Assembly: GCF_004353825.1 (NCBI RefSeq)
Contig: NZ_SMNA01000013.1
Location: 1 to 64,000 of the forward strand
Direction: 5' to 3'
DNA: 64,000 nt
DNA from: Occultella glacieicola
GTDB taxonomy: Bacteria > Actinomycetota > Actinomycetes > Actinomycetales > Beutenbergiaceae
Shown: piece after piece, positions 1 through 64,000 of the stretch
How the letters are laid out: each line of letters opens with the position of its first letter
Numbering within the stretch: the first letter of the stretch is position 1
The notes under the pieces: generated by a model
The model's database searches: none
What the model was told of the DNA's origin: nothing
Seen by the model: the letters and a program-made list of their open reading frames with translations, nothing else
Position numbers and translations under genes: made by a program

Positions 1-2
1 AC

Positions 3-3642
<3,640 letters not shown>

Positions 3643-3661
3643 CCGGTCGGTTCCCGTCGCT

Positions 3662-3709
3662 GAGATCGCACCTGCCGTGCTGAACTCGTGCATGGGCAGG
3701 TGCGATCTC
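3662..3709 (+). terminator. 15-bp inverted repeat after the beta-galactosidase gene
   Basis: GAGATCGCACCTGCC at 3662-3676 pairs with GGCAGGTGCGATCTC at 3695-3709 around an 18-base loop. It begins 20 bases after the GH2 stop and can act as a terminator. The flanking bases hold further partial copies (GGTGCGATCTCG at 3700-3710 and GGTGCGAACTCG after it), so it may belong to a dispersed palindromic repeat family. Confidence 0.6.
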
Positions 3710-3906
3710 GACGCGGCGGGTGCGAACTCGGCGCCCCCGGCCCGGCTGCGTGGCCGCCTACGTGCCTCGGCCCCAGCGTGGTCTGGTTGAGGCGGTGCGC
3801 GCCGCGCTAGCGTGTGCGACCTCGGATCATTCCGTTCTGCGCGAACGCCGCGCTTCCGCGGAAGAGCTCCCGTGATCCTGCTGTTCGGCGGAAGGTGGGC
3901 TTTGAC

Positions 3907-5865
3907 GTGAGCACGAACAGCACCGGCAGCACCAGCAGCCCGGAGGGCACGGACGGCCCGGAGAGCACCGACGGCACGGACCGACATGCGGACCGACCCG
4001 GGCGGCCCAGCGGCGACGGTCCGCAGAGCCGGACCCACCGCAAGCACCTGATCGGCCAGCTCCCCGGGCCGCTGCGCTCGTTCCTGGCCACCGAGGCGGG
4101 CGGCGCGACCCTGCTGCTCGTGGCAGCCGCGCTCGCGGTCATCTGGGCGAACTCGCCGTGGTCCGCCTCGTACGAGGCGATCTGGGACGCGGACGGCGTG
4201 ATCGGGCTGGGTCCGTGGATGCTCGAGATGCACCTCGGGCACTGGGTCAACGACGGGCTGATGGTCGTGTTCTTCTTCGTCATCGGCCTTGAGGTGCGCC
4301 AGGAGCTCGCCACCGGTGAGCTCACCGACCGGCGCCGGGTCGTGGTCCCGATCCTGGCCGGTATCGGCGGCATGCTGATCCCGGCGGCGGCCTACCTCGC
4401 CCTCAACGCCGGCACCGAGGCGGCGCACGGGTGGGGGATCGTGATCGGCACGGACACCGCGTTCCTCCTCGGAGCGCTGGCCCTGGTCGGCCCCGCGGTC
4501 TCCACGCAGCTGCGGATCTTCCTGCTCACGCTCACGGTCGTGGACGACCTCGTGGCCGTCACCGTCATCGGCGTCGCCTACTCGGACGACCTGGACCTCG
4601 CCGCGCTCGCGCTCGCGGTGGTCTGCCTGCTCGGACTCGTGGTGCTGAGCCGGTACGGGGTGTGGCGGGCCTGGCCGTACGTGGTGGTGGTGGTCGTGCT
4701 GTGGCTGGCCACGCTCGCGTCCGGGGTGCACCCCTCGATCGCCGGCATGGCCGCCGGGCTCCTCGTGCCCGCCTACCTGCCGCGGCGCCAGGAGGTGGAG
4801 GGCGCGGCGCGGTTGTTCGCAGCCTTCCGGCAGTCGCCGCAGCCGGACTCGGGTCTCATCGTGCAGGCCGGGGTGGCCCGCTCCATCTCGGTCAACGAGC
4901 GGATGCAGACCATCCTGCACCCGTGGACGTCCTACCTGATCGTGCCGGTGTTCGCGCTCGCCAACGCGGGCGTGGACCTGCGCGGCGGCGTGCTCGCCGA
5001 TGCGCTCGGTTCGCCGGTGACCTGGGGCGTGGTCGCCGGCCTCGTGCTGGGCAAGACGATCGGGATCAGCCTCGGCGCGTTCGCCGGGGTGCGGGCCCGC
5101 CTCGGCGCACTCCCGCAGGGCGTCGCGCCCGGGCACGTGGTGGGTGGCGCCGCCCTCTCCGGGATCGGGTTCACGGTGTCGCTGCTGATCGTGGACCTGG
5201 CGTTCGGGGACTCGGTGATCGCGGACGAGGCCAGGGTCGGGGTGCTGCTCGCTGCGGTCCTCGCGGTCGGGCTCGGCGCCCTGGTGTTCCGGCTGGCCGC
5301 CCGGTTCCGCGGCGAGACGAACGCGAGCCTGCCGACGGTGCTCTCCGAGCCGGTCGACCCCGGGCGCGACCACATCCGGGGCCCGGTGGACGCCCCGCTC
5401 ACGCTCGTCGAGTACGGCGACTTCGAGTGCCCGTTCTGTGCCAAGGCCACCGGTGTGGCCCGGGAACTGCGCGAGCACTTCGGCGACGAGATGCGGTACG
5501 TGTTCCGGCACCTGCCGCTGCCGGACATCCACCCGCACGCCGAACTCGCCGCGGTTGCGTCCGAGGCCGCCGCCCACCAGGGCCGGTTCTGGGAGATGCA
5601 CGACCTGCTGTTCCGGCGCCAGGACGAGCTCGAGGTGGAGGACCTGGTCGGGTACGCCGCGGACCTCGGCCTGGACGTGGAGGTCTTCATGCGCGGGGTC
5701 GACAAGGAGATGCTCAGACGCCGGGTGCGTGCCGACGTCGCCAGCGCCGAGGCCAGCGGCGCCCGGGGGACTCCCACGTTCTTCGTGGGGGAGCGGCGCC
5801 ACATCGGCCCGCACGACACCGCCTCCCTGATCGCGGCCCTGGAGGCCTCCCGCGTGTCCGCCTGA
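3907..5865 (+). CDS. nhaA: Na+/H+ antiporter NhaA fused to a C-terminal DsbA-like thioredoxin domain
   Basis: A protein of 652 residues. Residues about 45-440 are an NhaA antiporter with roughly eleven or twelve membrane helices; the ion-binding aspartate pair is Asp213-Asp214 in [10 protein letters not shown]. Residues about 465-650 are a thioredoxin-fold DsbA-like domain with the redox motif CPFC (Cys508, Cys511) in [12 protein letters not shown]. The antiporter exchanges Na+ for H+ at the cytoplasmic membrane; the role of the thiol domain is unknown. The start is GTG 3907 because GGAAGG lies about 10 bases upstream; the frame is open further up but without homology. NhaA-DsbA fusions occur in actinobacteria, so this is a family variant and not an assembly error. 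Confidence 0.93.
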
Positions 5866-5908
5866 CCCGGCGCGCCGCGTGCGCTCCGGTGGTGGCAGAC
5901 TCTGCCGG

Positions 5909-6628
5909 ATGGTCACGGACGAGCGGGCGGGCGGGCACCAGCAGGCAGGCGGGCCCGGTCGAGCGCCGGTGCTCGGCGACCGGTCCTGGGTGGCCCTCTC
6001 GCTGCGCGGCCTCATCGTGGTCCTCGGGCTGGTGGCCGAGGTGTGGAACCTGGCCGAGCTGGGCGCCGGCGGCCTGGCGAACCACGTCGCCTACTTCACG
6101 GTCCAGACCAACCTGCTCGTCATCGTGGTGCTCGGCTGGGCGCTCCTGGTGCCGCCGCGGCGCCGGCCCACGTGGTTCGACCCGTTGCGTGGGGCCATGA
6201 CCACCTACATCGTGCTCACCGGGGTCCTGTACAACTTGCTGCTTGCGGCGCCGGGCGAGCTGTTCTCCTGGGACGTGCACCCGTCGAACCTGCTCCAGCA
6301 CCGGATCATCCCGATCCTGGTCGCCCTCGACTGGCTGCTGATCCCCGTGGCGCGGCGGCTGCGGCTGTCCCGGTTCTGGATCTGGCTCGGCTACCCGGTC
6401 GCCTACCTCGCGTTCACGCTGATCCGCGGCCCTCTGGTGGGCGACTGGTACCCGTACTTCTTCCTCGACCCGAACGAGTTCGGCGGGTACGGCGGGTTGC
6501 TGGTGCCGATCCTCGGCCTCGTGGTGGTGTTCGCCGTCGGGGCGTTCGTGGTGGGCGCGCTCGGGAACCTGCGGTACCGGACGACGGGTCAGCCGGTCAG
6601 CCAGTCCGGGGCGGACTCCTCGAGGTAG
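5909..6628 (+). CDS. Pr6Pr family multi-pass membrane protein
   Basis: A protein of 239 residues with about six hydrophobic segments. It carries signatures I recognise from the Pr6Pr (FAR-17a/AIG1-like) membrane family: YFTVQTNLL, TGVLYNLLL, LLQHRIIPI and WYPYFFLDP, followed by a small-residue helix. Biochemical function is not established for bacterial members. ATG 5909 starts the protein just before the first membrane segment. It lies 43 bases after nhaA and may be cotranscribed. Its last 40 bases overlap the end of the PL26 gene on the opposite strand. Confidence 0.8.
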   Translation: MVTDERAGGHQQAGGPGRAPVLGDRSWVALSLRGLIVVLGLVAEVWNLAELGAGGLANHVAYFTVQTNLLVIVVLGWALLVPPRRRPTWFDPLRGAMTTYIVLTGVLYNLLLAAPGELFSWDVHPSNLLQHRIIPILVALDWLLIPVARRLRLSRFWIWLGYPVAYLAFTLIRGPLVGDWYPYFFLDPNEFGGYGGLLVPILGLVVVFAVGAFVVGALGNLRYRTTGQPVSQSGADSSR

Positions 6629-9294
6629 TCACCGATCAGGGCCAGGTTCTGGATCGCGGCGAGCCCGAACTGGGACGCGTCGTTCGTGGACACGAACGGG
6701 GCCTCGTCCACGGGCTCGAGCACGCCCGGGCCGTCGACCCGGGTCCGGGCCCAATGGCGCTCGCGGCACAGGGCGTTGACGTTGACCATGTCCCCGGAGT
6801 CCACAAAGAACCGACGCCACGCGAAGGCGGCCAGGTCCGCGTCGCCGTCGCGGCCGGCCGCATAGGCGCTCAGCCGGCTGTGCGCCTGGATCAGTGAGAT
6901 CCCGGTCAGCGCCTGCCCGACCGCGGCCTCCTGGGTCGCCGCGTCCGCGAGGTAGAGCCGGCAGTACTGCAGCCACGCCTCCTCGAACCCGGGCACGTCC
7001 GCCAGGTCGATCAGCTCCGAGCACACCTCGACGAGCCCGAACACGGCACTCAGGTGCGAGACCCGGACCCGTTCGGGGGAGGTGTCGAACCGGCCGGTCG
7101 CCAGGTCCAGGCGCGCCTCCCCGGTGAGGAAGCCACGCCGGAGCGCCCCGATATCGGCCATCGTGCCGAGCACCTTGTCCCGGGCCACGGTGTCGGCATG
7201 CCGCTCCCACCGGGTCAGCCAGGTCGCGGCGAGCGCGCCCCAGTCCGTGCCGAGCCCCACCGAGAGCGCGGCCGGGTCGGGAGAGTAGACGTCGCCGCGG
7301 ACCTTGCGGGTGGCGTCCACGTTCAGCAGGGCCCGCTCGGACGCCGCGAGCTCGTCGAGCAGGTCCCCGACCCGCTCATCGGCCGTCAGGTAGTAGTAGA
7401 ACCGCCGGTAGCTGGGGTTGGAGATCCGCAGCTGCTTCGCGCTGCACCCCCAGTGCTGCACGTTGTGCCGGGTGCCCAGCCCGGCGAAGCGCCCCGCGTG
7501 GTAGACGTCCACCTCCCCGGTGTGCCGGGTCATCGCCTCCGCGAACCGGAACACGTCGGCCCTCCCGGACCGCAAGTAGGACAGCCAGAACCACAGGTCC
7601 GGGGACAACTCGGAGTTGTCCCACGCGTACCCGCCGACGTCGTAGCGCCAGGTGTGCCGGTCCGCGTCGTAGGTGTGCATCACGTCGCCGTAGTCCCAGA
7701 ACCCGTACCAGCGGCGCTGCTCCACCTGGTCCAGGTAGAACGCGAGCAGGAAGTCGATCCGGTCCTCGATCGCGGCCCGGGCCGGAGTGGACCGGTCCAC
7801 CGGGGCCCAGTCGCCGAACACACCGGCCGAATGCAGCCGGTCCGGGTCGGCCACCAGCAAGGGGGGTGTCGCCAGCGCTGCGGCGCGGGCCGCAAGAGCC
7901 GCCGACGACGGCGTCCCCGCCACCGCGGTCAGGTTGAGTTCGTGGGTGCGGGCGATGCCGTGGGCATCGCCGTAGCCGGGCTCGTAGTCCTCGTAGGTGA
8001 TCTCGAGCGCGTCGAGCTGGTCGGCGTAGTCGGCCTGGCCGAGCCCGTCGTGGAAGAACCGCAGGTCCATGGCCCGCGACTCCGGCGACCACAGCCACAC
8101 CGTGAGCTCGCCGGTGTCGGTGGTGGCGCCGCGCACGTCGAGCTGCGTCGGCGCGCCCTTCCAGAAGTCCCGGAGACCGAGCTCCAGTCCACCGGAGGTG
8201 TCCCCGAGGTAGGCGTACCCACCGGCCCGGGTGCCACCCCCGATACCGACCCAGCCTGCGCCGTCGGCCGTGCGTTTGCGGACGGTGTAGCCGTCCGGAC
8301 TGCCCTGGTGCAGGGTCCAGTCGTTCCAGGTCGGCACCCAGTGCAGCCGGTCCGCCACGGCCGGCGCCCAGTCCCCGACCGGCGGGGTCGGCCGGCCGGC
8401 CACCTGCGCGGCCCGGACGTCTCCGCCGGGGTTGCGGCGGAGCCCGGTGATCCCGCGGACCGACTCGGTGAGGAAGCCGCCCGCGCTGCCGGCCACGCGC
8501 ACGTGCCGGTCGTGCGGCTGCTCGCGCAGGGGCACCTCGAAGCGAACCCCGAGGCCGGCGAGGAAGTCGCGCTCGGCGTCGCCGTCCCAGACGAAGGAGT
8601 GCATCAACCTGAGGGTGGGTGAGCCGGCGTAGAGATACAGGCGGACGGTGAACGGCAACCACTCACGGGCGCCGCCGTCCTCGCGGTGGACGCCGTCGAT
8701 GCGGAGCACCGCGCGCACCGGACCGGCCTGCTCCACGGTAGCCGCGCGCACCCGGGACGTGAACGGTGCCCGAGGCCGGGGGCCGTCATCGTCCGGGCCG
8801 TCCGCGAGCAGGCTGACGAGGCGGCCCGCGCGAGCGACCACCCGCCCGCCGGTCTCGATCTCGGAGACCAGATGCGCCCCCGTGCGCGGCACCCGGACCC
8901 GGATCACGCCGGTGTCCACGAGGACGTGGTCGTCGGTCTCGCGGACGTCGACGGCGGAACTCGGCTCGGGCGGCTGGGTGCCGGCCTCCAGCACGTAGGA
9001 GTCGGTGGGCGCCGTCGGCGCCGCGGCGTGGGCGGTCCACTTCACGGACCCGTCCGGCCAGGTCGCGGTCACCCAGGTCTGCACCGGTTCGGGGGTGCCA
9101 CCGGCGGTGCGGAGCCCGATCGGGGTGTCCGGCGCGAGCGTGCCCCGAGCCCAGGGGACGCCCCAGGTCACGCCGGTCGCCGCGGCGGGGACGTCCTCCA
9201 ACCAGTGCAGCGCGGTGCTCGGCCGGCCCGTGGGCTGGTTCGTGGGCGTGGTCGGGCCGGTCGCCGGCGACACGCTGGGGGCTTCGGTGGGCAT
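6589..9294 (-). CDS. Exo-rhamnogalacturonan lyase-like protein (PL26 / YetA-PcRGLX type)
   Basis: A protein of 901 residues. Its N-terminus (HWLEDVPAAATGVTWGVPWARG, then WPDGSVKWTAHA) and overall length match the YetA/PcRGLX family, whose fungal founder removes unsaturated galacturonyl-rhamnose from rhamnogalacturonan I by beta-elimination. No signal peptide is present, implying action on imported oligosaccharides. ATG 9294 is preferred over the longer start at 9333 because AGGAG lies 4 bases upstream. It is the last gene of a minus-strand operon with a transporter and an SGNH esterase. Its 3' end overlaps the Pr6Pr gene tail by 40 bases. The family call is confident; the exact substrate is inferred. 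Confidence 0.83.
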   Translation of the reverse strand: MPTEAPSVSPATGPTTPTNQPTGRPSTALHWLEDVPAAATGVTWGVPWARGTLAPDTPIGLRTAGGTPEPVQTWVTATWPDGSVKWTAHAAAPTAPTDSYVLEAGTQPPEPSSAVDVRETDDHVLVDTGVIRVRVPRTGAHLVSEIETGGRVVARAGRLVSLLADGPDDDGPRPRAPFTSRVRAATVEQAGPVRAVLRIDGVHREDGGAREWLPFTVRLYLYAGSPTLRLMHSFVWDGDAERDFLAGLGVRFEVPLREQPHDRHVRVAGSAGGFLTESVRGITGLRRNPGGDVRAAQVAGRPTPPVGDWAPAVADRLHWVPTWNDWTLHQGSPDGYTVRKRTADGAGWVGIGGGTRAGGYAYLGDTSGGLELGLRDFWKGAPTQLDVRGATTDTGELTVWLWSPESRAMDLRFFHDGLGQADYADQLDALEITYEDYEPGYGDAHGIARTHELNLTAVAGTPSSAALAARAAALATPPLLVADPDRLHSAGVFGDWAPVDRSTPARAAIEDRIDFLLAFYLDQVEQRRWYGFWDYGDVMHTYDADRHTWRYDVGGYAWDNSELSPDLWFWLSYLRSGRADVFRFAEAMTRHTGEVDVYHAGRFAGLGTRHNVQHWGCSAKQLRISNPSYRRFYYYLTADERVGDLLDELAASERALLNVDATRKVRGDVYSPDPAALSVGLGTDWGALAATWLTRWERHADTVARDKVLGTMADIGALRRGFLTGEARLDLATGRFDTSPERVRVSHLSAVFGLVEVCSELIDLADVPGFEEAWLQYCRLYLADAATQEAAVGQALTGISLIQAHSRLSAYAAGRDGDADLAAFAWRRFFVDSGDMVNVNALCRERHWARTRVDGPGVLEPVDEAPFVSTNDASQFGLAAIQNLALIGDYLEESAPDWLTG

Positions 9295-9329
9295 GGGGCT
9301 CCTGGGTCGGGTGGTGCGGTCCAACGGGT

Positions 9330-9971
9330 TCACGCCGCGGCCAGGACGGGCGCCAGCGCGTCGGCGACGATCCGGGCCACGGCGGTGGCGCCGGTGACGT
9401 TGAAGTGGGTGTCGTCGGCGATGCCGTCCGGGTAGTTGGGGTGCTCGCCGGGGCCGAACCGGGTGAACAGGGACATCGACCCCTGCTCGCCGAGCGACTC
9501 GTACAGCTCGGTGGTGGCCGCGGTCAGGTCGATCAGCGGCACCCGCTGCGCCGCGGCCAGATCCCGGACGGCGTCCGGGTAGTCCCCGTGGGTGGCCGCG
9601 ACCGCGCCGCCGGCGAACCGGCGCCGCTGCACGCTCGTGCAGAGCACCGGTGCGGCGCCGGCCTCGCGGACCTCGGTGAGCATCCGGGTCAGGTTGGCGG
9701 TGTAGCCGGCGCTCGCACCGAGGACCTCGGGCTGCTTCTGATCGTTGTGCCCGAACTGCAGCAGGACGACGTCACCGGCGGCAGCCTCCCAGAGCAGCGC
9801 GTCCCAGAGCCCGTCCGCGCGCAGCGACGCCGTGGTGGCGCCGCCCTTCGCGAAGTTGTGCACCACCACCCCGGGCGTGAACGTGGCCAGGTGCGCGCCC
9901 CAGCCTGACATCGGGGCCTCGTGCGGCGGGCACGCCGCCACCGTCGAGTCCCCGGCGAGCAGGATCCTCAT
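9330..9971 (-). CDS. SGNH/GDSL hydrolase, probable rhamnogalacturonan acetylesterase (CE12-like)
   Basis: A protein of 213 residues. It begins MRILLAGDST, with the GDS nucleophile block at the extreme N-terminus, followed by GGATTASL (block II), FGHNDQK (block III) and a C-terminal DDTHFN with the catalytic Asp and His. This is the layout of rhamnogalacturonan acetylesterases such as RhgT, which remove acetyl groups from galacturonate and so allow lyase access. No signal peptide is visible. Its ATG overlaps the stop of the preceding permease by 4 bases (ATGA), pointing to translational coupling, and the PL26 gene follows 35 bases later. Confidence 0.87.
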   Translation of the reverse strand: MRILLAGDSTVAACPPHEAPMSGWGAHLATFTPGVVVHNFAKGGATTASLRADGLWDALLWEAAAGDVVLLQFGHNDQKQPEVLGASAGYTANLTRMLTEVREAGAAPVLCTSVQRRRFAGGAVAATHGDYPDAVRDLAAAQRVPLIDLTAATTELYESLGEQGSMSLFTRFGPGEHPNYPDGIADDTHFNVTGATAVARIVADALAPVLAAA

Positions 9972-10849
9972 CCCTTGACACTCCCGATCAGCATGCCCTT
10001 GGCGAAGTGCTTCTGCAGGAACGGGTAGGCGAGCAGGACCGGGATCGTGGCGACCATGACCACGGCGAACTTGATGCCCTGAGCCGGCGGCGGCAGTTCG
10101 TTGCCGAGATCCTCGGCGGTGAGGGAGGACGCCGCGGTGACCTGACGCAGGAACATCTGCAGGGTCCACTTCGAGGTGTCGTTGAGGTAGATCAGGGGCG
10201 ACATGTAGTCGTTCCAGATTCCGACGGCGTAGAACAATGCGAACGTGGCTAGCACCGGCTTGGACAGCGGCATCACCACACTGCGCAGGATGCGCAGTTC
10301 GTTCGCGCCGTCGATCTTGGCCGACTCCTCGAGTTCCTTGGGCAGTTCCTGGAAGAAGTTCTTGATGATGATGAGGCTGAACGGGTTGATCGCCGCCGGC
10401 AGGATCAGGGCCCAGTAGGTGTCCAGCAGCCCGAGTTCCTTGACGATCAGGAACGTCGGGATCAGGCCCGCGGAGAACACCATGGTGAACACGACCAGGG
10501 ACATGATGGTGCGCCGGCCGGGCAGGTCGATCTTGGACAGCGGGTACGCCATCAGCGCGGTCAGCGCGAGCTGGATGGCGGTGCCCACGCCGGTGACCGC
10601 GACCGTGGTGATGAACGCGCGCACGAACACGGTCGAGCCGAGGATCGAGGCGTAGGCGTCGGTGGTGAACTCGTTCGGCCACAGGAAGAAGGGCCGGGTG
10701 GTCAGCTCGTACTCGGTGGCGAACGAGCCGGCGAGCACGTACAGGAACGGCAGGATCGCGATCGCCCCGACACCGACCAGGACGACGACGTTGACGACGT
10801 CGAACGCCTTGCCGGCCGGGGTGTTGAACCGGTACTTGACCCTGGCCAT
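9968..10849 (-). CDS. Carbohydrate ABC transporter permease, LplC/YtcP type
   Basis: A protein of 293 residues with six predicted membrane helices and the EAA loop ELEESAKIDGANELRILRSVVMPLSKP that contacts the ATPase. It ends LQKHFAKGMLIGSVKG, the C-terminus characteristic of LplC/YtcP permeases that pair with a LplB partner. It should form half of the membrane channel for uronate- or rhamnose-containing oligosaccharides. Its start codon shares a base with the stop of the partner permease (TGATG), and it overlaps the esterase start by 4 bases. No ATPase gene is found in this operon, so a shared MsmX-like ATPase from elsewhere is expected. Confidence 0.92.
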   Translation of the reverse strand: MARVKYRFNTPAGKAFDVVNVVVLVGVGAIAILPFLYVLAGSFATEYELTTRPFFLWPNEFTTDAYASILGSTVFVRAFITTVAVTGVGTAIQLALTALMAYPLSKIDLPGRRTIMSLVVFTMVFSAGLIPTFLIVKELGLLDTYWALILPAAINPFSLIIIKNFFQELPKELEESAKIDGANELRILRSVVMPLSKPVLATFALFYAVGIWNDYMSPLIYLNDTSKWTLQMFLRQVTAASSLTAEDLGNELPPPAQGIKFAVVMVATIPVLLAYPFLQKHFAKGMLIGSVKG

Positions 10850-11820
10850 CAGAAGATCCCCTGCTGGTTGAAGCGCTTGGCGAGCCAGTTCGTCCCGAAG
10901 ATCAGGATCACGCCGACGATCGCCTTGGCCAGGCCGACGGCCGTGGCGTAGGAGTAGGAGCCCTGCTGGATCCCGACGAAGTAGACGTAGGTGTCGAACA
11001 CGTCGGCGACGGTGCGGTTCAGGGCGTTGGACATGAGGTAGATCTGCTCGAACCCGGTGTTCAGGATCTGGCCGGTCTGCAGGATCAGCAGCACGATGAT
11101 CGTGGATCGGATGGACGGCAGCGTGATGTGCCAGACCCGCTGCCAGCGCCCGGCGCCGTCGATGATCGCGGCCTCGTACTGCTCCTGGTCCACCCCGGCG
11201 AGGGCGGCCAGGAAGATGATGGTGCCCCACCCGGTGTTCTTCCAGACGTCCTGCAGCACGATCAGCGGGCGGAACCAGGCCGGATCGGCGAGGAAGTTCG
11301 TGTCGGTCCCCAGGACGTCGTTCAGCAGCGTCCACAACGGACCGTTGCCGACCGCGAACAACAGCCCGGTCAGGGAGACCACCACGGTCCAGGACAGGAA
11401 GTGCGGCACGTAGACGAGGGTCTGCACGGTCCGCTTGAGGATGTTCAGGCGCAGCTCGTTGAGCAGCAGGGCCATCACGATCGTCAGCGGGAACGCGATG
11501 AAGAGGCTCAACGCGGCCAGGATCAGCGTGTTGCGCAGCAGCCGCGGGAAGTCGGGGTTCGTGAAGAACGTCTCGAAGTGTTCCCAGCCCACCCACTGGC
11601 TGCCTTCGATCCCGAGGAACGGGATGTAGTCCCGGAACGCGATCTGGGCGCCGTACATCGGCCAGAACCGGAACAGCAGGAAGTAGATGATGCCCGGCAG
11701 CATCAGGAACAGCAGCCACCGGTAGCGAACGAGCGTCTCGCGGACGTTGCGGCGGTTCGGCGGCCGTGGCGTGATGTCCGCGCCGCCGCTGACAGCCTCC
11801 GCCTCGATGAGCGTGGCCAT
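10849..11820 (-). CDS. Carbohydrate ABC transporter permease, LplB type
   Basis: A protein of 323 residues. A cytoplasmic N-terminal stretch of about 30 residues precedes six membrane helices. The EAA loop YEAAIIDGAGRWQRVWHITLP and the segment TGQILNTGFEQIYLM are typical of LplB/YtcP-system permeases. It pairs with the LplC-type permease directly downstream and the lipoprotein upstream. The start ATG 11820 has GAGAGGAGG about 7 bases upstream. A strong hairpin separates it from the binding-protein gene. Confidence 0.92.
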   Translation of the reverse strand: MATLIEAEAVSGGADITPRPPNRRNVRETLVRYRWLLFLMLPGIIYFLLFRFWPMYGAQIAFRDYIPFLGIEGSQWVGWEHFETFFTNPDFPRLLRNTLILAALSLFIAFPLTIVMALLLNELRLNILKRTVQTLVYVPHFLSWTVVVSLTGLLFAVGNGPLWTLLNDVLGTDTNFLADPAWFRPLIVLQDVWKNTGWGTIIFLAALAGVDQEQYEAAIIDGAGRWQRVWHITLPSIRSTIIVLLILQTGQILNTGFEQIYLMSNALNRTVADVFDTYVYFVGIQQGSYSYATAVGLAKAIVGVILIFGTNWLAKRFNQQGIF

Positions 11821-11843
11821 GGGAGCCTCCTCTCAGGGGTGGG

Positions 11844-11875
11844 GATGCGGGGGCCGGCCAACCGGCCCCCGCATC
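11844..11875 (-). terminator. Hairpin between binding-protein and permease genes
   Basis: A perfect 14-bp stem (GATGCGGGGGCCGG with CCGGCCCCCGCATC) closes a CCAA tetraloop, just after the binding-protein stop and before the permease ribosome site. By analogy with malE-malF, such a hairpin can partly stop transcription or shield the upstream mRNA so that more binding protein than permease is made. The same arrangement recurs at 36001 and 45251. Confidence 0.75.
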
Positions 11876-11880
11876 GTCGA

Positions 11881-13440
11881 TCAGCCGAGTTCGCTGTAGA
11901 GCTCGTTCAGTTCGGCGATCACCTGGTCGCCGCCCTGGGAGTGCCAGCGGTCGATCACGTCCTGCAGCCCGGCCTCATCGATCTGACCCGCGATGAACTG
12001 GATCCGCGCATCGGAGATCAGCGTGTCGAGCTGGGTGCCGCTGGACTGGTAGGTCTCGGAGGCCAGCGAGGCCGCCGGGTTGAACACCGCGTTCTCGAGG
12101 TCCTCCGCCTGCAGGTCGAGTCGGAGCTGGGCCAGCTCCTCGTCGTACGGAGTCGCCGGCTGCGTCGCGTAGGCGTTGTAGCCGGCCACGTTCGTGCCGA
12201 GCTGGGCCCACGCACCGCTCACCTGGTCGGTGAAGTCCTGGCGGTCCTCGTTGTACACGGCGTACTCGCCCTCGACGGTGAAGTTGTCACCTTCGATGCC
12301 GTTGTTCAGGAGGATCTGCGCCTCGGTGCTGTTCATGTCGTTCAGGACCTGGAGCACCTGCTCGAGCTGTTCCTCGGTCTCCACCGAGGACCGCGGGATG
12401 GCCAGGAAGTTCGAGTAGCCGGAGGTGGGCATGGCGAACGTCCCGTGCGGGCCCTCGGGCTGCCCGACCAGGGCGACGTAGGACTCGGCGTTCTCGGGGT
12501 CCTGCTCCCGGAACAGCTCGACCAGCTGCGGTGCCCGGGACTGGACGTCGATGATGATGCCGCCCTGGCCGTTCAGGAACGGTTCGTTCCAGGTGGCCGG
12601 ATCCATCGTGGCGTAGTCCGGGTTGGTGTACCCGTTCTGGACGAGGTCACGCTCGTACTCCACGGCTTCCATCCACGCGTCGGTGGTGAACGACGGGACC
12701 AGCTCCCCGCCGTCATCCAGCCAGACGTTCCCGGCGCCGTGCCAGAGCTCGAGCGCGTCGTACGGGCTGCCCGAGCCGATCGACCCGGGCCATGCGGGGT
12801 TGATGAAGCCGTAGGTGTCGTCCGCGCCGTTGCCGTCGGGGTCGTCCTCGGTGAACGCGCGGGCCACCTCGTAGAGCTCCTCGACCGTCTGGGGCTGCTC
12901 GAGGCCGAGGTTCGCGAGCCAGTCCGCGCGCAGGATGATGCAGTGCCGGATGACGTCACGGGACCGGTACACGCCGTAGACGTGGCCGTTCACGCTCGTC
13001 GCCTCCTGGACCTCCGGGTTCTCCGAGACGAGGTTCGGGTAGTCCCCGGAGTTGAGGTAGTCGGTGAGCTCCCAGAACCCGCCGGCCTCCGCGGTCTGCA
13101 CGAACGCCGGGGTCTTGCCCATCACCATCACGTCCGGGATGTCGTCGCCGGCCAGGACCACGTTGGTGCGCTCGCCGTAGTCGGTGTTCGGCACCCACTG
13201 CACGGAGATGTCGACGCCGGTGAGCTCGGTCAGGGCCTGGTCGATCGGGTCGTCCTCCTCCGGCGGAACGGCCGCGAAGTAGGGCGACATGATGCTCAGG
13301 CTCGAGAGCGCGTCGCCCTCACCGCCGCCGTTCCCGTCGCCATCGCCTTCGTCACCCCCGCTCGAGCAGGCGGCGGTCAGCGCGAGGCCGGTCACGGTCA
13401 GGATCGCGAGCGGAGCTCGCAGTCGCTTCCTCGGTGTCAT
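11881..13440 (-). CDS. Lipoprotein extracellular sugar-binding protein (LplA-like)
   Basis: A protein of 519 residues. The signal peptide MTPRKRLRAPLAILTVTGLA ends in lipobox LTAAC, followed by a Gly/Asp-rich linker, so it is anchored outside the membrane. The mature part resembles large family 1 solute-binding proteins of LplA type (DIPDVMVMGKTPAFVQ, DDPDGNGADDTYGF). It should capture the oligosaccharide, probably a rhamnogalacturonan fragment given the PL26 and esterase genes. ATG 13440 was chosen over upstream ATGs because AAAGGAAC lies 9 bases before it and it gives a normal signal peptide. Confidence 0.92.
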   Translation of the reverse strand: MTPRKRLRAPLAILTVTGLALTAACSSGGDEGDGDGNGGGEGDALSSLSIMSPYFAAVPPEEDDPIDQALTELTGVDISVQWVPNTDYGERTNVVLAGDDIPDVMVMGKTPAFVQTAEAGGFWELTDYLNSGDYPNLVSENPEVQEATSVNGHVYGVYRSRDVIRHCIILRADWLANLGLEQPQTVEELYEVARAFTEDDPDGNGADDTYGFINPAWPGSIGSGSPYDALELWHGAGNVWLDDGGELVPSFTTDAWMEAVEYERDLVQNGYTNPDYATMDPATWNEPFLNGQGGIIIDVQSRAPQLVELFREQDPENAESYVALVGQPEGPHGTFAMPTSGYSNFLAIPRSSVETEEQLEQVLQVLNDMNSTEAQILLNNGIEGDNFTVEGEYAVYNEDRQDFTDQVSGAWAQLGTNVAGYNAYATQPATPYDEELAQLRLDLQAEDLENAVFNPAASLASETYQSSGTQLDTLISDARIQFIAGQIDEAGLQDVIDRWHSQGGDQVIAELNELYSELG

Positions 13441-13472
13441 GGTCAGTGTTCCTTTCGTCATCGTTGGCGAGG

Positions 13473-14135
13473 TCAAACGGGGGTGGTGCGGGGCTGCGCC
13501 TCGACCTGGCGGTCATTGGCGGCGAAGAAGGACAAGCACAGCGCGGTGCACAGGTAGATCCAGACACCGACCGAGACGGTCGGCAGCAGGCCGGGCAACC
13601 AGGCGGTGACGGCGGCCACGAGGGCGGTCGTGGCGGCGAGCAGGAGCGGGACGCCGGGGAACCGGAGCGCGAACGCGAGCGCCAGGCGCAGGCAGTCCCG
13701 GGCGCGCAGGTCGTAGTGGGCGTCCATGGTGATGACGAGGACCTGATGGGTCAGGGTCAGACCCGCGGCGACGGTCAGGGCGACGACCAGCGCGGTACCA
13801 CCGGGCTCACCCCAGAACGCCGAGAGGTTGAGCGCCAGGACCAGCAGGAGCAGCCAGCCCGGGGCCTGGAGCAGGTTCGCCCGGCGCAGTTGTCCGCGCC
13901 AGGCCGAGGCGAAGGTGCGCAGCAACGGCTGTGACTCGCCGCGGATCCGCGCCCGGCTGACCGCGACCGCGGCGGCGAGAGCCGGGGCGAACCCCAGCAC
14001 CACACCGCCGGCGACGGTGAAGGCGAGGACCAGCACGTTGAGGACGGCCACGAAACCGACGGCGTCCGCCCACCCGTACCAGCGCTCGGTGCGCCCGGCG
14101 GCGACGGTCGTCGGTGCCTCCGGTGCCGTCGTCAC
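13473..14135 (-). CDS. DUF624 (YesL-like) membrane protein
   Basis: A protein of 220 residues with about five membrane segments and the pattern of the YesL/DUF624 family (GGVVLGFAPALAA; AWRGQLRRANLLQAPGW). YesL lies in the rhamnogalacturonan locus of Bacillus subtilis, and relatives accompany LplABC-type transporters; the function is unknown but transport-associated. The start is GTG 14135, which has no good ribosome site of its own but overlaps the stop of a 23-codon upstream reading frame by 4 bases, suggesting coupled translation. It is the first large gene of the operon. A paralogue sits in the second transporter cassette at 37963. Confidence 0.85.
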   Translation of the reverse strand: MTTAPEAPTTVAAGRTERWYGWADAVGFVAVLNVLVLAFTVAGGVVLGFAPALAAAVAVSRARIRGESQPLLRTFASAWRGQLRRANLLQAPGWLLLLVLALNLSAFWGEPGGTALVVALTVAAGLTLTHQVLVITMDAHYDLRARDCLRLALAFALRFPGVPLLLAATTALVAAVTAWLPGLLPTVSVGVWIYLCTALCLSFFAANDRQVEAQPRTTPV

Positions 14136-14203
14136 GGTGCGTCCGTGGTCGCACGACCGGTGCCGAAGCGCCGTTCGTGAACGTTCACGAAGTTGAGTGT
14201 CAT
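14132..14203 (-). CDS. 23-residue leader peptide coupled to the DUF624 gene
   Basis: A short frame from ATG 14203 to TGA 14132 encodes 23 residues beginning MTLNFVNVHE. GAGGAAAG lies about 5 bases upstream, a better ribosome site than that of the following gene. Its stop overlaps the GTG start of the DUF624 gene by 4 bases. Codons 5-10 (FVNVHE) are specified by the perfect operator-like palindrome at 14174-14191. I know of no homologue. It may couple translation, or exist only because an operator lies in the leader. The frame and overlap are visible; expression is inferred. Confidence 0.5.
   Translation of the reverse strand: MTLNFVNVHERRFGTGRATTDAP
14174..14191. promoter_or_regulatory. Perfect 18-bp operator-like palindrome TTCGTGAAC-GTTCACGAA
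   Basis: Exact dyad with a central CG, the style of LacI-family operators. It lies inside the leader-peptide frame about 200 bases downstream of the predicted minus-strand promoter, next to the divergent LacI gene at 14541, which is the likely binder. Confidence 0.7.
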
Positions 14204-14383
14204 GGTTCTTTCCTCGATGAAGGGCTTGCGCTCGCCTGGCCTGGAGTCACGCGGGCACGTCGCCGGGTGGTAACCGGCTGGGTCGGGATGTCGGAGCTGG
14301 TGCAGTTGTGGCCGAGTGGGTCACCACCTCGGGGCCCATCCGGCCGGAGTGGACTGCGACTTCGCGAGCCACTCGGACGGGAC

Positions 14384-14419
14384 TTCGTGAACGTTAGGGT
14401 TGAAAGCATTCAGTGTCAA
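14384..14419 (-). promoter_or_regulatory. Predicted promoter and second operator of the rhamnogalacturonan operon
   Basis: Read on the minus strand, TTGACA (14419-14414) and TAACGT (14396-14391) are separated by 17 bases, a good vegetative promoter. The -10 overlaps a second copy of the operator's left half, TTCGTGAACGTT at 14384-14395, whose right half is degenerate. A bound LacI protein here would block RNA polymerase. The centres of the two operators are 210 bp apart. The rest of the 405-base gap 14136-14540 holds the leader peptide and the LacI start region, with nothing else recognisable. Confidence 0.6.
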
Positions 14420-14540
14420 GAGGGTTGGAAAGCGGTCTCCACGGTGATGTGCCTGGCGTGGGGCCGCGTTCCGGCCGGAGCGCGACGCCCGGGGGTTTAG
14501 GCTCGCGCTCACAACGCAGAGCGTGGGGAGTAGGAATCGC

Positions 14541-15554
14541 ATGGTGGCGAATGGTCGTACGCGTCCAGGGATGAACGACGTGGCCAGGCTGGCGGGGGTG
14601 TCCCATCAGACGGTGTCCCGGGTCCTCAACGACCATCCGAACGTCCGTGAGAGCACCCGGGAACGCGTGCTTGCCGCCATTGCCGAACTCGGCTACCGCC
14701 GCAACAGCGCGGCGCGCGCGCTGGTGACCCATCGCTCCGGGATCCTCGGCATCATCACCAGCGGTTCGGTGCACTCCGGGCCGGCGAGCACGCTCGCGGT
14801 GCTCGAGCGGACGGCCCGGGCGGCGGGCTATTTCGTGACGGTGGCGGCGGCCCCGCACCCGACGCCGGAGCTCATGCAGGAGATCTTCGGCTCGTTCATG
14901 GACCAGTCCGTCGAGGGCGTGGTGGTCATCGCCCAGGGGGACGAGGTGGCCGGCGCCGCACGCGCAGCCTTCGCCGAGGTGCCGCTGTTGATGATCTCCT
15001 CGCTCACGCCGGAGCCGGGCGATCCGCCGCTGGTCTGCGTGGACCAGGAGGCCGGAGCGCGGCTGGTGGCCCGTTATCTGCTCGACCGGGGGCACACCGA
15101 CGTCGTGCACCTGGCCGGCCCGCCGGACTGGTTCGACGCTCGGGCGCGGGTGCGCGGGTGGCATGCCGAACTGAGCGAGGCCGGCGTGGCGCCGCGCCCG
15201 GACCTCGCCGGCGACTGGAGCGCGGGCTCCGGGTACGAGGCCGCGCGCACGCTCCTGGCGGACCTGCCGACGGCGGTCTTCGCGGCGAACGACCAGATGG
15301 CCCTCGGGGTGCTGCGAGCGTTCGCTGAGGCCGGGGTCGCGGTCCCGGGCGGGGTCTCCGTGGTCGGCTTCGACGACATCGTCGGTGCGGACAACTTCTT
15401 CCCGCCGCTGACCACGGTCCGGCAGGACTTCGAGGCGCTCGGCCGACGTGCGATCGATGCCCTGGTTGCGGCCATGGGTGGCGCGGCCGTGCCACGCGAG
15501 CTCGTCGAGCCCGTGCTGGTCGAGCGAGCCAGCTCCGGCCCGCCCCGTCCTTAG
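14541..15554 (+). CDS. LacI-family transcriptional regulator of the rhamnogalacturonan operon
   Basis: A protein of 337 residues. The N-terminal helix-turn-helix and hinge are MNDVARLAGVSHQTVSRVLN (from about residue 11) through GYRRNSAARAL, followed by a periplasmic-binding-protein-like effector domain ending FDDIVGADNFFPPLTTVRQDFEALG. ATG 14541 follows GGAGTAGGA at a good distance; a GTG 18 bases upstream is less likely. It is divergent from the rhamnogalacturonan operon and is expected to bind the TTCGTGAACGTTCACGAA sites between them, released by an imported oligosaccharide or its product. The effector is not known. Confidence 0.92.
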   Translation: MVANGRTRPGMNDVARLAGVSHQTVSRVLNDHPNVRESTRERVLAAIAELGYRRNSAARALVTHRSGILGIITSGSVHSGPASTLAVLERTARAAGYFVTVAAAPHPTPELMQEIFGSFMDQSVEGVVVIAQGDEVAGAARAAFAEVPLLMISSLTPEPGDPPLVCVDQEAGARLVARYLLDRGHTDVVHLAGPPDWFDARARVRGWHAELSEAGVAPRPDLAGDWSAGSGYEAARTLLADLPTAVFAANDQMALGVLRAFAEAGVAVPGGVSVVGFDDIVGADNFFPPLTTVRQDFEALGRRAIDALVAAMGGAAVPRELVEPVLVERASSGPPRP

Positions 15555-15578
15555 CAGGCAGGCGACCCTCTCGACGGT

Positions 15579-15613
15579 GAGAGTGCTGAAGTGGCGACCA
15601 CTTCAGCACTCTC
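15579..15613. repeat. Palindromic repeat, copy 1
   Basis: GAGAGTGCTGAAGTGG (15579-15594) and its exact complement at 15598-15613 are separated by CGA: a 16-bp stem with a 3-base loop. It lies 24 bases after the LacI stop, where it could terminate transcription. A second, slightly diverged copy follows 50 bases later. Confidence 0.75.
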
Positions 15614-15663
15614 GGGGGTGGCGGGCGAGGTCGGAAGGTGCGGGCGGGCGTCGCGCCGGCGGT

Positions 15664-15698
15664 GAGGGTGCTGAAGTGGCGACCACTTCCGCACTCTC
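15664..15698. repeat. Palindromic repeat, copy 2
   Basis: GAGGGTGCTGAAGTGG, CGA, CCACTTCCGCACTCTC: same design, loop and orientation as the copy at 15579 with two base changes that leave imperfect pairs. Two adjacent copies of one palindrome suggest a REP-like element and not only a terminator. Confidence 0.7.
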
Positions 15699-15733
15699 GC
15701 GGCGGCGACCTGGCCGGAGAATGCGGGAGGTGG

Positions 15734-15762
15734 TTGGCAAGTCGCCATGTGAGCGTTAACAT
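15734..15762 (+). promoter_or_regulatory. araBDA promoter with embedded operator
   Basis: TTGGCA (15734-15739) and TAACAT (15757-15762) lie 17 bases apart, about 35 bases before araB. The -10 is embedded in TGTGAGCGTTAACA (15748-15761), a LacI-type half-perfect palindrome with consensus TGTTAAC-GTTAACA that recurs at 19822 and 32320. Repression when arabinose is absent is the simplest reading. Confidence 0.6.
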
Positions 15763-15796
15763 GCTAGGAGCGACACTACGAAGGAGTACGACTGCG

Positions 15797-17524
15797 ATGA
15801 GTGAGCACCCCAACGCCCTCGTGATCGGGGTGGACTACGGGACGCTGTCCGGGCGGGCGGTGGTGGTCCGGGTGGCCGACGGCGCCGAACTGGGCAGTGC
15901 CGAGTATGCCTACCCGCACGCCGTGATGGACCGCGCCCTGACCGCCTCGAACGATCAGCCGCTCCCGCCGGACTGGGCTCTGCAGGTGCCCGCGGACTAC
16001 GTCGACGTGCTCAGGAACGCCGTGCCGGAGGCGCTGCGGGCCGCAGGCGCGGACCCGGCCGACGTGATCGGGATCGGCACGGACTTCACCGCCTGCACGA
16101 TGATCCCGACCCTCGCCGACGGCACCCCGCTGAACGAGGTCGCGCAGTTCGCCGACCGCCCGCACGCGTACGTCAAGCTGTGGAAGCACCACGCCGCCCA
16201 GCCGCACGCGGACCGGATCAACGACCTGGCCCGCCAGCGCGGTGAGGCCTGGCTGCCCCGGTACGGCGGCCTGATCTCCTCCGAGTGGCAGTTCGCGAAG
16301 GCGCTGCAGGTGCTCGAGGAGGACCGCGAGATCTACGACGCGATGGAGCACTGGGTCGAGGCCGCGGACTGGATCGTCTGGCAGCTCGGGGGCACCTACG
16401 TCAGGGACACCACCACCGTCGGCTACAAGGGCATCTACCAGGACGGCGCCCACCCCGGCGCCGACTTCCTCGGGGCGCTCAACCCGGATTTCGCGACCTT
16501 CGTCACCGACAAGCTGGATGCGCCGATCGCCCCGCTCGGCGCCCGCGCCGGGCGGCTCACGGCCCAGGCGGCCCAATGGACCGGGCTGCCCGAGGGCATC
16601 GCCGTGGCCGTCGGGAACGTCGACGCACACGTCACCCTCCCGGCCGCGAACGCCGTGGACCCGGGCCAGATGGTGCTCATCATGGGTACGTCGACGTGTC
16701 ACGTCGTCAACGACGAGAACCTCCACGAGGTGCCCGGCATGTGCGGCGTCGTCGACGGCGGCGTGGTCACCGGTCTGTACGGGTACGAGGCCGGGCAGAG
16801 CGGCGTCGGCGACATCTTCGCCTGGTTCGTCTCCACCGGGGTGCCGCAGGCCTACGTGGAAGAGGCCGAGGCGGCCGGGCAGTCCATCCATGCCTACCTC
16901 ACCGAGCTGGCGTCCCGACAGCCGATCGGGGCCCACGGCCTGGTGGCCCTGGACTGGCACTCCGGGAACCGGTCGGTGCTCGTGGACCACGAGCTCTCCG
17001 GTCTCACCCTCGGGCAGACCCTCGCGACCCGTCCGGAGGACATCTACCGTGCCCTCTTGGAGTCGACGGCGTTCGGCACCAAGAAGATCGTCGACACCTT
17101 CGCCGACTCGGGGGTTCCGGTCACCGAGTTGGTCGTGGCCGGTGGTCTGCTCAAGAACCGCTTCCTCATGCAGATGTACGCCGACGTCACCGGTCTGCCG
17201 CTGAGCACGATCGTCTCCGAGCAGGGACCGGCGCTCGGGTCGGCGATCCACGCCGCCGTGGCCGCCGGCGCCTACCCGGACGTGCGCGCGGCGGCGGCCG
17301 TCATGGGCGGCCGGGTGGCCGGCGCCTACACGCCGGACCCGGAGGCGACGGCAGGCTACGCCGAGCTGTACGCCGAGTACACCGCGCTGCACGACTACTT
17401 CGGCCGCGGCGGCAACGACGTGATGCGTCGGCTCAAGAAGATCCGCCGTCGGGTCTCGGCCGCCGCCGAGGGTGGTGCCGGGACCGTCGCTCCCGACCTC
17501 GAGCCGCAGGGAGATCTCGTATGA
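15797..17524 (+). CDS. araB: L-ribulokinase
   Basis: A protein of 575 residues of the FGGY kinase family that phosphorylates L-ribulose to L-ribulose 5-phosphate with ATP. The N-terminus [15 protein letters not shown] holds the phosphate-binding segment, with DFTACTMIP and the C-terminal [18 protein letters not shown] and [20 protein letters not shown] typical of AraB. ATG 15797 has AAGGAG 10 bases upstream. It is the first gene of araB-araD-araA; its stop overlaps the araD start by 4 bases. The promoter upstream carries an arabinose-type operator. The protein is cytoplasmic. Confidence 0.96.
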
Positions 17525-18273
17525 CCGGGTCGACCGACGGCACGGAACCGATCGTGCTGGCGGACCTGCCCGACCAGGTGCGCGCCGCCGTCGAGCAGGC
17601 ACGGGAGCGGGTCGCGGCGCTGCACGCCGAGCTGACCCGCTACGAACTCGTGGTCTGGACCGCGGGCAACGTGTCCGAGCGGGTGGCCGGGGCGGATCTG
17701 TTCGTGATCAAGCCGTCCGGTGTCTCCTACGACGACCTGACGCCGGAGTCGATGGTGGTGTGCACCTTGGAAGGCGTGAAGATCGAGGACGGCACCCCGG
17801 CGCATCTGAAGCCGTCCTCGGACACCGCCGCGCACGCCTACGTCTACCGGCACATGGGCGAGGTCGGCGGTGTGGTCCACACCCACTCCACCTACGCGAC
17901 CGCGTGGGCCGCGCGCGGCGAGCCGGTGCCGTGCGTGCTCACGATGATGGCCGACGAGTTCGGCGGCGAGATCCCGATCGGTCCGTTCGCGCTGATCGGC
18001 GACGACTCGATCGGCCGCGGCATCGTCGAGACGCTCCGGTCCTCCCGATCTCCCGCCGTACTGATGCGCAGCCACGGGCCGTTCACGATCGGCGCGGACG
18101 CCCGCGCCGCGGTGAAGGCCGCCGTGATGTGCGAGGAGGTCGCCCGCACCGTGCACATCGCCCGCCAGCTCGGCGACCCGCTGCCCATCGCGCAGACCGA
18201 CATCGACTCGTTGTACGACCGCTACCAGAACGTCTACGGACAGGGCCCCGCGCCCGAGGAGGATCCCGCGTGA
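17521..18273 (+). CDS. araD: L-ribulose-5-phosphate 4-epimerase
   Basis: A protein of 250 residues, class II aldolase fold, converting L-ribulose 5-phosphate to D-xylulose 5-phosphate, the last step into the pentose phosphate pathway. Visible motifs are the phosphate-binding WTAGNVSER and [13 protein letters not shown], the zinc-binding histidines in [13 protein letters not shown] and the later RSHGPFTIG. The start ATG overlaps the araB stop (ATGA) and its own stop overlaps the araA GTG (GTGA), so all three are translated together in near-equal amounts. Confidence 0.96.
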
Positions 18274-19790
18274 GCAACCACTTGACCGACCCGTTCGAGG
18301 GCAAGGAGATCTGGTTCCTGACCGGGAGTCAGGACCTGTACGGCGAGGAGACTCTGGCCCAGGTCGCCGAGCAGTCGCAGCAGGTGGCGGCGTTGCTCGA
18401 GGAGTCGGGCGCGGTCCCGGCCCGGATCGTCTGGAAGCCCGTCCTGAAGGACTCGGCGGCGATTCGCCGGGCCGCGCTGGACGCGAACGCCGACGACGCC
18501 TGCATCGGCGTGATCACCTGGATGCACACGTTCTCACCGGCGAAGATGTGGATCACGGGGCTGGACGCGCTGCGGACCCCGTTGTTGCACCTGCACACCC
18601 AGGCCGGCGTCGAGCTGCCCTGGGCGGACATCGACATGGACTTCATGAACCTGAACCAGGCCGCCCACGGCGACCGCGAGTTCGGCTACATGGCGGCCCG
18701 GCTGGGCGTCTCCCGCAAGGTCGTGGTCGGGCACGCGTCCGACGGCGTCGTCCGCGCCCAGGTGGGCGCGTGGGCTCGGGCGGCGGCCGGGTGGGCCGCC
18801 CTGACGGGCATGAAGCTGGCCCGGTTCGGCGACAACATGCGCGGCGTCGGGGTCACCGAGGGCGACAAGACCGAGGCGGAGCTGCGCTTCGGCGTCTCCG
18901 TGAACACCTGGGGCGTGAACGACCTCGTGGCCCGGGTGGACGCGGTGGCGGACGCGGCCGTGGACGCGCTCGTGGCCGAGTACGTCGAGACCTACGACGT
19001 GGTGCCCGAGCTGCTGCCCGGGGGTGACCGGCACGAGTCGCTGCGGTACGGCGCCCGCCAGGAGCTGGGCCTGAGGTCCTTCCTCGAAGAGGGTGGATTC
19101 GCCGCGTTCACCACGAACTTCGAGGATCTCGGTGGGCTCCGTCAGCTCCCCGGACTGGCCGTGCAGCGCCTGATGGCGGCCGGCTACGGCTTCGGCGCCG
19201 AGGGCGACTGGAAGACGGCGATCCTGGTGCGGCTGGCGAAGGTGATGGGCCACGGGCTGCCCGGCGGTGCGTCGCTGATGGAGGACTACACCTACGAACT
19301 CACGCCCGGCAAGCAGAAGATCCTCGGCGCGCACATGCTCGAGGTCTGCCCGTCGCTGACCACGTCGAAGCCCCGCCTGGAGATCCACCCGCTCGGGATC
19401 GGCGACCGCGAGGACCCGGTGCGCCTGGTCTTCGACGCCGACCTCGGCGAGGGCCTGGTGGTGGCGCTCTCGGACATGCGCGAGCGGTTCCGGCTCGTGG
19501 CCAACGAGGTGGACATCGTCGGCCCCGACGCGGAGCTGCCGAACCTGCCGGTGGCGCGCGCGGTCTGGGTGCCGCGCCCCGACTTCGTCACATCCGCGCG
19601 GTCCTGGCTCACCGCGGGAGGTGCGCACCACACGGTGCTCACGACCGCCGTCGGGCTCGAGGTCTTCGAGGACTTCGCCGAGATCGCCCGGACCGAGCTC
19701 GCGGTGATCGACGCGCAGACGACGGTGCGCGGCTTCGCCCGGGAGTTGCGTTGGAACGCCGCGTACTTCCGGCTCGCCCAGTCGTTGTAG
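18270..19790 (+). CDS. araA: L-arabinose isomerase
   Basis: A protein of 506 residues that isomerises L-arabinose to L-ribulose. Diagnostic segments are [72 protein letters not shown]-like [12 protein letters not shown] and [26 protein letters not shown], which provide the metal and sugar ligands. The GTG start 18270 overlaps the araD stop and has GAGGAGGAT upstream. A cytoplasmic enzyme completing the phosphorylative arabinose route encoded here. Confidence 0.97.
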
Positions 19791-19821
19791 GGCAGACTGG
19801 GCCGGGGCACCCGACCGCCTC

Positions 19822-19835
19822 TGATAGCGTTAACA
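19822..19835. promoter_or_regulatory. Arabinose-type operator upstream of the dehydrogenase/GH27/GH51 operon
   Basis: TGATAGCGTTAACA: a perfect right half GTTAACA and 5 of 7 matches to TGTTAAC in the left half, the same quality as the sites at 15748 and 32320. TAACAA within it could be a -10, but no good -35 is visible. Confidence 0.55.
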
Positions 19836-19897
19836 ACACCGAGATTCCGCGCACGAGGACGTGATCCCCGAGCGCGTCGCGAAGGAGAAGAGCAAGG

Positions 19898-20911
19898 ATG
19901 CGTCTGGCCAGGCTCCATGGGGTGGGTGACCTCCGGATCGAGGAGGCGGGGGTGCCCGAGGTCCAGCCCGGGCACACGCTGGTCCGGGTCACCGACGTCG
20001 GCCTGTGCGGGTCGGACCTGCACTGGTTCGCCGAGGGGGGCATCGGCGACGCCCAGCTCACCCGGCCGATCGTGCCGGGCCACGAGTTCGCCGGGGTCGG
20101 CGCCTCCGGGGACCTCGACGGCGTCCGGGTGGCGGTGGACCCCGCGATCCCGTGCATGAACTGCGCGATGTGCCACGAGGGGCACCCCAACCTGTGCCCG
20201 ACGGTCGGCTTCGCCGGCCACGGGAGGATCGACGGCGGCCTCGCCGAGTTCATCTCCTGGCCCACGAACCGGCTGTTCCCGCTCCCGGAGTCCTTCACCG
20301 GCGCCGACGGGGCCGTCCTCGAGCCGCTCGGGGTCGCCCTGCACGCGTGGGACCTCGCGCACGTGCCGCTCGCGGCGAACGTGGTGATTGTCGGCGCCGG
20401 CCCGATCGGTCTGCTGCTCGTGCAGCTCGCGCGCTCGGCCGGCGCGGACCGGGTCGCGGTCGTGGAGCCGCGTGAGCACCGCCGGGACGCGGCGCTGCGC
20501 TACGGCGCCGACGAGGTCTTCGCACCCGACGAGGTGCGCGAGGCCGGAGCCTGGCAGGGCTGGGGTGCGGGCGGGCTCGGCGCGGACGTCACCTTCGAGA
20601 TCGCCGGGAACGACGACGCGATCGCGATCGCGATGACGTCGGCCCGCCCGGGTGCCCGGGTGGTCCTCGGCGGCATCCCGGACGACGACTCCTCGTCCTT
20701 CCGGGCCGGCACCGCCCGCCGCAAGGGCCTGACCCTGGTCATGGTGCGGCGCATGAAGGAGATGTACCCGCGCGCCATCCGGCTCGTCGAACGCGGCCTG
20801 GTGGACGTGCGCTCGCTGGTCACCGAGCGGGCCCCGCTGGCCGACGCGCCCGGGGCCTTCGCCCGGGCCACCGAACGCACCGGCCTGAAGGTCGTCATCG
20901 GGCTCGACTGA
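19898..20911 (+). CDS. Zinc-dependent medium-chain polyol/sugar dehydrogenase
   Basis: A protein of 337 residues of the L-iditol/sorbitol dehydrogenase group. It shows the catalytic zinc site CGSDLHW, GHEFAG, the four structural zinc cysteines in CMNCAMCHEGHPNLC, and an NAD(P)-binding Rossmann motif VIVGAGPIGLLL. It should oxidise a secondary hydroxyl of a sugar or polyol; in this neighbourhood L-arabinitol or an arabinose derivative is plausible but unproven. AAGGAG precedes ATG 19898. It lies downstream of araA under its own arabinose-type operator and leads into GH27 and GH51 genes. Confidence 0.87.
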   Translation: MRLARLHGVGDLRIEEAGVPEVQPGHTLVRVTDVGLCGSDLHWFAEGGIGDAQLTRPIVPGHEFAGVGASGDLDGVRVAVDPAIPCMNCAMCHEGHPNLCPTVGFAGHGRIDGGLAEFISWPTNRLFPLPESFTGADGAVLEPLGVALHAWDLAHVPLAANVVIVGAGPIGLLLVQLARSAGADRVAVVEPREHRRDAALRYGADEVFAPDEVREAGAWQGWGAGGLGADVTFEIAGNDDAIAIAMTSARPGARVVLGGIPDDDSSSFRAGTARRKGLTLVMVRRMKEMYPRAIRLVERGLVDVRSLVTERAPLADAPGAFARATERTGLKVVIGLD

Positions 20912-20998
20912 GTCGGGCCCAACCTGCCCAACCGGCTCAACCTGCCCAAACCCGGCACCACCCGTCCGAATCCGAACCACCGAGAGGTCCGCGCAACG

Positions 20999-22291
20999 AT
21001 GCAGGTCGACACCGGCACGCCACCGATGGGCTGGAACAGCTGGGACTGCTACGGGCCCAGCGTCACCGAGGCCGAGGTGCTCGCGAACGCCGAGTTCCTG
21101 GCGCAGCACCTGCTGCCGCACGGCTGGAACGTGGTGGTCGTGGACATCCAGTGGTACGAGCCGACGGCGCGCGCCGGCGGCTACAACGACGACCCGCCCG
21201 TGGAGCTGGACGGCTTCGGCCGACAGCTGCCCGCGCCGAACAGGTTCCCGTCCGCCGCCGGTGGGGCCGGCTTCGGCCCGCTCGCCGCTCGGGTGCACGA
21301 GCTCGGTCTGAGCTTCGGGATCCACATCATGCGGGGCATTCCGCGCCGCGCCGTCGAGCTCGACCTGCCGATCCTCGGCACCGACTGGACCGCCACCGAC
21401 GCGGCCGACACCTCATCGGTGTGCACCTGGAACCCGGACAACTACGGACTGGACCACGACCACCCGGCCGCGCAGGCCTATTACGACGCCCAGGTGGCGC
21501 AGTTCGCGGCGTGGGGCGTCGACTTCATCAAGGCCGACGACATGCTCGCCCCGTTCCACGACGCCGAGATCGCCGCCTACGCCGAGGCGATCCGCCGGTC
21601 CGGCCGCCCCATCGTGCTGTCGCTGTCGCCCGGCACCGGCCTGGACACCGCGCACCTGGACCACCTGCGCGCGAACGCGGCCATGTGGCGCATCAGCGAC
21701 GACCTCTGGGACCGCTGGGAGGACGTGCTCGACCAGTTCGACCGCCTCGCCCGCTGGGCACCGACCCAACGTCCGGGCGGCTGGGCGGACGCGGACATGC
21801 TCCCGCTCGGTCGGATCGGCATCCGCGCCGAACGCGGACAGGACCGCCCCAGCCGGCTCACCGCCGACGAGGCGCGCACGCTGATGACCCTGTGGGTGAT
21901 GGCCCGCTCGCCGCTGATGTTCGGCGGTGACCTGCCCTCCACGGACCCCGACACCCTCGCACTGCTCACGAATCCGGACGTGCTGGAGATCCTCAAGGCC
22001 TCCGACGGCGGAGCGCAGGTCTCCCGGGACGGCGACGCCGTGCTGTGGTCGGCTCGGGCCACGCGGCCCGCGGCGCGGGCCGAAGGTGCGGCGCCCGTCC
22101 CGGCCCTCTACCTGGCCGCCTTTCACCTCGGCGATCAGGCGAGTTCCGCCGTCGTCGATCCTGCGGTCGCCGGCATAGCCGGCCCGCACTCCGCCACCGA
22201 CCTGTGGAGCGGCGAGGCCCTCGACCTCACCGTACCCGTGACCATCCCCGCGCACGGCGTCCGGCTCGTGCGACTCGACCCCCAGCCCTGA
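20999..22291 (+). CDS. GH27 glycosidase: alpha-galactosidase or beta-L-arabinopyranosidase
   Basis: A protein of 430 residues. The start MGWNSWDCYGP is the GH27 signature; the nucleophile is Asp180 in DFIKADDM and the acid/base lies in RISDDLWDRW (Asp234 or Asp235). It has the barrel and a C-terminal beta domain but no signal peptide. GH27 includes alpha-galactosidases and beta-L-arabinopyranosidases; the longer insert GYNDDPPVELDGFGRQLPAPNRFPSA resembles actinobacterial arabinopyranosidase-like members, and its place between arabinose genes supports that option without deciding it. It shares an operon with the dehydrogenase and the first GH51 gene. Confidence 0.88.
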   Translation: MQVDTGTPPMGWNSWDCYGPSVTEAEVLANAEFLAQHLLPHGWNVVVVDIQWYEPTARAGGYNDDPPVELDGFGRQLPAPNRFPSAAGGAGFGPLAARVHELGLSFGIHIMRGIPRRAVELDLPILGTDWTATDAADTSSVCTWNPDNYGLDHDHPAAQAYYDAQVAQFAAWGVDFIKADDMLAPFHDAEIAAYAEAIRRSGRPIVLSLSPGTGLDTAHLDHLRANAAMWRISDDLWDRWEDVLDQFDRLARWAPTQRPGGWADADMLPLGRIGIRAERGQDRPSRLTADEARTLMTLWVMARSPLMFGGDLPSTDPDTLALLTNPDVLEILKASDGGAQVSRDGDAVLWSARATRPAARAEGAAPVPALYLAAFHLGDQASSAVVDPAVAGIAGPHSATDLWSGEALDLTVPVTIPAHGVRLVRLDPQP

Positions 22292-22310
22292 ACCCGACCA
22301 GGAGTACCTC

Positions 22311-23819
22311 ATGTTGACCGCATCCCTCGTGATCGACCCGGCGTTCGTCGTCGGGCCCGTCCGCCGCCGCACGTTCGGCTCGTTCGTCGAGCACCTCGGC
22401 CGGTGCGTCTACACCGGCATCCACGACCCCGAGCACGAGACCGCCGATGAGGACGGCTTCCGCGGCGACGTCCTCGACCTCGTCAAGGAACTCGGCACCG
22501 GCACGGTGCGCTACCCGGGCGGGAACTTCGTCTCCGGGTACCGCTGGGAGGACGGCGTGGGCCCGCGCGAGCAGCGCCCGGCCCGGCTCGACCTGGCCTG
22601 GCACTCGACCGAGCCGAACACCGTGGGCGTGGACGAGTTCATGCGCTGGGCGCGCAAGGCCGACGTCGAGCCGATGATGGCCGTCAACCTCGGCACCCGA
22701 GGGGTCCAGGAGGCCCTGGACATCCTCGAGTACTGCAACGTCGCCGGTGGCACCCACCTGTCCGACCTGCGCCGGGCGAACGGGGCGGAGGAGCCCTACG
22801 GCATCAGGATGTGGTGCCTCGGAAACGAGATGGACGGGCCCTGGCAGATCGGGCACAAGACCGCCCACGAGTACGGTCGCGTCGCGGCCGAGGCGGCCCG
22901 CGCGATGCGGATGATCGACCCCGACCTCGAGCTCGTCGTCTGCGGGAGCTCGTCCTCGGCGATGCCGACCTTCGGCGCCTGGGAGGCGACCGTGCTGGAG
23001 GAGACCTACGAGCACGTCGACTACGTCTCCGCGCACGCCTACTACAGCGAGAAGGACGGCGACCTGGCCTCCTTCCTGGCCTCCGCCGTCGACATGGACC
23101 ACTTCATCGACTCGGTGAGCGCGACCGCGGACGCCGTGCGGGCCGCGAGGAAGCTGACCAAGCGGATTCACATCAGCTTCGACGAGTGGAACGTCTGGTA
23201 CCAGCACCGCGCCGAGTCCCGCCCGCCGACCGGGGACGACTGGCCGGTCGCGCCCGTGCTGCTCGAGGACCGCTACAACGTCGCCGACGCCGTCGTGGTG
23301 GGCAACCTGCTCATCTCGCTGCTGCGGCACACCGACCGGGTGCACTCGGCCTCGCTCGCCCAGCTCGTCAACGTGATCGCCCCGATCATGACCGAGCCCG
23401 GCGGCCGGTCCTGGCGCCAGACCACATTCCACCCGTTCGCGCTCACCTCCGAGCACGCCAAGGGCGAGGTCCTGCAGGTCGCCGTGGACGCGCCCACGCT
23501 TGAGACCGAGAAGTTCGGCGAGGTCGCTGCGCTCGATGCCGTCGCCACCCGCGACCCCGAGACCGGCGCGGTGGCGATCTTCGCCGTCAACCGGTCCACG
23601 ACCGAGTCGCTGACCCTGACCGTGGACGTCCGCTCGCTCGGTGACGTGCGCGTGGTCGGCGCGCAGACGCTGTCCAACCCGGACCACACCTGGGCCGCCT
23701 CGGCTGACGACGCGACCTCGGTGCTGCCGGTCGAGAACGGCACGGCCGTCGTGTCCGACGGCGTCGTCACGGTCGAACTGCCGGCCGTCTCCTGGTCCGT
23801 GGTGCGGTTGGGCGCCTGA
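22311..23819 (+). CDS. Alpha-L-arabinofuranosidase, GH51 (copy 1)
   Basis: A protein of 502 residues without a signal peptide, so intracellular. The acid/base is Glu173 in WCLGNEMDGP and the nucleophile is Glu292 in HISFDEWNVWY, with the N-terminal RTFGSFVEHLGRCVYTG and RYPGGNFVSGYRW characteristic of GH51. It releases terminal arabinofuranose from arabinan or arabinoxylan oligosaccharides, feeding AraA. CAGGAGT precedes ATG 22311, 19 bases after the GH27 stop. The two GH51 copies differ clearly in the active-site loops, suggesting different linkage preference. Confidence 0.95.
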   Translation: MLTASLVIDPAFVVGPVRRRTFGSFVEHLGRCVYTGIHDPEHETADEDGFRGDVLDLVKELGTGTVRYPGGNFVSGYRWEDGVGPREQRPARLDLAWHSTEPNTVGVDEFMRWARKADVEPMMAVNLGTRGVQEALDILEYCNVAGGTHLSDLRRANGAEEPYGIRMWCLGNEMDGPWQIGHKTAHEYGRVAAEAARAMRMIDPDLELVVCGSSSSAMPTFGAWEATVLEETYEHVDYVSAHAYYSEKDGDLASFLASAVDMDHFIDSVSATADAVRAARKLTKRIHISFDEWNVWYQHRAESRPPTGDDWPVAPVLLEDRYNVADAVVVGNLLISLLRHTDRVHSASLAQLVNVIAPIMTEPGGRSWRQTTFHPFALTSEHAKGEVLQVAVDAPTLETEKFGEVAALDAVATRDPETGAVAIFAVNRSTTESLTLTVDVRSLGDVRVVGAQTLSNPDHTWAASADDATSVLPVENGTAVVSDGVVTVELPAVSWSVVRLGA

Positions 23820-23867
23820 ATCGTGGTCGGGGTCGGTCGGGGCTCGTCGGGCGGCTCGTCCGGCGCC

Positions 23868-24527
23868 TCACCGCCGGGCGGTCGGCGTCGCGGCGAGGGC
23901 GCGGATGTCGCGCTCGGCCTCGGCGACGCCGGCCGCGCGGCACCCCTTGGCCACCCAGCCGCGGATCAGCGCCGGCTCGGCCCGGAACAGGGCCAGGCCG
24001 CGGCGGACCAGGGTCGACGGAGGCTTGCGGGACTCGGCGAGATCCCGGAGCAGCCGGAACCAGAACGTCTGCATCCGGGGCCGGACCAGGCAGATCGCGT
24101 CGGCGAGCACGTCCTCGGCGCGCAGGTCGGCGACCAGTTCCGCCGCGAAGATCCCCTCGGCGATCACGATCGGCTCGTCGCCCAGGAGCAGCCGGGTGGT
24201 GCCGGTCCGGCGCGACGTCGGAATGTCGTAGACCGGGAGGTCGCTGACCCCGTCCCGGCACAGCGCCACCAACGCGTCGCGGGCCCCGTCGTGGTCCCAG
24301 GACGCCGGCGAGTCCCAGTCCACGCTGCCGAACCGGGACGGCAGGCCGGGCCGGTCGATGTCGAAGTAGAAGTCGTCCAACGCCACCACCGGCAGCCCGA
24401 GCCGGCGGGTCAGCGAACTCTTGCCCGAGCCGGACGGGCCGGTCAGCAGCACCACCCGGCGGCGCACCCGCCGCTCACCCTCCGGGATGGGGAAGAGGGC
24501 CTCATCGGGGTCGGGGGTCGCCGGCAT
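23868..24527 (-). CDS. Uridine kinase-like P-loop ATPase
   Basis: A protein of 219 residues with a Walker A motif [17 protein letters not shown] (residues about 28-44), then [13 protein letters not shown] and WDSPASWD, which are typical of uridine-kinase-like nucleoside kinases of actinobacteria. It probably phosphorylates a nucleoside or small hydroxyl substrate; the true substrate is open. ATG 24527 is chosen because GATAAT lies 6 bases upstream, the spacing expected of a leaderless transcript; a longer start at 24602 would add a hydrophobic stretch and overlap the divergent GH51 gene. It is inserted between the two GH51 genes on the other strand. Confidence 0.78.
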
Positions 24528-24592
24528 CCGGCCATTATCCCCACCCGTCAGCAGCAACCAGAACGCCACCACCACAGCAGCGAGGAAGCCAC

Positions 24593-26116
24593 GTGAACGC
24601 ATCAGCCAAGGCCATCATCAACCTCGACGTGGAGGGGCCGGTCATCAGCCGGCACCTGTACGGACACTTCGCCGAGCACCTCGGCCGGTGCATCTACGGC
24701 GGCTTCTACGTCGGTGAGGACTCCGACATCCCGAACGCCGGCGGCATCCGCCTCGACGTGGTGGAGGCGCTGCGGGCCCTGAACATCCCGAACCTGCGCT
24801 GGCCCGGCGGCTGCTTCGCGGACGAGTACCACTGGATGGACGGGATCGGTCCGAGATCCGAGCGGCCCTCGATGGTGAACACCCACTGGGGCAACGTTGA
24901 GGAGAACAACCACTTCGGCACCCACGAGTTCATGGCCCTGTGCGAGCTGCTCGGCGCCGAGCCCTACATCAACGGGAACGTCGGCTCCGGCACCGTCAAG
25001 GAGATGAGCGACTGGGTCGAGTACCTGACCCGGGACGGCGACTCCCCGATGGTGCGGCTGCGCAAGGCCAACGGCCGTGAGGAGCCGTGGACGGTGCCGT
25101 TCTGGGGGATCGGGAACGAGGCGTGGGGCTGCGGAGGCAACATGAGCGCCCAGCACTACGCCGACGAGGCCCGCCGCTACGCCACCTACTGCCGTGACCA
25201 CGGAGACAACAAGCTCTACCGGATCGCCGCCGGCGCCTCGAACGACGACTACGCGTGGACCGAGACCCTGATGAAGGCGGTCAACTGCCTCGGCTGCGCG
25301 AAGGAACCGCGTGGCTACTTCCAGGGGCTGACGTTCCACTACTACACGGTGCCCGGCCCGTGGTCGGACAAGGGCAGCGCGCTCGAGTTCGAGGTCGACG
25401 ACTACTACGCCACCATGGTCAAGGCCGCGCGCGTGGAGGAACTCATCGCCGGGCACGCCGCGGTGATGGACTGCTACGACCCCAAGAAGAAGGTCGGCCT
25501 GATCCTGGACGAGTGGGGCACCTGGTGGAACGTGGAGCCGGGCACGAACCCGGGGTTCCTGTACCAGCAGAACACGATGCGCGACGCCCTCGTCGCGAGC
25601 GTCCACTTCGACGCCTTCCACCGGCACGCGGACCGGCTCGTCATGGCCAACATCGCCCAGACCGTGAACGTGCTGCAGGCGATGATCCTCACCGACCCGG
25701 ACTCCGGCGCGCTCGTGCTCACCCCGACCTACCACGTGTTCGAGATGAACAAGGCCCACCAGGACGCCGCCTCGCTGCGGGTCGACGTGGCGTCCGAGGG
25801 CACCACGCGCACCGTCGGTGAGGACGAGCTGGACACATTCTCGGTCTCGGCCAGCACGAAGGACGGCCGGGCCCTGGTGTCCCTGACGAACCTGGACGCG
25901 GACAGCCCGCTGGAGGTCGACCTCGACCTGCGCGGCCGGGCCGTGGGCGGCGTGCGCGGACGGGTGCTGACCGCGGACGCGCTGAACGCGCACAACACCG
26001 CCGACGCGACCGGCGTGGCCGTGCAGGACCTGGACGGCCTGGCCGTCGAGAACGGGGTGCTGCGGGTGAGCATCCCGGCGCACGCGTTCGTGACGGTGGA
26101 GCTCGACCTGGTCTGA
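24593..26116 (+). CDS. Alpha-L-arabinofuranosidase, GH51 (copy 2)
   Basis: A protein of 507 residues, cytoplasmic. The acid/base is Glu176 in [12 protein letters not shown] and the nucleophile is Glu307 in [13 protein letters not shown], the form closest to the classical intracellular AbfA enzymes; the N-terminus has [19 protein letters not shown] and [13 protein letters not shown]. It cleaves arabinofuranose from imported oligosaccharides. The GTG start 24593 has GAGGAAG upstream. It is monocistronic, divergent from the kinase gene with 65 bases between the starts, and is followed by an inverted repeat at 26160. Confidence 0.95.
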
Positions 26117-26159
26117 CTTCGGGCGCCTGAGCGTCCACCTCGTTCCGTACCCACGCCCG

Positions 26160-26201
26160 GATCACCGGGGGCCCTCGCGCCGCGGGTGAGCCCCGGTGAT
26201 C
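26160..26201. repeat. 11-bp inverted repeat spanning the AraC start region
   Basis: GATCACCGGGG (26160-26170) pairs with CCCCGGTGATC (26191-26201) around 20 bases that include the GTG start assigned to the AraC-family gene. It can serve as terminator for the upstream GH51 gene or as an mRNA hairpin at the AraC start. Confidence 0.5.
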
Positions 26202-27052
26202 ATGAGTGGGTGGACTATGTCGCTCGCGCCCCGGATCCGCCGCTCGCGGCGCTGATCGACGACGTCTATCTGCTCAGCGGGACCCCGCGGCATCGGCGGC
26301 TGAACGTGCCGCCGATGCCGTCCGCGCATCTGTTCCTCAATCTTGGCGAGCCCGTCCGGTTGTACGACTCCGATCCCGGCGTGCCGGCGGCCACGCTCAC
26401 CGACGCCTGGTTCCTGGGGTTGAGCACCAGGCGTTTCATCATCGAGTACCCGACGTCGGTCCGGCTCGCCGGCGTGCACTTCAAGCCGTGGGGGCTGGCC
26501 CCGTTCGTCGACGTCTCCCTCTCCGACCTGCGGGATCAGTGGGTGCCGGCGGACGCGGTCTGGGGACCCGCGGTTCACCGGCTTCGAGACCAGATCGCGC
26601 AGGCGCCGTCGCCGTGGACGGCCCTTCAGGTGGTGGAGGACGAGCTCCGGGCACGCCGGGTGCCCGAACCACCGCGACACTTCGACCTGGTCAACCACAC
26701 TGCGGGGCGCCTGGAGTCGTCCTGGGGCAGTGTCGGAGTTCGCGCCCTGACAGACAGCGCCGGCGTCAGCGCCACCCACCTGGCCTCGCAGTTCAAGGGG
26801 CTGGTCGGGATCACCCCGAAGCGGCTGGCCCGGATCTACCGGTTCGCGCGGCTGATCCTGTCCGTCGACGCGGCGGCACCCGTCGACTGGTCCGGACTCG
26901 CCCAGACGGCGGGCTACTTCGACCAGGCCCACCTCGGCAAGGAGTTCAAGGACTTCACCGGGCTGACCCCGACCGGCTACCTGGCCCTTCGGCGCCGGCT
27001 CCCCGCGGCGCCGGGCTTCCCGCCGGACCTCGGGCCGATGCCGGCCGATTGA
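26186..27052 (+). CDS. AraC-family transcriptional regulator
   Basis: A protein of 288 residues. An N-terminal beta-rich sensing region (residues about 1-150) is of the kind with MPSAHLFLNLGEPVRLY and HFKPWGLAPF, found in AraC proteins with DUF6597-like domains. The C-terminal pair of helix-turn-helix motifs lies at residues about 185-275 (VSATHLASQFKGLVGITPKR and AGYFDQAHLGKEFKDFTGLTP). The target is unknown; neighbours are unrelated. GTG 26186 lies in the loop of an inverted repeat with no clear ribosome site, so GTG 26210 is an alternative start. Confidence 0.83.
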   Translation: MSPGDHEWVDYVARAPDPPLAALIDDVYLLSGTPRHRRLNVPPMPSAHLFLNLGEPVRLYDSDPGVPAATLTDAWFLGLSTRRFIIEYPTSVRLAGVHFKPWGLAPFVDVSLSDLRDQWVPADAVWGPAVHRLRDQIAQAPSPWTALQVVEDELRARRVPEPPRHFDLVNHTAGRLESSWGSVGVRALTDSAGVSATHLASQFKGLVGITPKRLARIYRFARLILSVDAAAPVDWSGLAQTAGYFDQAHLGKEFKDFTGLTPTGYLALRRRLPAAPGFPPDLGPMPAD

Positions 27053-27121
27053 TTTCCTACAAGCCACGACCGCTCACCCTTCCTACGATCGAGGCACCGG
27101 GCGCGAACCGAGGGAGAGATC

Positions 27122-27742
27122 GTGGGCACCGTGATCATGCACAACGTCGTGTCGGTCGACGGCTTCATCGCCGATTCGAATGATGACGTGGGACCGTTGC
27201 ACGACTGGTACTTCAGCGGTGACACACCGATCACCGAGCCGACAGACGGCGCCGAGTTCGACCACTCCGGGGACGGTGGGGGGTTCCGGGTCTCCGCGAG
27301 GTCGGCACCGTACGTCCGAGCCATGTGGGCGCGGATCGGCGTGATCGTGATGGGTCGCCACTTCTTCGATCTGATGAACGGGTGGGAGGGCCAGCCGCCC
27401 ACGGGAGAGCACGTGGTGGTGGTCTCCCACCGTCCCAAACCCGAGGGATGGCACCCGGAGGCGTCCTACCACTTCTTCGACGACGTCCGGGCCGCCATGG
27501 CAGCGGCGCAGGAGTTGGGAGGTGACCGGGCGATCGCGGTGAACGCCGGGGAGGTCGGGGGCCAGATCCTCGCGGCCGGCCTGGTCGACGAGGTCGCGAT
27601 GGACGTGGTGCCGGTGGTCTTCGGGACGGGCAAGCGCTACTTCGGTGGCATCGACACCCAGCTCCTGCTCGAGGATCCCCATGTGGTGATCGAGGGCGAC
27701 CGAGTCCTGCACCTGGCCTTCAAGGTGCGCCGCCAACCCTGA
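27122..27742 (+). CDS. Dihydrofolate reductase family (RibD C-terminal-like) protein
   Basis: A protein of 206 residues with the fold and end motifs of the RibD-C/DHFR-like family: VVSVDGFIADSNDDVG at the N-terminus, IVMGRHFFDLM in the middle and the C-terminal DEVAMDVVPVVFGTGKRYF. These proteins probably bind NADPH, but most have no proven substrate and are not true folate enzymes. The GTG start 27122 follows GGGAGAGAT. A TACGAT -10-like hexamer lies at 27084-27089. It stands alone and need not be related to the AraC gene before it. Confidence 0.87.
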   Translation: MGTVIMHNVVSVDGFIADSNDDVGPLHDWYFSGDTPITEPTDGAEFDHSGDGGGFRVSARSAPYVRAMWARIGVIVMGRHFFDLMNGWEGQPPTGEHVVVVSHRPKPEGWHPEASYHFFDDVRAAMAAAQELGGDRAIAVNAGEVGGQILAAGLVDEVAMDVVPVVFGTGKRYFGGIDTQLLLEDPHVVIEGDRVLHLAFKVRRQP

Positions 27743-27796
27743 GCGCGGGCGCCCGTGTAACCTTCCCTCGACAACGGGGTGAGACGGGGGCACAGC

Positions 27797-28282
27797 ATGG
27801 GCAGGGGCCACATCGCGGCGATTTCGGCTGTGGCGATCACCACGCTCCTGGTCAGTGGCTGCAGCCCCGCAGACAGCGGCGCTGGGGCCGCGGCGCGGGA
27901 AGGAACGTCCGCCCCGGAGGCGACCACCGGACCCTCGGCCGAGGCGATGTCGGACGACGACCTCTGTCGCGCGTTCGGGGACGTGCTGACCATCACCGAG
28001 AACGCCGACCTCGGTCTGCGGGACGGGCGGATGGAGGCCCAGGAACAGCACGGCTGGTACCGACTGGCCACGCGGGTTCTGGGTCGGCTGCCCTCGAGCA
28101 ACACCGGTGCCGTGAGCCAGGCGATCGCCGACCTGCAGGCGGTCGCCCCGGCCGTCCCGAGTGGGGCGTCGGAGACCGTTGAAATCGGGTCGGCCGAGTG
28201 GACGGACGCGTCCGGGCGGCTCAGCACCGCCTGCGAGGCAGCCGGCGTGGAGGTGAGCCTTGAGTCCTTCACCGGAGGATGA
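27797..28282 (+). CDS. Small secreted lipoprotein of unknown function
   Basis: A protein of 161 residues. A signal peptide with lipobox LLVSGC precedes a low-complexity Ala/Ser/Thr linker and a helical domain of about 100 residues (residues about 55-155) that contains two cysteines, in DDDLCRAFG and LSTACEAAG, possibly disulfide-bonded. I do not recognise the family. ATG 27797 was chosen since it gives a regular signal peptide; TAACCT at 27758-27763 is a possible -10. Confidence 0.7.
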   Translation: MGRGHIAAISAVAITTLLVSGCSPADSGAGAAAREGTSAPEATTGPSAEAMSDDDLCRAFGDVLTITENADLGLRDGRMEAQEQHGWYRLATRVLGRLPSSNTGAVSQAIADLQAVAPAVPSGASETVEIGSAEWTDASGRLSTACEAAGVEVSLESFTGG

Positions 28283-28333
28283 CGGCCCGGTCCGGGCGGC
28301 TGACGGCGACCCGGGTCTGGTGGGCCAGGGGGG

Positions 28334-28693
28334 GTGAGGTCGACGAGTCCCGGTGCGCACTCATCGGCGGCGAGGGTTCGATCGCCGGCGTCCGTGGCCG
28401 TTGCGGCTGCCCTCGTCGGTGCCGTGCTGGCGATCTTCCCTCTGATGGTCCTCTGGGGAACTGCTCGGCATCCCGGTGGAGGACCGATGGTGCGCTACAG
28501 CCAGGTCGCGACGATCCCGACGGCCCTGGTCTGCGCGGTGCTGCTGTTCTTGGCGAGTCGTCAGAGGCGGCCGCTCGGTGCCTGGCTGCTCGCCGTCGGC
28601 GCCGTCGTCCTCGCGTTGGCCGTCGGCGTCGGTTGTGGCTTCTACGACGAGTGGACGGAGACCCAGCCCGGCGGGCGTGGCTATCAGCCGTAG
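28334..28693 (+). CDS. Small membrane protein of unknown function
   Basis: A frame of 119 residues with three hydrophobic segments (about residues 20-42, 60-74 and 80-100) separated by short loops, and a polar C-terminus ending QPGGRGYQP. GTG 28334 is preceded by a G-rich stretch. No family is recognised. Codon positions are GC-biased as in the neighbours, which supports coding, but the size keeps confidence moderate. Confidence 0.55.
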   Translation: MRSTSPGAHSSAARVRSPASVAVAAALVGAVLAIFPLMVLWGTARHPGGGPMVRYSQVATIPTALVCAVLLFLASRQRRPLGAWLLAVGAVVLALAVGVGCGFYDEWTETQPGGRGYQP

Positions 28694-28763
28694 GCGCAGA
28701 GGCCGATGCGCGACCGCGACGGCTCGGACATACTGCCGCTAAATCTCGATGGTGGAAGGTCTC

Positions 28764-28970
28764 GTGACAACGACGAAACTGATCAGTCTGCCCGACCAGT
28801 TGGCTCGTGACATCAAGGCTGCGGCTGCCAGGGCCGGCCAGTCCGACTCGCTCTGGATCCGGGAAGCCGCAGAGGCGAGGCTCGCCGGTGCACGGGAGGA
28901 TTCGCTCGCTGAGGTCGCGGACTTCATCTCCCATCGCGACCGCGAGGCAATGGACCAGCTGGCGGAGTGA
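28764..28970 (+). CDS. Ribbon-helix-helix antitoxin-like protein
   Basis: A protein of 68 residues: a basic N-terminal beta strand (VTTTKLISLPDQLARDIKAA) and two helices, as in CopG/RHH antitoxins, then an acidic helical tail that would bind a toxin. GTG 28764 is chosen because GGAAGG sits just upstream; an in-frame ATG at 28749 lacks one. Its stop overlaps the GTG of the following Doc-like gene by 4 bases, the usual antitoxin-toxin arrangement. With the toxin broken, it is probably an orphan. Confidence 0.72.
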   Translation: MTTTKLISLPDQLARDIKAAAARAGQSDSLWIREAAEARLAGAREDSLAEVADFISHRDREAMDQLAE

Positions 28971-29257
28971 CGTTCAGCTACCTCTCGTCCTCGGATCTGC
29001 TCCTCCGGTTCGTCCGGGTCGAGGGCTTTCGACCGGTGGTCCGCGACCTCGGGGCCCTCGAGTCCGCGGTCCAACGTCCGCGGACCGCCTTCGCAGGGCA
29101 GCACTTGTCACCGACCCTGAGCCTGGCAGCAGCCATCCCTGATGGAGGCGATCAACCAGAATCACCCCCTGCTCGACGGGAGCAAGCGACTGGCCTGGAT
29201 CGGCGTGGCGGCGATGTACGCGCTGGCCGGGCACCGCAACCCGGTGCTCTCCCAGGA
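28967..29257 (+). pseudogene. Decayed Fic/Doc-family toxin (frameshifted, C-terminally truncated)
   Basis: The first frame (GTG 28967) gives SYLSSSDLLLRF, then VRDLGALESAVQRPRTAF and LSPTLSLAAA, the N-terminal half of a death-on-curing toxin. The next part, SLMEAINQNHPLLDGSKRLAWIGVAAMYAL, lies in another frame, so a one-base shift occurred near 29115-29135. The Fic-type motif reads HPLLDGSKR, with Ser where the family has Asn and Leu for Phe. The homology ends at about 29255, directly against the truncated ERCC4 gene, so the C-terminus is lost too. Non-functional as read. Confidence 0.78.
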
Positions 29258-29260
29258 TAG

Positions 29261-30085
29261 GTGTACTGCCACCGGGCGGTGGGGTGGCCGAGCGAGCCGG
29301 AGATCGTGGAGGCCGTCCCGGTGCGCTCCTGCCGGCGCCGTGGGGCCGCGATCGACCTCGTGCTCGAGCGGTCCCGGGAGAACCGGAGCCAGCTCGTGCT
29401 CACCCGGATCAAGGGCGGCCGGGAGGCGGTGTTCTGGCAGACCGCCCGCACGGCGAAGCAGGCGCGGCCCGCCGTCAGCATCCCCACCGCCCGGGCGGGT
29501 GGACCGGCCGGGCTCGAGATCGTGGTCGACAGCCGGGAGCGGTACGCCTGGAACTTCGCCCACCAGCAGGTGACCACCCGGCGCGCCTCACTGGCGGCCG
29601 GCGACTACGCGATCACGGTCGACGGCGTGGTGGTGGCCTCGGTGGAACGCAAGAGCCTGGCCGACCTCGCCAGCACGCTGAGCTCCGGCAGGATGCGCTA
29701 CCTCGCGGCAGATCTGAGCGAGGTTCCGCGGGACGCGGTGGTGGTCGAGGACCGCTACTCGAAGGTGTTCTCGCTCGAGCACGTCCGGCCCTCGGTGGTG
29801 GCCGACGCGGTCGCCGAGCACCACGCCAGGTTCCCCCAGGTGCCGATCGTCTTCTGTGAGACCCGTGCCCTCGCGCAGGAGTGGACCTACCGGTTCCTCG
29901 CCGCCGCCCTCACCGAGGTCGCGGGGGAGGACATCGGTGCCGCGCGCACCGGTGCGCTCGCGACCGCTGCGGCACCGGCACCGGCGGCGATCCGTGCCTG
30001 GGCCCGCCGTCAGGGGTTCGAGGTGTCCGACCGCGGCCGCATCCCTGCCGAGATCCGCGCCGCCTTCGACCGCCGCCACGAGTGA
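29261..30085 (+). CDS. ERCC4-domain nuclease with Lsr2-like tail, N-terminally truncated
   Basis: A protein of 274 residues. Residues about 80-215 hold an ERCC4/XPF-type nuclease fold with VDSRERYAW, the catalytic VERKSLADL and VVEDRYSKVF. The end (AIRAWARRQGFEVSDRGRIPAEI) resembles the DNA-binding tail of Lsr2. Actinobacterial relatives as I know them start some 45 residues earlier; here homology begins abruptly at YCHRAVGWPSEPEIVE and the codon just before GTG 29261 is a stop (TAG). The missing part coincides with the broken Doc gene, so a deletion joined the two. The nuclease core is complete and may still be active, probably in DNA repair. Confidence 0.8.
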   Translation: MYCHRAVGWPSEPEIVEAVPVRSCRRRGAAIDLVLERSRENRSQLVLTRIKGGREAVFWQTARTAKQARPAVSIPTARAGGPAGLEIVVDSRERYAWNFAHQQVTTRRASLAAGDYAITVDGVVVASVERKSLADLASTLSSGRMRYLAADLSEVPRDAVVVEDRYSKVFSLEHVRPSVVADAVAEHHARFPQVPIVFCETRALAQEWTYRFLAAALTEVAGEDIGAARTGALATAAAPAPAAIRAWARRQGFEVSDRGRIPAEIRAAFDRRHE

Positions 30086-30189
30086 GTCGCGGGCCGGCCC
30101 GGCGCGACGGCGCCATCACGATGTCGGGCGTGGCGAACCGGGGCCGGGGAATGCGGTTCCGGACCTGACTCGGGCCTACCCTGACCCCT

Positions 30190-31212
30190 ATGGCGGCGAC
30201 GATGCGGGATGTGGCTGCACTGGCCGGGGTGTCCCTGAAGACGGTCTCCCGGGTGGTCAACAGCGAACCGCACATCCGGCCCGAGACCGTCGCGCGGGTG
30301 CGGGAGGCGATCGCCCGCCTGGGCTGGGTGCCCAACGGGGCCGCCCGGGCGCTGCGCACCGGGCGGACCGGTGTCATCGGCATCGCCGTGGCCGGGCTGC
30401 GCCGCCCGTATCTGGCCGCCCTCGTCGAGGCGCTGGTGACCGAGACCGACCGGCGCGGGCTCCAGGCCGCCGTGGAGCCCAGTCACGGCGACCCGGCGCG
30501 GATCCGGTCGGTCCTGGACGGCCGCGGCGTCAGCTACGACGGCGTCGTGCTGATCGGGGACGACGGCGCCGGCCTCCCGCTCGACGGCGCGCTCACCGAC
30601 CGCCCGGTCGTGGTGGTCCAGGGTGACGAGGGCGACGCGGACCTCGTGGTCGACGACGTCGCCTCGGCCATGGGGATGGTGACCCGACACCTGGCGGTGC
30701 TGGGACGCCGCCGCCCCCTCCTGCTCGGCGGAGACCGCGGCGCGGACCGTGGCCCGCGGACCCCTGGCACCCTCGCCGAGCCCGGTGCGGTGACCCGGGC
30801 CGCGCTCGCGGCCGCCGGGTTCGAGGCGGCCGTGCCCGTGATCCGGCCCGACGGCGAGTGGGACCGGGCCTGGGGCGCCACGGCCGCGGTCGAGGCCTTG
30901 GCCGCGCACCCGCAGACCGACGCGCTCATCTGCGTCAACGACGAGGTGGCGCTCGGGGCCCTGTCCGCCCTGGCCGCCCGCGGCGTGGACGTGCCGGGCC
31001 GGGTGGCGCTGTTCGGGTACGACAACCTCGACGACGGCTGGTTCACCACGCCGTCCCTGACCACCGTCGACCCCGGCCCGGCGCGTCTGGCCCGGGCCGC
31101 CCTGGACCTGCTCGGGGAGCGGATCGCGCGGACCGCGCCGGCCGCGCCGCGCCGGGTGGTGCTGCCCGTCGAGCTGGTGCGTCGGGAGTCCACGATGGGA
31201 TCGCCCCGATGA
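30190..31212 (+). CDS. LacI-family regulator (first of an overlapping pair)
   Basis: A protein of 340 residues. The helix-turn-helix MRDVAALAGVSLKTVSRVVN with hinge NGAARALRTG is followed by the effector domain (DALICVNDEVALGALSALAARG, GYDNLDDGWFTTPSLTTVD). TACCCT (30177-30182) lies 7 bases before ATG 30190, the layout of a leaderless actinobacterial transcript, and there is no ribosome site. Its stop overlaps the next lacI-type gene by 4 bases. It is upstream of the GH127 operon, which it probably controls together with its neighbour. Confidence 0.92.
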   Translation: MAATMRDVAALAGVSLKTVSRVVNSEPHIRPETVARVREAIARLGWVPNGAARALRTGRTGVIGIAVAGLRRPYLAALVEALVTETDRRGLQAAVEPSHGDPARIRSVLDGRGVSYDGVVLIGDDGAGLPLDGALTDRPVVVVQGDEGDADLVVDDVASAMGMVTRHLAVLGRRRPLLLGGDRGADRGPRTPGTLAEPGAVTRAALAAAGFEAAVPVIRPDGEWDRAWGATAAVEALAAHPQTDALICVNDEVALGALSALAARGVDVPGRVALFGYDNLDDGWFTTPSLTTVDPGPARLARAALDLLGERIARTAPAAPRRVVLPVELVRRESTMGSPR

Positions 31213-32222
31213 GCCGGCCGACCCTTGCGGACGTGGCCGCGCGCGCCGGCGTCTCGGCGAAGACCGTCTCGAACGTCCTGCTCGGGCGCCGGCACGTGGC
31301 CGAGGCCACCCGGGCCAGGGTCCTCGAGGCCGTCACCGAGGTCGGGTACACCGTCAACGCGGCCGGACGCGGGCTGGCGTCCGGACGGACCGGCCGGGTG
31401 GCGGTCGTGGTGCCGATGATCTACCAACCCTATTTCGCCGAGGTCGCCGAGCGGCTCATCCTGGCCCTGGCGGAGCACGGACTGACCACCACGCTGCGGA
31501 TCGCGCACGACGACGCCGCCGAGCGGGACGCCGTGCTCGGACTCACCACCCCGGACGTCGACGGCGTGATCCTGTGCCCGCACGGGCTCAGCCCGGAGGT
31601 CCTCGGCGACGGGATCGTGCCGCGGCCCGTGGTGCAGCTCGGCGGCGGGATCATGCCGTCGTTCGACTGCGTGATCATGGGCGAGACCGAGGGCTTCCGG
31701 TCCATGACCGAGCACCTGCTGGCCACCGGCCGCAAGCGGATCGCCCTGATCGGCACCGGTCCGGGCGGGGCGCCGCAGGGAAGCCGGTTCGCCGGCTACC
31801 TCGAGGCGCTCACGGCCCACGGCATCGACCTCGACGAGCGGCTGCTGATCACCGGGTCGGACTGGGACCGGCGCGCCTCCGGGTACGAGGCGGTGGTGGG
31901 TCTGCTCCGGACCGGAGTGGAGTTCGACGCGGTCATGTGCTTCAACGACGCGATGGCCGTCGGCGCCCTGCGCGGCCTGCGCAGTCACGGCCTCCGGGTG
32001 CCCCAGGACGTGGCCCTGACCGGGTTCGACGACACCGCCGAGGTCGAGTTCACCTCACCGCCGCTGTCCTCGGTCAGCCCCGAGCAGGCGCAGATGGTCG
32101 CCGCCACGGTGCGGATGCTCATCGAGCGGATCGACGGTTACGCCGGCGAGCCGCGGGTGGTGCGCACCGGCGCGCACCTGGTGCCGCGGGAGTCCTCCGC
32201 CCCGGCCGAGTCCGCCGGGTAG
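31209..32222 (+). CDS. LacI-family regulator (second of an overlapping pair)
   Basis: A protein of 337 residues. The helix-turn-helix LADVAARAGVSAKTVSNVLL and hinge NAAGRGLASG precede an effector domain with FNDAMAVGALRGLRSHGLRV and GFDDTAEVEFTSPPLSSVSP. ATG 31209 overlaps the preceding stop (ATGA), so the two regulators should be made in linked amounts; the sequences are clearly different, not a recent duplication. The GH127 operon begins 144 bases downstream, behind a region with repeated CAACG motifs and an arabinose-type operator. Confidence 0.92.
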   Translation: MSRPTLADVAARAGVSAKTVSNVLLGRRHVAEATRARVLEAVTEVGYTVNAAGRGLASGRTGRVAVVVPMIYQPYFAEVAERLILALAEHGLTTTLRIAHDDAAERDAVLGLTTPDVDGVILCPHGLSPEVLGDGIVPRPVVQLGGGIMPSFDCVIMGETEGFRSMTEHLLATGRKRIALIGTGPGGAPQGSRFAGYLEALTAHGIDLDERLLITGSDWDRRASGYEAVVGLLRTGVEFDAVMCFNDAMAVGALRGLRSHGLRVPQDVALTGFDDTAEVEFTSPPLSSVSPEQAQMVAATVRMLIERIDGYAGEPRVVRTGAHLVPRESSAPAESAG

Positions 32223-32282
32223 CGCGCGGGCGATCCGGCGCCCTCGCGCGCCCCAAGACGATCGCGATGCCGTGACACGAAC

Positions 32283-32323
32283 TGACAACGCTGATGGCTT
32301 GCCTGTTGACAACGCTGAATGGC
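32283..32323. repeat. Direct repeats TGACAACGCTGA in the GH127 promoter
   Basis: TGACAACGCTGATGGC (32283-32298) recurs as TGACAACGCTGAATGGC (32307-32323), 24 bases apart. A third related element, CAACGTTAACA, follows at 32323-32333. The second copy contains the -35 hexamer. The repeats could bind one of the two adjacent LacI-type regulators. Confidence 0.6.
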
Positions 32324-32334
32324 AACGTTAACAA
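32306..32334 (+). promoter_or_regulatory. Promoter and arabinose-type operator of the GH127/transporter operon
   Basis: TTGACA (32306-32311) and TAACAA (32329-32334) with a 17-base spacer. The -10 lies within TGGCAACGTTAACA (32320-32333), which has a perfect GTTAACA right half and matches the sites at 15748 and 19822. Binding there would exclude RNA polymerase. Confidence 0.65.
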
Positions 32335-32366
32335 TTGGTCCCGTCGCACCGATGAGGGAGTCAGAG

Positions 32367-34310
32367 TTGACCACGCAAGCCGTTCCCGCCGGATCCGTCC
32401 AGCCGGGGTCCGTCGCGCCCGCCGTGCCCACCGGGCCGGTCGCCGTGCAGCGTCCGCTGGATCTGCGGGCGGTCCGCCTGGACCCCAGTGGCCGGCTCGG
32501 CGCCTGGCAGGACCTGAACGCGACCGCCACCATCCCGCACTGCATCGACCAACTCGAGGCGTCCGGGGTACTGGACAACTTCCGCCGCCTGGTCTCCGAG
32601 TCCGACGCGGCCCACCGCGGCTTCGTGTTCGCCGACTCCGACCTGTACAAGGTGATCGAGGCGGTCGCCTGGGAGATCGGCCGGTCCGGCACCGACCGCT
32701 GGGACGCCTGGCTCGACGACGTGATCGCCCTGGTCGCGAGGGCCCAGGACGAGACCGGCTACGTGATGACCTGGATCCAGGGCGTCCACCCCGAGAAACG
32801 GTTCGCCGAACTCGAGTGGACCCACGAGATGTACGTGCTCGGGCATCTGGTCCAGGCCGCTGTCGCCCTGGACCGGGCCGCGGGCCGCACCGACCTGCTC
32901 GCGATCGCCGAGCGGTTCGTGGCCCTGGTCCAGCGCACGTTCGGGCCGGGCGGCACCGACGGTATCTGCGGCCACCCCGAGATCGAGACCGCGCTCGTCG
33001 AGCTCTACCGGCACACCGGCGACCGGGCCCACCTCGACCTCGCCCAGCGGATGGTCGACCTGCGCGGCCGCGGTCTGCTCAAGGTCGGCTCGCTCGGCGC
33101 CCGCTACTTCCAGGACCACGCCCCGGTACGGGAGGCGACGGCCGCCGTCGGGCATGCGGTTCGCCAGCTGTACCTGAACGCGGGCGTCACCGACCTCTAT
33201 CTGGAGACCGGCGAGGCGGCGCTCCTGGACGCGATGGACGCCCAGTGGGCCAGCGCGCACGAGCGCAAGATGTACCTCTCCGGCGCGTTCGGAGCCCGGC
33301 ACCGGGACGAGGCCTTCGGCGACGACTACGAGCTGCCGTCGGAGCGCGCCTACGCCGAGACCTGCGCGACGATCGCGGACCTGCACTGGACCTGGCGGAT
33401 GACCCTGGCCCGCGGCGGGTCCGCCTATGCGGAGACGATCGAGCGGGAGATCCACAACGCCCTCGCGGCCTCCGTGGACGCCGGCGGCACCCGGTTCTTC
33501 TACTCCAACCCGCTACAGCTGCGCCCGGACCGCTACTCCGAGGAGAACTCCCCGCGCGAGCGCACCTCCTGGTACGCCTGCGCCTGCTGCCCCCCGAACA
33601 TCGCCCGCGTGGTCGCCCAGCTCTCCGCCTACGTGGCGAGCAGCACCGACGACGAACTCCTCGTGCACCAGTTCGCCGCCGCCGAGATCGACCTCCCGGC
33701 ACACCTCGGCCAGGGCACGCTCCTCGTCGAGACCGACTACCCGCGCACCGGCGCGGTGGCGCTGAGCGTGCGCGGCAGCGTGCGGCCGGGGGCACGGCTC
33801 GCCGTGCGGATCCCGGGCTGGTCGGCCGGCTCCCCTCTCGTCGCCGTGATGCCCGACGGCGGCCCGGCGGCCGGGTCGGGGAGCGTCGCCGAGGCGGACG
33901 GTTACGCCCGCGTCGACCTCGCCGACGGCGCCCGGTACCGATTGGACCTCGACCTCACCCCGCGCTGGACCACCGGGCACCCCCGCGTGGACGCCGTCCG
34001 CGGGTGCATCGCGCTCGAGCGGGGGCCGGTCGTGTACTGCGTCGAACAGGCCGACCTGACCGGGCCCGCCGAGGTCGACGACCTGAGTGTCGTCGTGACG
34101 CAGGCGCCACGCGAGGTGACCGCCGCCGACGGCGGCACCCGCCTGGAACTGGCCGCTCGCCTGAGCGAGCCACCGACCGAGCTGTACCGGACCGCCGAGG
34201 GCGAGCCTGCGCCGTCGGGCACCACCACCGTGACCGCCATCCCGTTCGCGACCTGGGGCAACCGCGCCCCGGGCGCGATGCGGGTCTGGCTCCCTGTCGC
34301 CCGTGACTAG
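32367..34310 (+). CDS. GH127 beta-L-arabinofuranosidase
   Basis: A protein of 647 residues of the DUF1680/GH127 family (HypBA1 type). The zinc-cysteine active site can be placed by spacing: Glu331 and Cys333 in YAETCA, and Cys407-Cys408 in ACACCPPN, one of which is the nucleophile. The barrel core begins after a 40-residue Pro/Val-rich N-terminus. No signal peptide. It releases beta-linked arabinofuranose from plant glycans. TTG 32367 is favoured because GAGGGAG lies 6 bases upstream; an in-frame ATG at 32352 overlaps that site. First gene of an operon running to 40452. Confidence 0.9.
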   Translation: MTTQAVPAGSVQPGSVAPAVPTGPVAVQRPLDLRAVRLDPSGRLGAWQDLNATATIPHCIDQLEASGVLDNFRRLVSESDAAHRGFVFADSDLYKVIEAVAWEIGRSGTDRWDAWLDDVIALVARAQDETGYVMTWIQGVHPEKRFAELEWTHEMYVLGHLVQAAVALDRAAGRTDLLAIAERFVALVQRTFGPGGTDGICGHPEIETALVELYRHTGDRAHLDLAQRMVDLRGRGLLKVGSLGARYFQDHAPVREATAAVGHAVRQLYLNAGVTDLYLETGEAALLDAMDAQWASAHERKMYLSGAFGARHRDEAFGDDYELPSERAYAETCATIADLHWTWRMTLARGGSAYAETIEREIHNALAASVDAGGTRFFYSNPLQLRPDRYSEENSPRERTSWYACACCPPNIARVVAQLSAYVASSTDDELLVHQFAAAEIDLPAHLGQGTLLVETDYPRTGAVALSVRGSVRPGARLAVRIPGWSAGSPLVAVMPDGGPAAGSGSVAEADGYARVDLADGARYRLDLDLTPRWTTGHPRVDAVRGCIALERGPVVYCVEQADLTGPAEVDDLSVVVTQAPREVTAADGGTRLELAARLSEPPTELYRTAEGEPAPSGTTTVTAIPFATWGNRAPGAMRVWLPVARD

Positions 34311-34361
34311 TCGCGGCGACGCACGCATCACACCCGCAACAACCACACGAAGGGCTCAAGG

Positions 34362-35993
34362 ATGAGAACGGCACGAAAGACACTGACCGCGGTCGCCGCG
34401 GTCGCGATCGGCGGGCTCGTGCTCGCCGGCTGCACCTCCGGCGGCGACGACGGTGGCAACGGCGACGCCGACGGTGGCAGCGGCGGCGGCGAGACCCTGC
34501 AGATCCTGGTGCTGAAGCACCCGCTCACCGGTCCGATGGCGGACATGGACTGGGTCAGCCAGCTCGAGGAGCTCGCCGACGTGACCATCGAATGGGAGGA
34601 GGTGTCCGCCGACTGGGACCAGAAGAAGTCCACCATGCTCGCCGCCGGGGACATCCCCGACCTCGTGGTCGGCGTCAACGCGATCACCGACTCGGACCTG
34701 GTCACGTTCAACGGTCTGTTCGAGGACCTCGGTGACGACCTGGACGCGCTGCCCAACGTGCAGGGCATGTTCGAGGCGGTCCCGGAGACCGAGGTGATGG
34801 CCACCCAGCCGGACGGCGCGGTGTTCTCCCTGCCCAGCTACCGCAGGTTCTGGCCGCAGACCGCGACCCGCCAGTACATCAACCAGCAGTGGCTGGACAA
34901 CCTGGGCCTGGAGATGCCGACCACCTGGGACGAGCTGTTCGACGTGCTCAAGGCGTTCAAGGACGAGGACGCGAACGGCAACGGCGACGCGAACGACGAG
35001 ATCCCGATGGACTGGTCACCGACCGGGACCGGCGGCTTCGGCTTCTTCCAGCCGTCCGCGTTCCTGGGCAGCCTGGGCCTGCCGATCACCGGGGGCGGCG
35101 GCTCCGGCTACTTCGTCGAGGACGGCGAGGTCGGCAACTTCTTCACCGACGAGCGCTACCGCGACCTCGTGGAGTTCCTGCACGACTGCTACGCCGAGGG
35201 CCTCATCAGCCAGGAGGTGATGACCCAGGACTACTCCGCCTACCAGTCGGTGGGCCGGGGCAACGGCGACGACGCGACCGTCGGGTTCTCCTGGGGGTGG
35301 ACGGCCTCGGACCGGTTCGGCGCGCAACTCGCCCCCCAGTACGCGGCGACCGCACCGATGGCCGCTCCGGGGGCCGACGCCGCCGACGTGGTCTGGAGCT
35401 ACGACAACTATTCGCTGAACTACGGGCCGAACAGCATCACCATGTCCGCGCAGACCGACGCCCGTGACGCCGCGCTGCGGGTGATCGACGCGTTCTACGA
35501 CCAGGACATCTCCGTGCAGGTGCTCTGGGGCGACATCGGTCCGAACATCGAGGAGACCGGCGACAACGCGTACACGGTGCTCCCGCCAACCGACGCGAAC
35601 TCCGACCCGTCCACCTGGAAGTGGACCACCACCCTGGCGGACAACGGGCCCATGTGGATCCGTGACGACATCGACGTGGTGCTGCCCGCCGACCTGCAGG
35701 AGGCGAACGACCAGGCCGAGCCGCTCGCCGACGCACTGGCCAACGTGGACCCGGTCGCGGACGTGTTCCCGGCGGAGTTCTTCAGCCTGAGCGCCGAGGA
35801 CTCCTCGACGGTCTCCCTGAACAACACCAATTTCCTCGCGATCGCCATGCAGAACTGGGCGACCTGGGTCACCGAGGGCGGCGCCGACGCCGGTTGGGAC
35901 GACTACGTCGCCCAGCTGGAGGCCGCCGGTGTGCCGCAGAACGTGGAGATCTACCAGGGCTACTACGACGAGTACGTCGCCTCCCTGGGCTGA
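34362..35993 (+). CDS. Lipoprotein extracellular sugar-binding protein (LplA-like, second cassette)
   Basis: A protein of 543 residues. The signal peptide ends in lipobox VLAGC and is followed by a Gly/Asp linker (CTSGGDDGGNGDADGG), so it is membrane-anchored outside the cell. The mature domain carries GDIPDLVVGVNAITDSDL, DEDANGNGDANDEIPMDW and other hallmarks of large LplA-type binding proteins. It feeds the two permeases downstream, and between two GH127 genes it probably binds arabinofuranose oligosaccharides. AAGGGCTCAAGG precedes ATG 34362. A hairpin at 36001 separates it from the permeases. Confidence 0.92.
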   Translation: MRTARKTLTAVAAVAIGGLVLAGCTSGGDDGGNGDADGGSGGGETLQILVLKHPLTGPMADMDWVSQLEELADVTIEWEEVSADWDQKKSTMLAAGDIPDLVVGVNAITDSDLVTFNGLFEDLGDDLDALPNVQGMFEAVPETEVMATQPDGAVFSLPSYRRFWPQTATRQYINQQWLDNLGLEMPTTWDELFDVLKAFKDEDANGNGDANDEIPMDWSPTGTGGFGFFQPSAFLGSLGLPITGGGGSGYFVEDGEVGNFFTDERYRDLVEFLHDCYAEGLISQEVMTQDYSAYQSVGRGNGDDATVGFSWGWTASDRFGAQLAPQYAATAPMAAPGADAADVVWSYDNYSLNYGPNSITMSAQTDARDAALRVIDAFYDQDISVQVLWGDIGPNIEETGDNAYTVLPPTDANSDPSTWKWTTTLADNGPMWIRDDIDVVLPADLQEANDQAEPLADALANVDPVADVFPAEFFSLSAEDSSTVSLNNTNFLAIAMQNWATWVTEGGADAGWDDYVAQLEAAGVPQNVEIYQGYYDEYVASLG

Positions 35994-36000
35994 TCGGTTC

Positions 36001-36034
36001 CCGGGCCCGCCGCCGCTGCAGGTGGCGGGCCCGG
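36001..36034 (+). terminator. Hairpin between binding-protein and permease genes (second cassette)
   Basis: CCGGGCCCGCC (36001-36011) pairs perfectly with GGCGGGCCCGG (36024-36034) around a 12-base loop, 8 bases after the binding-protein stop and before AAGGAGA of the permease. It is likely to reduce permease expression relative to the lipoprotein, or to stabilise the lipoprotein mRNA. Confidence 0.75.
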
Positions 36035-36056
36035 CCAAGCGGTCGAAGGAGACCCG

Positions 36057-37037
36057 ATGACGTTGATAGATCCGGCGCCGGTGAAGATGAGCCGGCGCGC
36101 GAAGACCTCCACGGGAGCGAGTGTGCCCCCCCGCAGGGGACTGCGCCGCCACATCCGGCGGTACTGGCAGCTGTGGGTGATGGCCGCACCGGCCATCGCG
36201 TTCGTGGCCGTGTTCTCCTACATCCCGATGTACGGGATCCAGCTCGCGTTCCGCGAGTTCGACTTCACCGCCGGGCTCACCGGTGGGGAGTGGGTGGGCC
36301 TGAAGTACTTCCGGCAGTTCTTCGAGAGTCCGCAGTTCTGGACGCTCATGCGCAACACGGTCGTGATCAGCGTGACCACCCTGGTGGTCGGGTTCATCGC
36401 CCCGATCGCGCTGGCCCTGCTGGTGAACCAGGTGATCGGCAGGTCGCGCAAGAAGTTCCTGCAGACCGCCACCTACCTGCCGCACTTCATCTCCATCGTG
36501 GTGATCGTCGGCATGCTGCAGGTGTTCCTCTCGCCGACCTCCGGGCTGATCACCCGGTTCCTGGAGGGCCTGGGCCTGACCGGGGTCAACTTCCTCGGCG
36601 ACCCCTCGGCGTTCGTGCCGGTCTACGTCATCTCCGAGGTGTGGCAGCACTGCGGCTGGAACTCGATCATCTACCTGGCCGCCCTGGCCAGCGTGGACAC
36701 CCAGCTCTACGAGGCCGCGAAGATCGACGGCGCCGGCCGGGTGAGCATCGTGCGGCACATCGACTTCCCGGCCCTGATCCCGACGATGATCGTGCTGCTC
36801 ATCCTGAACATGGGCGGGGTGCTGAACGCCGGCTTCGAGAAGATCTTCCTGATGCAGAACCCGCTGAACCTCTCGGTCTCGGAGGTGATCTCGACGTACG
36901 TGTACAAGATCGGGATCCTGTCCAACCAGTTCAGCTACGCGACCGCGATCGGGCTGTTCAACACGGCGATCAACTTCGTGTTCCTGGTGGTCACCAACCA
37001 GATCGCCAAACGCGTCTCGAACACGAGCCTGTGGTGA
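36057..37037 (+). CDS. Carbohydrate ABC transporter permease, LplB type (second cassette)
   Basis: A protein of 326 residues with a basic cytoplasmic N-terminus of about 40 residues and six membrane helices. The EAA loop is LYEAAKIDGAGRVSIVRHIDFPAL, followed by GGVLNAGFEKIFLMQNPL, the LplB hallmark. AAGGAGA precedes ATG 36057. It heterodimerises with the next gene product; as in the first cassette, no ATPase is encoded nearby. Confidence 0.93.
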   Translation: MTLIDPAPVKMSRRAKTSTGASVPPRRGLRRHIRRYWQLWVMAAPAIAFVAVFSYIPMYGIQLAFREFDFTAGLTGGEWVGLKYFRQFFESPQFWTLMRNTVVISVTTLVVGFIAPIALALLVNQVIGRSRKKFLQTATYLPHFISIVVIVGMLQVFLSPTSGLITRFLEGLGLTGVNFLGDPSAFVPVYVISEVWQHCGWNSIIYLAALASVDTQLYEAAKIDGAGRVSIVRHIDFPALIPTMIVLLILNMGGVLNAGFEKIFLMQNPLNLSVSEVISTYVYKIGILSNQFSYATAIGLFNTAINFVFLVVTNQIAKRVSNTSLW

Positions 37038-37051
37038 GAGGAATGACGACC

Positions 37052-37963
37052 ATGCTGACCCGGCTGACCCGGCTGCGGCGCCGCAGTCCCGGTGACATCG
37101 CCTTCACGGTGTTCCTGGGCCTGACCTGTGCCCTCATCCTGTTCATCACCCTGTACCCCGTGTACTTCGTGATGATCGCCTCGATCTCCGACCCGACCCT
37201 GGTGGCCACCGGCCGGGTCTCGTTCTGGCCGCGCGGACTGTCCTCGTTCGGTTACGAGCAGATCTTCGCCGACACCCGCATCTGGACCGGCTACCGGAAC
37301 ACGCTGCTGTACACGGCCGCGGGGACCGCGTTGAACCTGCTGGTGACCCTGCCGGCGGCGTACGCGCTGTCCCGGCGGGAGTTCGCCCCCCGCAAGGTGC
37401 TCATGCTGTTCTTCGCGTTCACCATGTTCTTCAGCGGCGGGCTGATCCCCACCTACCTGCTCTACCGGGACCTCAACCTGCTGGACAACTGGGCCGTGTT
37501 CGTGATCCCGTCCGCGGTGAACGTCTACAACCTGATCATCGCGCGCGCGTTCTTCGAGCACTCCCTGCCGGAGGAGATCTTCGAGGCGGCCACGATCGAC
37601 GGCGCCAACTACTTCCAGTTCTTCCTCAAGATCGCGATCCCGCTGTCCGCGGCGATCATCTCCGTGATCGGCCTGTACTACCTGGTGCAGCACTGGAACG
37701 ACTTCTTCACCGGCCTCGTGTTCGTGCGCACCTACGACAAACAGCCGCTGCAGATCGTGCTCCGGGACATCCTCATCTCCAACCAGGCGTTCGCCGGTGG
37801 TGCGGGTGGTGCCGGCGGCACCGGCGGCAGTTACGCCCAGCAGTACGCGGACCAGATCAAGTACGGCGTGATCGTGGTCTCCACGCTGCCGATCATCGCG
37901 CTGTACCCCTTCCTGCAGCGGTACTTCGAGAAGGGCGTCATGATCGGGTCGGTGAAGGGCTGA
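37052..37963 (+). CDS. Carbohydrate ABC transporter permease, LplC type (second cassette)
   Basis: A protein of 303 residues with six membrane helices, EAA loop IFEAATIDGANYFQFFLKIAIPL and the LplC-type end LQRYFEKGVMIGSVKG. A Gly/Ala-rich insert (GGAGGAGGTGG, about residue 255) lies in the last extracellular loop. ATG 37052 is preferred because GAGAGGA lies 9 bases upstream; the ATG at 37043 directly abuts that site. Its stop shares a base with the DUF624 start (TGATG). Confidence 0.92.
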   Translation: MLTRLTRLRRRSPGDIAFTVFLGLTCALILFITLYPVYFVMIASISDPTLVATGRVSFWPRGLSSFGYEQIFADTRIWTGYRNTLLYTAAGTALNLLVTLPAAYALSRREFAPRKVLMLFFAFTMFFSGGLIPTYLLYRDLNLLDNWAVFVIPSAVNVYNLIIARAFFEHSLPEEIFEAATIDGANYFQFFLKIAIPLSAAIISVIGLYYLVQHWNDFFTGLVFVRTYDKQPLQIVLRDILISNQAFAGGAGGAGGTGGSYAQQYADQIKYGVIVVSTLPIIALYPFLQRYFEKGVMIGSVKG

Positions 37964-38625
37964 TGCTGCGGCTGCTCGGCTGGCACACGAGGGCCGGCGA
38001 GGTCGGCCTGCGGCTGCTCCTGCTGAACCTGCTGTGGCTGCTGTACACCCTGCGCGGCGGGATCGTCCTCGGGCTGTTCCCGGCGACTGCCGCCGTGCAT
38101 GCGGTGCTGCGCCGCGACGCGATGGGGCACGACGGCGGAACTCGCCCCGGTCTGCGTGCGGAGTTCGCAGCGGCGTGGCGCAGCGAACTGCGGTCGGCGA
38201 ACGTGATCGGTTACCTGCTCGCCGTGGCCTGGGCGGTACTGCTCACCGAGCATCGCGTCCTGACCGACGGCGGTGCGCAGGGTCTGGCGGCCGGCGTCGC
38301 GGCCGTGCTCTGGTTCGCCGCCGCGTTCCTGTTCGTGGTCAGCGCCGTCGTCTGGATGCTGGCGGTCCATTTCGACGAGGGACCACTGGTCACCCTGCGG
38401 CGCGCCGTGCTCCTCGCGCTGGCCCGGCCGCTGACCGCGCTCGGGGCCGCGGCGATCCTCGCGGTCACGCTGTGCGTCTACTACGTGGTGCCGGGCCTGA
38501 TCCCGGTGTTCGGCGTGGCCGTGCCGGCCATGCTGACCTGCGCCCAACTGTGGCGCAGCGGCGTCCTGCCAGGCCCCGCGCGCCCGGCCCGGCCGGCGCG
38601 GGTGCCGGCACCGTTGAGTCACTGA
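37963..38625 (+). CDS. DUF624 (YesL-like) membrane protein, second copy
   Basis: A protein of 220 residues with about five membrane helices and the YesL-type features GGIVLGLFPATAAVHAVLRRD and FAAAWRSELRSANVIGYLL. It is exactly as long as the copy at 13473 and belongs to the same family; here it follows the permeases instead of preceding the binding protein. The start overlaps the permease stop (TGATG). The function is unknown; association with LplBC transporters suggests a role in their assembly or regulation. Confidence 0.85.
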   Translation: MLRLLGWHTRAGEVGLRLLLLNLLWLLYTLRGGIVLGLFPATAAVHAVLRRDAMGHDGGTRPGLRAEFAAAWRSELRSANVIGYLLAVAWAVLLTEHRVLTDGGAQGLAAGVAAVLWFAAAFLFVVSAVVWMLAVHFDEGPLVTLRRAVLLALARPLTALGAAAILAVTLCVYYVVPGLIPVFGVAVPAMLTCAQLWRSGVLPGPARPARPARVPAPLSH

Positions 38626-38637
38626 GAGGATCCACCG

Positions 38638-40452
38638 TTGGCACAGGTCACCCACGGACCGAACGGCCGCGCCCGGGCGCCGCAGGTGTTGCGGTCGCTC
38701 GGGCACGAGGGGCGGGTCCGGATCGACGGCGGCCCGCTCGCCGAGCGCATCGCCGACGCCACGGCGACCTACCTCGCCATGGAACCGGACGACGTCCTGC
38801 ACGGCTTCCGGGTGGCGGCCGGGCTGGTGTCGCCGGGCACGCCGATGACCGGCTGGTCCTCGGTGACGTCGGAGCCGACATTCGGGCAGTGGGTCAGCGG
38901 GCTCGCCCGCCTGGGCGCCACGACGGGCAACCGGGCGGCGCGCGAGCGGGCGGTCGAGCTGGTCGACGGTTTCGCGGCCACGGTCGGCGTCGATGGCGAC
39001 ACCCGGATGTCCCTCTACGGCTACGAGAAGCTCCTGTGCGGGCTCGTCGATACGTACACGTTCGCCGGGCACGAGGGCGCGCTGACGCTGCTGGAACGGA
39101 CCGTGCCGTGGGCCGAGCGGACGTTCGACCGGGCCCGCCCGACGCCGTCGGCCCACAACTTCGCGGGCGGCCACATCGGGCCGACCGGTCATGCCCGCAC
39201 CATCGAGTGGTACACCCTCGCCGAGAACCTCCATCGCGCCTGGCTGGCCGGCGCCGGCGACCGGGTCGGGGACTTCGCGCGGCTGTGGCACTACGACGCC
39301 TACTGGGACCGCTTCCTGGAGGAACCGGGACCGGGGCGGCCGTGGCCCGTGCCCACCTGGCTGCACGCCTACTCGCACCTGAACACCTTCGCCTCGGCCG
39401 CCGCCGCGTACGAGGCGACCGGACAGCACCGGTACCTGCAGATCGTGCGCAACGCGCACACCTACTTCACCGCGACCCAGACCTACGCGACCGGCGGCTT
39501 CGGTCCCAGCGAGTTCACGCTTCCGGAGGACGGCTCGCTCGGGCGCAGCCTGGAGTGGCGCACCGACACCGCCGAGATCGTCTGCGGGTCGTGGGCGGCC
39601 CTGAAGGTCTGCGCGGCCCTGCTGCGGTTCACGGGGGAGGCCCGCTACGGCGACTGGGTGGAGCAGCTCCTGTACTCCGGCGTGGGCGCGGTGACGCCGG
39701 TCCGGCCCGGCGGTCGGAGCCCGTACTACCAGGACTACCGGCTCGGGACCGCCACCAAGCTGCCCCACTGGGACGACTGGCCGTGCTGCTCCGGTACCTA
39801 CCTCCAGTGCGTGGCGGACCTGCCCGACTTCGTCTACCACGCGAGCGAGGACGGCCTGGCCGTGCTGCTCTACGTGCCGTCGTCCGTCTCGTGGGAGCAC
39901 GACGGCCGCGAGTTCGGCCTCACCCAGGAGACCGACTTCCCACGGACCGACACCGCACGGCTGGTCCTGCGCGGCGCGGGACGACTCGCGCTGCGGCTGC
40001 GCGTCCCCTCCTGGAGCAACGGGTTCCGGACGGCGGTGAACGGCGAGACTGTGCCGACTGTGCCGACTGTGGCGACGCCGGGCCAGTGGCTGGTCATCGA
40101 CCGGGACTGGGCCGACGGCGACGTCGTCGAGGTCACCCTCGGCGCCGGCCTGCGGGTGCTCCCGGTCGACGACCGGCACCCGAACCGGGTCGCCTTCGCG
40201 CACGGCCCGGTGGTGCTGGCGCAGAAGGCGGACTGGACCATGCCGATCTCCCTGCCGACGCCGTGGGAGATGGTCGACCTCGACGAGGCGCTCGTGCGGC
40301 AGGACGCCGGGAACGGCGACGGTCCGCGCTACCGGCCGGTCGGCGTCGGCACCGCGCGGCTGCCGCTCGGCGACCTGCGTCCCCTGTCCGAGATCGCCGA
40401 GCGCACGCCGCACCGGGTGTACTTCGACCTCGACGACCCGCGGATCGTCTGA
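38638..40452 (+). CDS. GH127-like (DUF1680 family) glycosidase
   Basis: A protein of 604 residues, distantly related to the first GH127. It retains the double cysteine Cys383-Cys384 in WPCCSGTYLQ and an upstream Glu313/Cys316 in TAEIVCGS, but the Glu and Cys are two residues apart instead of one, so metal binding may differ. No signal peptide. The probable role is cleavage of another beta-arabinofuranosyl or related linkage in the imported oligosaccharide. The start is TTG 38638 behind GAGAGGAT. A short in-frame repeat codes for VPTVPT near residue 475. Last gene of the operon. Confidence 0.8.
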   Translation: MAQVTHGPNGRARAPQVLRSLGHEGRVRIDGGPLAERIADATATYLAMEPDDVLHGFRVAAGLVSPGTPMTGWSSVTSEPTFGQWVSGLARLGATTGNRAARERAVELVDGFAATVGVDGDTRMSLYGYEKLLCGLVDTYTFAGHEGALTLLERTVPWAERTFDRARPTPSAHNFAGGHIGPTGHARTIEWYTLAENLHRAWLAGAGDRVGDFARLWHYDAYWDRFLEEPGPGRPWPVPTWLHAYSHLNTFASAAAAYEATGQHRYLQIVRNAHTYFTATQTYATGGFGPSEFTLPEDGSLGRSLEWRTDTAEIVCGSWAALKVCAALLRFTGEARYGDWVEQLLYSGVGAVTPVRPGGRSPYYQDYRLGTATKLPHWDDWPCCSGTYLQCVADLPDFVYHASEDGLAVLLYVPSSVSWEHDGREFGLTQETDFPRTDTARLVLRGAGRLALRLRVPSWSNGFRTAVNGETVPTVPTVATPGQWLVIDRDWADGDVVEVTLGAGLRVLPVDDRHPNRVAFAHGPVVLAQKADWTMPISLPTPWEMVDLDEALVRQDAGNGDGPRYRPVGVGTARLPLGDLRPLSEIAERTPHRVYFDLDDPRIV

Positions 40453-40524
40453 ACGCACGCCCTCCGGACCCCGGTCCACCCGGTGCGGCCCGGCGGGCAA
40501 CCGCGCGAACCTCGACGTAACTGA

Positions 40525-40554
40525 TTGACCCTAGTCTGACGATCTGTGTAGCGT
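40525..40554 (+). promoter_or_regulatory. Possible promoter of the muropeptide-rescue operon
   Basis: TTGACC (40525-40530) and TAGCGT (40549-40554) with an 18-base spacer, about 35 bases before the NamZ start. ACTGAT (40520-40525) and ATCAGT (40561-40566) form a spaced inverted repeat flanking the promoter and may bind the cluster's RpiR-type regulator. Confidence 0.45.
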
Positions 40555-40590
40555 ACTTACATCAGTCGATGACGAGTGGGGGAACGGCCA

Positions 40591-41766
40591 GTGGTCCAGG
40601 TGGACGATGTGGCACGGGTCCGAACGGGCCTGAGCAGAGCGATCGCCGAGCCCGGCCTGATCGGCGACGGCCCCACCGGACTCTGCGCGAACTACACGTC
40701 CGTGACGGCGGACCTGCAGCGCGGTGTCGACGCGCTCCTGGCTGCGGGCGTGCCGCTGACCACGATCTTCACGCCCGAGCACGGCTACTGGGGGGCGGTA
40801 CAGGCGGGTGAGAGCGAGGGCGACGGCGTCGACGTCGCCACCGGGCTGCCGGTCCTGGACACCTACCGCTCGGACGGCGAGCGGCTGGACGCGCTGCTGC
40901 GCGGGTCCGGCGTGGCTCAGATCCTCGTGGACTTCCAGGACATCGGTGTTCGGTTCTACACCTACACCTGGACGCTCTTCGACCTGCTCTGTTCCGCGGC
41001 GCGCACCGGGATCCGCGTCGTGGTGCTCGACCGGCCGAACCCGCTGGGCGGCCTGGTCCGCACCGGGCCCGGCCTCGCGGCGTCCTGCTCGAGCTTCGTG
41101 GGTCGGGTCTCGATCCCGCTCCAGCACGGACTCACCCTCGGCGAGCTCGCGCGCTGGTTCAACGCCGTCCACGTGCCCGAAGCCGTCGGTGGCCCCGCCG
41201 ACCTCGAGGTGATCGAACTCGCCGGCTGGGGCCGGCAGCGCCAGGATCCGGGGCGCGCCTGGGTGATGCCCTCACCGAACATGCCCACGCTCGACACCGC
41301 CACCGTGTTCCCCGCGATCGGCCTGCTGGAGGGAACCGTGCTCTCGGAGGGCCGCGGTACGACGAAGCCGTTCGAGTTGTTCGGTGCCTCGTGGACCGAC
41401 GGACGCCTGGCGGCTGCCCTGACCGAGCGGGACCTGCCCGGCGTCGCCTTCCGCGAGGCCGTCTTCCGCCCCACGTTCAGCAAATGGCACGGCGACGTGG
41501 TGCACGGCGCCCAACTGCACCTGAGTGACCTCGGCGCATTCGACCCGATCGCCACCGGCGTGGCCGTGCTCCAGACGGTCACGGAACTGCACCCCGGGGA
41601 ATCGATCTGGCTGCCTGCGCACCCGGGGCGCCCGCCGTTCATCGATCTCCTCTGGGGCTCGCCGGCCCTGCGTGAGGGCGTCGACCGCGGCGCGGACACG
41701 GACGCGATCCTCGACGACGGCCCGCCGACGCCCACCGTGCCGGCGGACGCGCTCCTCTACACCTGA
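40591..41766 (+). CDS. namZ: Exo-beta-N-acetylmuramidase, DUF1343/GH171 (NamZ-like)
   Basis: A protein of 391 residues. It matches DUF1343, whose Bacillus subtilis member YbbC/NamZ releases MurNAc from the non-reducing end of peptidoglycan fragments: CANYTSVTADLQRGVDALL, TIFTPEHGYWGAVQAGE, LVDFQDIGVRFYTYTWTL, LDRPNPLGG and the C-terminal end all fit. Unlike secreted NamZ it has no signal peptide, implying it works on imported muropeptides. GTG 40591 follows a GGGGGAA site; an in-frame GTG at 40576 is less likely. It is the first gene of an operon with an acetyl-metabolising pair and an ABC importer. Confidence 0.88.
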   Translation: MVQVDDVARVRTGLSRAIAEPGLIGDGPTGLCANYTSVTADLQRGVDALLAAGVPLTTIFTPEHGYWGAVQAGESEGDGVDVATGLPVLDTYRSDGERLDALLRGSGVAQILVDFQDIGVRFYTYTWTLFDLLCSAARTGIRVVVLDRPNPLGGLVRTGPGLAASCSSFVGRVSIPLQHGLTLGELARWFNAVHVPEAVGGPADLEVIELAGWGRQRQDPGRAWVMPSPNMPTLDTATVFPAIGLLEGTVLSEGRGTTKPFELFGASWTDGRLAAALTERDLPGVAFREAVFRPTFSKWHGDVVHGAQLHLSDLGAFDPIATGVAVLQTVTELHPGESIWLPAHPGRPPFIDLLWGSPALREGVDRGADTDAILDDGPPTPTVPADALLYT

Positions 41767-41806
41767 CCGGCACGTGCCAAGACCCGAACGAACGAAGGAC
41801 GAACCG

Positions 41807-42502
41807 TTGTCTCCACAGACGATCATGGCCGTGGGCGGTCACATCGGCGACATGGACCTGGCCGCCGGGCCACTGCTCGCGCAGAACGTGCTCGACGGCG
41901 GACGTTCGGTGCTCGTGGCGCTCACCCCGGGCGAGCGCGGGCACCCCAGGATGTCTGCCGATGACTATCGCGACCAGAAGATCGCCGAGGCGCAGGCGTT
42001 CGCGGCCGGGATCGGGGCGGAGGTGGTGGTCTTCGACGACATCTCCGACGGGTTCCTGACCACCGACGACCTGGTCGCCGAACGTCTCGCGGACCTGATC
42101 CGTGAGGTCAGGCCCGCCACGTTGCTCGCCCACTGGCGGCGCAGCATCCACACCGACCACGAGAACGCGTCGATCCTCGCCGAGCGGGCCCGCTTCCTCG
42201 CCGGCCTGCCCGGCTGGAAGGACGAGACCGAGCGCCACGGCGTCGGGCGCCTGCTGTTCACGGAGAACTGGGAAGACGCGACCGGTTTCGACGCCGACCT
42301 GTTCATCGAGATCTCGGCCGAGGCGCACCGGCGCTGGACCGAGGCGATCGGCGGCCAGGCGTTCGCACGCGGCGAGACCTACGGGTTCCGCTACATCGAC
42401 TTCTACACGGCCCAGATGGTCACGCGGGGCTGCCTTGCCGGCGTGCCCCACGCCGTCGCCCTCTCCTCAGGGCCGACTCGGGGGATGTCACCCCTGGACT
42501 GA
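41807..42502 (+). CDS. PIG-L family de-N-acetylase-like protein
   Basis: A protein of 231 residues. PIG-L enzymes use zinc to remove acetyl groups from GlcNAc-type sugars. The N-terminal metal motif reads GGHIGDMDLAAG, a variant of the usual HPDDE, and the second one SIHTDHENAS supplies more ligands; both look intact enough for metal binding. In this cluster it may deacetylate an amino sugar released from peptidoglycan. TTG 41807 follows GAAGGA by 7 bases. It is cytoplasmic. Confidence 0.82.
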   Translation: MSPQTIMAVGGHIGDMDLAAGPLLAQNVLDGGRSVLVALTPGERGHPRMSADDYRDQKIAEAQAFAAGIGAEVVVFDDISDGFLTTDDLVAERLADLIREVRPATLLAHWRRSIHTDHENASILAERARFLAGLPGWKDETERHGVGRLLFTENWEDATGFDADLFIEISAEAHRRWTEAIGGQAFARGETYGFRYIDFYTAQMVTRGCLAGVPHAVALSSGPTRGMSPLD

Positions 42503-42583
42503 GTCGCCCGCCGACGTCGGGAGGCGCCGGCCGCCCTGGCACCGTCAATCAGCACCATCGAACAGATCGGAAAGGTCATTCCC

Positions 42584-43540
42584 TTGCAGGTCTCCTATCG
42601 TGCGCACCGGCCCGGCGATGCCGCCCGGCTCGCCGAGCTCACCGCCCTCGCGATGCCACGCGATGCGGTCAGTGAGGACTGGTTCACCGACACCGTCCTG
42701 CTCGACCCGAACTTCGACCCGGACGGGCTGATCGTCGCCGTGGACCCGGAGACGGGACGCCCGCACGGTTTCGTCTACGCGGTGCGCGCCGGCCGGGGGA
42801 TAGGCCCCGATCCCGACGGCGGCTGGATCACGATCGGCTGCGTGCACCCCGAAGCCCGCGGCCAGGGCATCGGGACCGAACTGGTGCGGCGGGCCGGCGC
42901 GTTCCTCGCCGGCAAGGGTGCGCACTGGGTCAACTTCGCGGCCTACCCGCTCGCCTACTTCGTGCCCGGCCTGGACTCGGCGGCCTATCCGGACGCCGCC
43001 CGGCTGTTCGAGCGGGCCGGCTTCCGGCGGCTGTACACGGCCGCGGCGATGAGCCTCGATCTGGCCGAATACGCGACCCCCGCCGAGGTGCGGGACCTGC
43101 GTGCCGCCCGGGTCGCGGAGGGCTATTCTTTCGCGACCGCCGGGCCGGACGATCTGCCCGAGGTGATCTCCTTCGCCGCGCAGCGGCTGGCACCGGACTG
43201 GGGTGAGGCGGTCCGGGACTCGGTCCTGCAGCACGGCCGGATCGACCGGGTGCTCCTGGCGCGCCACCCCGAGGGCTCCGTCGTCGGGTTCGCCACCTAC
43301 GGCGCCTACCGCGGCCTGCGGGAACGGTTCGGGCCCTACGGCGTGGACGAGACCTGCCGCGGCACCGGTCTGGGCAAGATCCTGCTGCACGAGACCCTCA
43401 CCCGGATGCGCGCCGAAGGTGCCCAGAGCGCCTGGTTCCTGTGGACCGGTGAGAACTCACCCGCCGGGCACCTCTACCTCCGGTCCGGCTTCCGGGTCAC
43501 CCGGCGCTTCGACGTGCTCCGCGCCGACCTGGACCACTGA
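42584..43540 (+). CDS. Tandem-domain GNAT N-acetyltransferase
   Basis: A protein of 318 residues with two GNAT folds. The first (residues 1-165) has the acetyl-CoA loop HPEARGQGIGTELVRRAG. The second (about 180-318) has DETCRGTGLGKILLHETL and a final YLRSGFRVTRRF. The substrate is not readable from sequence; next to a PIG-L deacetylase it might re-acetylate a sugar amine or modify a peptide amine. The Bacillus subtilis ybb cluster also contains a GNAT protein (YbbJ), to my knowledge. TTG 42584 lies 9 bases after GGAAAGG. Confidence 0.85.
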   Translation: MQVSYRAHRPGDAARLAELTALAMPRDAVSEDWFTDTVLLDPNFDPDGLIVAVDPETGRPHGFVYAVRAGRGIGPDPDGGWITIGCVHPEARGQGIGTELVRRAGAFLAGKGAHWVNFAAYPLAYFVPGLDSAAYPDAARLFERAGFRRLYTAAAMSLDLAEYATPAEVRDLRAARVAEGYSFATAGPDDLPEVISFAAQRLAPDWGEAVRDSVLQHGRIDRVLLARHPEGSVVGFATYGAYRGLRERFGPYGVDETCRGTGLGKILLHETLTRMRAEGAQSAWFLWTGENSPAGHLYLRSGFRVTRRFDVLRADLDH

Positions 43541-43582
43541 GCCCCGTCCATCCCCTGCTCCACCCCATCGAAAGGTCACCAC

Positions 43583-45244
43583 ATGAGAACCCCGAGGTTC
43601 ATCCGACTGGCCGCCGTGCTGACGGCCGGTGCCCTGGCATTGTCGGCCTGTACCGGCGGCGACGGCGACGGTGACTCCGGCGCCGACGCCGGCGCCGTCC
43701 AGCCGCTCACGATCCACGCCAACACGGCGAACACCTACCAGCAGAACTTCAACCCGTTCTCCCCGACCGCGCTGCAGGGCACCAAGGGCATGCTCTACGA
43801 GCCGCTCATGGTCGCCACCGCGATGGTCCCCGGCGAGACCCAGCCCTGGCTCGCCGAGTCGATGGAGTTCAACGAGGACGGCACGGTCGTCACGTTCGTG
43901 CTCCAAGAGGGCGTCACCTGGTCCGACGGCGAGGCGTTCGACGCCGACGACGTCGCCTTCACCTTCAACCTGATGCGCGACAACCCGGCGGCGAACGCCG
44001 GGGCGCTCGACCTCGCCGACGCGGTCGCCGTGGACGCTCGCACCGTGGAGGTGACCTTCAACAGCGTCGCGTTCGCATTCCAGTCCTCCATCGCGAACAC
44101 CGTCATGGTCCCCGAGCACGTGTTCTCGGGTGTCGACCCGATCGAGTTCCAGAACGAGGAACCGGTGGCCACCGGGCCGTTCGTGCTCGAACAGTTCGGG
44201 CAGCAGCTCTACACACTGGGTGCGAACGAGGCCTACTGGAACGCCGACGAGGTCCAGGTCGAGCAGGTCCGGTACCCGGCGTCCACCGACCAGACGTTCA
44301 ACAGCTCACTGCAGGCCGGCGAGTTCGACTGGTCCGGCGGGTTCGTCGCCAACATCGACCAGATCTACATCTCGGGCGACCCGGACCACCGGTCCTACTG
44401 GTACCCCGGGGACGGGCTCGTCAACCTGCTCGTGAACACCCAGACCGCCCCGTTCGACGACGTCGAGGTTCGCCGGGCGCTCAGCGCCGGCATCGACCGC
44501 AACCAGCTGTCCGAGGTCGCCATGCAGGGGTACACCCCGCCGGCCCACCCCACCGGGCTGCCGTTGCCGGCCTACGAGTCGGTGATGAGCGAGGAGTACG
44601 CCGACGCGGAGTTCAGCTATGACGTCGACGAGGCGAACGCGATCCTCGACGAGGCCGGCTACCCGCTGGGCAGCGACGGGGTGCGCACCACCCCGGACGG
44701 TGAGCAGATGTCCTACGCGCTGCAGATCCCGTCGAGCTATGTGGACTGGGTGACGATAAGCGGACTGCTCCAGGAGCAACTGGCGCAGATCGGCGTGGTC
44801 GTCGAGCCCCAGGGGGTCTCGTTCGAGGCCTGGCTCGAGGCCCGCAACTCCGGCAACTACCAGATGACCATCGCCTCGGTGTCGATGGGGCTCACGCCGT
44901 ACACCCTGTTCCGTTCCATGATGAGCTCGGAGTACCGGACCGGTCCGGGCGAGACCGTCGTCTCGAACTACAACCGTTTCTACGACGAGGACGCGGACGC
45001 CCTGTTGGAGTCCTTCGCGAGCACGATCGACCCGGCGCAGCAGCAGGCGGCCTTCGACGGGCTCGAGCGGATCATGGTCGAGGAGCTCCCGGTGATCGCG
45101 ATGCTCCAGTCCCCGAACTGGTTCCAGTACAACACCGTGCGTTGGGAGGGCTTCCCGACCGAGGAGGACCCCTACGCCCTGGGTGCGCCGTACCAGTTCC
45201 CCGACAACCTGCTCGTGGTCACGAACCTGACGCCCGCAGGCTGA
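43583..45244 (+). CDS. Family 5 extracellular solute-binding lipoprotein (peptide/oligosaccharide ABC importer)
   Basis: A protein of 553 residues. The signal peptide ends in lipobox ALSAC with a Gly/Asp linker after it. The mature protein follows the DppA/OppA pattern: FNPFSPTALQGTKGMLYEPLM, TWSDGEAFDADDVAFTFNLM, DVEVRRALSAGIDRNQL. The family binds peptides, but some members take oligosaccharides or murein peptides. With NamZ, NagZ and MurQ as neighbours, a muropeptide or GlcNAc-MurNAc ligand is the best inference. GAAAGGTCACC precedes ATG 43583. Confidence 0.92.
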   Translation: MRTPRFIRLAAVLTAGALALSACTGGDGDGDSGADAGAVQPLTIHANTANTYQQNFNPFSPTALQGTKGMLYEPLMVATAMVPGETQPWLAESMEFNEDGTVVTFVLQEGVTWSDGEAFDADDVAFTFNLMRDNPAANAGALDLADAVAVDARTVEVTFNSVAFAFQSSIANTVMVPEHVFSGVDPIEFQNEEPVATGPFVLEQFGQQLYTLGANEAYWNADEVQVEQVRYPASTDQTFNSSLQAGEFDWSGGFVANIDQIYISGDPDHRSYWYPGDGLVNLLVNTQTAPFDDVEVRRALSAGIDRNQLSEVAMQGYTPPAHPTGLPLPAYESVMSEEYADAEFSYDVDEANAILDEAGYPLGSDGVRTTPDGEQMSYALQIPSSYVDWVTISGLLQEQLAQIGVVVEPQGVSFEAWLEARNSGNYQMTIASVSMGLTPYTLFRSMMSSEYRTGPGETVVSNYNRFYDEDADALLESFASTIDPAQQQAAFDGLERIMVEELPVIAMLQSPNWFQYNTVRWEGFPTEEDPYALGAPYQFPDNLLVVTNLTPAG

Positions 45245-45250
45245 CCGCGC

Positions 45251-45287
45251 CGGGCACCGGGACGGGCGGCGCCCGCCCCGGTGCCCG
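45251..45287 (+). terminator. Hairpin between binding-protein and permease genes (third system)
   Basis: CGGGCACCGGG pairs with CCCGGTGCCCG and, after one mismatch, CGGGC with GCCCG around a GGC loop. The hairpin begins 6 bases after the binding-protein stop. It is the third case in this window of a strong hairpin at that position of a transporter operon. Confidence 0.72.
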
Positions 45288-45320
45288 CGTGGCCGCATCC
45301 GACCCGAGAGGTTGTCCCGC

Positions 45321-46298
45321 GTGAAGTACCTCCTGCGCAAGGTGATGTTGTACGTGTTCATCGCCTGGGCTGCGCTCACCATGAACTTCCTGATCCCACG
45401 GCTGATGCCGGGCGATCCCGTCGCGCTGCTCGTCGAACGGCTCCAGGGCCGGATCGACCCGGCCGCCATGGAGGCGATCGCGGAGAGCTACGGACTCACC
45501 GACGCGCCGTTGCTGCAGCAGTACCGGGACTATCTCGCGTCGCTCGCGGCGGGTGACCTGGGCCTCTCGATCGGCTTCTTCCCGGTCCCGGTCTCCGAGA
45601 TCGTGATGGGGGCGTTGCCGTGGACGATCGGCCTGGTCGGGATCACCACCGTGATCAGCTTCCTGGTCGGCACCGGCCTCGGTGTGGTGCTCGCCTGGCG
45701 CCGCGGCTCCTGGACCGACCACCTGCTGCCGGCCCTCACCTTCCTGAACGCCGTCCCGTACTTCTGGATGGCGCTCATCCTGGTCCTGGTCCTCTCGGTG
45801 AACCTGGGCTGGTTCCCCGTCTCGCAGGCCTACGAGCCCGGCCTGACACCGGGGTGGGACTGGGAGTTCATCTCCTCGGTGCTCTACCACGCCTTCCTGC
45901 CGGCGGTCACGATCATCCTGGCGTCCTTCGCCGGGTGGGTGCTGAGCATGCGGAACATGACGGTGACCGTCCTGGGTGAGGACTACGTGACGATGGCGGA
46001 GGCGAAGGGGCTGCCGAAGCGGATGGTGCTGGTCAACTACGCGGCCCGGAACGCGATCCTGCCCTCGGTGACCGGGTTCGCGCTGTCCCTCGGCGCCGTC
46101 GTCGGTGGATCCATGCTGACCGAGGTCATCTTCAACTACCCGGGGGTGGGGTACACCCTGTTCGAGGCGGTCCAGAACCAGGACTTCCCGCTGATGCAGG
46201 GACTCTTCCTGATCATCTCGCTGGCGGTGATCGTCGCGAACCTCGTGGCGGACGTCATCTACGTGTTCCTCGACCCCCGCACCCGCCAGGAAGGCTGA
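45321..46298 (+). CDS. Peptide-type ABC transporter permease (DppB-like)
   Basis: A protein of 325 residues with the DppB layout: an N-terminal helix, the periplasmic part (RLMPGDPVALLVERLQGRI), then five helices and the loop EDYVTMAEAKGLPKRMVLVNYAARNAILPSVTGF that docks the ATPase. It pairs with the DppC half of the next gene. GTG 45321 was chosen because GAGAGG lies 9 bases upstream; an in-frame TTG at 45312 abuts it. Confidence 0.92.
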   Translation: MKYLLRKVMLYVFIAWAALTMNFLIPRLMPGDPVALLVERLQGRIDPAAMEAIAESYGLTDAPLLQQYRDYLASLAAGDLGLSIGFFPVPVSEIVMGALPWTIGLVGITTVISFLVGTGLGVVLAWRRGSWTDHLLPALTFLNAVPYFWMALILVLVLSVNLGWFPVSQAYEPGLTPGWDWEFISSVLYHAFLPAVTIILASFAGWVLSMRNMTVTVLGEDYVTMAEAKGLPKRMVLVNYAARNAILPSVTGFALSLGAVVGGSMLTEVIFNYPGVGYTLFEAVQNQDFPLMQGLFLIISLAVIVANLVADVIYVFLDPRTRQEG

Positions 46299-46300
46299 CC

Positions 46301-48190
46301 ATGAGACTCTCACGATTCCTGCCGACCTCCGGGAAGGTCCGCGCGGGGCTGATCATCGCCGTCTTCTTCGTGCTGCTGGCCGTCTTCGGGCCGCTCCTGA
46401 CGAGCTACTCGCCGCAGGCCAGCGGTACCGATCTGCTCCAGCCGCCGTCCGGCACGCACTGGCTCGGCACCACCCAGACCGGTCAGGACGTCTTCGCCCA
46501 GTTCGTGTACGGGGCCCGGATCTCGCTCGGGGTCGGCCTGGTCGCTGGGATCCTGTCGCAGATCGTCTCGGTCCTGGTCGGCGTGATCGGGGGCTACTTC
46601 CGCGGGCTCTCGGACGACCTGCTCTACATCCTGACGGCCGTGTTCCTGGTGGTTCCCGGGATGCCGCTGCTGATCGTGCTCACCGGCTACCTGCCCTCCC
46701 GGGGGATGGTCTCGGTCGCGTTCGTCATCGCGATCACGTCCTGGGCCGGTTCGGCCCGGGTGCTGCGGGCCCAGACCATGTCGCTGCGACGACGTGAGTT
46801 CGTCGAGGCGGCCCGCGCCACGGGCGAGTCGCGCACCCGGATCGTGTTCTCCGAGATCATGCCGAACGCGTTGCCGCTGATCGCCTCCGGATTCCTGTTC
46901 TCGGTGATCGGGGCGGTGCTGGCCGAGGCCGGGTTGTCCTTCCTCGGCCTCGGCTCGCTGACGACCACGAGCTGGGGCTCGATGCTCTACTTCGCCCAGA
47001 GCGCGCAGGCGTTCCTGTACGGCGCCTGGTGGTGGTTCGTGCCCCCGGGCCTGGCGATCGCCGTTCTCGGGGCCGGTCTGGCCCTGATCAACTTCGGGAT
47101 CGACGAGTACTCCAACCCGCGGCTGCGCACCGGTAGGAGCCGGGCCCGGGCCGTGCGGTCCCGTGGGCCGCACGCGGCCGCCCTCAGCACCGCCGGCGCC
47201 TCGGCCGCCGCCTCCGGTGCCGAGACGCCCGGCGTGGCGACGATCCTGCACGACGACGCCCCGGACGAGACGGTCGGGTCCGTGCCGGCCGGCGCCGCAC
47301 CGGCGCCACCCCAGATCCGAGAGCTCGACGTGCCCGGCAAGCCGATCATCGAGGTCCGTCACCTCAAGGTCGACTATCCGGGCGCGGACCAGGTGGTGCA
47401 CGCCGTCGACGACGTCTCGATCACCCTGCACCGCGGCGAGCTCCTCGGCCTCGCGGGGGAGTCCGGCAGCGGCAAGTCCACGCTCACGAACGCGATCACC
47501 CGGCTGCTCCGCAACCCGGCTCAGGTGACCGGGGGATCGATCACCTACCACCGGTCCGCGCGTGGGCGCCCGAGCGGGCCGACGACCGGCGGCTCGGAAG
47601 CCGAGGTCGAAGCCATCGACCTGCTCGGGCTCTCCACGGAGGAGCTACGCGCCTACCGCTGGGACGAGCTCGCCATCGTGTTCCAGAGTGCGATGAACGC
47701 GCTGAACGCCGTGACCAGTGTCGGGGCCCAGTTCGACGACGTGCTCCGCGTGCACCGGCCCACCATGCCCGCCCGCGAGCGGGAGGCGCTGGCCCGGACC
47801 ATGCTCGAGAAGGTCGGGATCGACCCCGGCCGGGTGTCGGCCTACCCGCACGAGCTCTCCGGCGGGATGAAGCAGCGGGTCGCCATCGCCATCGCCCTCG
47901 TGCTCGAGCCGGACGTGATCGTCATGGACGAGCCGACCACGGCGCTCGACCTGCTGATCCAGCGCGAGGTGCTCGACCAGGTCATGGCCCTGCGGGACGA
48001 GTACGGCTTCGCGATCATCTTCACCACGCACGACCTGTCCCTGCTGCTGGAGGTCTCGGACAGCATCGCCGTGATGCAGCGTGGCCGGCTGGTCGAGTAC
48101 GGTCCGGCGCTCGAGGTGTACGCCGAACCTCGCCACCCCTACACGCGGGCGCTGCTCGCCTCACTCGCAGACATGGGAGCACTGGTATGA
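46301..48190 (+). CDS. Fused ABC permease/ATPase (DppC-DppD)
   Basis: A protein of 629 residues. Residues 1-290 are a DppC-type permease (ATGESRTRIVFSEIMPNALPLI is the ATPase-contact loop). A linker of about 50 Ala/Pro-rich residues follows. Residues about 345-629 are a DppD ATPase with Walker A GESGSGKST, Q-loop IVFQSAM, signature LSGGMKQRV, Walker B VIVMDEPTTAL and the H-loop TTHDL. Such fusions occur in actinobacteria. ATG 46301 follows the DppB stop by two bases and the stop overlaps the next ATPase (ATGA). Confidence 0.93.
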   Translation: MRLSRFLPTSGKVRAGLIIAVFFVLLAVFGPLLTSYSPQASGTDLLQPPSGTHWLGTTQTGQDVFAQFVYGARISLGVGLVAGILSQIVSVLVGVIGGYFRGLSDDLLYILTAVFLVVPGMPLLIVLTGYLPSRGMVSVAFVIAITSWAGSARVLRAQTMSLRRREFVEAARATGESRTRIVFSEIMPNALPLIASGFLFSVIGAVLAEAGLSFLGLGSLTTTSWGSMLYFAQSAQAFLYGAWWWFVPPGLAIAVLGAGLALINFGIDEYSNPRLRTGRSRARAVRSRGPHAAALSTAGASAAASGAETPGVATILHDDAPDETVGSVPAGAAPAPPQIRELDVPGKPIIEVRHLKVDYPGADQVVHAVDDVSITLHRGELLGLAGESGSGKSTLTNAITRLLRNPAQVTGGSITYHRSARGRPSGPTTGGSEAEVEAIDLLGLSTEELRAYRWDELAIVFQSAMNALNAVTSVGAQFDDVLRVHRPTMPAREREALARTMLEKVGIDPGRVSAYPHELSGGMKQRVAIAIALVLEPDVIVMDEPTTALDLLIQREVLDQVMALRDEYGFAIIFTTHDLSLLLEVSDSIAVMQRGRLVEYGPALEVYAEPRHPYTRALLASLADMGALV

Positions 48191-49038
48191 GTTCCGACGT
48201 GACGGATCCAGTCGGCCCCGGAAACGGGCGCGTGGTCCTCGAAGCCCGGAACCTGGTCAAGGACTTCCGCACGAACAAGCGGGCCGGGGTGTTCGGCCGG
48301 GAGTACTTCCGGGCCGTCGACGACGTCTCCCTGGAACTGCGTGCGGGCCAGGTGACCGCGCTCGTGGGCCAGAGCGGCTCCGGCAAGAGCACGGTCGGCC
48401 GCCTGCTCGCGCAACTGGTGCCGCTGACGTCCGGGGAGATCCTGCTGAACGGTGCGCCGGTGGCGGCCACGCGCGGGCGTGCCTTCATCCGCTACACCGG
48501 CACCGTGCAGATGACCCTGCAGGATCCGTTCGCCTCACTGAATCCCCTGCACCGGGTCAGTTACACACTGGGCCGGGCGCTGCGCATCCACGGCGGTCCG
48601 ATGAGTGCCGACGACGTGACCGAGCGCAGCCTCGCGCTGCTCCGGAAGGTGGAGCTGGGTCCGGCCGAGCTGTACCTGCACCGGTTCCCGCACGAACTCT
48701 CGGGCGGGGAACGGCAGCGGATCTCGTTCGCACGTGCGCTCGCCGCCGAACCGAAGGTGCTGCTCGCGGATGAACCGGTCTCGATGCTCGACGTGACGAT
48801 CCGCAAGGGGATGCTCGACCTCCTGGACCAGTTGCGCCGGACCGAGGAACTCGCCGTCCTGTACATCACCCACGACCTGGGTTCCGCCCGTGCCTACTCC
48901 GCCGAGACCCTGGTCATGTACCACGGCAAGGTCGTGGAGCGGGGGCCGAGCGACCAGGTGATCCACGACCCCGCCCACGAGTACACGCGGCGGTTGCTCG
49001 CCGCCGCGCCGAACCCCCGACGGCGTCTGGCCGGGTGA
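48187..49038 (+). CDS. Peptide-type ABC transporter ATPase (DppF-like)
   Basis: A protein of 283 residues with Walker A GQSGSGKST, Q-loop MTLQDPFASLNP, signature LSGGERQRI, Walker B VLLADEPVSML and switch His in YITHDL. It lacks an obvious C-terminal OppD/F extension except the end YTRRLLAAAPNPRRR. With the DppD half of the preceding protein it forms the ATPase pair, so this transporter is complete, unlike the two LplBC cassettes. The start overlaps the preceding stop by 4 bases. Confidence 0.93.
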   Translation: MSSDVTDPVGPGNGRVVLEARNLVKDFRTNKRAGVFGREYFRAVDDVSLELRAGQVTALVGQSGSGKSTVGRLLAQLVPLTSGEILLNGAPVAATRGRAFIRYTGTVQMTLQDPFASLNPLHRVSYTLGRALRIHGGPMSADDVTERSLALLRKVELGPAELYLHRFPHELSGGERQRISFARALAAEPKVLLADEPVSMLDVTIRKGMLDLLDQLRRTEELAVLYITHDLGSARAYSAETLVMYHGKVVERGPSDQVIHDPAHEYTRRLLAAAPNPRRRLAG

Positions 49039-49060
49039 GGCCGCCGGTGGCGGTCTCACC
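49034..49060. terminator. Bidirectional terminator between dppF-like and nagZ
   Basis: GGTGAGGCCGCC (49034-49045) and GGCGGTCTCACC (49049-49060) form a 12-bp stem with one G-U pair and a GGT loop. The two converging genes are only 17 bases apart, and both stop codons fall in the stem, so one hairpin serves both strands. Confidence 0.7.
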
Positions 49061-50564
49061 ACAGCAGGAGATCGGCCACGGCGGCCGCGCTCACCGCGCT
49101 CGAGCCGTACGTCGTGACCAGACGCGGCACGTCCACGTCGAGGTCGCCGGGCCAACCCACACGCACCACCACGGTGTCCCGGTGTCGGGCCATGACCTCG
49201 GCGAGCGCATCGCGCTCGGCCGCGGCGAGGTGCGGCTGGTCGACGACCAGCACGACCTCGCCGCTGCGCGGGCCGGGCAGCAGGTCGGCGATGTCGCCGG
49301 CGTCGAACCGGCGGTGGACGATCGGCGTGCGAGCGGCGAGCGCCACGCCGACCAGGTCCGCCTCACGCCCGGCCGCGCGATTGCGCAGCACCCGGGCGTC
49401 GATCACGGTGACCGGTTCGTCGCCGCGCAGACGGACGTCCCCGCGGACGTCGCAGGCACCGGCGGCCGCCCGCGTCGCAGCGGCGGTCGGGATGCGCGAC
49501 GCCGACCCATCGGGGACCCGGGCGCCGCGCTGGGCGGTGACCCAGGCGCGCAGGGACGCGATCCGCTCGACGGCTTCCTCGAGCCGCTCGGTCGGCAGCG
49601 TCCCGGAGCGGAGGGCGTCGACGACTGCGGTGTGCACCCGGACGTAGGCCGACTCGTCCGGGTGCGGGTCACCTGGCGTGCGGGGATCCGCCCCCTGGTT
49701 GCCGAGGCAGACGAGGTCCACGCCGGCGGCGAGGGCGGCGACGGCGCCCGGCCCGAGACCGAGGGTGCCCGCAATGGCCTCCATCTCCACGGCGTCGGAG
49801 ACGATCAGGCCGTCGAAGCCCATCCCGCGCAGGATCGACAGCGCCCGTGGGTTCACCGTCGCCGGTTCCGGACCGAGCACGGGCACGATGATGTGAGCCG
49901 TCAGCACGGCCCGGACCCCGGCCTCGATCGCGGCCCGGAACGGAGCGAGGTGGATCTGCTCGAGTTCCTCGGCGCTCACCTCCATCCGGCTCACGCCGAG
50001 GTGGGAGTCGGTGGTGGTATCGCCATGGCCGGGGAAGTGCTTCGCGCACGCCGCGGTGCCGGCGCGCTGCAGTCCTCGCACGTAGGCGGCCGTGTGCCGC
50101 GCCACCAGTCCGGGATCGGCCCCGAAGGAACGACTGCCGATCACCGGGTTCGCGGGGTTGTTGTTCACGTCGGCGACGGGGGCCAGGTCGAGGGCGATGC
50201 CGTGGCGGGCCAGTTCGCCGCCGATCTGCTCGGCAACGGCCTCCGTGTCCGACTCGACGTCGTGGCGGCCCAGCGCGGCGTGGCCAGGGCTCGGCGAGCC
50301 GTCCCGGGCGTGCAGGCGGGTCACCAGGCCACCCTCCTCGTCCACTCCGACGAGACCGTCCGTGGGACCCAGTTCGCCGACGAGACGTGCCACCTGGCCG
50401 GGGTCGTCGGGCTCGACGTTGTGGGCGAACAGCAGGGCGCCCGGCGTTCCGGCGGCGCGGGCCCGCAACAACCAGTCGGGTGCCCGGGTGCCCGCGAATC
50501 CCGGCCAGAGCACGGCGTGGGCGAGGGACTCGAGCGAGCGGTCGATGCCGCGGTGTTCCGCCAT
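49056..50564 (-). CDS. nagZ: GH3 beta-N-acetylglucosaminidase (NagZ-like)
   Basis: A protein of 502 residues. The GH3 barrel has the NagZ motif CAKHFPGHGDTTTDSHLG, whose His/Asp pair acts as acid/base, and the nucleophile Asp257 in IVSDAVEMEAI. A C-terminal domain of about 160 residues follows. It removes GlcNAc from muropeptides. No signal peptide, so cytoplasmic. ATG 50564 is preferred over the TTG at 50582. It converges on the transporter operon and diverges from murQ with 115 bases between starts. Confidence 0.92.
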   Translation of the reverse strand: MAEHRGIDRSLESLAHAVLWPGFAGTRAPDWLLRARAAGTPGALLFAHNVEPDDPGQVARLVGELGPTDGLVGVDEEGGLVTRLHARDGSPSPGHAALGRHDVESDTEAVAEQIGGELARHGIALDLAPVADVNNNPANPVIGSRSFGADPGLVARHTAAYVRGLQRAGTAACAKHFPGHGDTTTDSHLGVSRMEVSAEELEQIHLAPFRAAIEAGVRAVLTAHIIVPVLGPEPATVNPRALSILRGMGFDGLIVSDAVEMEAIAGTLGLGPGAVAALAAGVDLVCLGNQGADPRTPGDPHPDESAYVRVHTAVVDALRSGTLPTERLEEAVERIASLRAWVTAQRGARVPDGSASRIPTAAATRAAAGACDVRGDVRLRGDEPVTVIDARVLRNRAAGREADLVGVALAARTPIVHRRFDAGDIADLLPGPRSGEVVLVVDQPHLAAAERDALAEVMARHRDTVVVRVGWPGDLDVDVPRLVTTYGSSAVSAAAVADLLLW

Positions 50565-50679
50565 GACCTCATCGTGCGTCAATCATTGGCGGACAGCAAG
50601 GAATTCGCGTCAATAGTTTTCTCCGACGTGATGTTGCTGGTTTACTTGGCATGGTCGATTCAGGAAGGCGAGGTACGCG

Positions 50680-51606
50680 GTGGCTGAGTCCCAACCCGTC
50701 CCGGGCGACGGGACCGGCGCACTCGAGACCGAGCGGATCGACGCGAGGTATCGGCGACTGGACGTGGTCCCGACCCTGGACGCGCTCCGCGCGATGAACG
50801 AGGCGGAGGCCGGGGTGCCGGCGGCGGTGCGAGCCGTGCTGCCCCAGATTGCGAGGGTCGTCGACGCGGTCGCGGCCCGGATGGAGGCCGGAGGGCGGCT
50901 GATCTACCTCGGAGCCGGCACCTCGGGTCGGTTGGGGGTGGTGGACGCCTCGGAGTGTCCCCCGACGTTCCACACCGACCCGGACCAGGTCGTGGGGGTG
51001 ATCGCCGGAGGACGTGGTGCCATGTTCGAGTCCGTGGAGGGGGCTGAGGACTCCGCCGACCTAGGTGCCGCCGACATCGGCCGCCTCGGGGTCGCCGCCG
51101 TCGACACGGTCGTCGGGATCGCCGCGAGCGGCCGCACCCCGTTCGTGCTCGGCGGGATCCGGGCCGCGCGCGCCGCCGGTGCCCTGACCGTGGGCCTGGC
51201 CTGCAACACCGGCTCCGCGCTCGGGGCTGCCGTGGACCTGCCGATCGAGGTCGAGGTGGGGCCCGAGGTCATCGCCGGCTCGACCCGCCTGAAGGCCGGC
51301 TCCGCGACGAAGCAGGTGCTGAACATGATCTCGACCGGCGTGATGATCAGGCTCGGGAAGACCTACGGGAACCTGATGGTCGATCTGTCCGTCAGCAACG
51401 TCAAGCTTCGGGAGCGGGCCGAGCGCCTGGTCGCGACCATCACGGGTGCGGACCCCCAGGCCGCGGCACGGGCCCTGACGGAGTCCGGTCTTCGGGTCCC
51501 GGTGGCCGCGATCATGCTGGCCCGCGGGGTGGATCGGGACGCCGCCGAGCGGCTCCTCGCCGGGGCCGGTGGCCGGCTCGGCGGCGTTCTGGACGCTCAG
51601 GCCTGA
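50680..51606 (+). CDS. murQ: N-acetylmuramic acid 6-phosphate etherase
   Basis: A protein of 308 residues that splits MurNAc 6-phosphate into GlcNAc 6-phosphate and D-lactate. It has the SIS-type sugar-phosphate site GAGTSGRLGVVDASECPPTFH with catalytic Glu92, GIAASGRTPFVLG and KAGSATKQVLNMISTGVMIRLGKTYGNLMVDL, all diagnostic. Its substrate is phosphorylated, yet no MurNAc kinase or PTS is encoded in this window. The GTG start 50680 has GCGAGG 8 bases upstream. Its last 10 bases overlap the end of the S12 hydrolase gene on the other strand. Confidence 0.95.
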   Translation: MAESQPVPGDGTGALETERIDARYRRLDVVPTLDALRAMNEAEAGVPAAVRAVLPQIARVVDAVAARMEAGGRLIYLGAGTSGRLGVVDASECPPTFHTDPDQVVGVIAGGRGAMFESVEGAEDSADLGAADIGRLGVAAVDTVVGIAASGRTPFVLGGIRAARAAGALTVGLACNTGSALGAAVDLPIEVEVGPEVIAGSTRLKAGSATKQVLNMISTGVMIRLGKTYGNLMVDLSVSNVKLRERAERLVATITGADPQAAARALTESGLRVPVAAIMLARGVDRDAAERLLAGAGGRLGGVLDAQA

Positions 51607-52820
51607 GCGAGGTGGCGGCGGGCCAGGCCGGTCACGGCGCGTCGTAGCGGACCGGCGTCGAACGCGCTCCGGTCCGGCTGGACACGGTTGGTCAGCAGTA
51701 CCACCGTCAGGTCCGCCTCGGTGTCGATCACCAGCGAGGTGCCGGTGAACCCGGTGTGGCCGATCACCGCCGGATCTGCGGTACCCATGAACGTGGCGTC
51801 GCCGAGGCGCATGCCGAGCGCCTGCCCGTACCCCACCCGGTCCCGCTCGGCCGCGGGGAGGACGTCCCGGCGGAGCAGTGCCAGGGAGTCCTCGCGCAGC
51901 AGTCCCGGTCGGTCCGGACGCAGGGCGGCCGCGAACCGGATCAGATCCGGGGCGGTGCCGAACGCGCCGGCGTTCCCGGAGCCGCCAAGACTCCAGGCCG
52001 CCTCGTCGTGGACGACGCCCCGCACGAGCCCGCGGTCCGGGGCGGACTGGTACTCGGTCGGCACCACCGACTCGCCGGCACCGCTGGGGTCGTAGCCGGT
52101 GCTCGACATCGCCAGCGGCCCGGTGACGGTGTCCCGCAGGAGCGTGGGTAGGTCGCGCGCGGTCAGGTGTTCGAGCAGGAGACCGAGCACCATGAAGCCC
52201 ACGCACGAGTAGGCGTGGCTCGCACCCGGTTCGGACCGCAGCCCGGTGCCCAGCACCAGCCGGGCGCGGTCCTCCCGGGTGCCGGGGACCTCCCACAGCC
52301 GCAGCACCGGCGGCAGGCCGGAGGTGTGGGTGAGCAGGTGCCGGGCGGTCACCTGGTGGTGGGCGCGGTCGACGGCGAACTCGGGGAGGGCGTCGGTCAC
52401 CGGGCGGTCGAGGTCGAGGACGCCCGCGTCCACCTGGACCAGTGCGGTGACGGTGGTCAGGATCTTCGTCAGCGACGCGAGGTCGAACACCGGCGCCAAC
52501 GGCAGCGCGCGCCGGTCCGCGGCCGGGAGCAGGGCGCCGTCGGCCGCGAAGAGGGTGGCGTACCCGGCCTGCGCGCGGGCGACCACCCGCCCGCGGTGGG
52601 CGATCACGGCATCCGCTCCTGCGGTGCCGGGGACGGGGTCGCCGGCTCCGACCGGGGCCGGGCCGGAGGCGGCGCTACGGGTGCTCGCGTCGAGCAGGCC
52701 CTGCAGGGCGGCCGTCAGCTCCTGGTCGAGCCCGGTTCCGGCCGTGGACGTGGGCTCGTGGTCGTTCCGGCCGGTCACGGGTCTCGCCCCGGTGCCCTCG
52801 GTCGTCGGCTGGTCGGTCAT
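51597..52820 (-). CDS. Serine hydrolase of the beta-lactamase (S12) family, possible muropeptide amidase
   Basis: A protein of 407 residues. The SxxK motif is Ser116-Leu-Thr-Lys119 in DLASLTKIL, a Tyr motif follows in HAYSCVGFMVLG, and HTGFTG supplies the third block, so the penicillin-recognising active site looks complete. The first 45 residues are polar and disordered and no signal peptide is seen. In Bacillus subtilis the related YbbE/AmiE of the same cluster cleaves MurNAc from L-Ala; that role fits here but is inferred. A true beta-lactamase or esterase is the alternative. It starts 6 bases after the RpiR stop. Confidence 0.84.
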   Translation of the reverse strand: MTDQPTTEGTGARPVTGRNDHEPTSTAGTGLDQELTAALQGLLDASTRSAASGPAPVGAGDPVPGTAGADAVIAHRGRVVARAQAGYATLFAADGALLPAADRRALPLAPVFDLASLTKILTTVTALVQVDAGVLDLDRPVTDALPEFAVDRAHHQVTARHLLTHTSGLPPVLRLWEVPGTREDRARLVLGTGLRSEPGASHAYSCVGFMVLGLLLEHLTARDLPTLLRDTVTGPLAMSSTGYDPSGAGESVVPTEYQSAPDRGLVRGVVHDEAAWSLGGSGNAGAFGTAPDLIRFAAALRPDRPGLLREDSLALLRRDVLPAAERDRVGYGQALGMRLGDATFMGTADPAVIGHTGFTGTSLVIDTEADLTVVLLTNRVQPDRSAFDAGPLRRAVTGLARRHLAQA

Positions 52821-52826
52821 TCGTCG

Positions 52827-53687
52827 TCAGTTGTCCCGGAACAGGGCGACCGCGTCATGGGTGTCGCGCAGGGCGTCGACCGTCTCGGCCATCCGGCGCT
52901 GCGCGACCGCCACGAAGATACAGTCCACGATCAGCAGCTGGGCCGTCCGCGAGGCCATCGACCCGGACCGCAACGGTGACTCTCGGACCGTGGTGCGCAG
53001 CACCAGGTCCGCGGCCCGGGCCACGGGTGAGCCGGCCACGTTCGTGATCGCCACCGCGGTCACCCCGCGCTCGCGGGCGGACTCCAGGAACCGCACCACC
53101 TCGGCCGTCGTGCCCCGGTGCGAGAAGCCGACCGCCACGTCACCCGCGCCCATCAGGCCGAGCGAGGTGACGGCGTCGTGCCCGTCCGGGAAGGAGTAGG
53201 CGACCCGACCGATCCGGAACAGTTTGCGATGCAGGTCCGCCGCGCTCCAGCCGCTTCCGCTGACGCCGTAGACGGAGATCCGCGCGGCGGAGTCGATCGC
53301 GTCCACGACCCGGCCGAGCTCGGCCACGTCCAGGTTGTTGATGGTCTCCTCGATGCACAGGTTCTCGGTGAACCCGATACTCGCCACCACCTCCTCGAGC
53401 GTGCTGCCCGCCGAGATGTCCGAACCGTACGCGGCCACCGGGCCTCGTCGTGCGCCCTCGCGGCCCACCTCGGTGGCGAGTGCGATCCGGAGCTGGACGT
53501 ATCCGGCCAGGCCCAGCGTCCGGCAGAACCTGACGATCGTGGTCTCCGACGTCGAGCACTTGCGCGCCAATTCGGAGATCGTCTCCTCCAGCACCAGCCG
53601 CGGGTCGGCCAGGATCGCGTCCGCCACCCGGCGCATCGAGGGCGCCAGGGTGTCACGCTTCGCCTGGATCTGGGACTGGATGCTCAC
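52827..53687 (-). CDS. RpiR/MurR-family transcriptional regulator
   Basis: A protein of 286 residues: an N-terminal RpiR helix-turn-helix (residues about 1-78, [21 protein letters not shown]) and a SIS domain that binds phosphosugars (residues about 115-255, [35 protein letters not shown]). In B. subtilis and E. coli, MurR of this family senses MurNAc 6-phosphate and represses murQ. GTG 53687 has GAAGGG upstream. It forms a two-gene unit with the S12 hydrolase. The effector assignment rests on context. Confidence 0.88.
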
Positions 53688-53876
53688 GTGAGCCCTTCGA
53701 CGACGGGTGCTGTCTCTCGGGTCGGGCGCCACCGGCCGCTCCGACGCAAGCACTTTACCGAGCCGGTCCAGATCCCGGTGCTCGTTTGCGACGGGCCGTC
53801 GAGCCGGTGCAGAACCGCGCGCCCGAGGCAGGACCACGTGTCCGACTGCGTGGGTCTGAGAACTCGGTCGCCGCTC

Positions 53877-53888
53877 TGAAACGATACA
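53877..53888. promoter_or_regulatory. Rhamnose-type operator TGAAACGATACA upstream of the lactate oxidoreductase
   Basis: It differs by one base from the consensus TGAAACGATTCA seen exactly (reverse complement) before the rhamnose operon at 61008 and nearly so at 57784. It lies 78 bases before the FMN enzyme start. The 278-base gap 53688-53965 contains this site and otherwise nothing I recognise. Confidence 0.5.
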
Positions 53889-53965
53889 ATCGACGTCACG
53901 TGTCCGCTACCATCGCGGGGTGGCTGATCGCCGCCCCGCTTGATGAGACTGGAGAGTTCCCCCGG

Positions 53966-55234
53966 ATGGTTCAGCGTCGAGTCCCGAAGGTGCGCGACCT
54001 CGCGCCGCTGATGCAGTTCAAGGCACCGGAGCTGAACGGCCGTAAGCGCCGCCTCGATGCCGCGCTCAACGTCGAGGACCTGCGCGCGATCGCCAAGCGG
54101 CGCACGCCGCGGGCCGCGTTCGACTACACCGAGGGTGCCGCCGAGAAGGAGCTGTCACTGGCCCGTGCGCGGCAGGCGTTCGAGGACATCGAGTTCCACC
54201 CCGCGATCCTGCGCGACGTCGCGCAGGTGGACACCTCCGCGACCGTGCTCGGCGGGCCGGTCGCGCTGCCGTTCGGGATCGCCCCCACCGGGTTCACCCG
54301 GATGATGCAGACCGAGGGCGAGATCGCCGGCGCCGGGGCGGCCGGTGCCGCGGGGATCCCGTTCTCGCTGTCCACCATGGGCACCGCCTCCATCGAGGAC
54401 GTGGCCGCCGCGAACCCCGGCGGGCGGAACTGGTTCCAGCTGTACATGTGGAAGGACCGGGACCGGTCGATGGCCCTGGTGGACCGGGCCGCGAAGGCCG
54501 GGTTCGACACGCTCCTGGTCACCGTGGACGTCCCCGTCGCCGGCGCCCGGCTGCGGGACACCCGCAACGGGATGACCATCCCGCCCTCGCTGACCCCGCG
54601 GACCGTGCTGAACGCGATCCCGCGGCCGCAGTGGTGGATCGACTTCCTCACCACCGAACCGCTCGCGTTCGCCTCCCTCGACCGCTGGTCCGGCACCGTC
54701 GCCGACCTGCTGAACACGATGTTCGACCCGACCGTCGACTTCGACGACCTGCGCTGGGTCTCCGAGCAGTGGCCCGGCAAGGTCGTGGTCAAGGGCATCC
54801 AGACGCTCGAGGACGCGAAGCGGGTCGCCGACCTCGGCGTGGACGGCATCGTGCTGTCCAACCACGGCGGCCGCCAGCTCGACCGCGCCCCGATCCCGTT
54901 CCACCTGTTGCCCGAGGTCGCCCGCGAAGTCGGGAACGACCTCGAGATCGTGCTGGACACCGGGATCATGAGCGGCGCGGACGTCGTCGCCGCCATCGCC
55001 CTCGGCGCCGACTTCACGCTCGTCGGCCGTGCCTACCTGTACGGGCTGATGGCCGGTGGCCGCGAGGGCGTGGACCGGATGATCGCCATCCTCACCGCGG
55101 AGATCGGCCGCACCATGCGTCTGCTCGGGGTCGCCTCGCTGGACGAGCTGGGACCGCAGCACGTGACCCAGCTGAGCCGGCTGGCACCCCTGCAGCGGCA
55201 GATCCGCGCCGAGAGCGACCGCCCGGTCGGCTGA
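53966..55234 (+). CDS. FMN-dependent alpha-hydroxy-acid oxidoreductase (L-lactate dehydrogenase/LldD-like)
   Basis: A protein of 422 residues of the glycolate oxidase/lactate dehydrogenase family. FMN- and substrate-binding segments include [51 protein letters not shown], and the catalytic histidine in [11 protein letters not shown], followed by the phosphate site [14 protein letters not shown]. It oxidises L-lactate or a related hydroxy acid to the 2-oxo acid. The 2-hydroxyacid could be lactate made from L-rhamnose via lactaldehyde, given the shared operator. ATG 53966 follows GGAGAG by 9 bases. Confidence 0.9.
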
Positions 55235-55284
55235 CCGCACGGCCGGGACGGGCGACCCCGAACACCCCGGGGCCACCCGCGGAC

Positions 55285-56592
55285 TCAGCCGACCCGGCTG
55301 GCTCGGCCGACCCGGCTCGCCGCCACCGCCGCCCGTCCCATCCGCGAGAGCCGGCGCAGCGCCTCGGCGTGCACGCGCTCCGCGGCGGCGCGGGCCGCGC
55401 CCGGGTCCGCGACCACCCGGGCGAGCCGCTCGATGACTCCGGCTGCGCCGTCGTCGATCTCGTTGACCATGTGCGTCCCGCCCAGGTCCGCGTACATCGC
55501 GCCCTTGACCGTGTCGGTCGGCTGGCGCAGGTAGGTGCCGGGCGTGCCCGCCGTGGTGGCCAGGATCGGGGAGTGGCACTCGATGCTGACGACGGCGGCC
55601 GCTCGCGCGTACGTGGCGGTCGCCGTGGGCAGGTCCCAGAAGCCGTCCACGATCGCGACCCGGTCGCGGACGTCGCGCGGCAGGGTGGCCGGCCAGTACT
55701 CGGCGATGAGGTCGACGGCGTAGCTCATCTCGGGCGCGATGAGCACCTGCCGGCCCGTGGTCCGGACCCACCAGGCGATGGTCTCGGTCAGGACGGCCAG
55801 GTCGCGCGGGGTGAACGCCTCGTTCACGGCGTCCTTGGTCAGATCGGCGGCGGTGACCGGCAGGTTCCGGAGGTGCGCGTACGGCGTGTACCGCAGCCGG
55901 GGCACGGCGACGAGGAAGCCGGGCTCCAGGCCGTGGTCGGCGAGCACCGCGTCGGCGCCGGCCTCGTCGCGGATGTCGAACGCGAACGTGGCGTCCGGGC
56001 CCGGCTCGAGGATCTCGGCGCGGACGCCCTGACCCTGGAGGTAGGCCAGCGAGATGGTGTCCCGGCAGAACACGAACGCGGCGCCGTCGAGGATCTCGCG
56101 GGCCTCGTCGTCGAGGTGGCCGGGGGCGATCGCGCCGACCACCCGGCGGGCGTCGGGGAGCTGGAACGGCATGAAGTTGCCGAGCGGGTCGAAGGTGATG
56201 CCGAAGAATCCGTACGGCTTGCCGGAGGGGCGCCAGGCGTTCAGTCCGGGCCTCGAGCCCATGCCGGCCGCGCTGCCGTGGATGAACAGGTCCGCCTCGT
56301 CGAACGCGCGCGCCAGCTCCGGGGTGTCCGGGCGACCGTCGGGGCCGATGTCGCCGTAGGCGAACTCGAGGTCGGGGAACCGGTCGGCGAGCATGGCCTG
56401 CTCCCGGTCGCCCAGGCTGCCGGGCCACAGGATGATCCGGCTCGCGCCGGCACCGAGCAGCGCCGTGATCGCGCCCGGCGTGTGGGCCACGTCCCCGATG
56501 TTGATGGTCTGCCAGGAGGACCGGAGCAGGATCGTTCCGGCTCCCTCGGTCTCGGCAGGAGTGTCTTGAAGCATCGTTGCATCACCAGTCAT
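55285..56592 (-). CDS. Polysaccharide pyruvyl transferase family protein
   Basis: A protein of 435 residues. RSSWQTINIGDVAHTPGAI, FIHGSAAGMGSRPGLNAWR and later VSIECHSPILATTAGTPGTYLRQ match the polysaccharide pyruvyl transferase fold (GT-B-like), whose members attach pyruvate ketals to cell-surface sugars. No glycosyltransferase or polymer gene lies nearby and some family members have no known role, so function is open. Start uncertain: ATG 56592 has no ribosome site and ATG 56574 has only a weak GGTGAT. The C-terminus has a short repeat (ASRVGRASRVG). Confidence 0.78.
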   Translation of the reverse strand: MTGDATMLQDTPAETEGAGTILLRSSWQTINIGDVAHTPGAITALLGAGASRIILWPGSLGDREQAMLADRFPDLEFAYGDIGPDGRPDTPELARAFDEADLFIHGSAAGMGSRPGLNAWRPSGKPYGFFGITFDPLGNFMPFQLPDARRVVGAIAPGHLDDEAREILDGAAFVFCRDTISLAYLQGQGVRAEILEPGPDATFAFDIRDEAGADAVLADHGLEPGFLVAVPRLRYTPYAHLRNLPVTAADLTKDAVNEAFTPRDLAVLTETIAWWVRTTGRQVLIAPEMSYAVDLIAEYWPATLPRDVRDRVAIVDGFWDLPTATATYARAAAVVSIECHSPILATTAGTPGTYLRQPTDTVKGAMYADLGGTHMVNEIDDGAAGVIERLARVVADPGAARAAAERVHAEALRRLSRMGRAAVAASRVGRASRVG

Positions 56593-56651
56593 GCCGGCAG
56601 CATAGCGCCTTCACTGACGGGGGATTCGCCCGGATCGGGCCGCCCCGCTGC

Positions 56652-57695
56652 TCAGCCGCTGATGCTGGAGGCCCGGACCACGAGTTCCGGCTCGAACTCC
56701 ACCTGCTCGGCGGCCGCACCCTCGGCGCCCCGACGCAGCAGCATGTCCGCGGCCGTCCAGCCCATCTTGTACATCGGCTGACGCACCGACGTGAGCGGCG
56801 TAGCGAGCATGTTCGCGAACATGACGTCGTCGTAGCCCACCACGGCCATCTCGCCCGGCACCGAGACGCCCAGGTCCCGCAGCGCTCGCAGCGCCCCGAG
56901 TGCGGTCACGTCGTTCACGCAGAACGCGGCGCTCGGGACGGGCCCGGCGCTAGCGAGGAGCCGGCGCATCCCCTCGTCCCCGCCGTCGGCGTTGAGTGCC
57001 TCGAGCGGGATCTCGACGAGCGCCTCCGCCGGGTCCAGGCCGTGCGCGGCGAGCGTCTGCAGCACTCCCTCGCGCCGGTCCGCGCACTGGCGCAGGGTCA
57101 GCGGCCCGTTCAGGAAGGCCAGCCGGGTGTGACCCTGCGCGAGCAGGTGCTCAGTGGCCAGGGCCCCGCCGCCGACGTCATCGACGGCGACCGACGGCAG
57201 GTCCGGCAGGGGCGAGGTGTGGTCGAGGAGCACCACGTCGATGCCGCGCCCACGCATCGCCAGGAGGGTGTCCAGGCTGCCCTCCGAGGGGGTGGCGATC
57301 ACGCCGCGCACGCCGTGCTCCTCGAACAGGCGCAGATACCGGCCCTCCCGCTCCGGGTTCTCGTCCGAGCTGCACAGCATCAGCGTGTACTCGTCCTGCG
57401 CCAGGCGGTCCTCGATGCCGCGGGCCATCTCGGTGAAGAACGGGTTCGCGATGTCGAGCACCACGGCTCCGACGGTGTTCAGCTCGCCGCTGCGCAGCTG
57501 GCGCGCGGAGGCGTTGCGCACGAACGAGAGTTCCTTGATCGCGGCCTCGACCTTGGCCCGGGTGCTCGGCGCGACGTTCGCCGGCCGGTTCAGCACGTTC
57601 GACACCGTGCCCACCGAGACGCCGGCGAGTCTGGCCACGTCCGTGACGCTCGGGCGCTTGCCGTTGCGCACCGGGCCGGGTTGGGTCGCCGTCAT
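56652..57695 (-). CDS. LacI-family regulator, probably of the rhamnose genes
   Basis: A protein of 347 residues. A helix-turn-helix PSVTDVARLAGVSVGTVSNVLN, hinge NASARQLRSG and an effector domain with FCVNDVTALGALRALRDLG and GYDDVMFANMLATPLTSVRQP. GAGGAGA lies just before ATG 57695. A TGTAACGATTCA site 89 bases upstream is consistent with autoregulation, and the same motif precedes the rhamnose isomerase operon and the FMN enzyme. The effector is probably rhamnose or a catabolite; this is inferred. Confidence 0.92.
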   Translation of the reverse strand: MTATQPGPVRNGKRPSVTDVARLAGVSVGTVSNVLNRPANVAPSTRAKVEAAIKELSFVRNASARQLRSGELNTVGAVVLDIANPFFTEMARGIEDRLAQDEYTLMLCSSDENPEREGRYLRLFEEHGVRGVIATPSEGSLDTLLAMRGRGIDVVLLDHTSPLPDLPSVAVDDVGGGALATEHLLAQGHTRLAFLNGPLTLRQCADRREGVLQTLAAHGLDPAEALVEIPLEALNADGGDEGMRRLLASAGPVPSAAFCVNDVTALGALRALRDLGVSVPGEMAVVGYDDVMFANMLATPLTSVRQPMYKMGWTAADMLLRRGAEGAAAEQVEFEPELVVRASSISG

Positions 57696-57783
57696 GATTC
57701 TCCTCGCGGGTCTGAGCACGATCGGGCCGGGTCACTCCCCTGCGTCCCCCGGACGAAACCGCGGCTGCCCTGCCCAGACCGAG

Positions 57784-57795
57784 TGTAACGATTCA
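57784..57795. promoter_or_regulatory. Rhamnose-type operator TGTAACGATTCA
   Basis: One mismatch from TGAAACGATTCA. It lies between the LacI gene (transcribed leftward from 57695) and the 3' end of the dehydrogenase gene, placing it in the LacI promoter region. Confidence 0.5.
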
Positions 57796-57823
57796 CGCCC
57801 CCGGGTGGGTGGAGCCGGGAGGA

Positions 57824-58831
57824 TCAGAGCCGCGGGTCGATGTGGACCTTCGGTCCGCGGCCGCCGGGCCGAGCGCCGTCGAGCACAGCGGCGGCCTCGG
57901 CGAGGGGGACGGTGGCGGCCACCAGCGGTCGAGGATCCACGAGACCGGCGGCGTACGCGCCGATCGCGTCCGCCAGGCCCGCGGACGCGCCCAGGATGCC
58001 GACCGCGGTCACGTCCCGGAACACCAGTGACCGGCTGTCGATCGGGCTCGGGGTCTCCGCGATGCCGATGTACACGACCCGGCCGGCGGGTTCGACGAGG
58101 TCGACGGCCCGGGCCGGCACGCCAGCACCGGTGGAGGCATCGACGACGGCGTCCCACGGTTCGTCGGGGAGCGTCGCCTCGGTCCAGGCGTGCGTCAGGC
58201 CGAGGGAGCGGGCGAACTCCAGGGACTGCTCGTCCGGCCCGAGCAGGTGCGCCTGCGCGCCGGCCGCCTGGGCGAACAGGGCCGTGAGCAGCCCGATCGT
58301 GCCGGGCCCGACCACGAGCAGGCGGTCGCCCGGGCCGACGTTCGCGGCCCTCAGGGCCCGCACCGCGTTCCCGCCGGGCTCCACCATCGCCCCGGCCGTG
58401 TCGTCCAGGGATTCCGGCAGGGCGTGCAGCGCCGACCCGGGCACCAGCAATTGCTCGGCGAGGGCTCCGTGCCAGCCGCCGCGGATGCCGATCTCGTACC
58501 GGTCCGCGCACACGTGGTGCCGGCCGGCCAGGCACCGGCGGCAGTGGCCGCAGCCGAGCATCGTGTCGCCCGTGGTGCGCCGACCCACCCAGGCCGGATC
58601 GACGCCGTCGCCCACCGCACTGACCGTGCCGCACCACTCGTGGCCGGGCCGCAACGGGTAGGCCGCCTGACCGTCGGCCAGGTAACTCATCTCGCCCGTG
58701 AACAACTCGACGTCGGTGCCGCAGACGCCGACCCGGCTCACGTCCACGACCACCTGCCCGGGTCCCGGCTCGGGCGCCGCGACGTCCGCGACCTGAGCCG
58801 AGCGCGGGCCGGTCAGCAGCACCGCCCTCAC
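57824..58831 (-). CDS. Zinc-dependent medium-chain dehydrogenase
   Basis: A protein of 335 residues with the catalytic zinc motif VGVCGTDVELF, GHEWCGTV, four structural zinc cysteines in CGHCRRCLAGRHHVC and Rossmann motif LVVGPGTIGLL. It belongs to the sugar/threonine/polyol dehydrogenase group and may oxidise a sugar at C1 or a sugar-derived alcohol. It is divergent from an IlvD/Edd dehydratase, which together would fit a non-phosphorylative sugar-acid route; substrate unproven. GTG 58831 is assigned without a clear ribosome site. Confidence 0.85.
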   Translation of the reverse strand: MRAVLLTGPRSAQVADVAAPEPGPGQVVVDVSRVGVCGTDVELFTGEMSYLADGQAAYPLRPGHEWCGTVSAVGDGVDPAWVGRRTTGDTMLGCGHCRRCLAGRHHVCADRYEIGIRGGWHGALAEQLLVPGSALHALPESLDDTAGAMVEPGGNAVRALRAANVGPGDRLLVVGPGTIGLLTALFAQAAGAQAHLLGPDEQSLEFARSLGLTHAWTEATLPDEPWDAVVDASTGAGVPARAVDLVEPAGRVVYIGIAETPSPIDSRSLVFRDVTAVGILGASAGLADAIGAYAAGLVDPRPLVAATVPLAEAAAVLDGARPGGRGPKVHIDPRL

Positions 58832-58988
58832 GCCGGGACCGGTCCGGCCGGGCGTGCCGCGGGGCGCCCCGGGCTGACTAGGCTGGCGGCCAACGGAGTC
58901 ATCGTCGAATCGTTCCTCGCAGGTGGAGGGGCAGGTGCGCGTGCGAACCCACCCTAGGGCCCGCGGCGCCGCAATCGGAGGAGTGAGA

Positions 58989-60719
58989 GTGACCGAGCAG
59001 AGCCGTGAGTTGCGCAGTCAGCAGTGGTACGCGGGGCAGGGGCGGGACGCCTACATCCACCGGGCCTGGATGCGCCGCGGCGTGCCCGCGGACGCGTTCG
59101 AGGGGCACAAGCCGCACATCGCGATCGCGAACACCGCCTCCGACCTGGCCCCCTGCAACTCCCACCTGAACGAGGTCGCCTCGAGCGTGCGGGACGGTGT
59201 GCTCGAGGCCGGCGGCGTCCCGCTGAACATGCCGGTGGTCTCCCTCGGCGAGACCCAGCTGCGGCCCACCGCCATGCTCTGGCGGAACATGGCCGCGATG
59301 AGCATCGAGGAGATGATCCGCGGCAACCCGATCGACGGCGTGGTGCTGCTCGGCGGCTGCGACAAGACGATCCCCGCGCTGCTCATGGGCGCGGCCTCGG
59401 TCGGCCTGCCGGCCGTGGTGGTGCCGGGCGGGCCGATGCTGACCGGCACGTTCCAGGGCGTCGCGCTGGGCTGTGGCACCGACGTGTGGCGGCTGTCGGA
59501 GGAGGTCCGGGCCGGCACGCTGCCGGCCGAGCAGTTCACCCGGTCGGAGTCGGCGATGATCCGCTCCCGCGGGCACTGCAACACGATGGGCACCGCGTCC
59601 ACGATGGGGTTGCTGGCCGAGGCGCTCGGCATGGTCCTGCCCGGGCTGGCCGGCACCCCGGCCCCGGACAGCCGGCTGCTCGAGGGCTCCCACGCGACCG
59701 GCCGGCTCATCGTCGAGATGGTCGGAGCAGAACGCGGACCCGCGCAGGTGCTGACCAGGGCCTCCTTCCACAACGCCATCGTCACGCTCGCCGCCATCGG
59801 GGGCTCGACCAACGCCGTCGTGCACCTGCTCGCGATCGCGGGCCGCCTCGGCATCGACGTGACCCTCGACGACTTCGACCGGATCGGCTCCCACGTCCCG
59901 CTGCTCGTCGACCTGCAGCCGGCCGGGCGGTTCCTCATGGACGACCTCTACCGCGCCGGCGGGCTGCACGCCGTGCTGGCCCAGGTGCGGGACCTCCTCG
60001 ACCCGACCGCGCTCACCGTGGACGGAACCCGCCTGGTCGACCACCTCGACGACGTGCCGATCTGGGACCCGGAGGTGATCCGGGTGCGCGAGGCCCCGGT
60101 GCTGACCGAGGCCGGCATCGCGGTGCTGCGCGGCAACCTCGCCCCGGGCGGCGCGATCATCAAGCCCGCCGCGGCCACGCCCGAACTCCTGCAGCACCGC
60201 GGCAAGGCGGTTGTGTTCGACTCGATCGAGGATTTCCACGCCCGGATCGACGACCCGGACCTGGAGGTCGACGGCTCGAGCGTGCTGGTGCTGCGCGGCT
60301 GCGGACCGAAGGGCTACCCGGGCATGCCGGAGGTCGCGAACATGCCGATCCCCAAGCGCCTGGTGGAGCTGGGTGTGCGGGACATGGTGCGCATCTGTGA
60401 CGGCCGGATGAGCGGGACGGCGTACGGCACCGTGGTGCTGCACGTCTCGCCCGAGGCCGCGGCCGGTGGGCCGCTCGCCCTGGTCCGCACCGGCGACACG
60501 ATCGTGCTCGACGTGGCCGGCCGGCGCCTCGACCTGGACGTCCCGGACGAGGAGCTCGCGGCGCGGGTCCCGAACGAGGCGACGGTGGCCGGGTTCGCGG
60601 CGCCGACCCGTGGCTGGGAGCGGCTGTACGTCGACCACGTGCTGCAGGCGGACTCGGGCGCGGACCTGGACATCCTGGTCGGCGCGAGCGGTCACGAGGT
60701 GAGCCGCGAGTCCCACTGA
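58989..60719 (+). CDS. IlvD/Edd-family sugar-acid dehydratase
   Basis: A protein of 576 residues. Three cysteines that hold the [2Fe-2S] cluster are at 56 (LAPCNSHL), 124 (LGGCDKTIPA) and 197 (GHCNTMGTASTM), with metal site ICDGRMSGTAYG near the C-terminus. The length and motif variants fit the L-arabinonate/D-xylonate/galactonate dehydratase branch more than biosynthetic IlvD. It converts an aldonic acid to the 2-keto-3-deoxy acid. GTG 58989 lies 5 bases after GGAGGAG. It is divergent from the zinc dehydrogenase. Biosynthetic dihydroxy-acid dehydratase is a less likely alternative. Confidence 0.88.
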   Translation: MTEQSRELRSQQWYAGQGRDAYIHRAWMRRGVPADAFEGHKPHIAIANTASDLAPCNSHLNEVASSVRDGVLEAGGVPLNMPVVSLGETQLRPTAMLWRNMAAMSIEEMIRGNPIDGVVLLGGCDKTIPALLMGAASVGLPAVVVPGGPMLTGTFQGVALGCGTDVWRLSEEVRAGTLPAEQFTRSESAMIRSRGHCNTMGTASTMGLLAEALGMVLPGLAGTPAPDSRLLEGSHATGRLIVEMVGAERGPAQVLTRASFHNAIVTLAAIGGSTNAVVHLLAIAGRLGIDVTLDDFDRIGSHVPLLVDLQPAGRFLMDDLYRAGGLHAVLAQVRDLLDPTALTVDGTRLVDHLDDVPIWDPEVIRVREAPVLTEAGIAVLRGNLAPGGAIIKPAAATPELLQHRGKAVVFDSIEDFHARIDDPDLEVDGSSVLVLRGCGPKGYPGMPEVANMPIPKRLVELGVRDMVRICDGRMSGTAYGTVVLHVSPEAAAGGPLALVRTGDTIVLDVAGRRLDLDVPDEELAARVPNEATVAGFAAPTRGWERLYVDHVLQADSGADLDILVGASGHEVSRESH

Positions 60720-60821
60720 GGTCCCGCCGGCCGCCGTGTCGCAGCTCGCCGCGACCACCGGCACCCGGTGACGGCACCGGGTGTCGGGATCGGCCGCCAC
60801 GCGTCGAGTCAGCCGCCAAGC

Positions 60822-60857
60822 CCTCGAATCAGTCCCTGCCCGAGGACTGATTCGAGG
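60822..60857 (+). terminator. Perfect 14-bp hairpin after the dehydratase
   Basis: CCTCGAATCAGTCC (60822-60835) and GGACTGATTCGAGG (60844-60857) with an 8-base loop, about 100 bases after the dehydratase stop. The rest of the 350-base gap 60720-61069 holds GC-rich sequence with no recognisable gene, then the promoter and operator at 60966-61019. Confidence 0.72.
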
Positions 60858-60965
60858 CCGGAGTCGCGGTGTCGGCGGGCCGCGCCGGCCGGGCATCCCG
60901 GCACGCCCGGCCCGACCCAGCCCCGCCCGCCCCGGCCCGGGACCACGGCGGCGGTCGAGCATCGC

Positions 60966-61019
60966 TTGACACCCGCCGTCGGCCGCTTCTACTCTGAACG
61001 CAGATGGTGAATCGTTTCA
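60966..61019 (+). promoter_or_regulatory. Rhamnose operon promoter with operator TGAATCGTTTCA
   Basis: TTGACA (60966-60971) and TACTCT (60990-60995) with an 18-base spacer. TGAATCGTTTCA (61008-61019) lies at and just after the expected transcription start, where a LacI-type protein would block initiation. Two near-identical sites occur at 53877 and 57784. Confidence 0.65.
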
Positions 61020-61069
61020 GAGCCGAAGGCCGATCATCGTCGTACCGAACCAGACTTTTGGAGCTCACC

Positions 61070-62248
61070 ATGACCACGCCGGCCACCGTCGCGAACGGGG
61101 TGCGCGACGCCCTCGCCGCCCAGACCATCGAGCTGCCCTCGTGGGCGTTCGGGAACTCGGGCACCCGGTTCAAGGTGTTCGCGCAGGCCGGCGTGCCCCG
61201 CGACCCCTACGAGAAGATCGCCGACGTCGCGCAGGTGCACGCCTACACCGGCGCCGCGCCGCGCGTCTCGCTGCACATCCCGTGGGACCTCGTCGACGAC
61301 TACGACGCGCTCGCCACGCACGCCCGTGACCTCGGGGTGAGCATCGGGGCGATCAACTCGAACCTGTTCCAGGACGACGACTACATGCTCGGCTCGCTCA
61401 CCCACCCGGACGCCAAGGTCCGGGCGAAGGCGGTCAAGCACCACCTCGACTGCATCGACGTGATGCGCGCGACCGGGTCCACCGACCTGAAGCTGTGGCT
61501 GCCCGACGGCACGAACTACCCGGGCCAGGACGACATCCGGGCCCGCCAGGACCGGCTCGCCGAGGGCCTCGCGGAGATCTACGCGGCGCTCGACGACAAC
61601 CACCGGCTGCTCCTGGAGTACAAGTTCTTCGAGCCGTACTTCTACACGATGGACGTCCCGGACTGGGGCACCTCGCTGGTGCACTGCCTCGCGCTGGGGG
61701 AGCGGGCCACCGTGGTGCTGGACACCGGCCACCACGCCCCGAACACGAACATCGAATTCATCGTCGCCCAGCTGATCCGGCTCGGCCGCCTCGGTGCGTT
61801 CGACTTCAACTCCCGCTTCTACGCCGACGACGACCTCATGGTCGGCGCCGCGGACCCGTTCCAACTGTTCCGGATCATGAACGAGATCGTCGGCGCGGAT
61901 GCGCTCCGCGCCGAGTCCGGCGTGAACTTCATGCTCGACCAGTGCCACAACATCGAACCGAAGATCCAGGCCCAGATCCGGTCCGTCATGAACGTCCAGG
62001 AGGCCACCGCGAAGGCGCTGCTGGTGGACCGGGAGGCCCTGAAGGTCGCCCAGGCCAGCGGCGACGTGCTCGGCGCGAACGGCCTGCTCATGGACGCCTA
62101 CAACACCGACGTCCGCCCGCTCCTCGCGCAGGTGCGCGAGGACCAGGGCCTGGCTGCCGACCCCATCGCCGCCTACCGCGCGTCCGGGTACGGCGAGAAG
62201 ATCATCGCCGAGCGCGTCGGCGGCACCCAGGCCGGATGGGGCGCCTGA
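61070..62248 (+). CDS. rhaI: L-rhamnose isomerase (RhaI type)
   Basis: A protein of 392 residues of the xylose-isomerase-like TIM barrel group used by actinobacteria and rhizobia for rhamnose. Motifs include ELPSWAFGNSGTRFKVF, SLHIPWDLVDDYD, LKLWLPDGTNYPGQDD, LLEYKFFEPYFYTMD with a metal-binding Glu, LDTGHHAPNTNIEF and FDFNSRFYADDDLM. It converts L-rhamnose to L-rhamnulose. ATG 61070 follows GGAG by 6 bases; an in-frame start at 61004 would overlap the operator. The aldolase/dehydrogenase follows in the same operon. A cytoplasmic enzyme. Confidence 0.93.
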   Translation: MTTPATVANGVRDALAAQTIELPSWAFGNSGTRFKVFAQAGVPRDPYEKIADVAQVHAYTGAAPRVSLHIPWDLVDDYDALATHARDLGVSIGAINSNLFQDDDYMLGSLTHPDAKVRAKAVKHHLDCIDVMRATGSTDLKLWLPDGTNYPGQDDIRARQDRLAEGLAEIYAALDDNHRLLLEYKFFEPYFYTMDVPDWGTSLVHCLALGERATVVLDTGHHAPNTNIEFIVAQLIRLGRLGAFDFNSRFYADDDLMVGAADPFQLFRIMNEIVGADALRAESGVNFMLDQCHNIEPKIQAQIRSVMNVQEATAKALLVDREALKVAQASGDVLGANGLLMDAYNTDVRPLLAQVREDQGLAADPIAAYRASGYGEKIIAERVGGTQAGWGA

Positions 62249-62315
62249 CCTCCCGCCGCACCGGCGCCCGCAACCGGAACCGACTCCTACCACCCACGAG
62301 AGTGAAGGCTCTTCC

Positions 62316-64000
62316 ATGACCAACCCGGCCGTCGCCGACCTCATCGCCCGGTCCAACCGCCTCGGCGCGGACCCGCGCAACACCAACTACGCCGGCGGGA
62401 ACACCTCCGCCAAGGGCACCGAGATCGACCCGGTCACCGGGGAGTCCGTGGAGCTGTGCTGGGTGAAGGGCTCCGGCGGAGACCTCGGCACCCTGAAGGA
62501 GTCCGGCCTGGCGGTGCTGCGTCTGGACCGGCTGCGCGCCCTGACCGGCGTGTACCCGGGCGTGGACCGCGAGGACGAGATGGTCGCCGCGTTCGACTAC
62601 TGCCTGCACGGCAAGGGCGGGGCCGCGCCGAGCATCGACACCGCGATGCACGGGCTCGTCGACGCCGCCCACGTGGACCACCTCCACCCCGACTCCGGCA
62701 TCGCGATCGCCACCGCCGCCGACGGCGAGCAGCTCACCGCCACGATCTTCGGCGACCGGGTGGTCTGGGTCCCGTGGCGTCGCCCCGGCTTCCAGCTCGG
62801 CCTGGACATCGCCGCCATCAAGGAGGCGAACCCGGCCGCGATCGGCTGCATCCTCGGCGGCCACGGCATCACCGCCTGGGGGGAGACCTCCGAGCAGGCC
62901 GAGGCGAACTCCCTCGAGATCATCGCCACGGCCGAGGCCTACATCGCCGACCACGGCACGGCGAACCCATTCGGCGCCGTCGTGCCCGGCTACGAGGCGC
63001 TGCCCGAGACCGAGCGCCGCGCGAAGGCCGCCGCCCTGGCCCCCGCGATCCGGGGCATCGCCTCCGCCGACGCCCCCCAGGTGGGCCACTTCACCGACGC
63101 ACCCGAGGTCCTGGACTTCCTCGCCAGCGAGAAGCTCGGTCCGCTCGCGGCGCTGGGCACGTCCTGCCCGGACCACTTCCTGCGCACCAAGGTCAAGCCG
63201 CTCGTGGTCGACCTGCCCGCGGCCGCCCCCGTCGAGGACGTGCTCGCCCGCCTGGCCGAGCTGCACGAGGCCTACCGCGCCGACTACGCCGCCTACTACG
63301 ACCGGCACGCCACGCCGGACAGCCCGGCGATGAGGGGCGCCGACCCGGCGATCGTGCTGGTGCCGGGCGTCGGCATGTTCTCCTTCGGGAAGAACAAGCA
63401 GACCGCGCGCGTGGCCGGCGAGTTCTACGTCAACGCGATCAATGTGATGCGCGGCGCCGAGGCGCTGTCCAGCTACGCCCCGATCGAGGAGTCCGAGAAG
63501 TTCCGGATCGAGTACTGGGCCCTCGAGGAGGCCAAGCTCGCCCGGATGCCCAGGCCGAAGGCGCTCGCCACCCGGGTGGCCCTGGTCACCGGCGCCGGCT
63601 CTGGCATCGGCCGCGCGATCGCCGAGCGGCTCGCCGCCGAGGGTGCCTGCGTCGTCATCGCCGACCTCAACCTCGAGGGCGCGCAGGCCGTCGCCGCCGA
63701 GCTCGGCGGGCCGGACGTGGCCGTGGCCGTTCAGTGCGACGTCACCAGCGAGGAGCAGGTGTCCGCGCTCATCGACGCGGCGGCGCTCGCGTTCGGGGGC
63801 GTGGACCTGGTGGTCAACAACGCCGGCCTGTCCATCTCGAAGCCGCTGCTGGAGACCACGGTCAAGGACTGGGACATCCAGCACGACGTGATGGCCCGTG
63901 GCTCGTTCCTGGTGGCCCGCGAGGCCGCCCGCGCGCTGATCGCCCAGAAGCTCGGCGGCGACATCGTCTACATCGCGAGCAAGAACTCCCTGTTCGCCGG
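62316..64000 (+). CDS. Bifunctional rhamnulose-1-phosphate aldolase/short-chain dehydrogenase (truncated by window end)
   Basis: The first 561 residues of a protein that normally has about 680. Residues 1-about 410 are a class II aldolase domain (NTNYAGGNTSAKG, WVKGSGGDLGT, HLHPDSGIAIA with zinc histidines, GGHGITAWG). From about residue 425 a short-chain dehydrogenase follows (VALVTGAGSGIGRAIAE, LVVNNAGLSIS); the catalytic Tyr/Lys lies beyond the edge. It splits rhamnulose 1-phosphate into DHAP and L-lactaldehyde and oxidises the aldehyde towards lactate. ATG 62316 starts 67 bases after rhaI. A rhamnulose kinase gene is not in view and may follow. Confidence 0.92.
   Translation, partial: MTNPAVADLIARSNRLGADPRNTNYAGGNTSAKGTEIDPVTGESVELCWVKGSGGDLGTLKESGLAVLRLDRLRALTGVYPGVDREDEMVAAFDYCLHGKGGAAPSIDTAMHGLVDAAHVDHLHPDSGIAIATAADGEQLTATIFGDRVVWVPWRRPGFQLGLDIAAIKEANPAAIGCILGGHGITAWGETSEQAEANSLEIIATAEAYIADHGTANPFGAVVPGYEALPETERRAKAAALAPAIRGIASADAPQVGHFTDAPEVLDFLASEKLGPLAALGTSCPDHFLRTKVKPLVVDLPAAAPVEDVLARLAELHEAYRADYAAYYDRHATPDSPAMRGADPAIVLVPGVGMFSFGKNKQTARVAGEFYVNAINVMRGAEALSSYAPIEESEKFRIEYWALEEAKLARMPRPKALATRVALVTGAGSGIGRAIAERLAAEGACVVIADLNLEGAQAVAAELGGPDVAVAVQCDVTSEEQVSALIDAAALAFGGVDLVVNNAGLSISKPLLETTVKDWDIQHDVMARGSFLVAREAARALIAQKLGGDIVYIASKNSLFA

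Follow-up and report, generated by a model that had tools for sequence, protein, structure and literature searches.

A conserved, probable muramic-acid salvage cluster with an ABC importer in the soil actinobacterium Occultella glacieicola

Described systems of muramic-acid salvage

The Bacillus subtilis cluster murQRP-amiE-nagZ-ybbC(namZ) brings together MurQ, MurR/RpiR, NagZ, NamZ, and an amidase, and the same combination is found in Occultella glacieicola. The gene ybbC presumably encodes NamZ, which in Bacillus is a secreted enzyme. According to PMC5061867, AmiE and NagZ of this organism are extracellular, and its MurNAc is taken up through the MurP PTS. The O. glacieicola cluster differs in that its hydrolases lack signal peptides, an ABC importer is present without any PF02378 EIIC, and the kinase would act in trans. 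Recycling in E. coli features cytoplasmic NagZ, AnmK, and MurQ (excerpts of PMC5061867). E. coli uses the AmpG permease and anhydromuropeptides, whereas the window—the whole stretch of 64,000 nucleotides that was analysed—encodes an ABC importer and an additional, presumably cytoplasmic NamZ.

The YejBEF-YepA system of Agrobacterium is a muropeptide importer consisting of a peptide-type ABC transporter and a dedicated binder, with cytoplasmic NagZ and an amidase acting downstream (excerpts of PMC9790009). It resembles the window system, by description and not by binder sequence, in being an ABC importer with its own binding protein. Unlike the MurQ route of the window, MurNAc recycling in Agrobacterium is attributed there to AnmK, MupP, AmgK, and MurU (PMC9790009).

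Among actinobacteria, the MurQ operon SCO4305-4308 of Streptomyces coelicolor comes with a MurR-like regulator and without a MurP orthologue (excerpts of PMC5061867, which name neither an importer nor a kinase for it). The likeness, again by description, is an actinobacterial MurQ with a MurR-like regulator in the absence of MurP. Mycobacterium smegmatis is reported to have an E. coli-type recycling set with AnmK, MurK, and MurQ, plus NagE (PMC13041923); AnmK and MurQ in one genome are the described features that it shares with O. glacieicola, and a text search of that paper returned no mention of NamZ. Among the literature matches listed, neither titles nor abstract openings describe an actinobacterial cluster in which NamZ or MurQ is combined with a kinase and an importer of the ABC type, or one that links PIG-L to MurNAc.

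Composition and regulation of the cluster

The muramic-acid salvage cluster of O. glacieicola is real and conserved. Its genes code for NamZ, a protein resembling PIG-L, a GNAT with two domains, an ABC importer of family 5, NagZ, MurQ, an S12 hydrolase, and an RpiR/MurR regulator. All genes named in the earlier note (NamZ, GNAT, NagZ, MurQ, S12, RpiR, and the importer) were recovered within the window by Pfam and NCBIfam domains. The PIG-L-family gene at 41810-42502 was missing from the earlier gene list. NamZ (40591..41766, plus strand), of the exo-β-N-acetylmuramidase family, has both its domains over the Pfam cut-off (NamZ_N 4e-60, NamZ_C 3e-38), matches PDB 4k05 at 1e-48, and is taken here to belong to family GH171. 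Its frame opens at 40576, and the start at 40591 is favoured by relatives; the start at 40525 given earlier had to be abandoned, as it falls inside an operator and ahead of an in-frame stop, as read by eye. The GNAT acetyltransferase (42584..43540, plus strand) matches Acetyltransf_7/_1 in two stretches. NagZ (49056..50564, minus strand; longest frame from 50582) is a GH3 β-N-acetylglucosaminidase (Glyco_hydro_3 7e-63) that matches the NagZ model NF003740 at 4e-47 with 161 bits, below the cut-off of 207, and it carries KHFPGHGD and SDAVEM, which we take to be NagZ motifs. MurQ, the MurNAc 6-phosphate etherase (50680..51606, plus strand), reaches 332 bits against TIGR00274 (cut-off 302). The PBP4B-like S12 hydrolase (51597..52820, minus strand), a presumed muramyl-peptide amidase, features an SLTK motif and matches Pfam Beta-lactamase at 5e-53 and the PBP4B model NF002968 at 81 bits, below the cut-off of 385. 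The etherase is accompanied by the RpiR/MurR-family repressor (52827..53687, minus strand), which has the HTH_6 and SIS domains and stays under the cut-off of the MurR/RpiR models, the MurR equivalog included.

The reading frames of NamZ, NagZ, and the S12 protein cannot be extended upstream. The maximal 15-residue hydropathy within the first 60 residues is 0.75, 0.87, and 0.43, respectively, against 2.05 for the lipoprotein of the importer. Hence, the three proteins appear to lack signal peptides, as the earlier note had stated—judged by this hydropathy count, not by SignalP—and inspection of the upstream frames and hydropathy revealed no secretion signal missed through wrong starts. A cytoplasmic location of the hydrolases is thus supported by their predicted N termini.

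The distribution of the S12 gene was followed in 39 loci found by way of the PIG-L gene, 23 of which contain MurQ. Among these MurQ loci, S12 is present in 3/3 with a family-5 importer of the same type, in 0/18 with a CUT1 importer, and in 1/2 in which no importer was seen; it also occurs in four more stretches that combine MurQ with a distantly related family-5 protein. The S12 gene may hint at peptide-bearing cargo. This idea is kept as a hint because few lineages are involved and because PBP4B stands beside MurQ-MurP in E. coli (excerpts of PMC5061867).

Three MurR-type operator sites of 17 bp, built as inverted repeats, accompany the cluster. One lies 5' of namZ (40515..40531; position weight matrix (PWM) score 23.2). 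The other two form a pair in the divergent nagZ/murQ promoter, with operator 1 at 50576..50592 (PWM score 20.9) and operator 2 at 50607..50623 (PWM score 16.2), 31 bp from operator 1. The strict pattern GTCAATNANTNRC has two exact matches in the genome, the namZ site and operator 1, both at this cluster. The operator is conserved: in 35 actinobacterial loci, 10 of 18 site pairs show the 31-bp spacing, and five replicates of a Markov control gave one pair altogether and none at 31 bp. A search for exact palindromes with 6-bp arms missed most operators, and recognition came by way of a perfect copy in a related genome (G001). RpiR probably acts on this paired operator. A PWM scan found no operator at the AnmK locus discussed below, which has its own RpiR; on this result, a single repressor governing both the cluster and the AnmK operon was rejected.

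The importer and its probable cargo

The importer features two permease and two ATPase domains. A DppB/OppB-like permease (45312..46298; BPD_transp_1) is followed by a DppC-DppD-like fusion of 629 aa that joins one domain of each kind (46301..48190; BPD_transp_1 and ABC_tran) and by a DppF-like ATPase (48187..49038; ABC_tran), all on the plus strand. The lipoprotein upstream (43583..45244, plus strand) is a family-5 solute-binding protein (SBP_bac_5) of the oligosaccharide type. Of the DppA/B/CD/F importer proposed earlier, the complete ABC set was found, but the binding protein is nearest to oligosaccharide binders and not to DppA. Its nearest solved structures are chitooligosaccharide binders of Vibrio (2.9e-74 to 2.6e-71; profile 4.6e-99), and a mannoside binder matches at 2.1e-42, compared with about 1e-14 for DppA, 4.7e-13 for the murein-peptide binder MppA, and 6e-17 for OppA. 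This kinship favours a glycan or disaccharide ligand over a plain peptide.

The protein shares with VhCBP and VcCBP of Vibrio the membership in family 5, similarity over the full length, and the key Asp: Asp365 of the Vibrio binder corresponds to Asp388 and is invariant in nine sequences. It differs in the absence of Arg436/Phe437, which align with Val460/Ser461 next to an alignment gap, and of Trp513. Trp363 and Trp513 of the chitooligosaccharide-binder group (cluster C-VI) are replaced by Tyr386 and Tyr537, the first position being Trp in Ruania. Both aromatic residues are described as completely conserved in that group. Arg436 and Phe437 are called chitin-specific in the excerpted text of PMC8449061. 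Structure prediction for the lipoprotein was unsuccessful (mean pLDDT 42.5).

A true Dpp/Opp system for plain di- or oligopeptides that merely neighbours muramic-acid genes is quite improbable. The permeases and ATPases match the Opp/Dpp/Nik models best, every one under the cut-off, and some of the solved structures related to the lipoprotein (3e-51 to 9e-47) were named 'oligopeptide-binding' by their depositors, although these are presumably sugar binders. Against plain peptides stand the far closer relation to chitooligosaccharide and mannoside binders and the company that the genes keep: the importer stays with the muramic genes in Occultella and Ruania and with NamZ, PIG-L, and GNAT in Isoptericola, and in 19 of the 39 related loci the GNAT/PIG-L genes adjoin CUT1 sugar importers (family-5 type in 5/39). 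An importer of chitobiose or chitooligosaccharides within a cluster for mixed amino-sugar use would agree with the closest solved relatives, which bind (GlcNAc)2; the substitutions at Arg436/Phe437 and Trp513 and the adjoining MurQ and NamZ genes, which are specific for muramic acid, make it unlikely too.

We consider it probable that the cluster is a regulon of the MurR type that salvages peptidoglycan glycans, with ABC import, cytoplasmic dismantling, and a kinase in trans. The oligosaccharide-branch lipoprotein would capture GlcNAc-MurNAc (or MurNAc-GlcNAc) disaccharides, short chains, or muropeptides, and the permeases and ATPases would bring them in unphosphorylated. Any peptide would be stripped by the S12 hydrolase in the cytoplasm, and NagZ and NamZ would cut GlcNAc and MurNAc in alternation off the non-reducing end. 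A phosphorylating enzyme whose gene lies elsewhere in the genome—AnmK for 1,6-anhydro-MurNAc, probably a BadF-family kinase for plain MurNAc—would form MurNAc 6-phosphate, which MurQ would split into GlcNAc 6-phosphate and D-lactate. RpiR would repress the cluster through the pair of inverted repeats.

Search for a MurP-type PTS and the kinase

A whole-genome search for the EIIC family PF02378, to which MurP presumably belongs, gave no match, whereas the same search matches 7/14 control genomes. This result, which covers that one family, speaks against a MurP elsewhere in the genome and supports ABC import instead of a PTS. An EI gene is present in the genome. Whole-genome searches for AnmK, BadF, and PF02378 match nothing in the window, in line with the earlier claim that it encodes neither kinase nor PTS. 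They did find AnmK on another contig (G000:C16:188554-189693, E 2.9e-92) and, scoring above the cut-off, two proteins of BadF type (BadF1 on C6 and BadF2 on C19). AnmK scores 453.6 bits against the equivalog model NF007146 (cut-off 440) and 311 bits against PF03702, with levoglucosan kinase equally close among solved structures. It lies in a second MurNAc operon that contains a CUT1 SBP with permeases, MurQ2 (304.5 bits, cut-off 302), RpiR2, and a GHL10 protein. Because AnmK is present there, no unrecognised kinase is required for anhydro-MurNAc, whether inside the cluster or elsewhere; the earlier demand for a kinase from outside the window holds, and what looked like a missing kinase is explained, as far as anhydro-MurNAc is concerned, by the limits of the window. 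AnmK is specific for the anhydro sugar, and NamZ would release plain MurNAc, for whose phosphorylation the two BadF proteins are candidates.

AnmK lies within the cluster itself in 2/8 genomes of the family that carry the cluster (intact in G017, broken in G015). G014, a member of the same family, has MurQ, AnmK, S12, and RpiR lined up with a family-5 importer that is distantly related (26 percent for the binding protein). Full-length AnmK occurs in 6/8 genomes with the cluster and in 3/16 without it, these being related and not independent genomes. AnmK cannot be the general answer, since one complete relative, G021, has NamZ, importer, MurQ, S12, and RpiR but, for AnmK, no more than one weak and partial match that stays below the cut-off. 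In G001, NamZ, importer, and NagZ are present, and the stretch read contains no MurQ. Surroundings were fetched for 16 and then 2 more of 21 NamZ places, the others being the window's own and an additional place each in G008 and G009.

That a BadF/BadG (MurK-like) kinase feeds the cluster, with AnmK serving only its own operon, is a serious possibility, if somewhat short of an even chance. The expected release of plain MurNAc by NamZ speaks for it, as do the two BadF genes of this genome, the BadF gene kept in G021, and the BadF kinases encoded in the same stretch as MurQ in 16/23 related loci (BadF or AnmK in 18/23). The placement of AnmK in the Ruania cluster and beside the family-5 importer and MurQ in G014 points the other way. 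In addition, the BadF proteins of O. glacieicola are far below the cut-off of the NagK model and fall outside the cluster kinases in a tree whose label test is uninformative, whose deep forks are open, and in which the cluster kinases are not one group. The 15-16 kb surroundings of their genes gave no profile match to MurQ, NamZ, NagZ, AnmK, GNAT, PIG-L, or RpiR. Orthology of BadF1 with the cluster kinases is not supported; it is 22-35 percent like them over at least 130 residues among the best 25 rows.

Many actinobacteria combine an ABC importer, mostly CUT1, with MurQ and a kinase, so lacking MurP is nothing exceptional among them. Taken together, the earlier interpretation holds in part: it stands for the cytoplasmic location of the hydrolases, for an ABC importer instead of a PTS, and for the need of a separate kinase; it is amended by the AnmK within the genome, the oligosaccharide-type binder, and the ordinary nature of the MurP absence.

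The PIG-L-like protein and implications

The PIG-L-family protein (41810..42502, plus strand; start probably 41810-41825; Pfam PIG-L 2e-16), which lacks the canonical Asp, is the oddest part of the cluster. The Asp of the HPDD motif is the general base of PIG-L deacetylases. Here, HIGDMD replaces HPDD; HIGD occurs in 40/40 rows, 38 of which match the search pattern that contains it, and HxGD occurs in 10/10 PIG-L proteins found via GNAT, five of them new. The nearest solved structures are the hydratase GalB (5cgz) and BshB (6p2t). The metal-site residues are kept, and the position of the deacetylase base is Gly, just as GalB has Ala there. That the protein is a GalB-like hydratase or lyase which depends on a metal and has muramic acid or its ether with lactate as substrate, and not a deacetylase, is a speculative and rather unlikely assignment from these motifs; if true, it would add a new reaction to the breakdown of muramic acid.

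MurQ-dependent recycling has been shown in S. coelicolor, with MurNAc uptake and phosphorylation without MurP left open in the excerpted text of PMC5061867. For one actinobacterial branch, the present analysis offers a testable answer: two kinds of ABC importer, BadF or AnmK kinases in the same stretch as MurQ, and a common operator by which the regulon can be recognised. The analysis further singles out the PIG-L-like protein and the GNAT as conserved proteins of these clusters, and the findings point to a cytoplasmic branch of NamZ.

Gene content and operators

The muramic-acid salvage cluster at approximately 40515–53687 is confirmed, and the interpretation given to it in the earlier note is partly supported. 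On the forward strand, the cluster features, in order, NamZ, a PIG-L-family protein, a two-domain GNAT, and a family-5 (SBP_bac_5-type) lipoprotein, followed 3′ by a permease, a permease–ATPase fusion, and an ATPase. The right part consists of NagZ (−), MurQ (+), the S12 hydrolase (−), and RpiR (−). Family searches bear out every gene named before (NamZ, GNAT, importer, NagZ, MurQ, S12, and RpiR), but that list was incomplete: the PIG-L-family gene had been overlooked. The MurQ score exceeds the equivalog cut-off, whereas the scores of NagZ and S12 against the closest named models fall below the respective cut-offs, so that these two names rest on family and motifs. The left edge formerly placed at 40525 had to be abandoned—it lies inside an operator and upstream of an in-frame stop. 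The NamZ reading frame opens at 40576, and the start at 40591 is favored by relatives. The whole cluster occurs in three further genomes of the same genus at 81–95 percent, and the PIG-L protein is 91 and 89 percent like its best titled matches in Occultella gossypii and Occultella aeris, respectively.

Upstream of the cluster, 34362–40452 carries a separate sugar ABC importer and two further proteins, presumably DUF624-like and GH127-like. On the other side, an FMN-dependent dehydrogenase (PF01070; 53900–55234) adjoins the cluster and is conserved in Occultella. D-lactate is the product released by MurQ. FAD-linked oxidases, presumably D-lactate/glycolate dehydrogenases by type, occur close to the clusters at four other loci (L115, L123, L125, and L128). 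The cluster of the family genome G001 features two tandem family-5 binding proteins (L036, 11061–14508).

A 17-bp inverted repeat with a consensus near ACGTCAATnATTGACGT precedes namZ (40515–40531), and two such repeats, 31 bp apart, occupy the divergent nagZ/murQ promoter (50576–50592 and 50607–50623). The strict pattern GTCAATNANTNRC—derived from sites in this cluster and in relatives, with weaker sites possible elsewhere—occurs twice genome-wide, before namZ and in the nagZ/murQ promoter, versus zero times for the reversed control. An operator matrix built on Occultella, Ruania, and G001 sites also detects 31-bp pairs in clusters that did not contribute to it, namely those of Isoptericola, Leifsonia, Microbacterium, Acrocarpospora (two), and Rugosimonospora. 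The 31-bp spacing occurs in 10 of 18 site pairs from 35 actinobacterial loci (near-copies L102 and L103 counted); five Markov replicates yield one pair in all, and none at 31 bp. Since single low-threshold matches in the window are background (6 versus 6.7 expected), only high scores and pairs count. The MurR protein of E. coli has paired inverted repeats as its sites. By this parallel and by the company of the repeats, RpiR is predicted to bind them.

Location of the hydrolases and ligand of the importer

NamZ, NagZ, and S12 appear to lack signal peptides, as had been proposed: the longest open frame adds no residues to any of them, and their hydropathy maxima over the first 60 residues are low (0.75, 0.87, and 0.43, versus 2.05 for the lipoprotein). 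Among the non-cluster NamZ and NagZ paralogues measured, 12 of 14 reach at least 1.39 in the called or longest frame; the exceptions are a NagZ from G020 and a NamZ from G016. The split between cluster enzymes and paralogues is not clean, as the cluster NamZ of relatives G008, G010, G021, and G017 and the cluster NagZ of G021 and G017 reach 1.33–1.49, in stretches resembling the start or interior of the enzyme domain. The only NamZ match in the own genome is the cytoplasmic one in the cluster. An Occultella relative carries a separate NagZ-like and NamZ-like pair with signal-like N-termini (L042, G010:C1:2548728–2551938).

Of the DppA/B/CD/F importer described earlier, the importer genes stand but the DppA-type binding protein does not. 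Among solved structures, the lipoprotein is closest to Vibrio proteins (E 2.9e-74 to 2.6e-71), which passages of PMC8449061 and the name of 1zty identify as chitooligosaccharide binders. Other family-5 proteins come next, including a mannoside binder (2.1e-42) and relatives named oligopeptide-binding (3e-51 and 9e-47); DppA and the murein-peptide binder reach 1e-14 and 5e-13. A profile from nine relatives agrees with this. Residues were mapped by the printed alignment and those named in the same passages (chain index = paper number + 2), which name Asp365, Trp363, and Trp513 and describe Arg436 and Phe437 as chitin-specific (PMC8449061). Asp365 corresponds to the invariant Asp388, whereas Trp363 is replaced by Tyr386 (Trp in Ruania), Trp513 by Tyr537, and Arg436 and Phe437 by Val460 and Ser461. 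By this comparison, the lipoprotein is an oligosaccharide-type binder for which tuning to chitobiose is unlikely. Its neighboring genes single out a muramic disaccharide or a muropeptide as the natural candidate ligand, a reading also favored by clusters in which a sugar importer of the CUT1 type takes the place of the family-5 one.

The PIG-L protein and its distribution

The PIG-L protein retains the residues of the metal site (H11, D14, and the final His of HTDH) but has a Gly at the place where PIG-L deacetylases have Asp as base. HIGDM is present in all 40 rows, of which 38 match a search pattern that itself holds HIGDM and two (L115 and L117) entered via another pattern. HxDH is present in 38 of the 40; in the remaining two, L131 and L132, the first His of the motif is missing, as are all other genes of the cluster. 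All 10 PIG-L proteins found via GNAT, five of them from new genomes, carry HxGD. The nearest solved relatives, GalB (1e-10) and BshB (3e-10), have similar E-values and differ at the base place: the hydratase GalB has Ala and the deacetylase BshB Asp, in contrast to Gly here. The protein may be a hydratase, or it may be a deacetylase using another base; it may also be a deacylase of N-glycolyl-muramic acid partnered with GNAT.

A scan with the PIG-L protein yielded 39 loci from actinobacteria plus a small number of Bacillota and Chloroflexota, partly the same genomes as the family set and several ending at contig ends. Profile searches find GNAT in 36, NamZ in 23, and MurQ in 23. A CUT1 binding protein occurs anywhere in the stretch in 24 loci, a family-5 one in 5, and neither in 10; CUT1 genes lie directly beside the GNAT or PIG-L gene in 19 (L113–L130 and L133). 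Across 394 genomes of the class, GNAT is present in 15, the own genome included. The other 14 gave 15 stretches (five from genomes already among the 39), with PIG-L beside GNAT in 10, a family-5 or CUT1 importer in 8, and MurQ with S12 in 3, whose family-5 proteins are 25–26 percent like the window lipoprotein.

Kinases and the second MurNAc operon

The absence of a kinase holds for the window but not for the genome (5.34 Mb, 23 contigs, completeness score 100 percent), which contains one AnmK match (E 2.9e-92, exceeding the equivalog model cut-off) and two BadF/BadG proteins above the Pfam cut-off. Because AnmK lies on another contig, the absence is largely an effect of the 64 kb view. A search of the whole genome for the PF02378 EIIC gave no match; despite this, a PTS enzyme I above cut-off is found at C16:176089–177543.

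Among the 24 genomes of the family, which are related so that counts are not independent, full-length AnmK occurs in six of eight cluster-bearing genomes versus three of 16 cluster-less ones (G003, G014, and G023). In Ruania relatives, AnmK lies inside the cluster beside NagZ, intact in G017 and in pieces in the cluster-bearing G015 (L034, about 4051–4900). G014 features a row standing alone (L180:5168–15556, G014:C2) of RpiR, a family-5 binding protein 26 percent like the window lipoprotein, permeases, MurQ, AnmK, S12, and an ATPase. In the complete relative G021, which carries the cluster, AnmK was sought and not found, and a BadF gene of the type common to the family is present; this genome speaks against AnmK as the sole kinase. 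The substrate of AnmK is the anhydro sugar, and hence the plain MurNAc that NamZ would release probably needs a second kinase. A kinase shares the stretch with MurQ in 18 of the 23 MurQ loci among the 39 (BadF in 13, AnmK in 2, one of them broken, and both in 3). The BadF kinases of actinobacterial clusters form a tight group (11 of 12, with one G002 genome copy), and those of Bacillota and Chloroflexota clusters stand apart; the two own BadF proteins fall outside both groups, in a tree whose deep forks are open and whose label test was uninformative.

The own AnmK belongs to a second MurNAc operon (C16:185052–192812, L002:4053–11813) of a CUT1 binding protein, two permeases, AnmK, MurQ2 (above cut-off), and RpiR2, adjoined by a GHL10 glycosyl hydrolase-like protein. 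In a similar operon of G003 and G023, NagZ separates the permeases from AnmK; the G023 copy contains a BadF gene, too. The genome thus features two MurQ–RpiR loci with different importers, and since its AnmK operon is without NagZ, the NagZ of the window may serve both.
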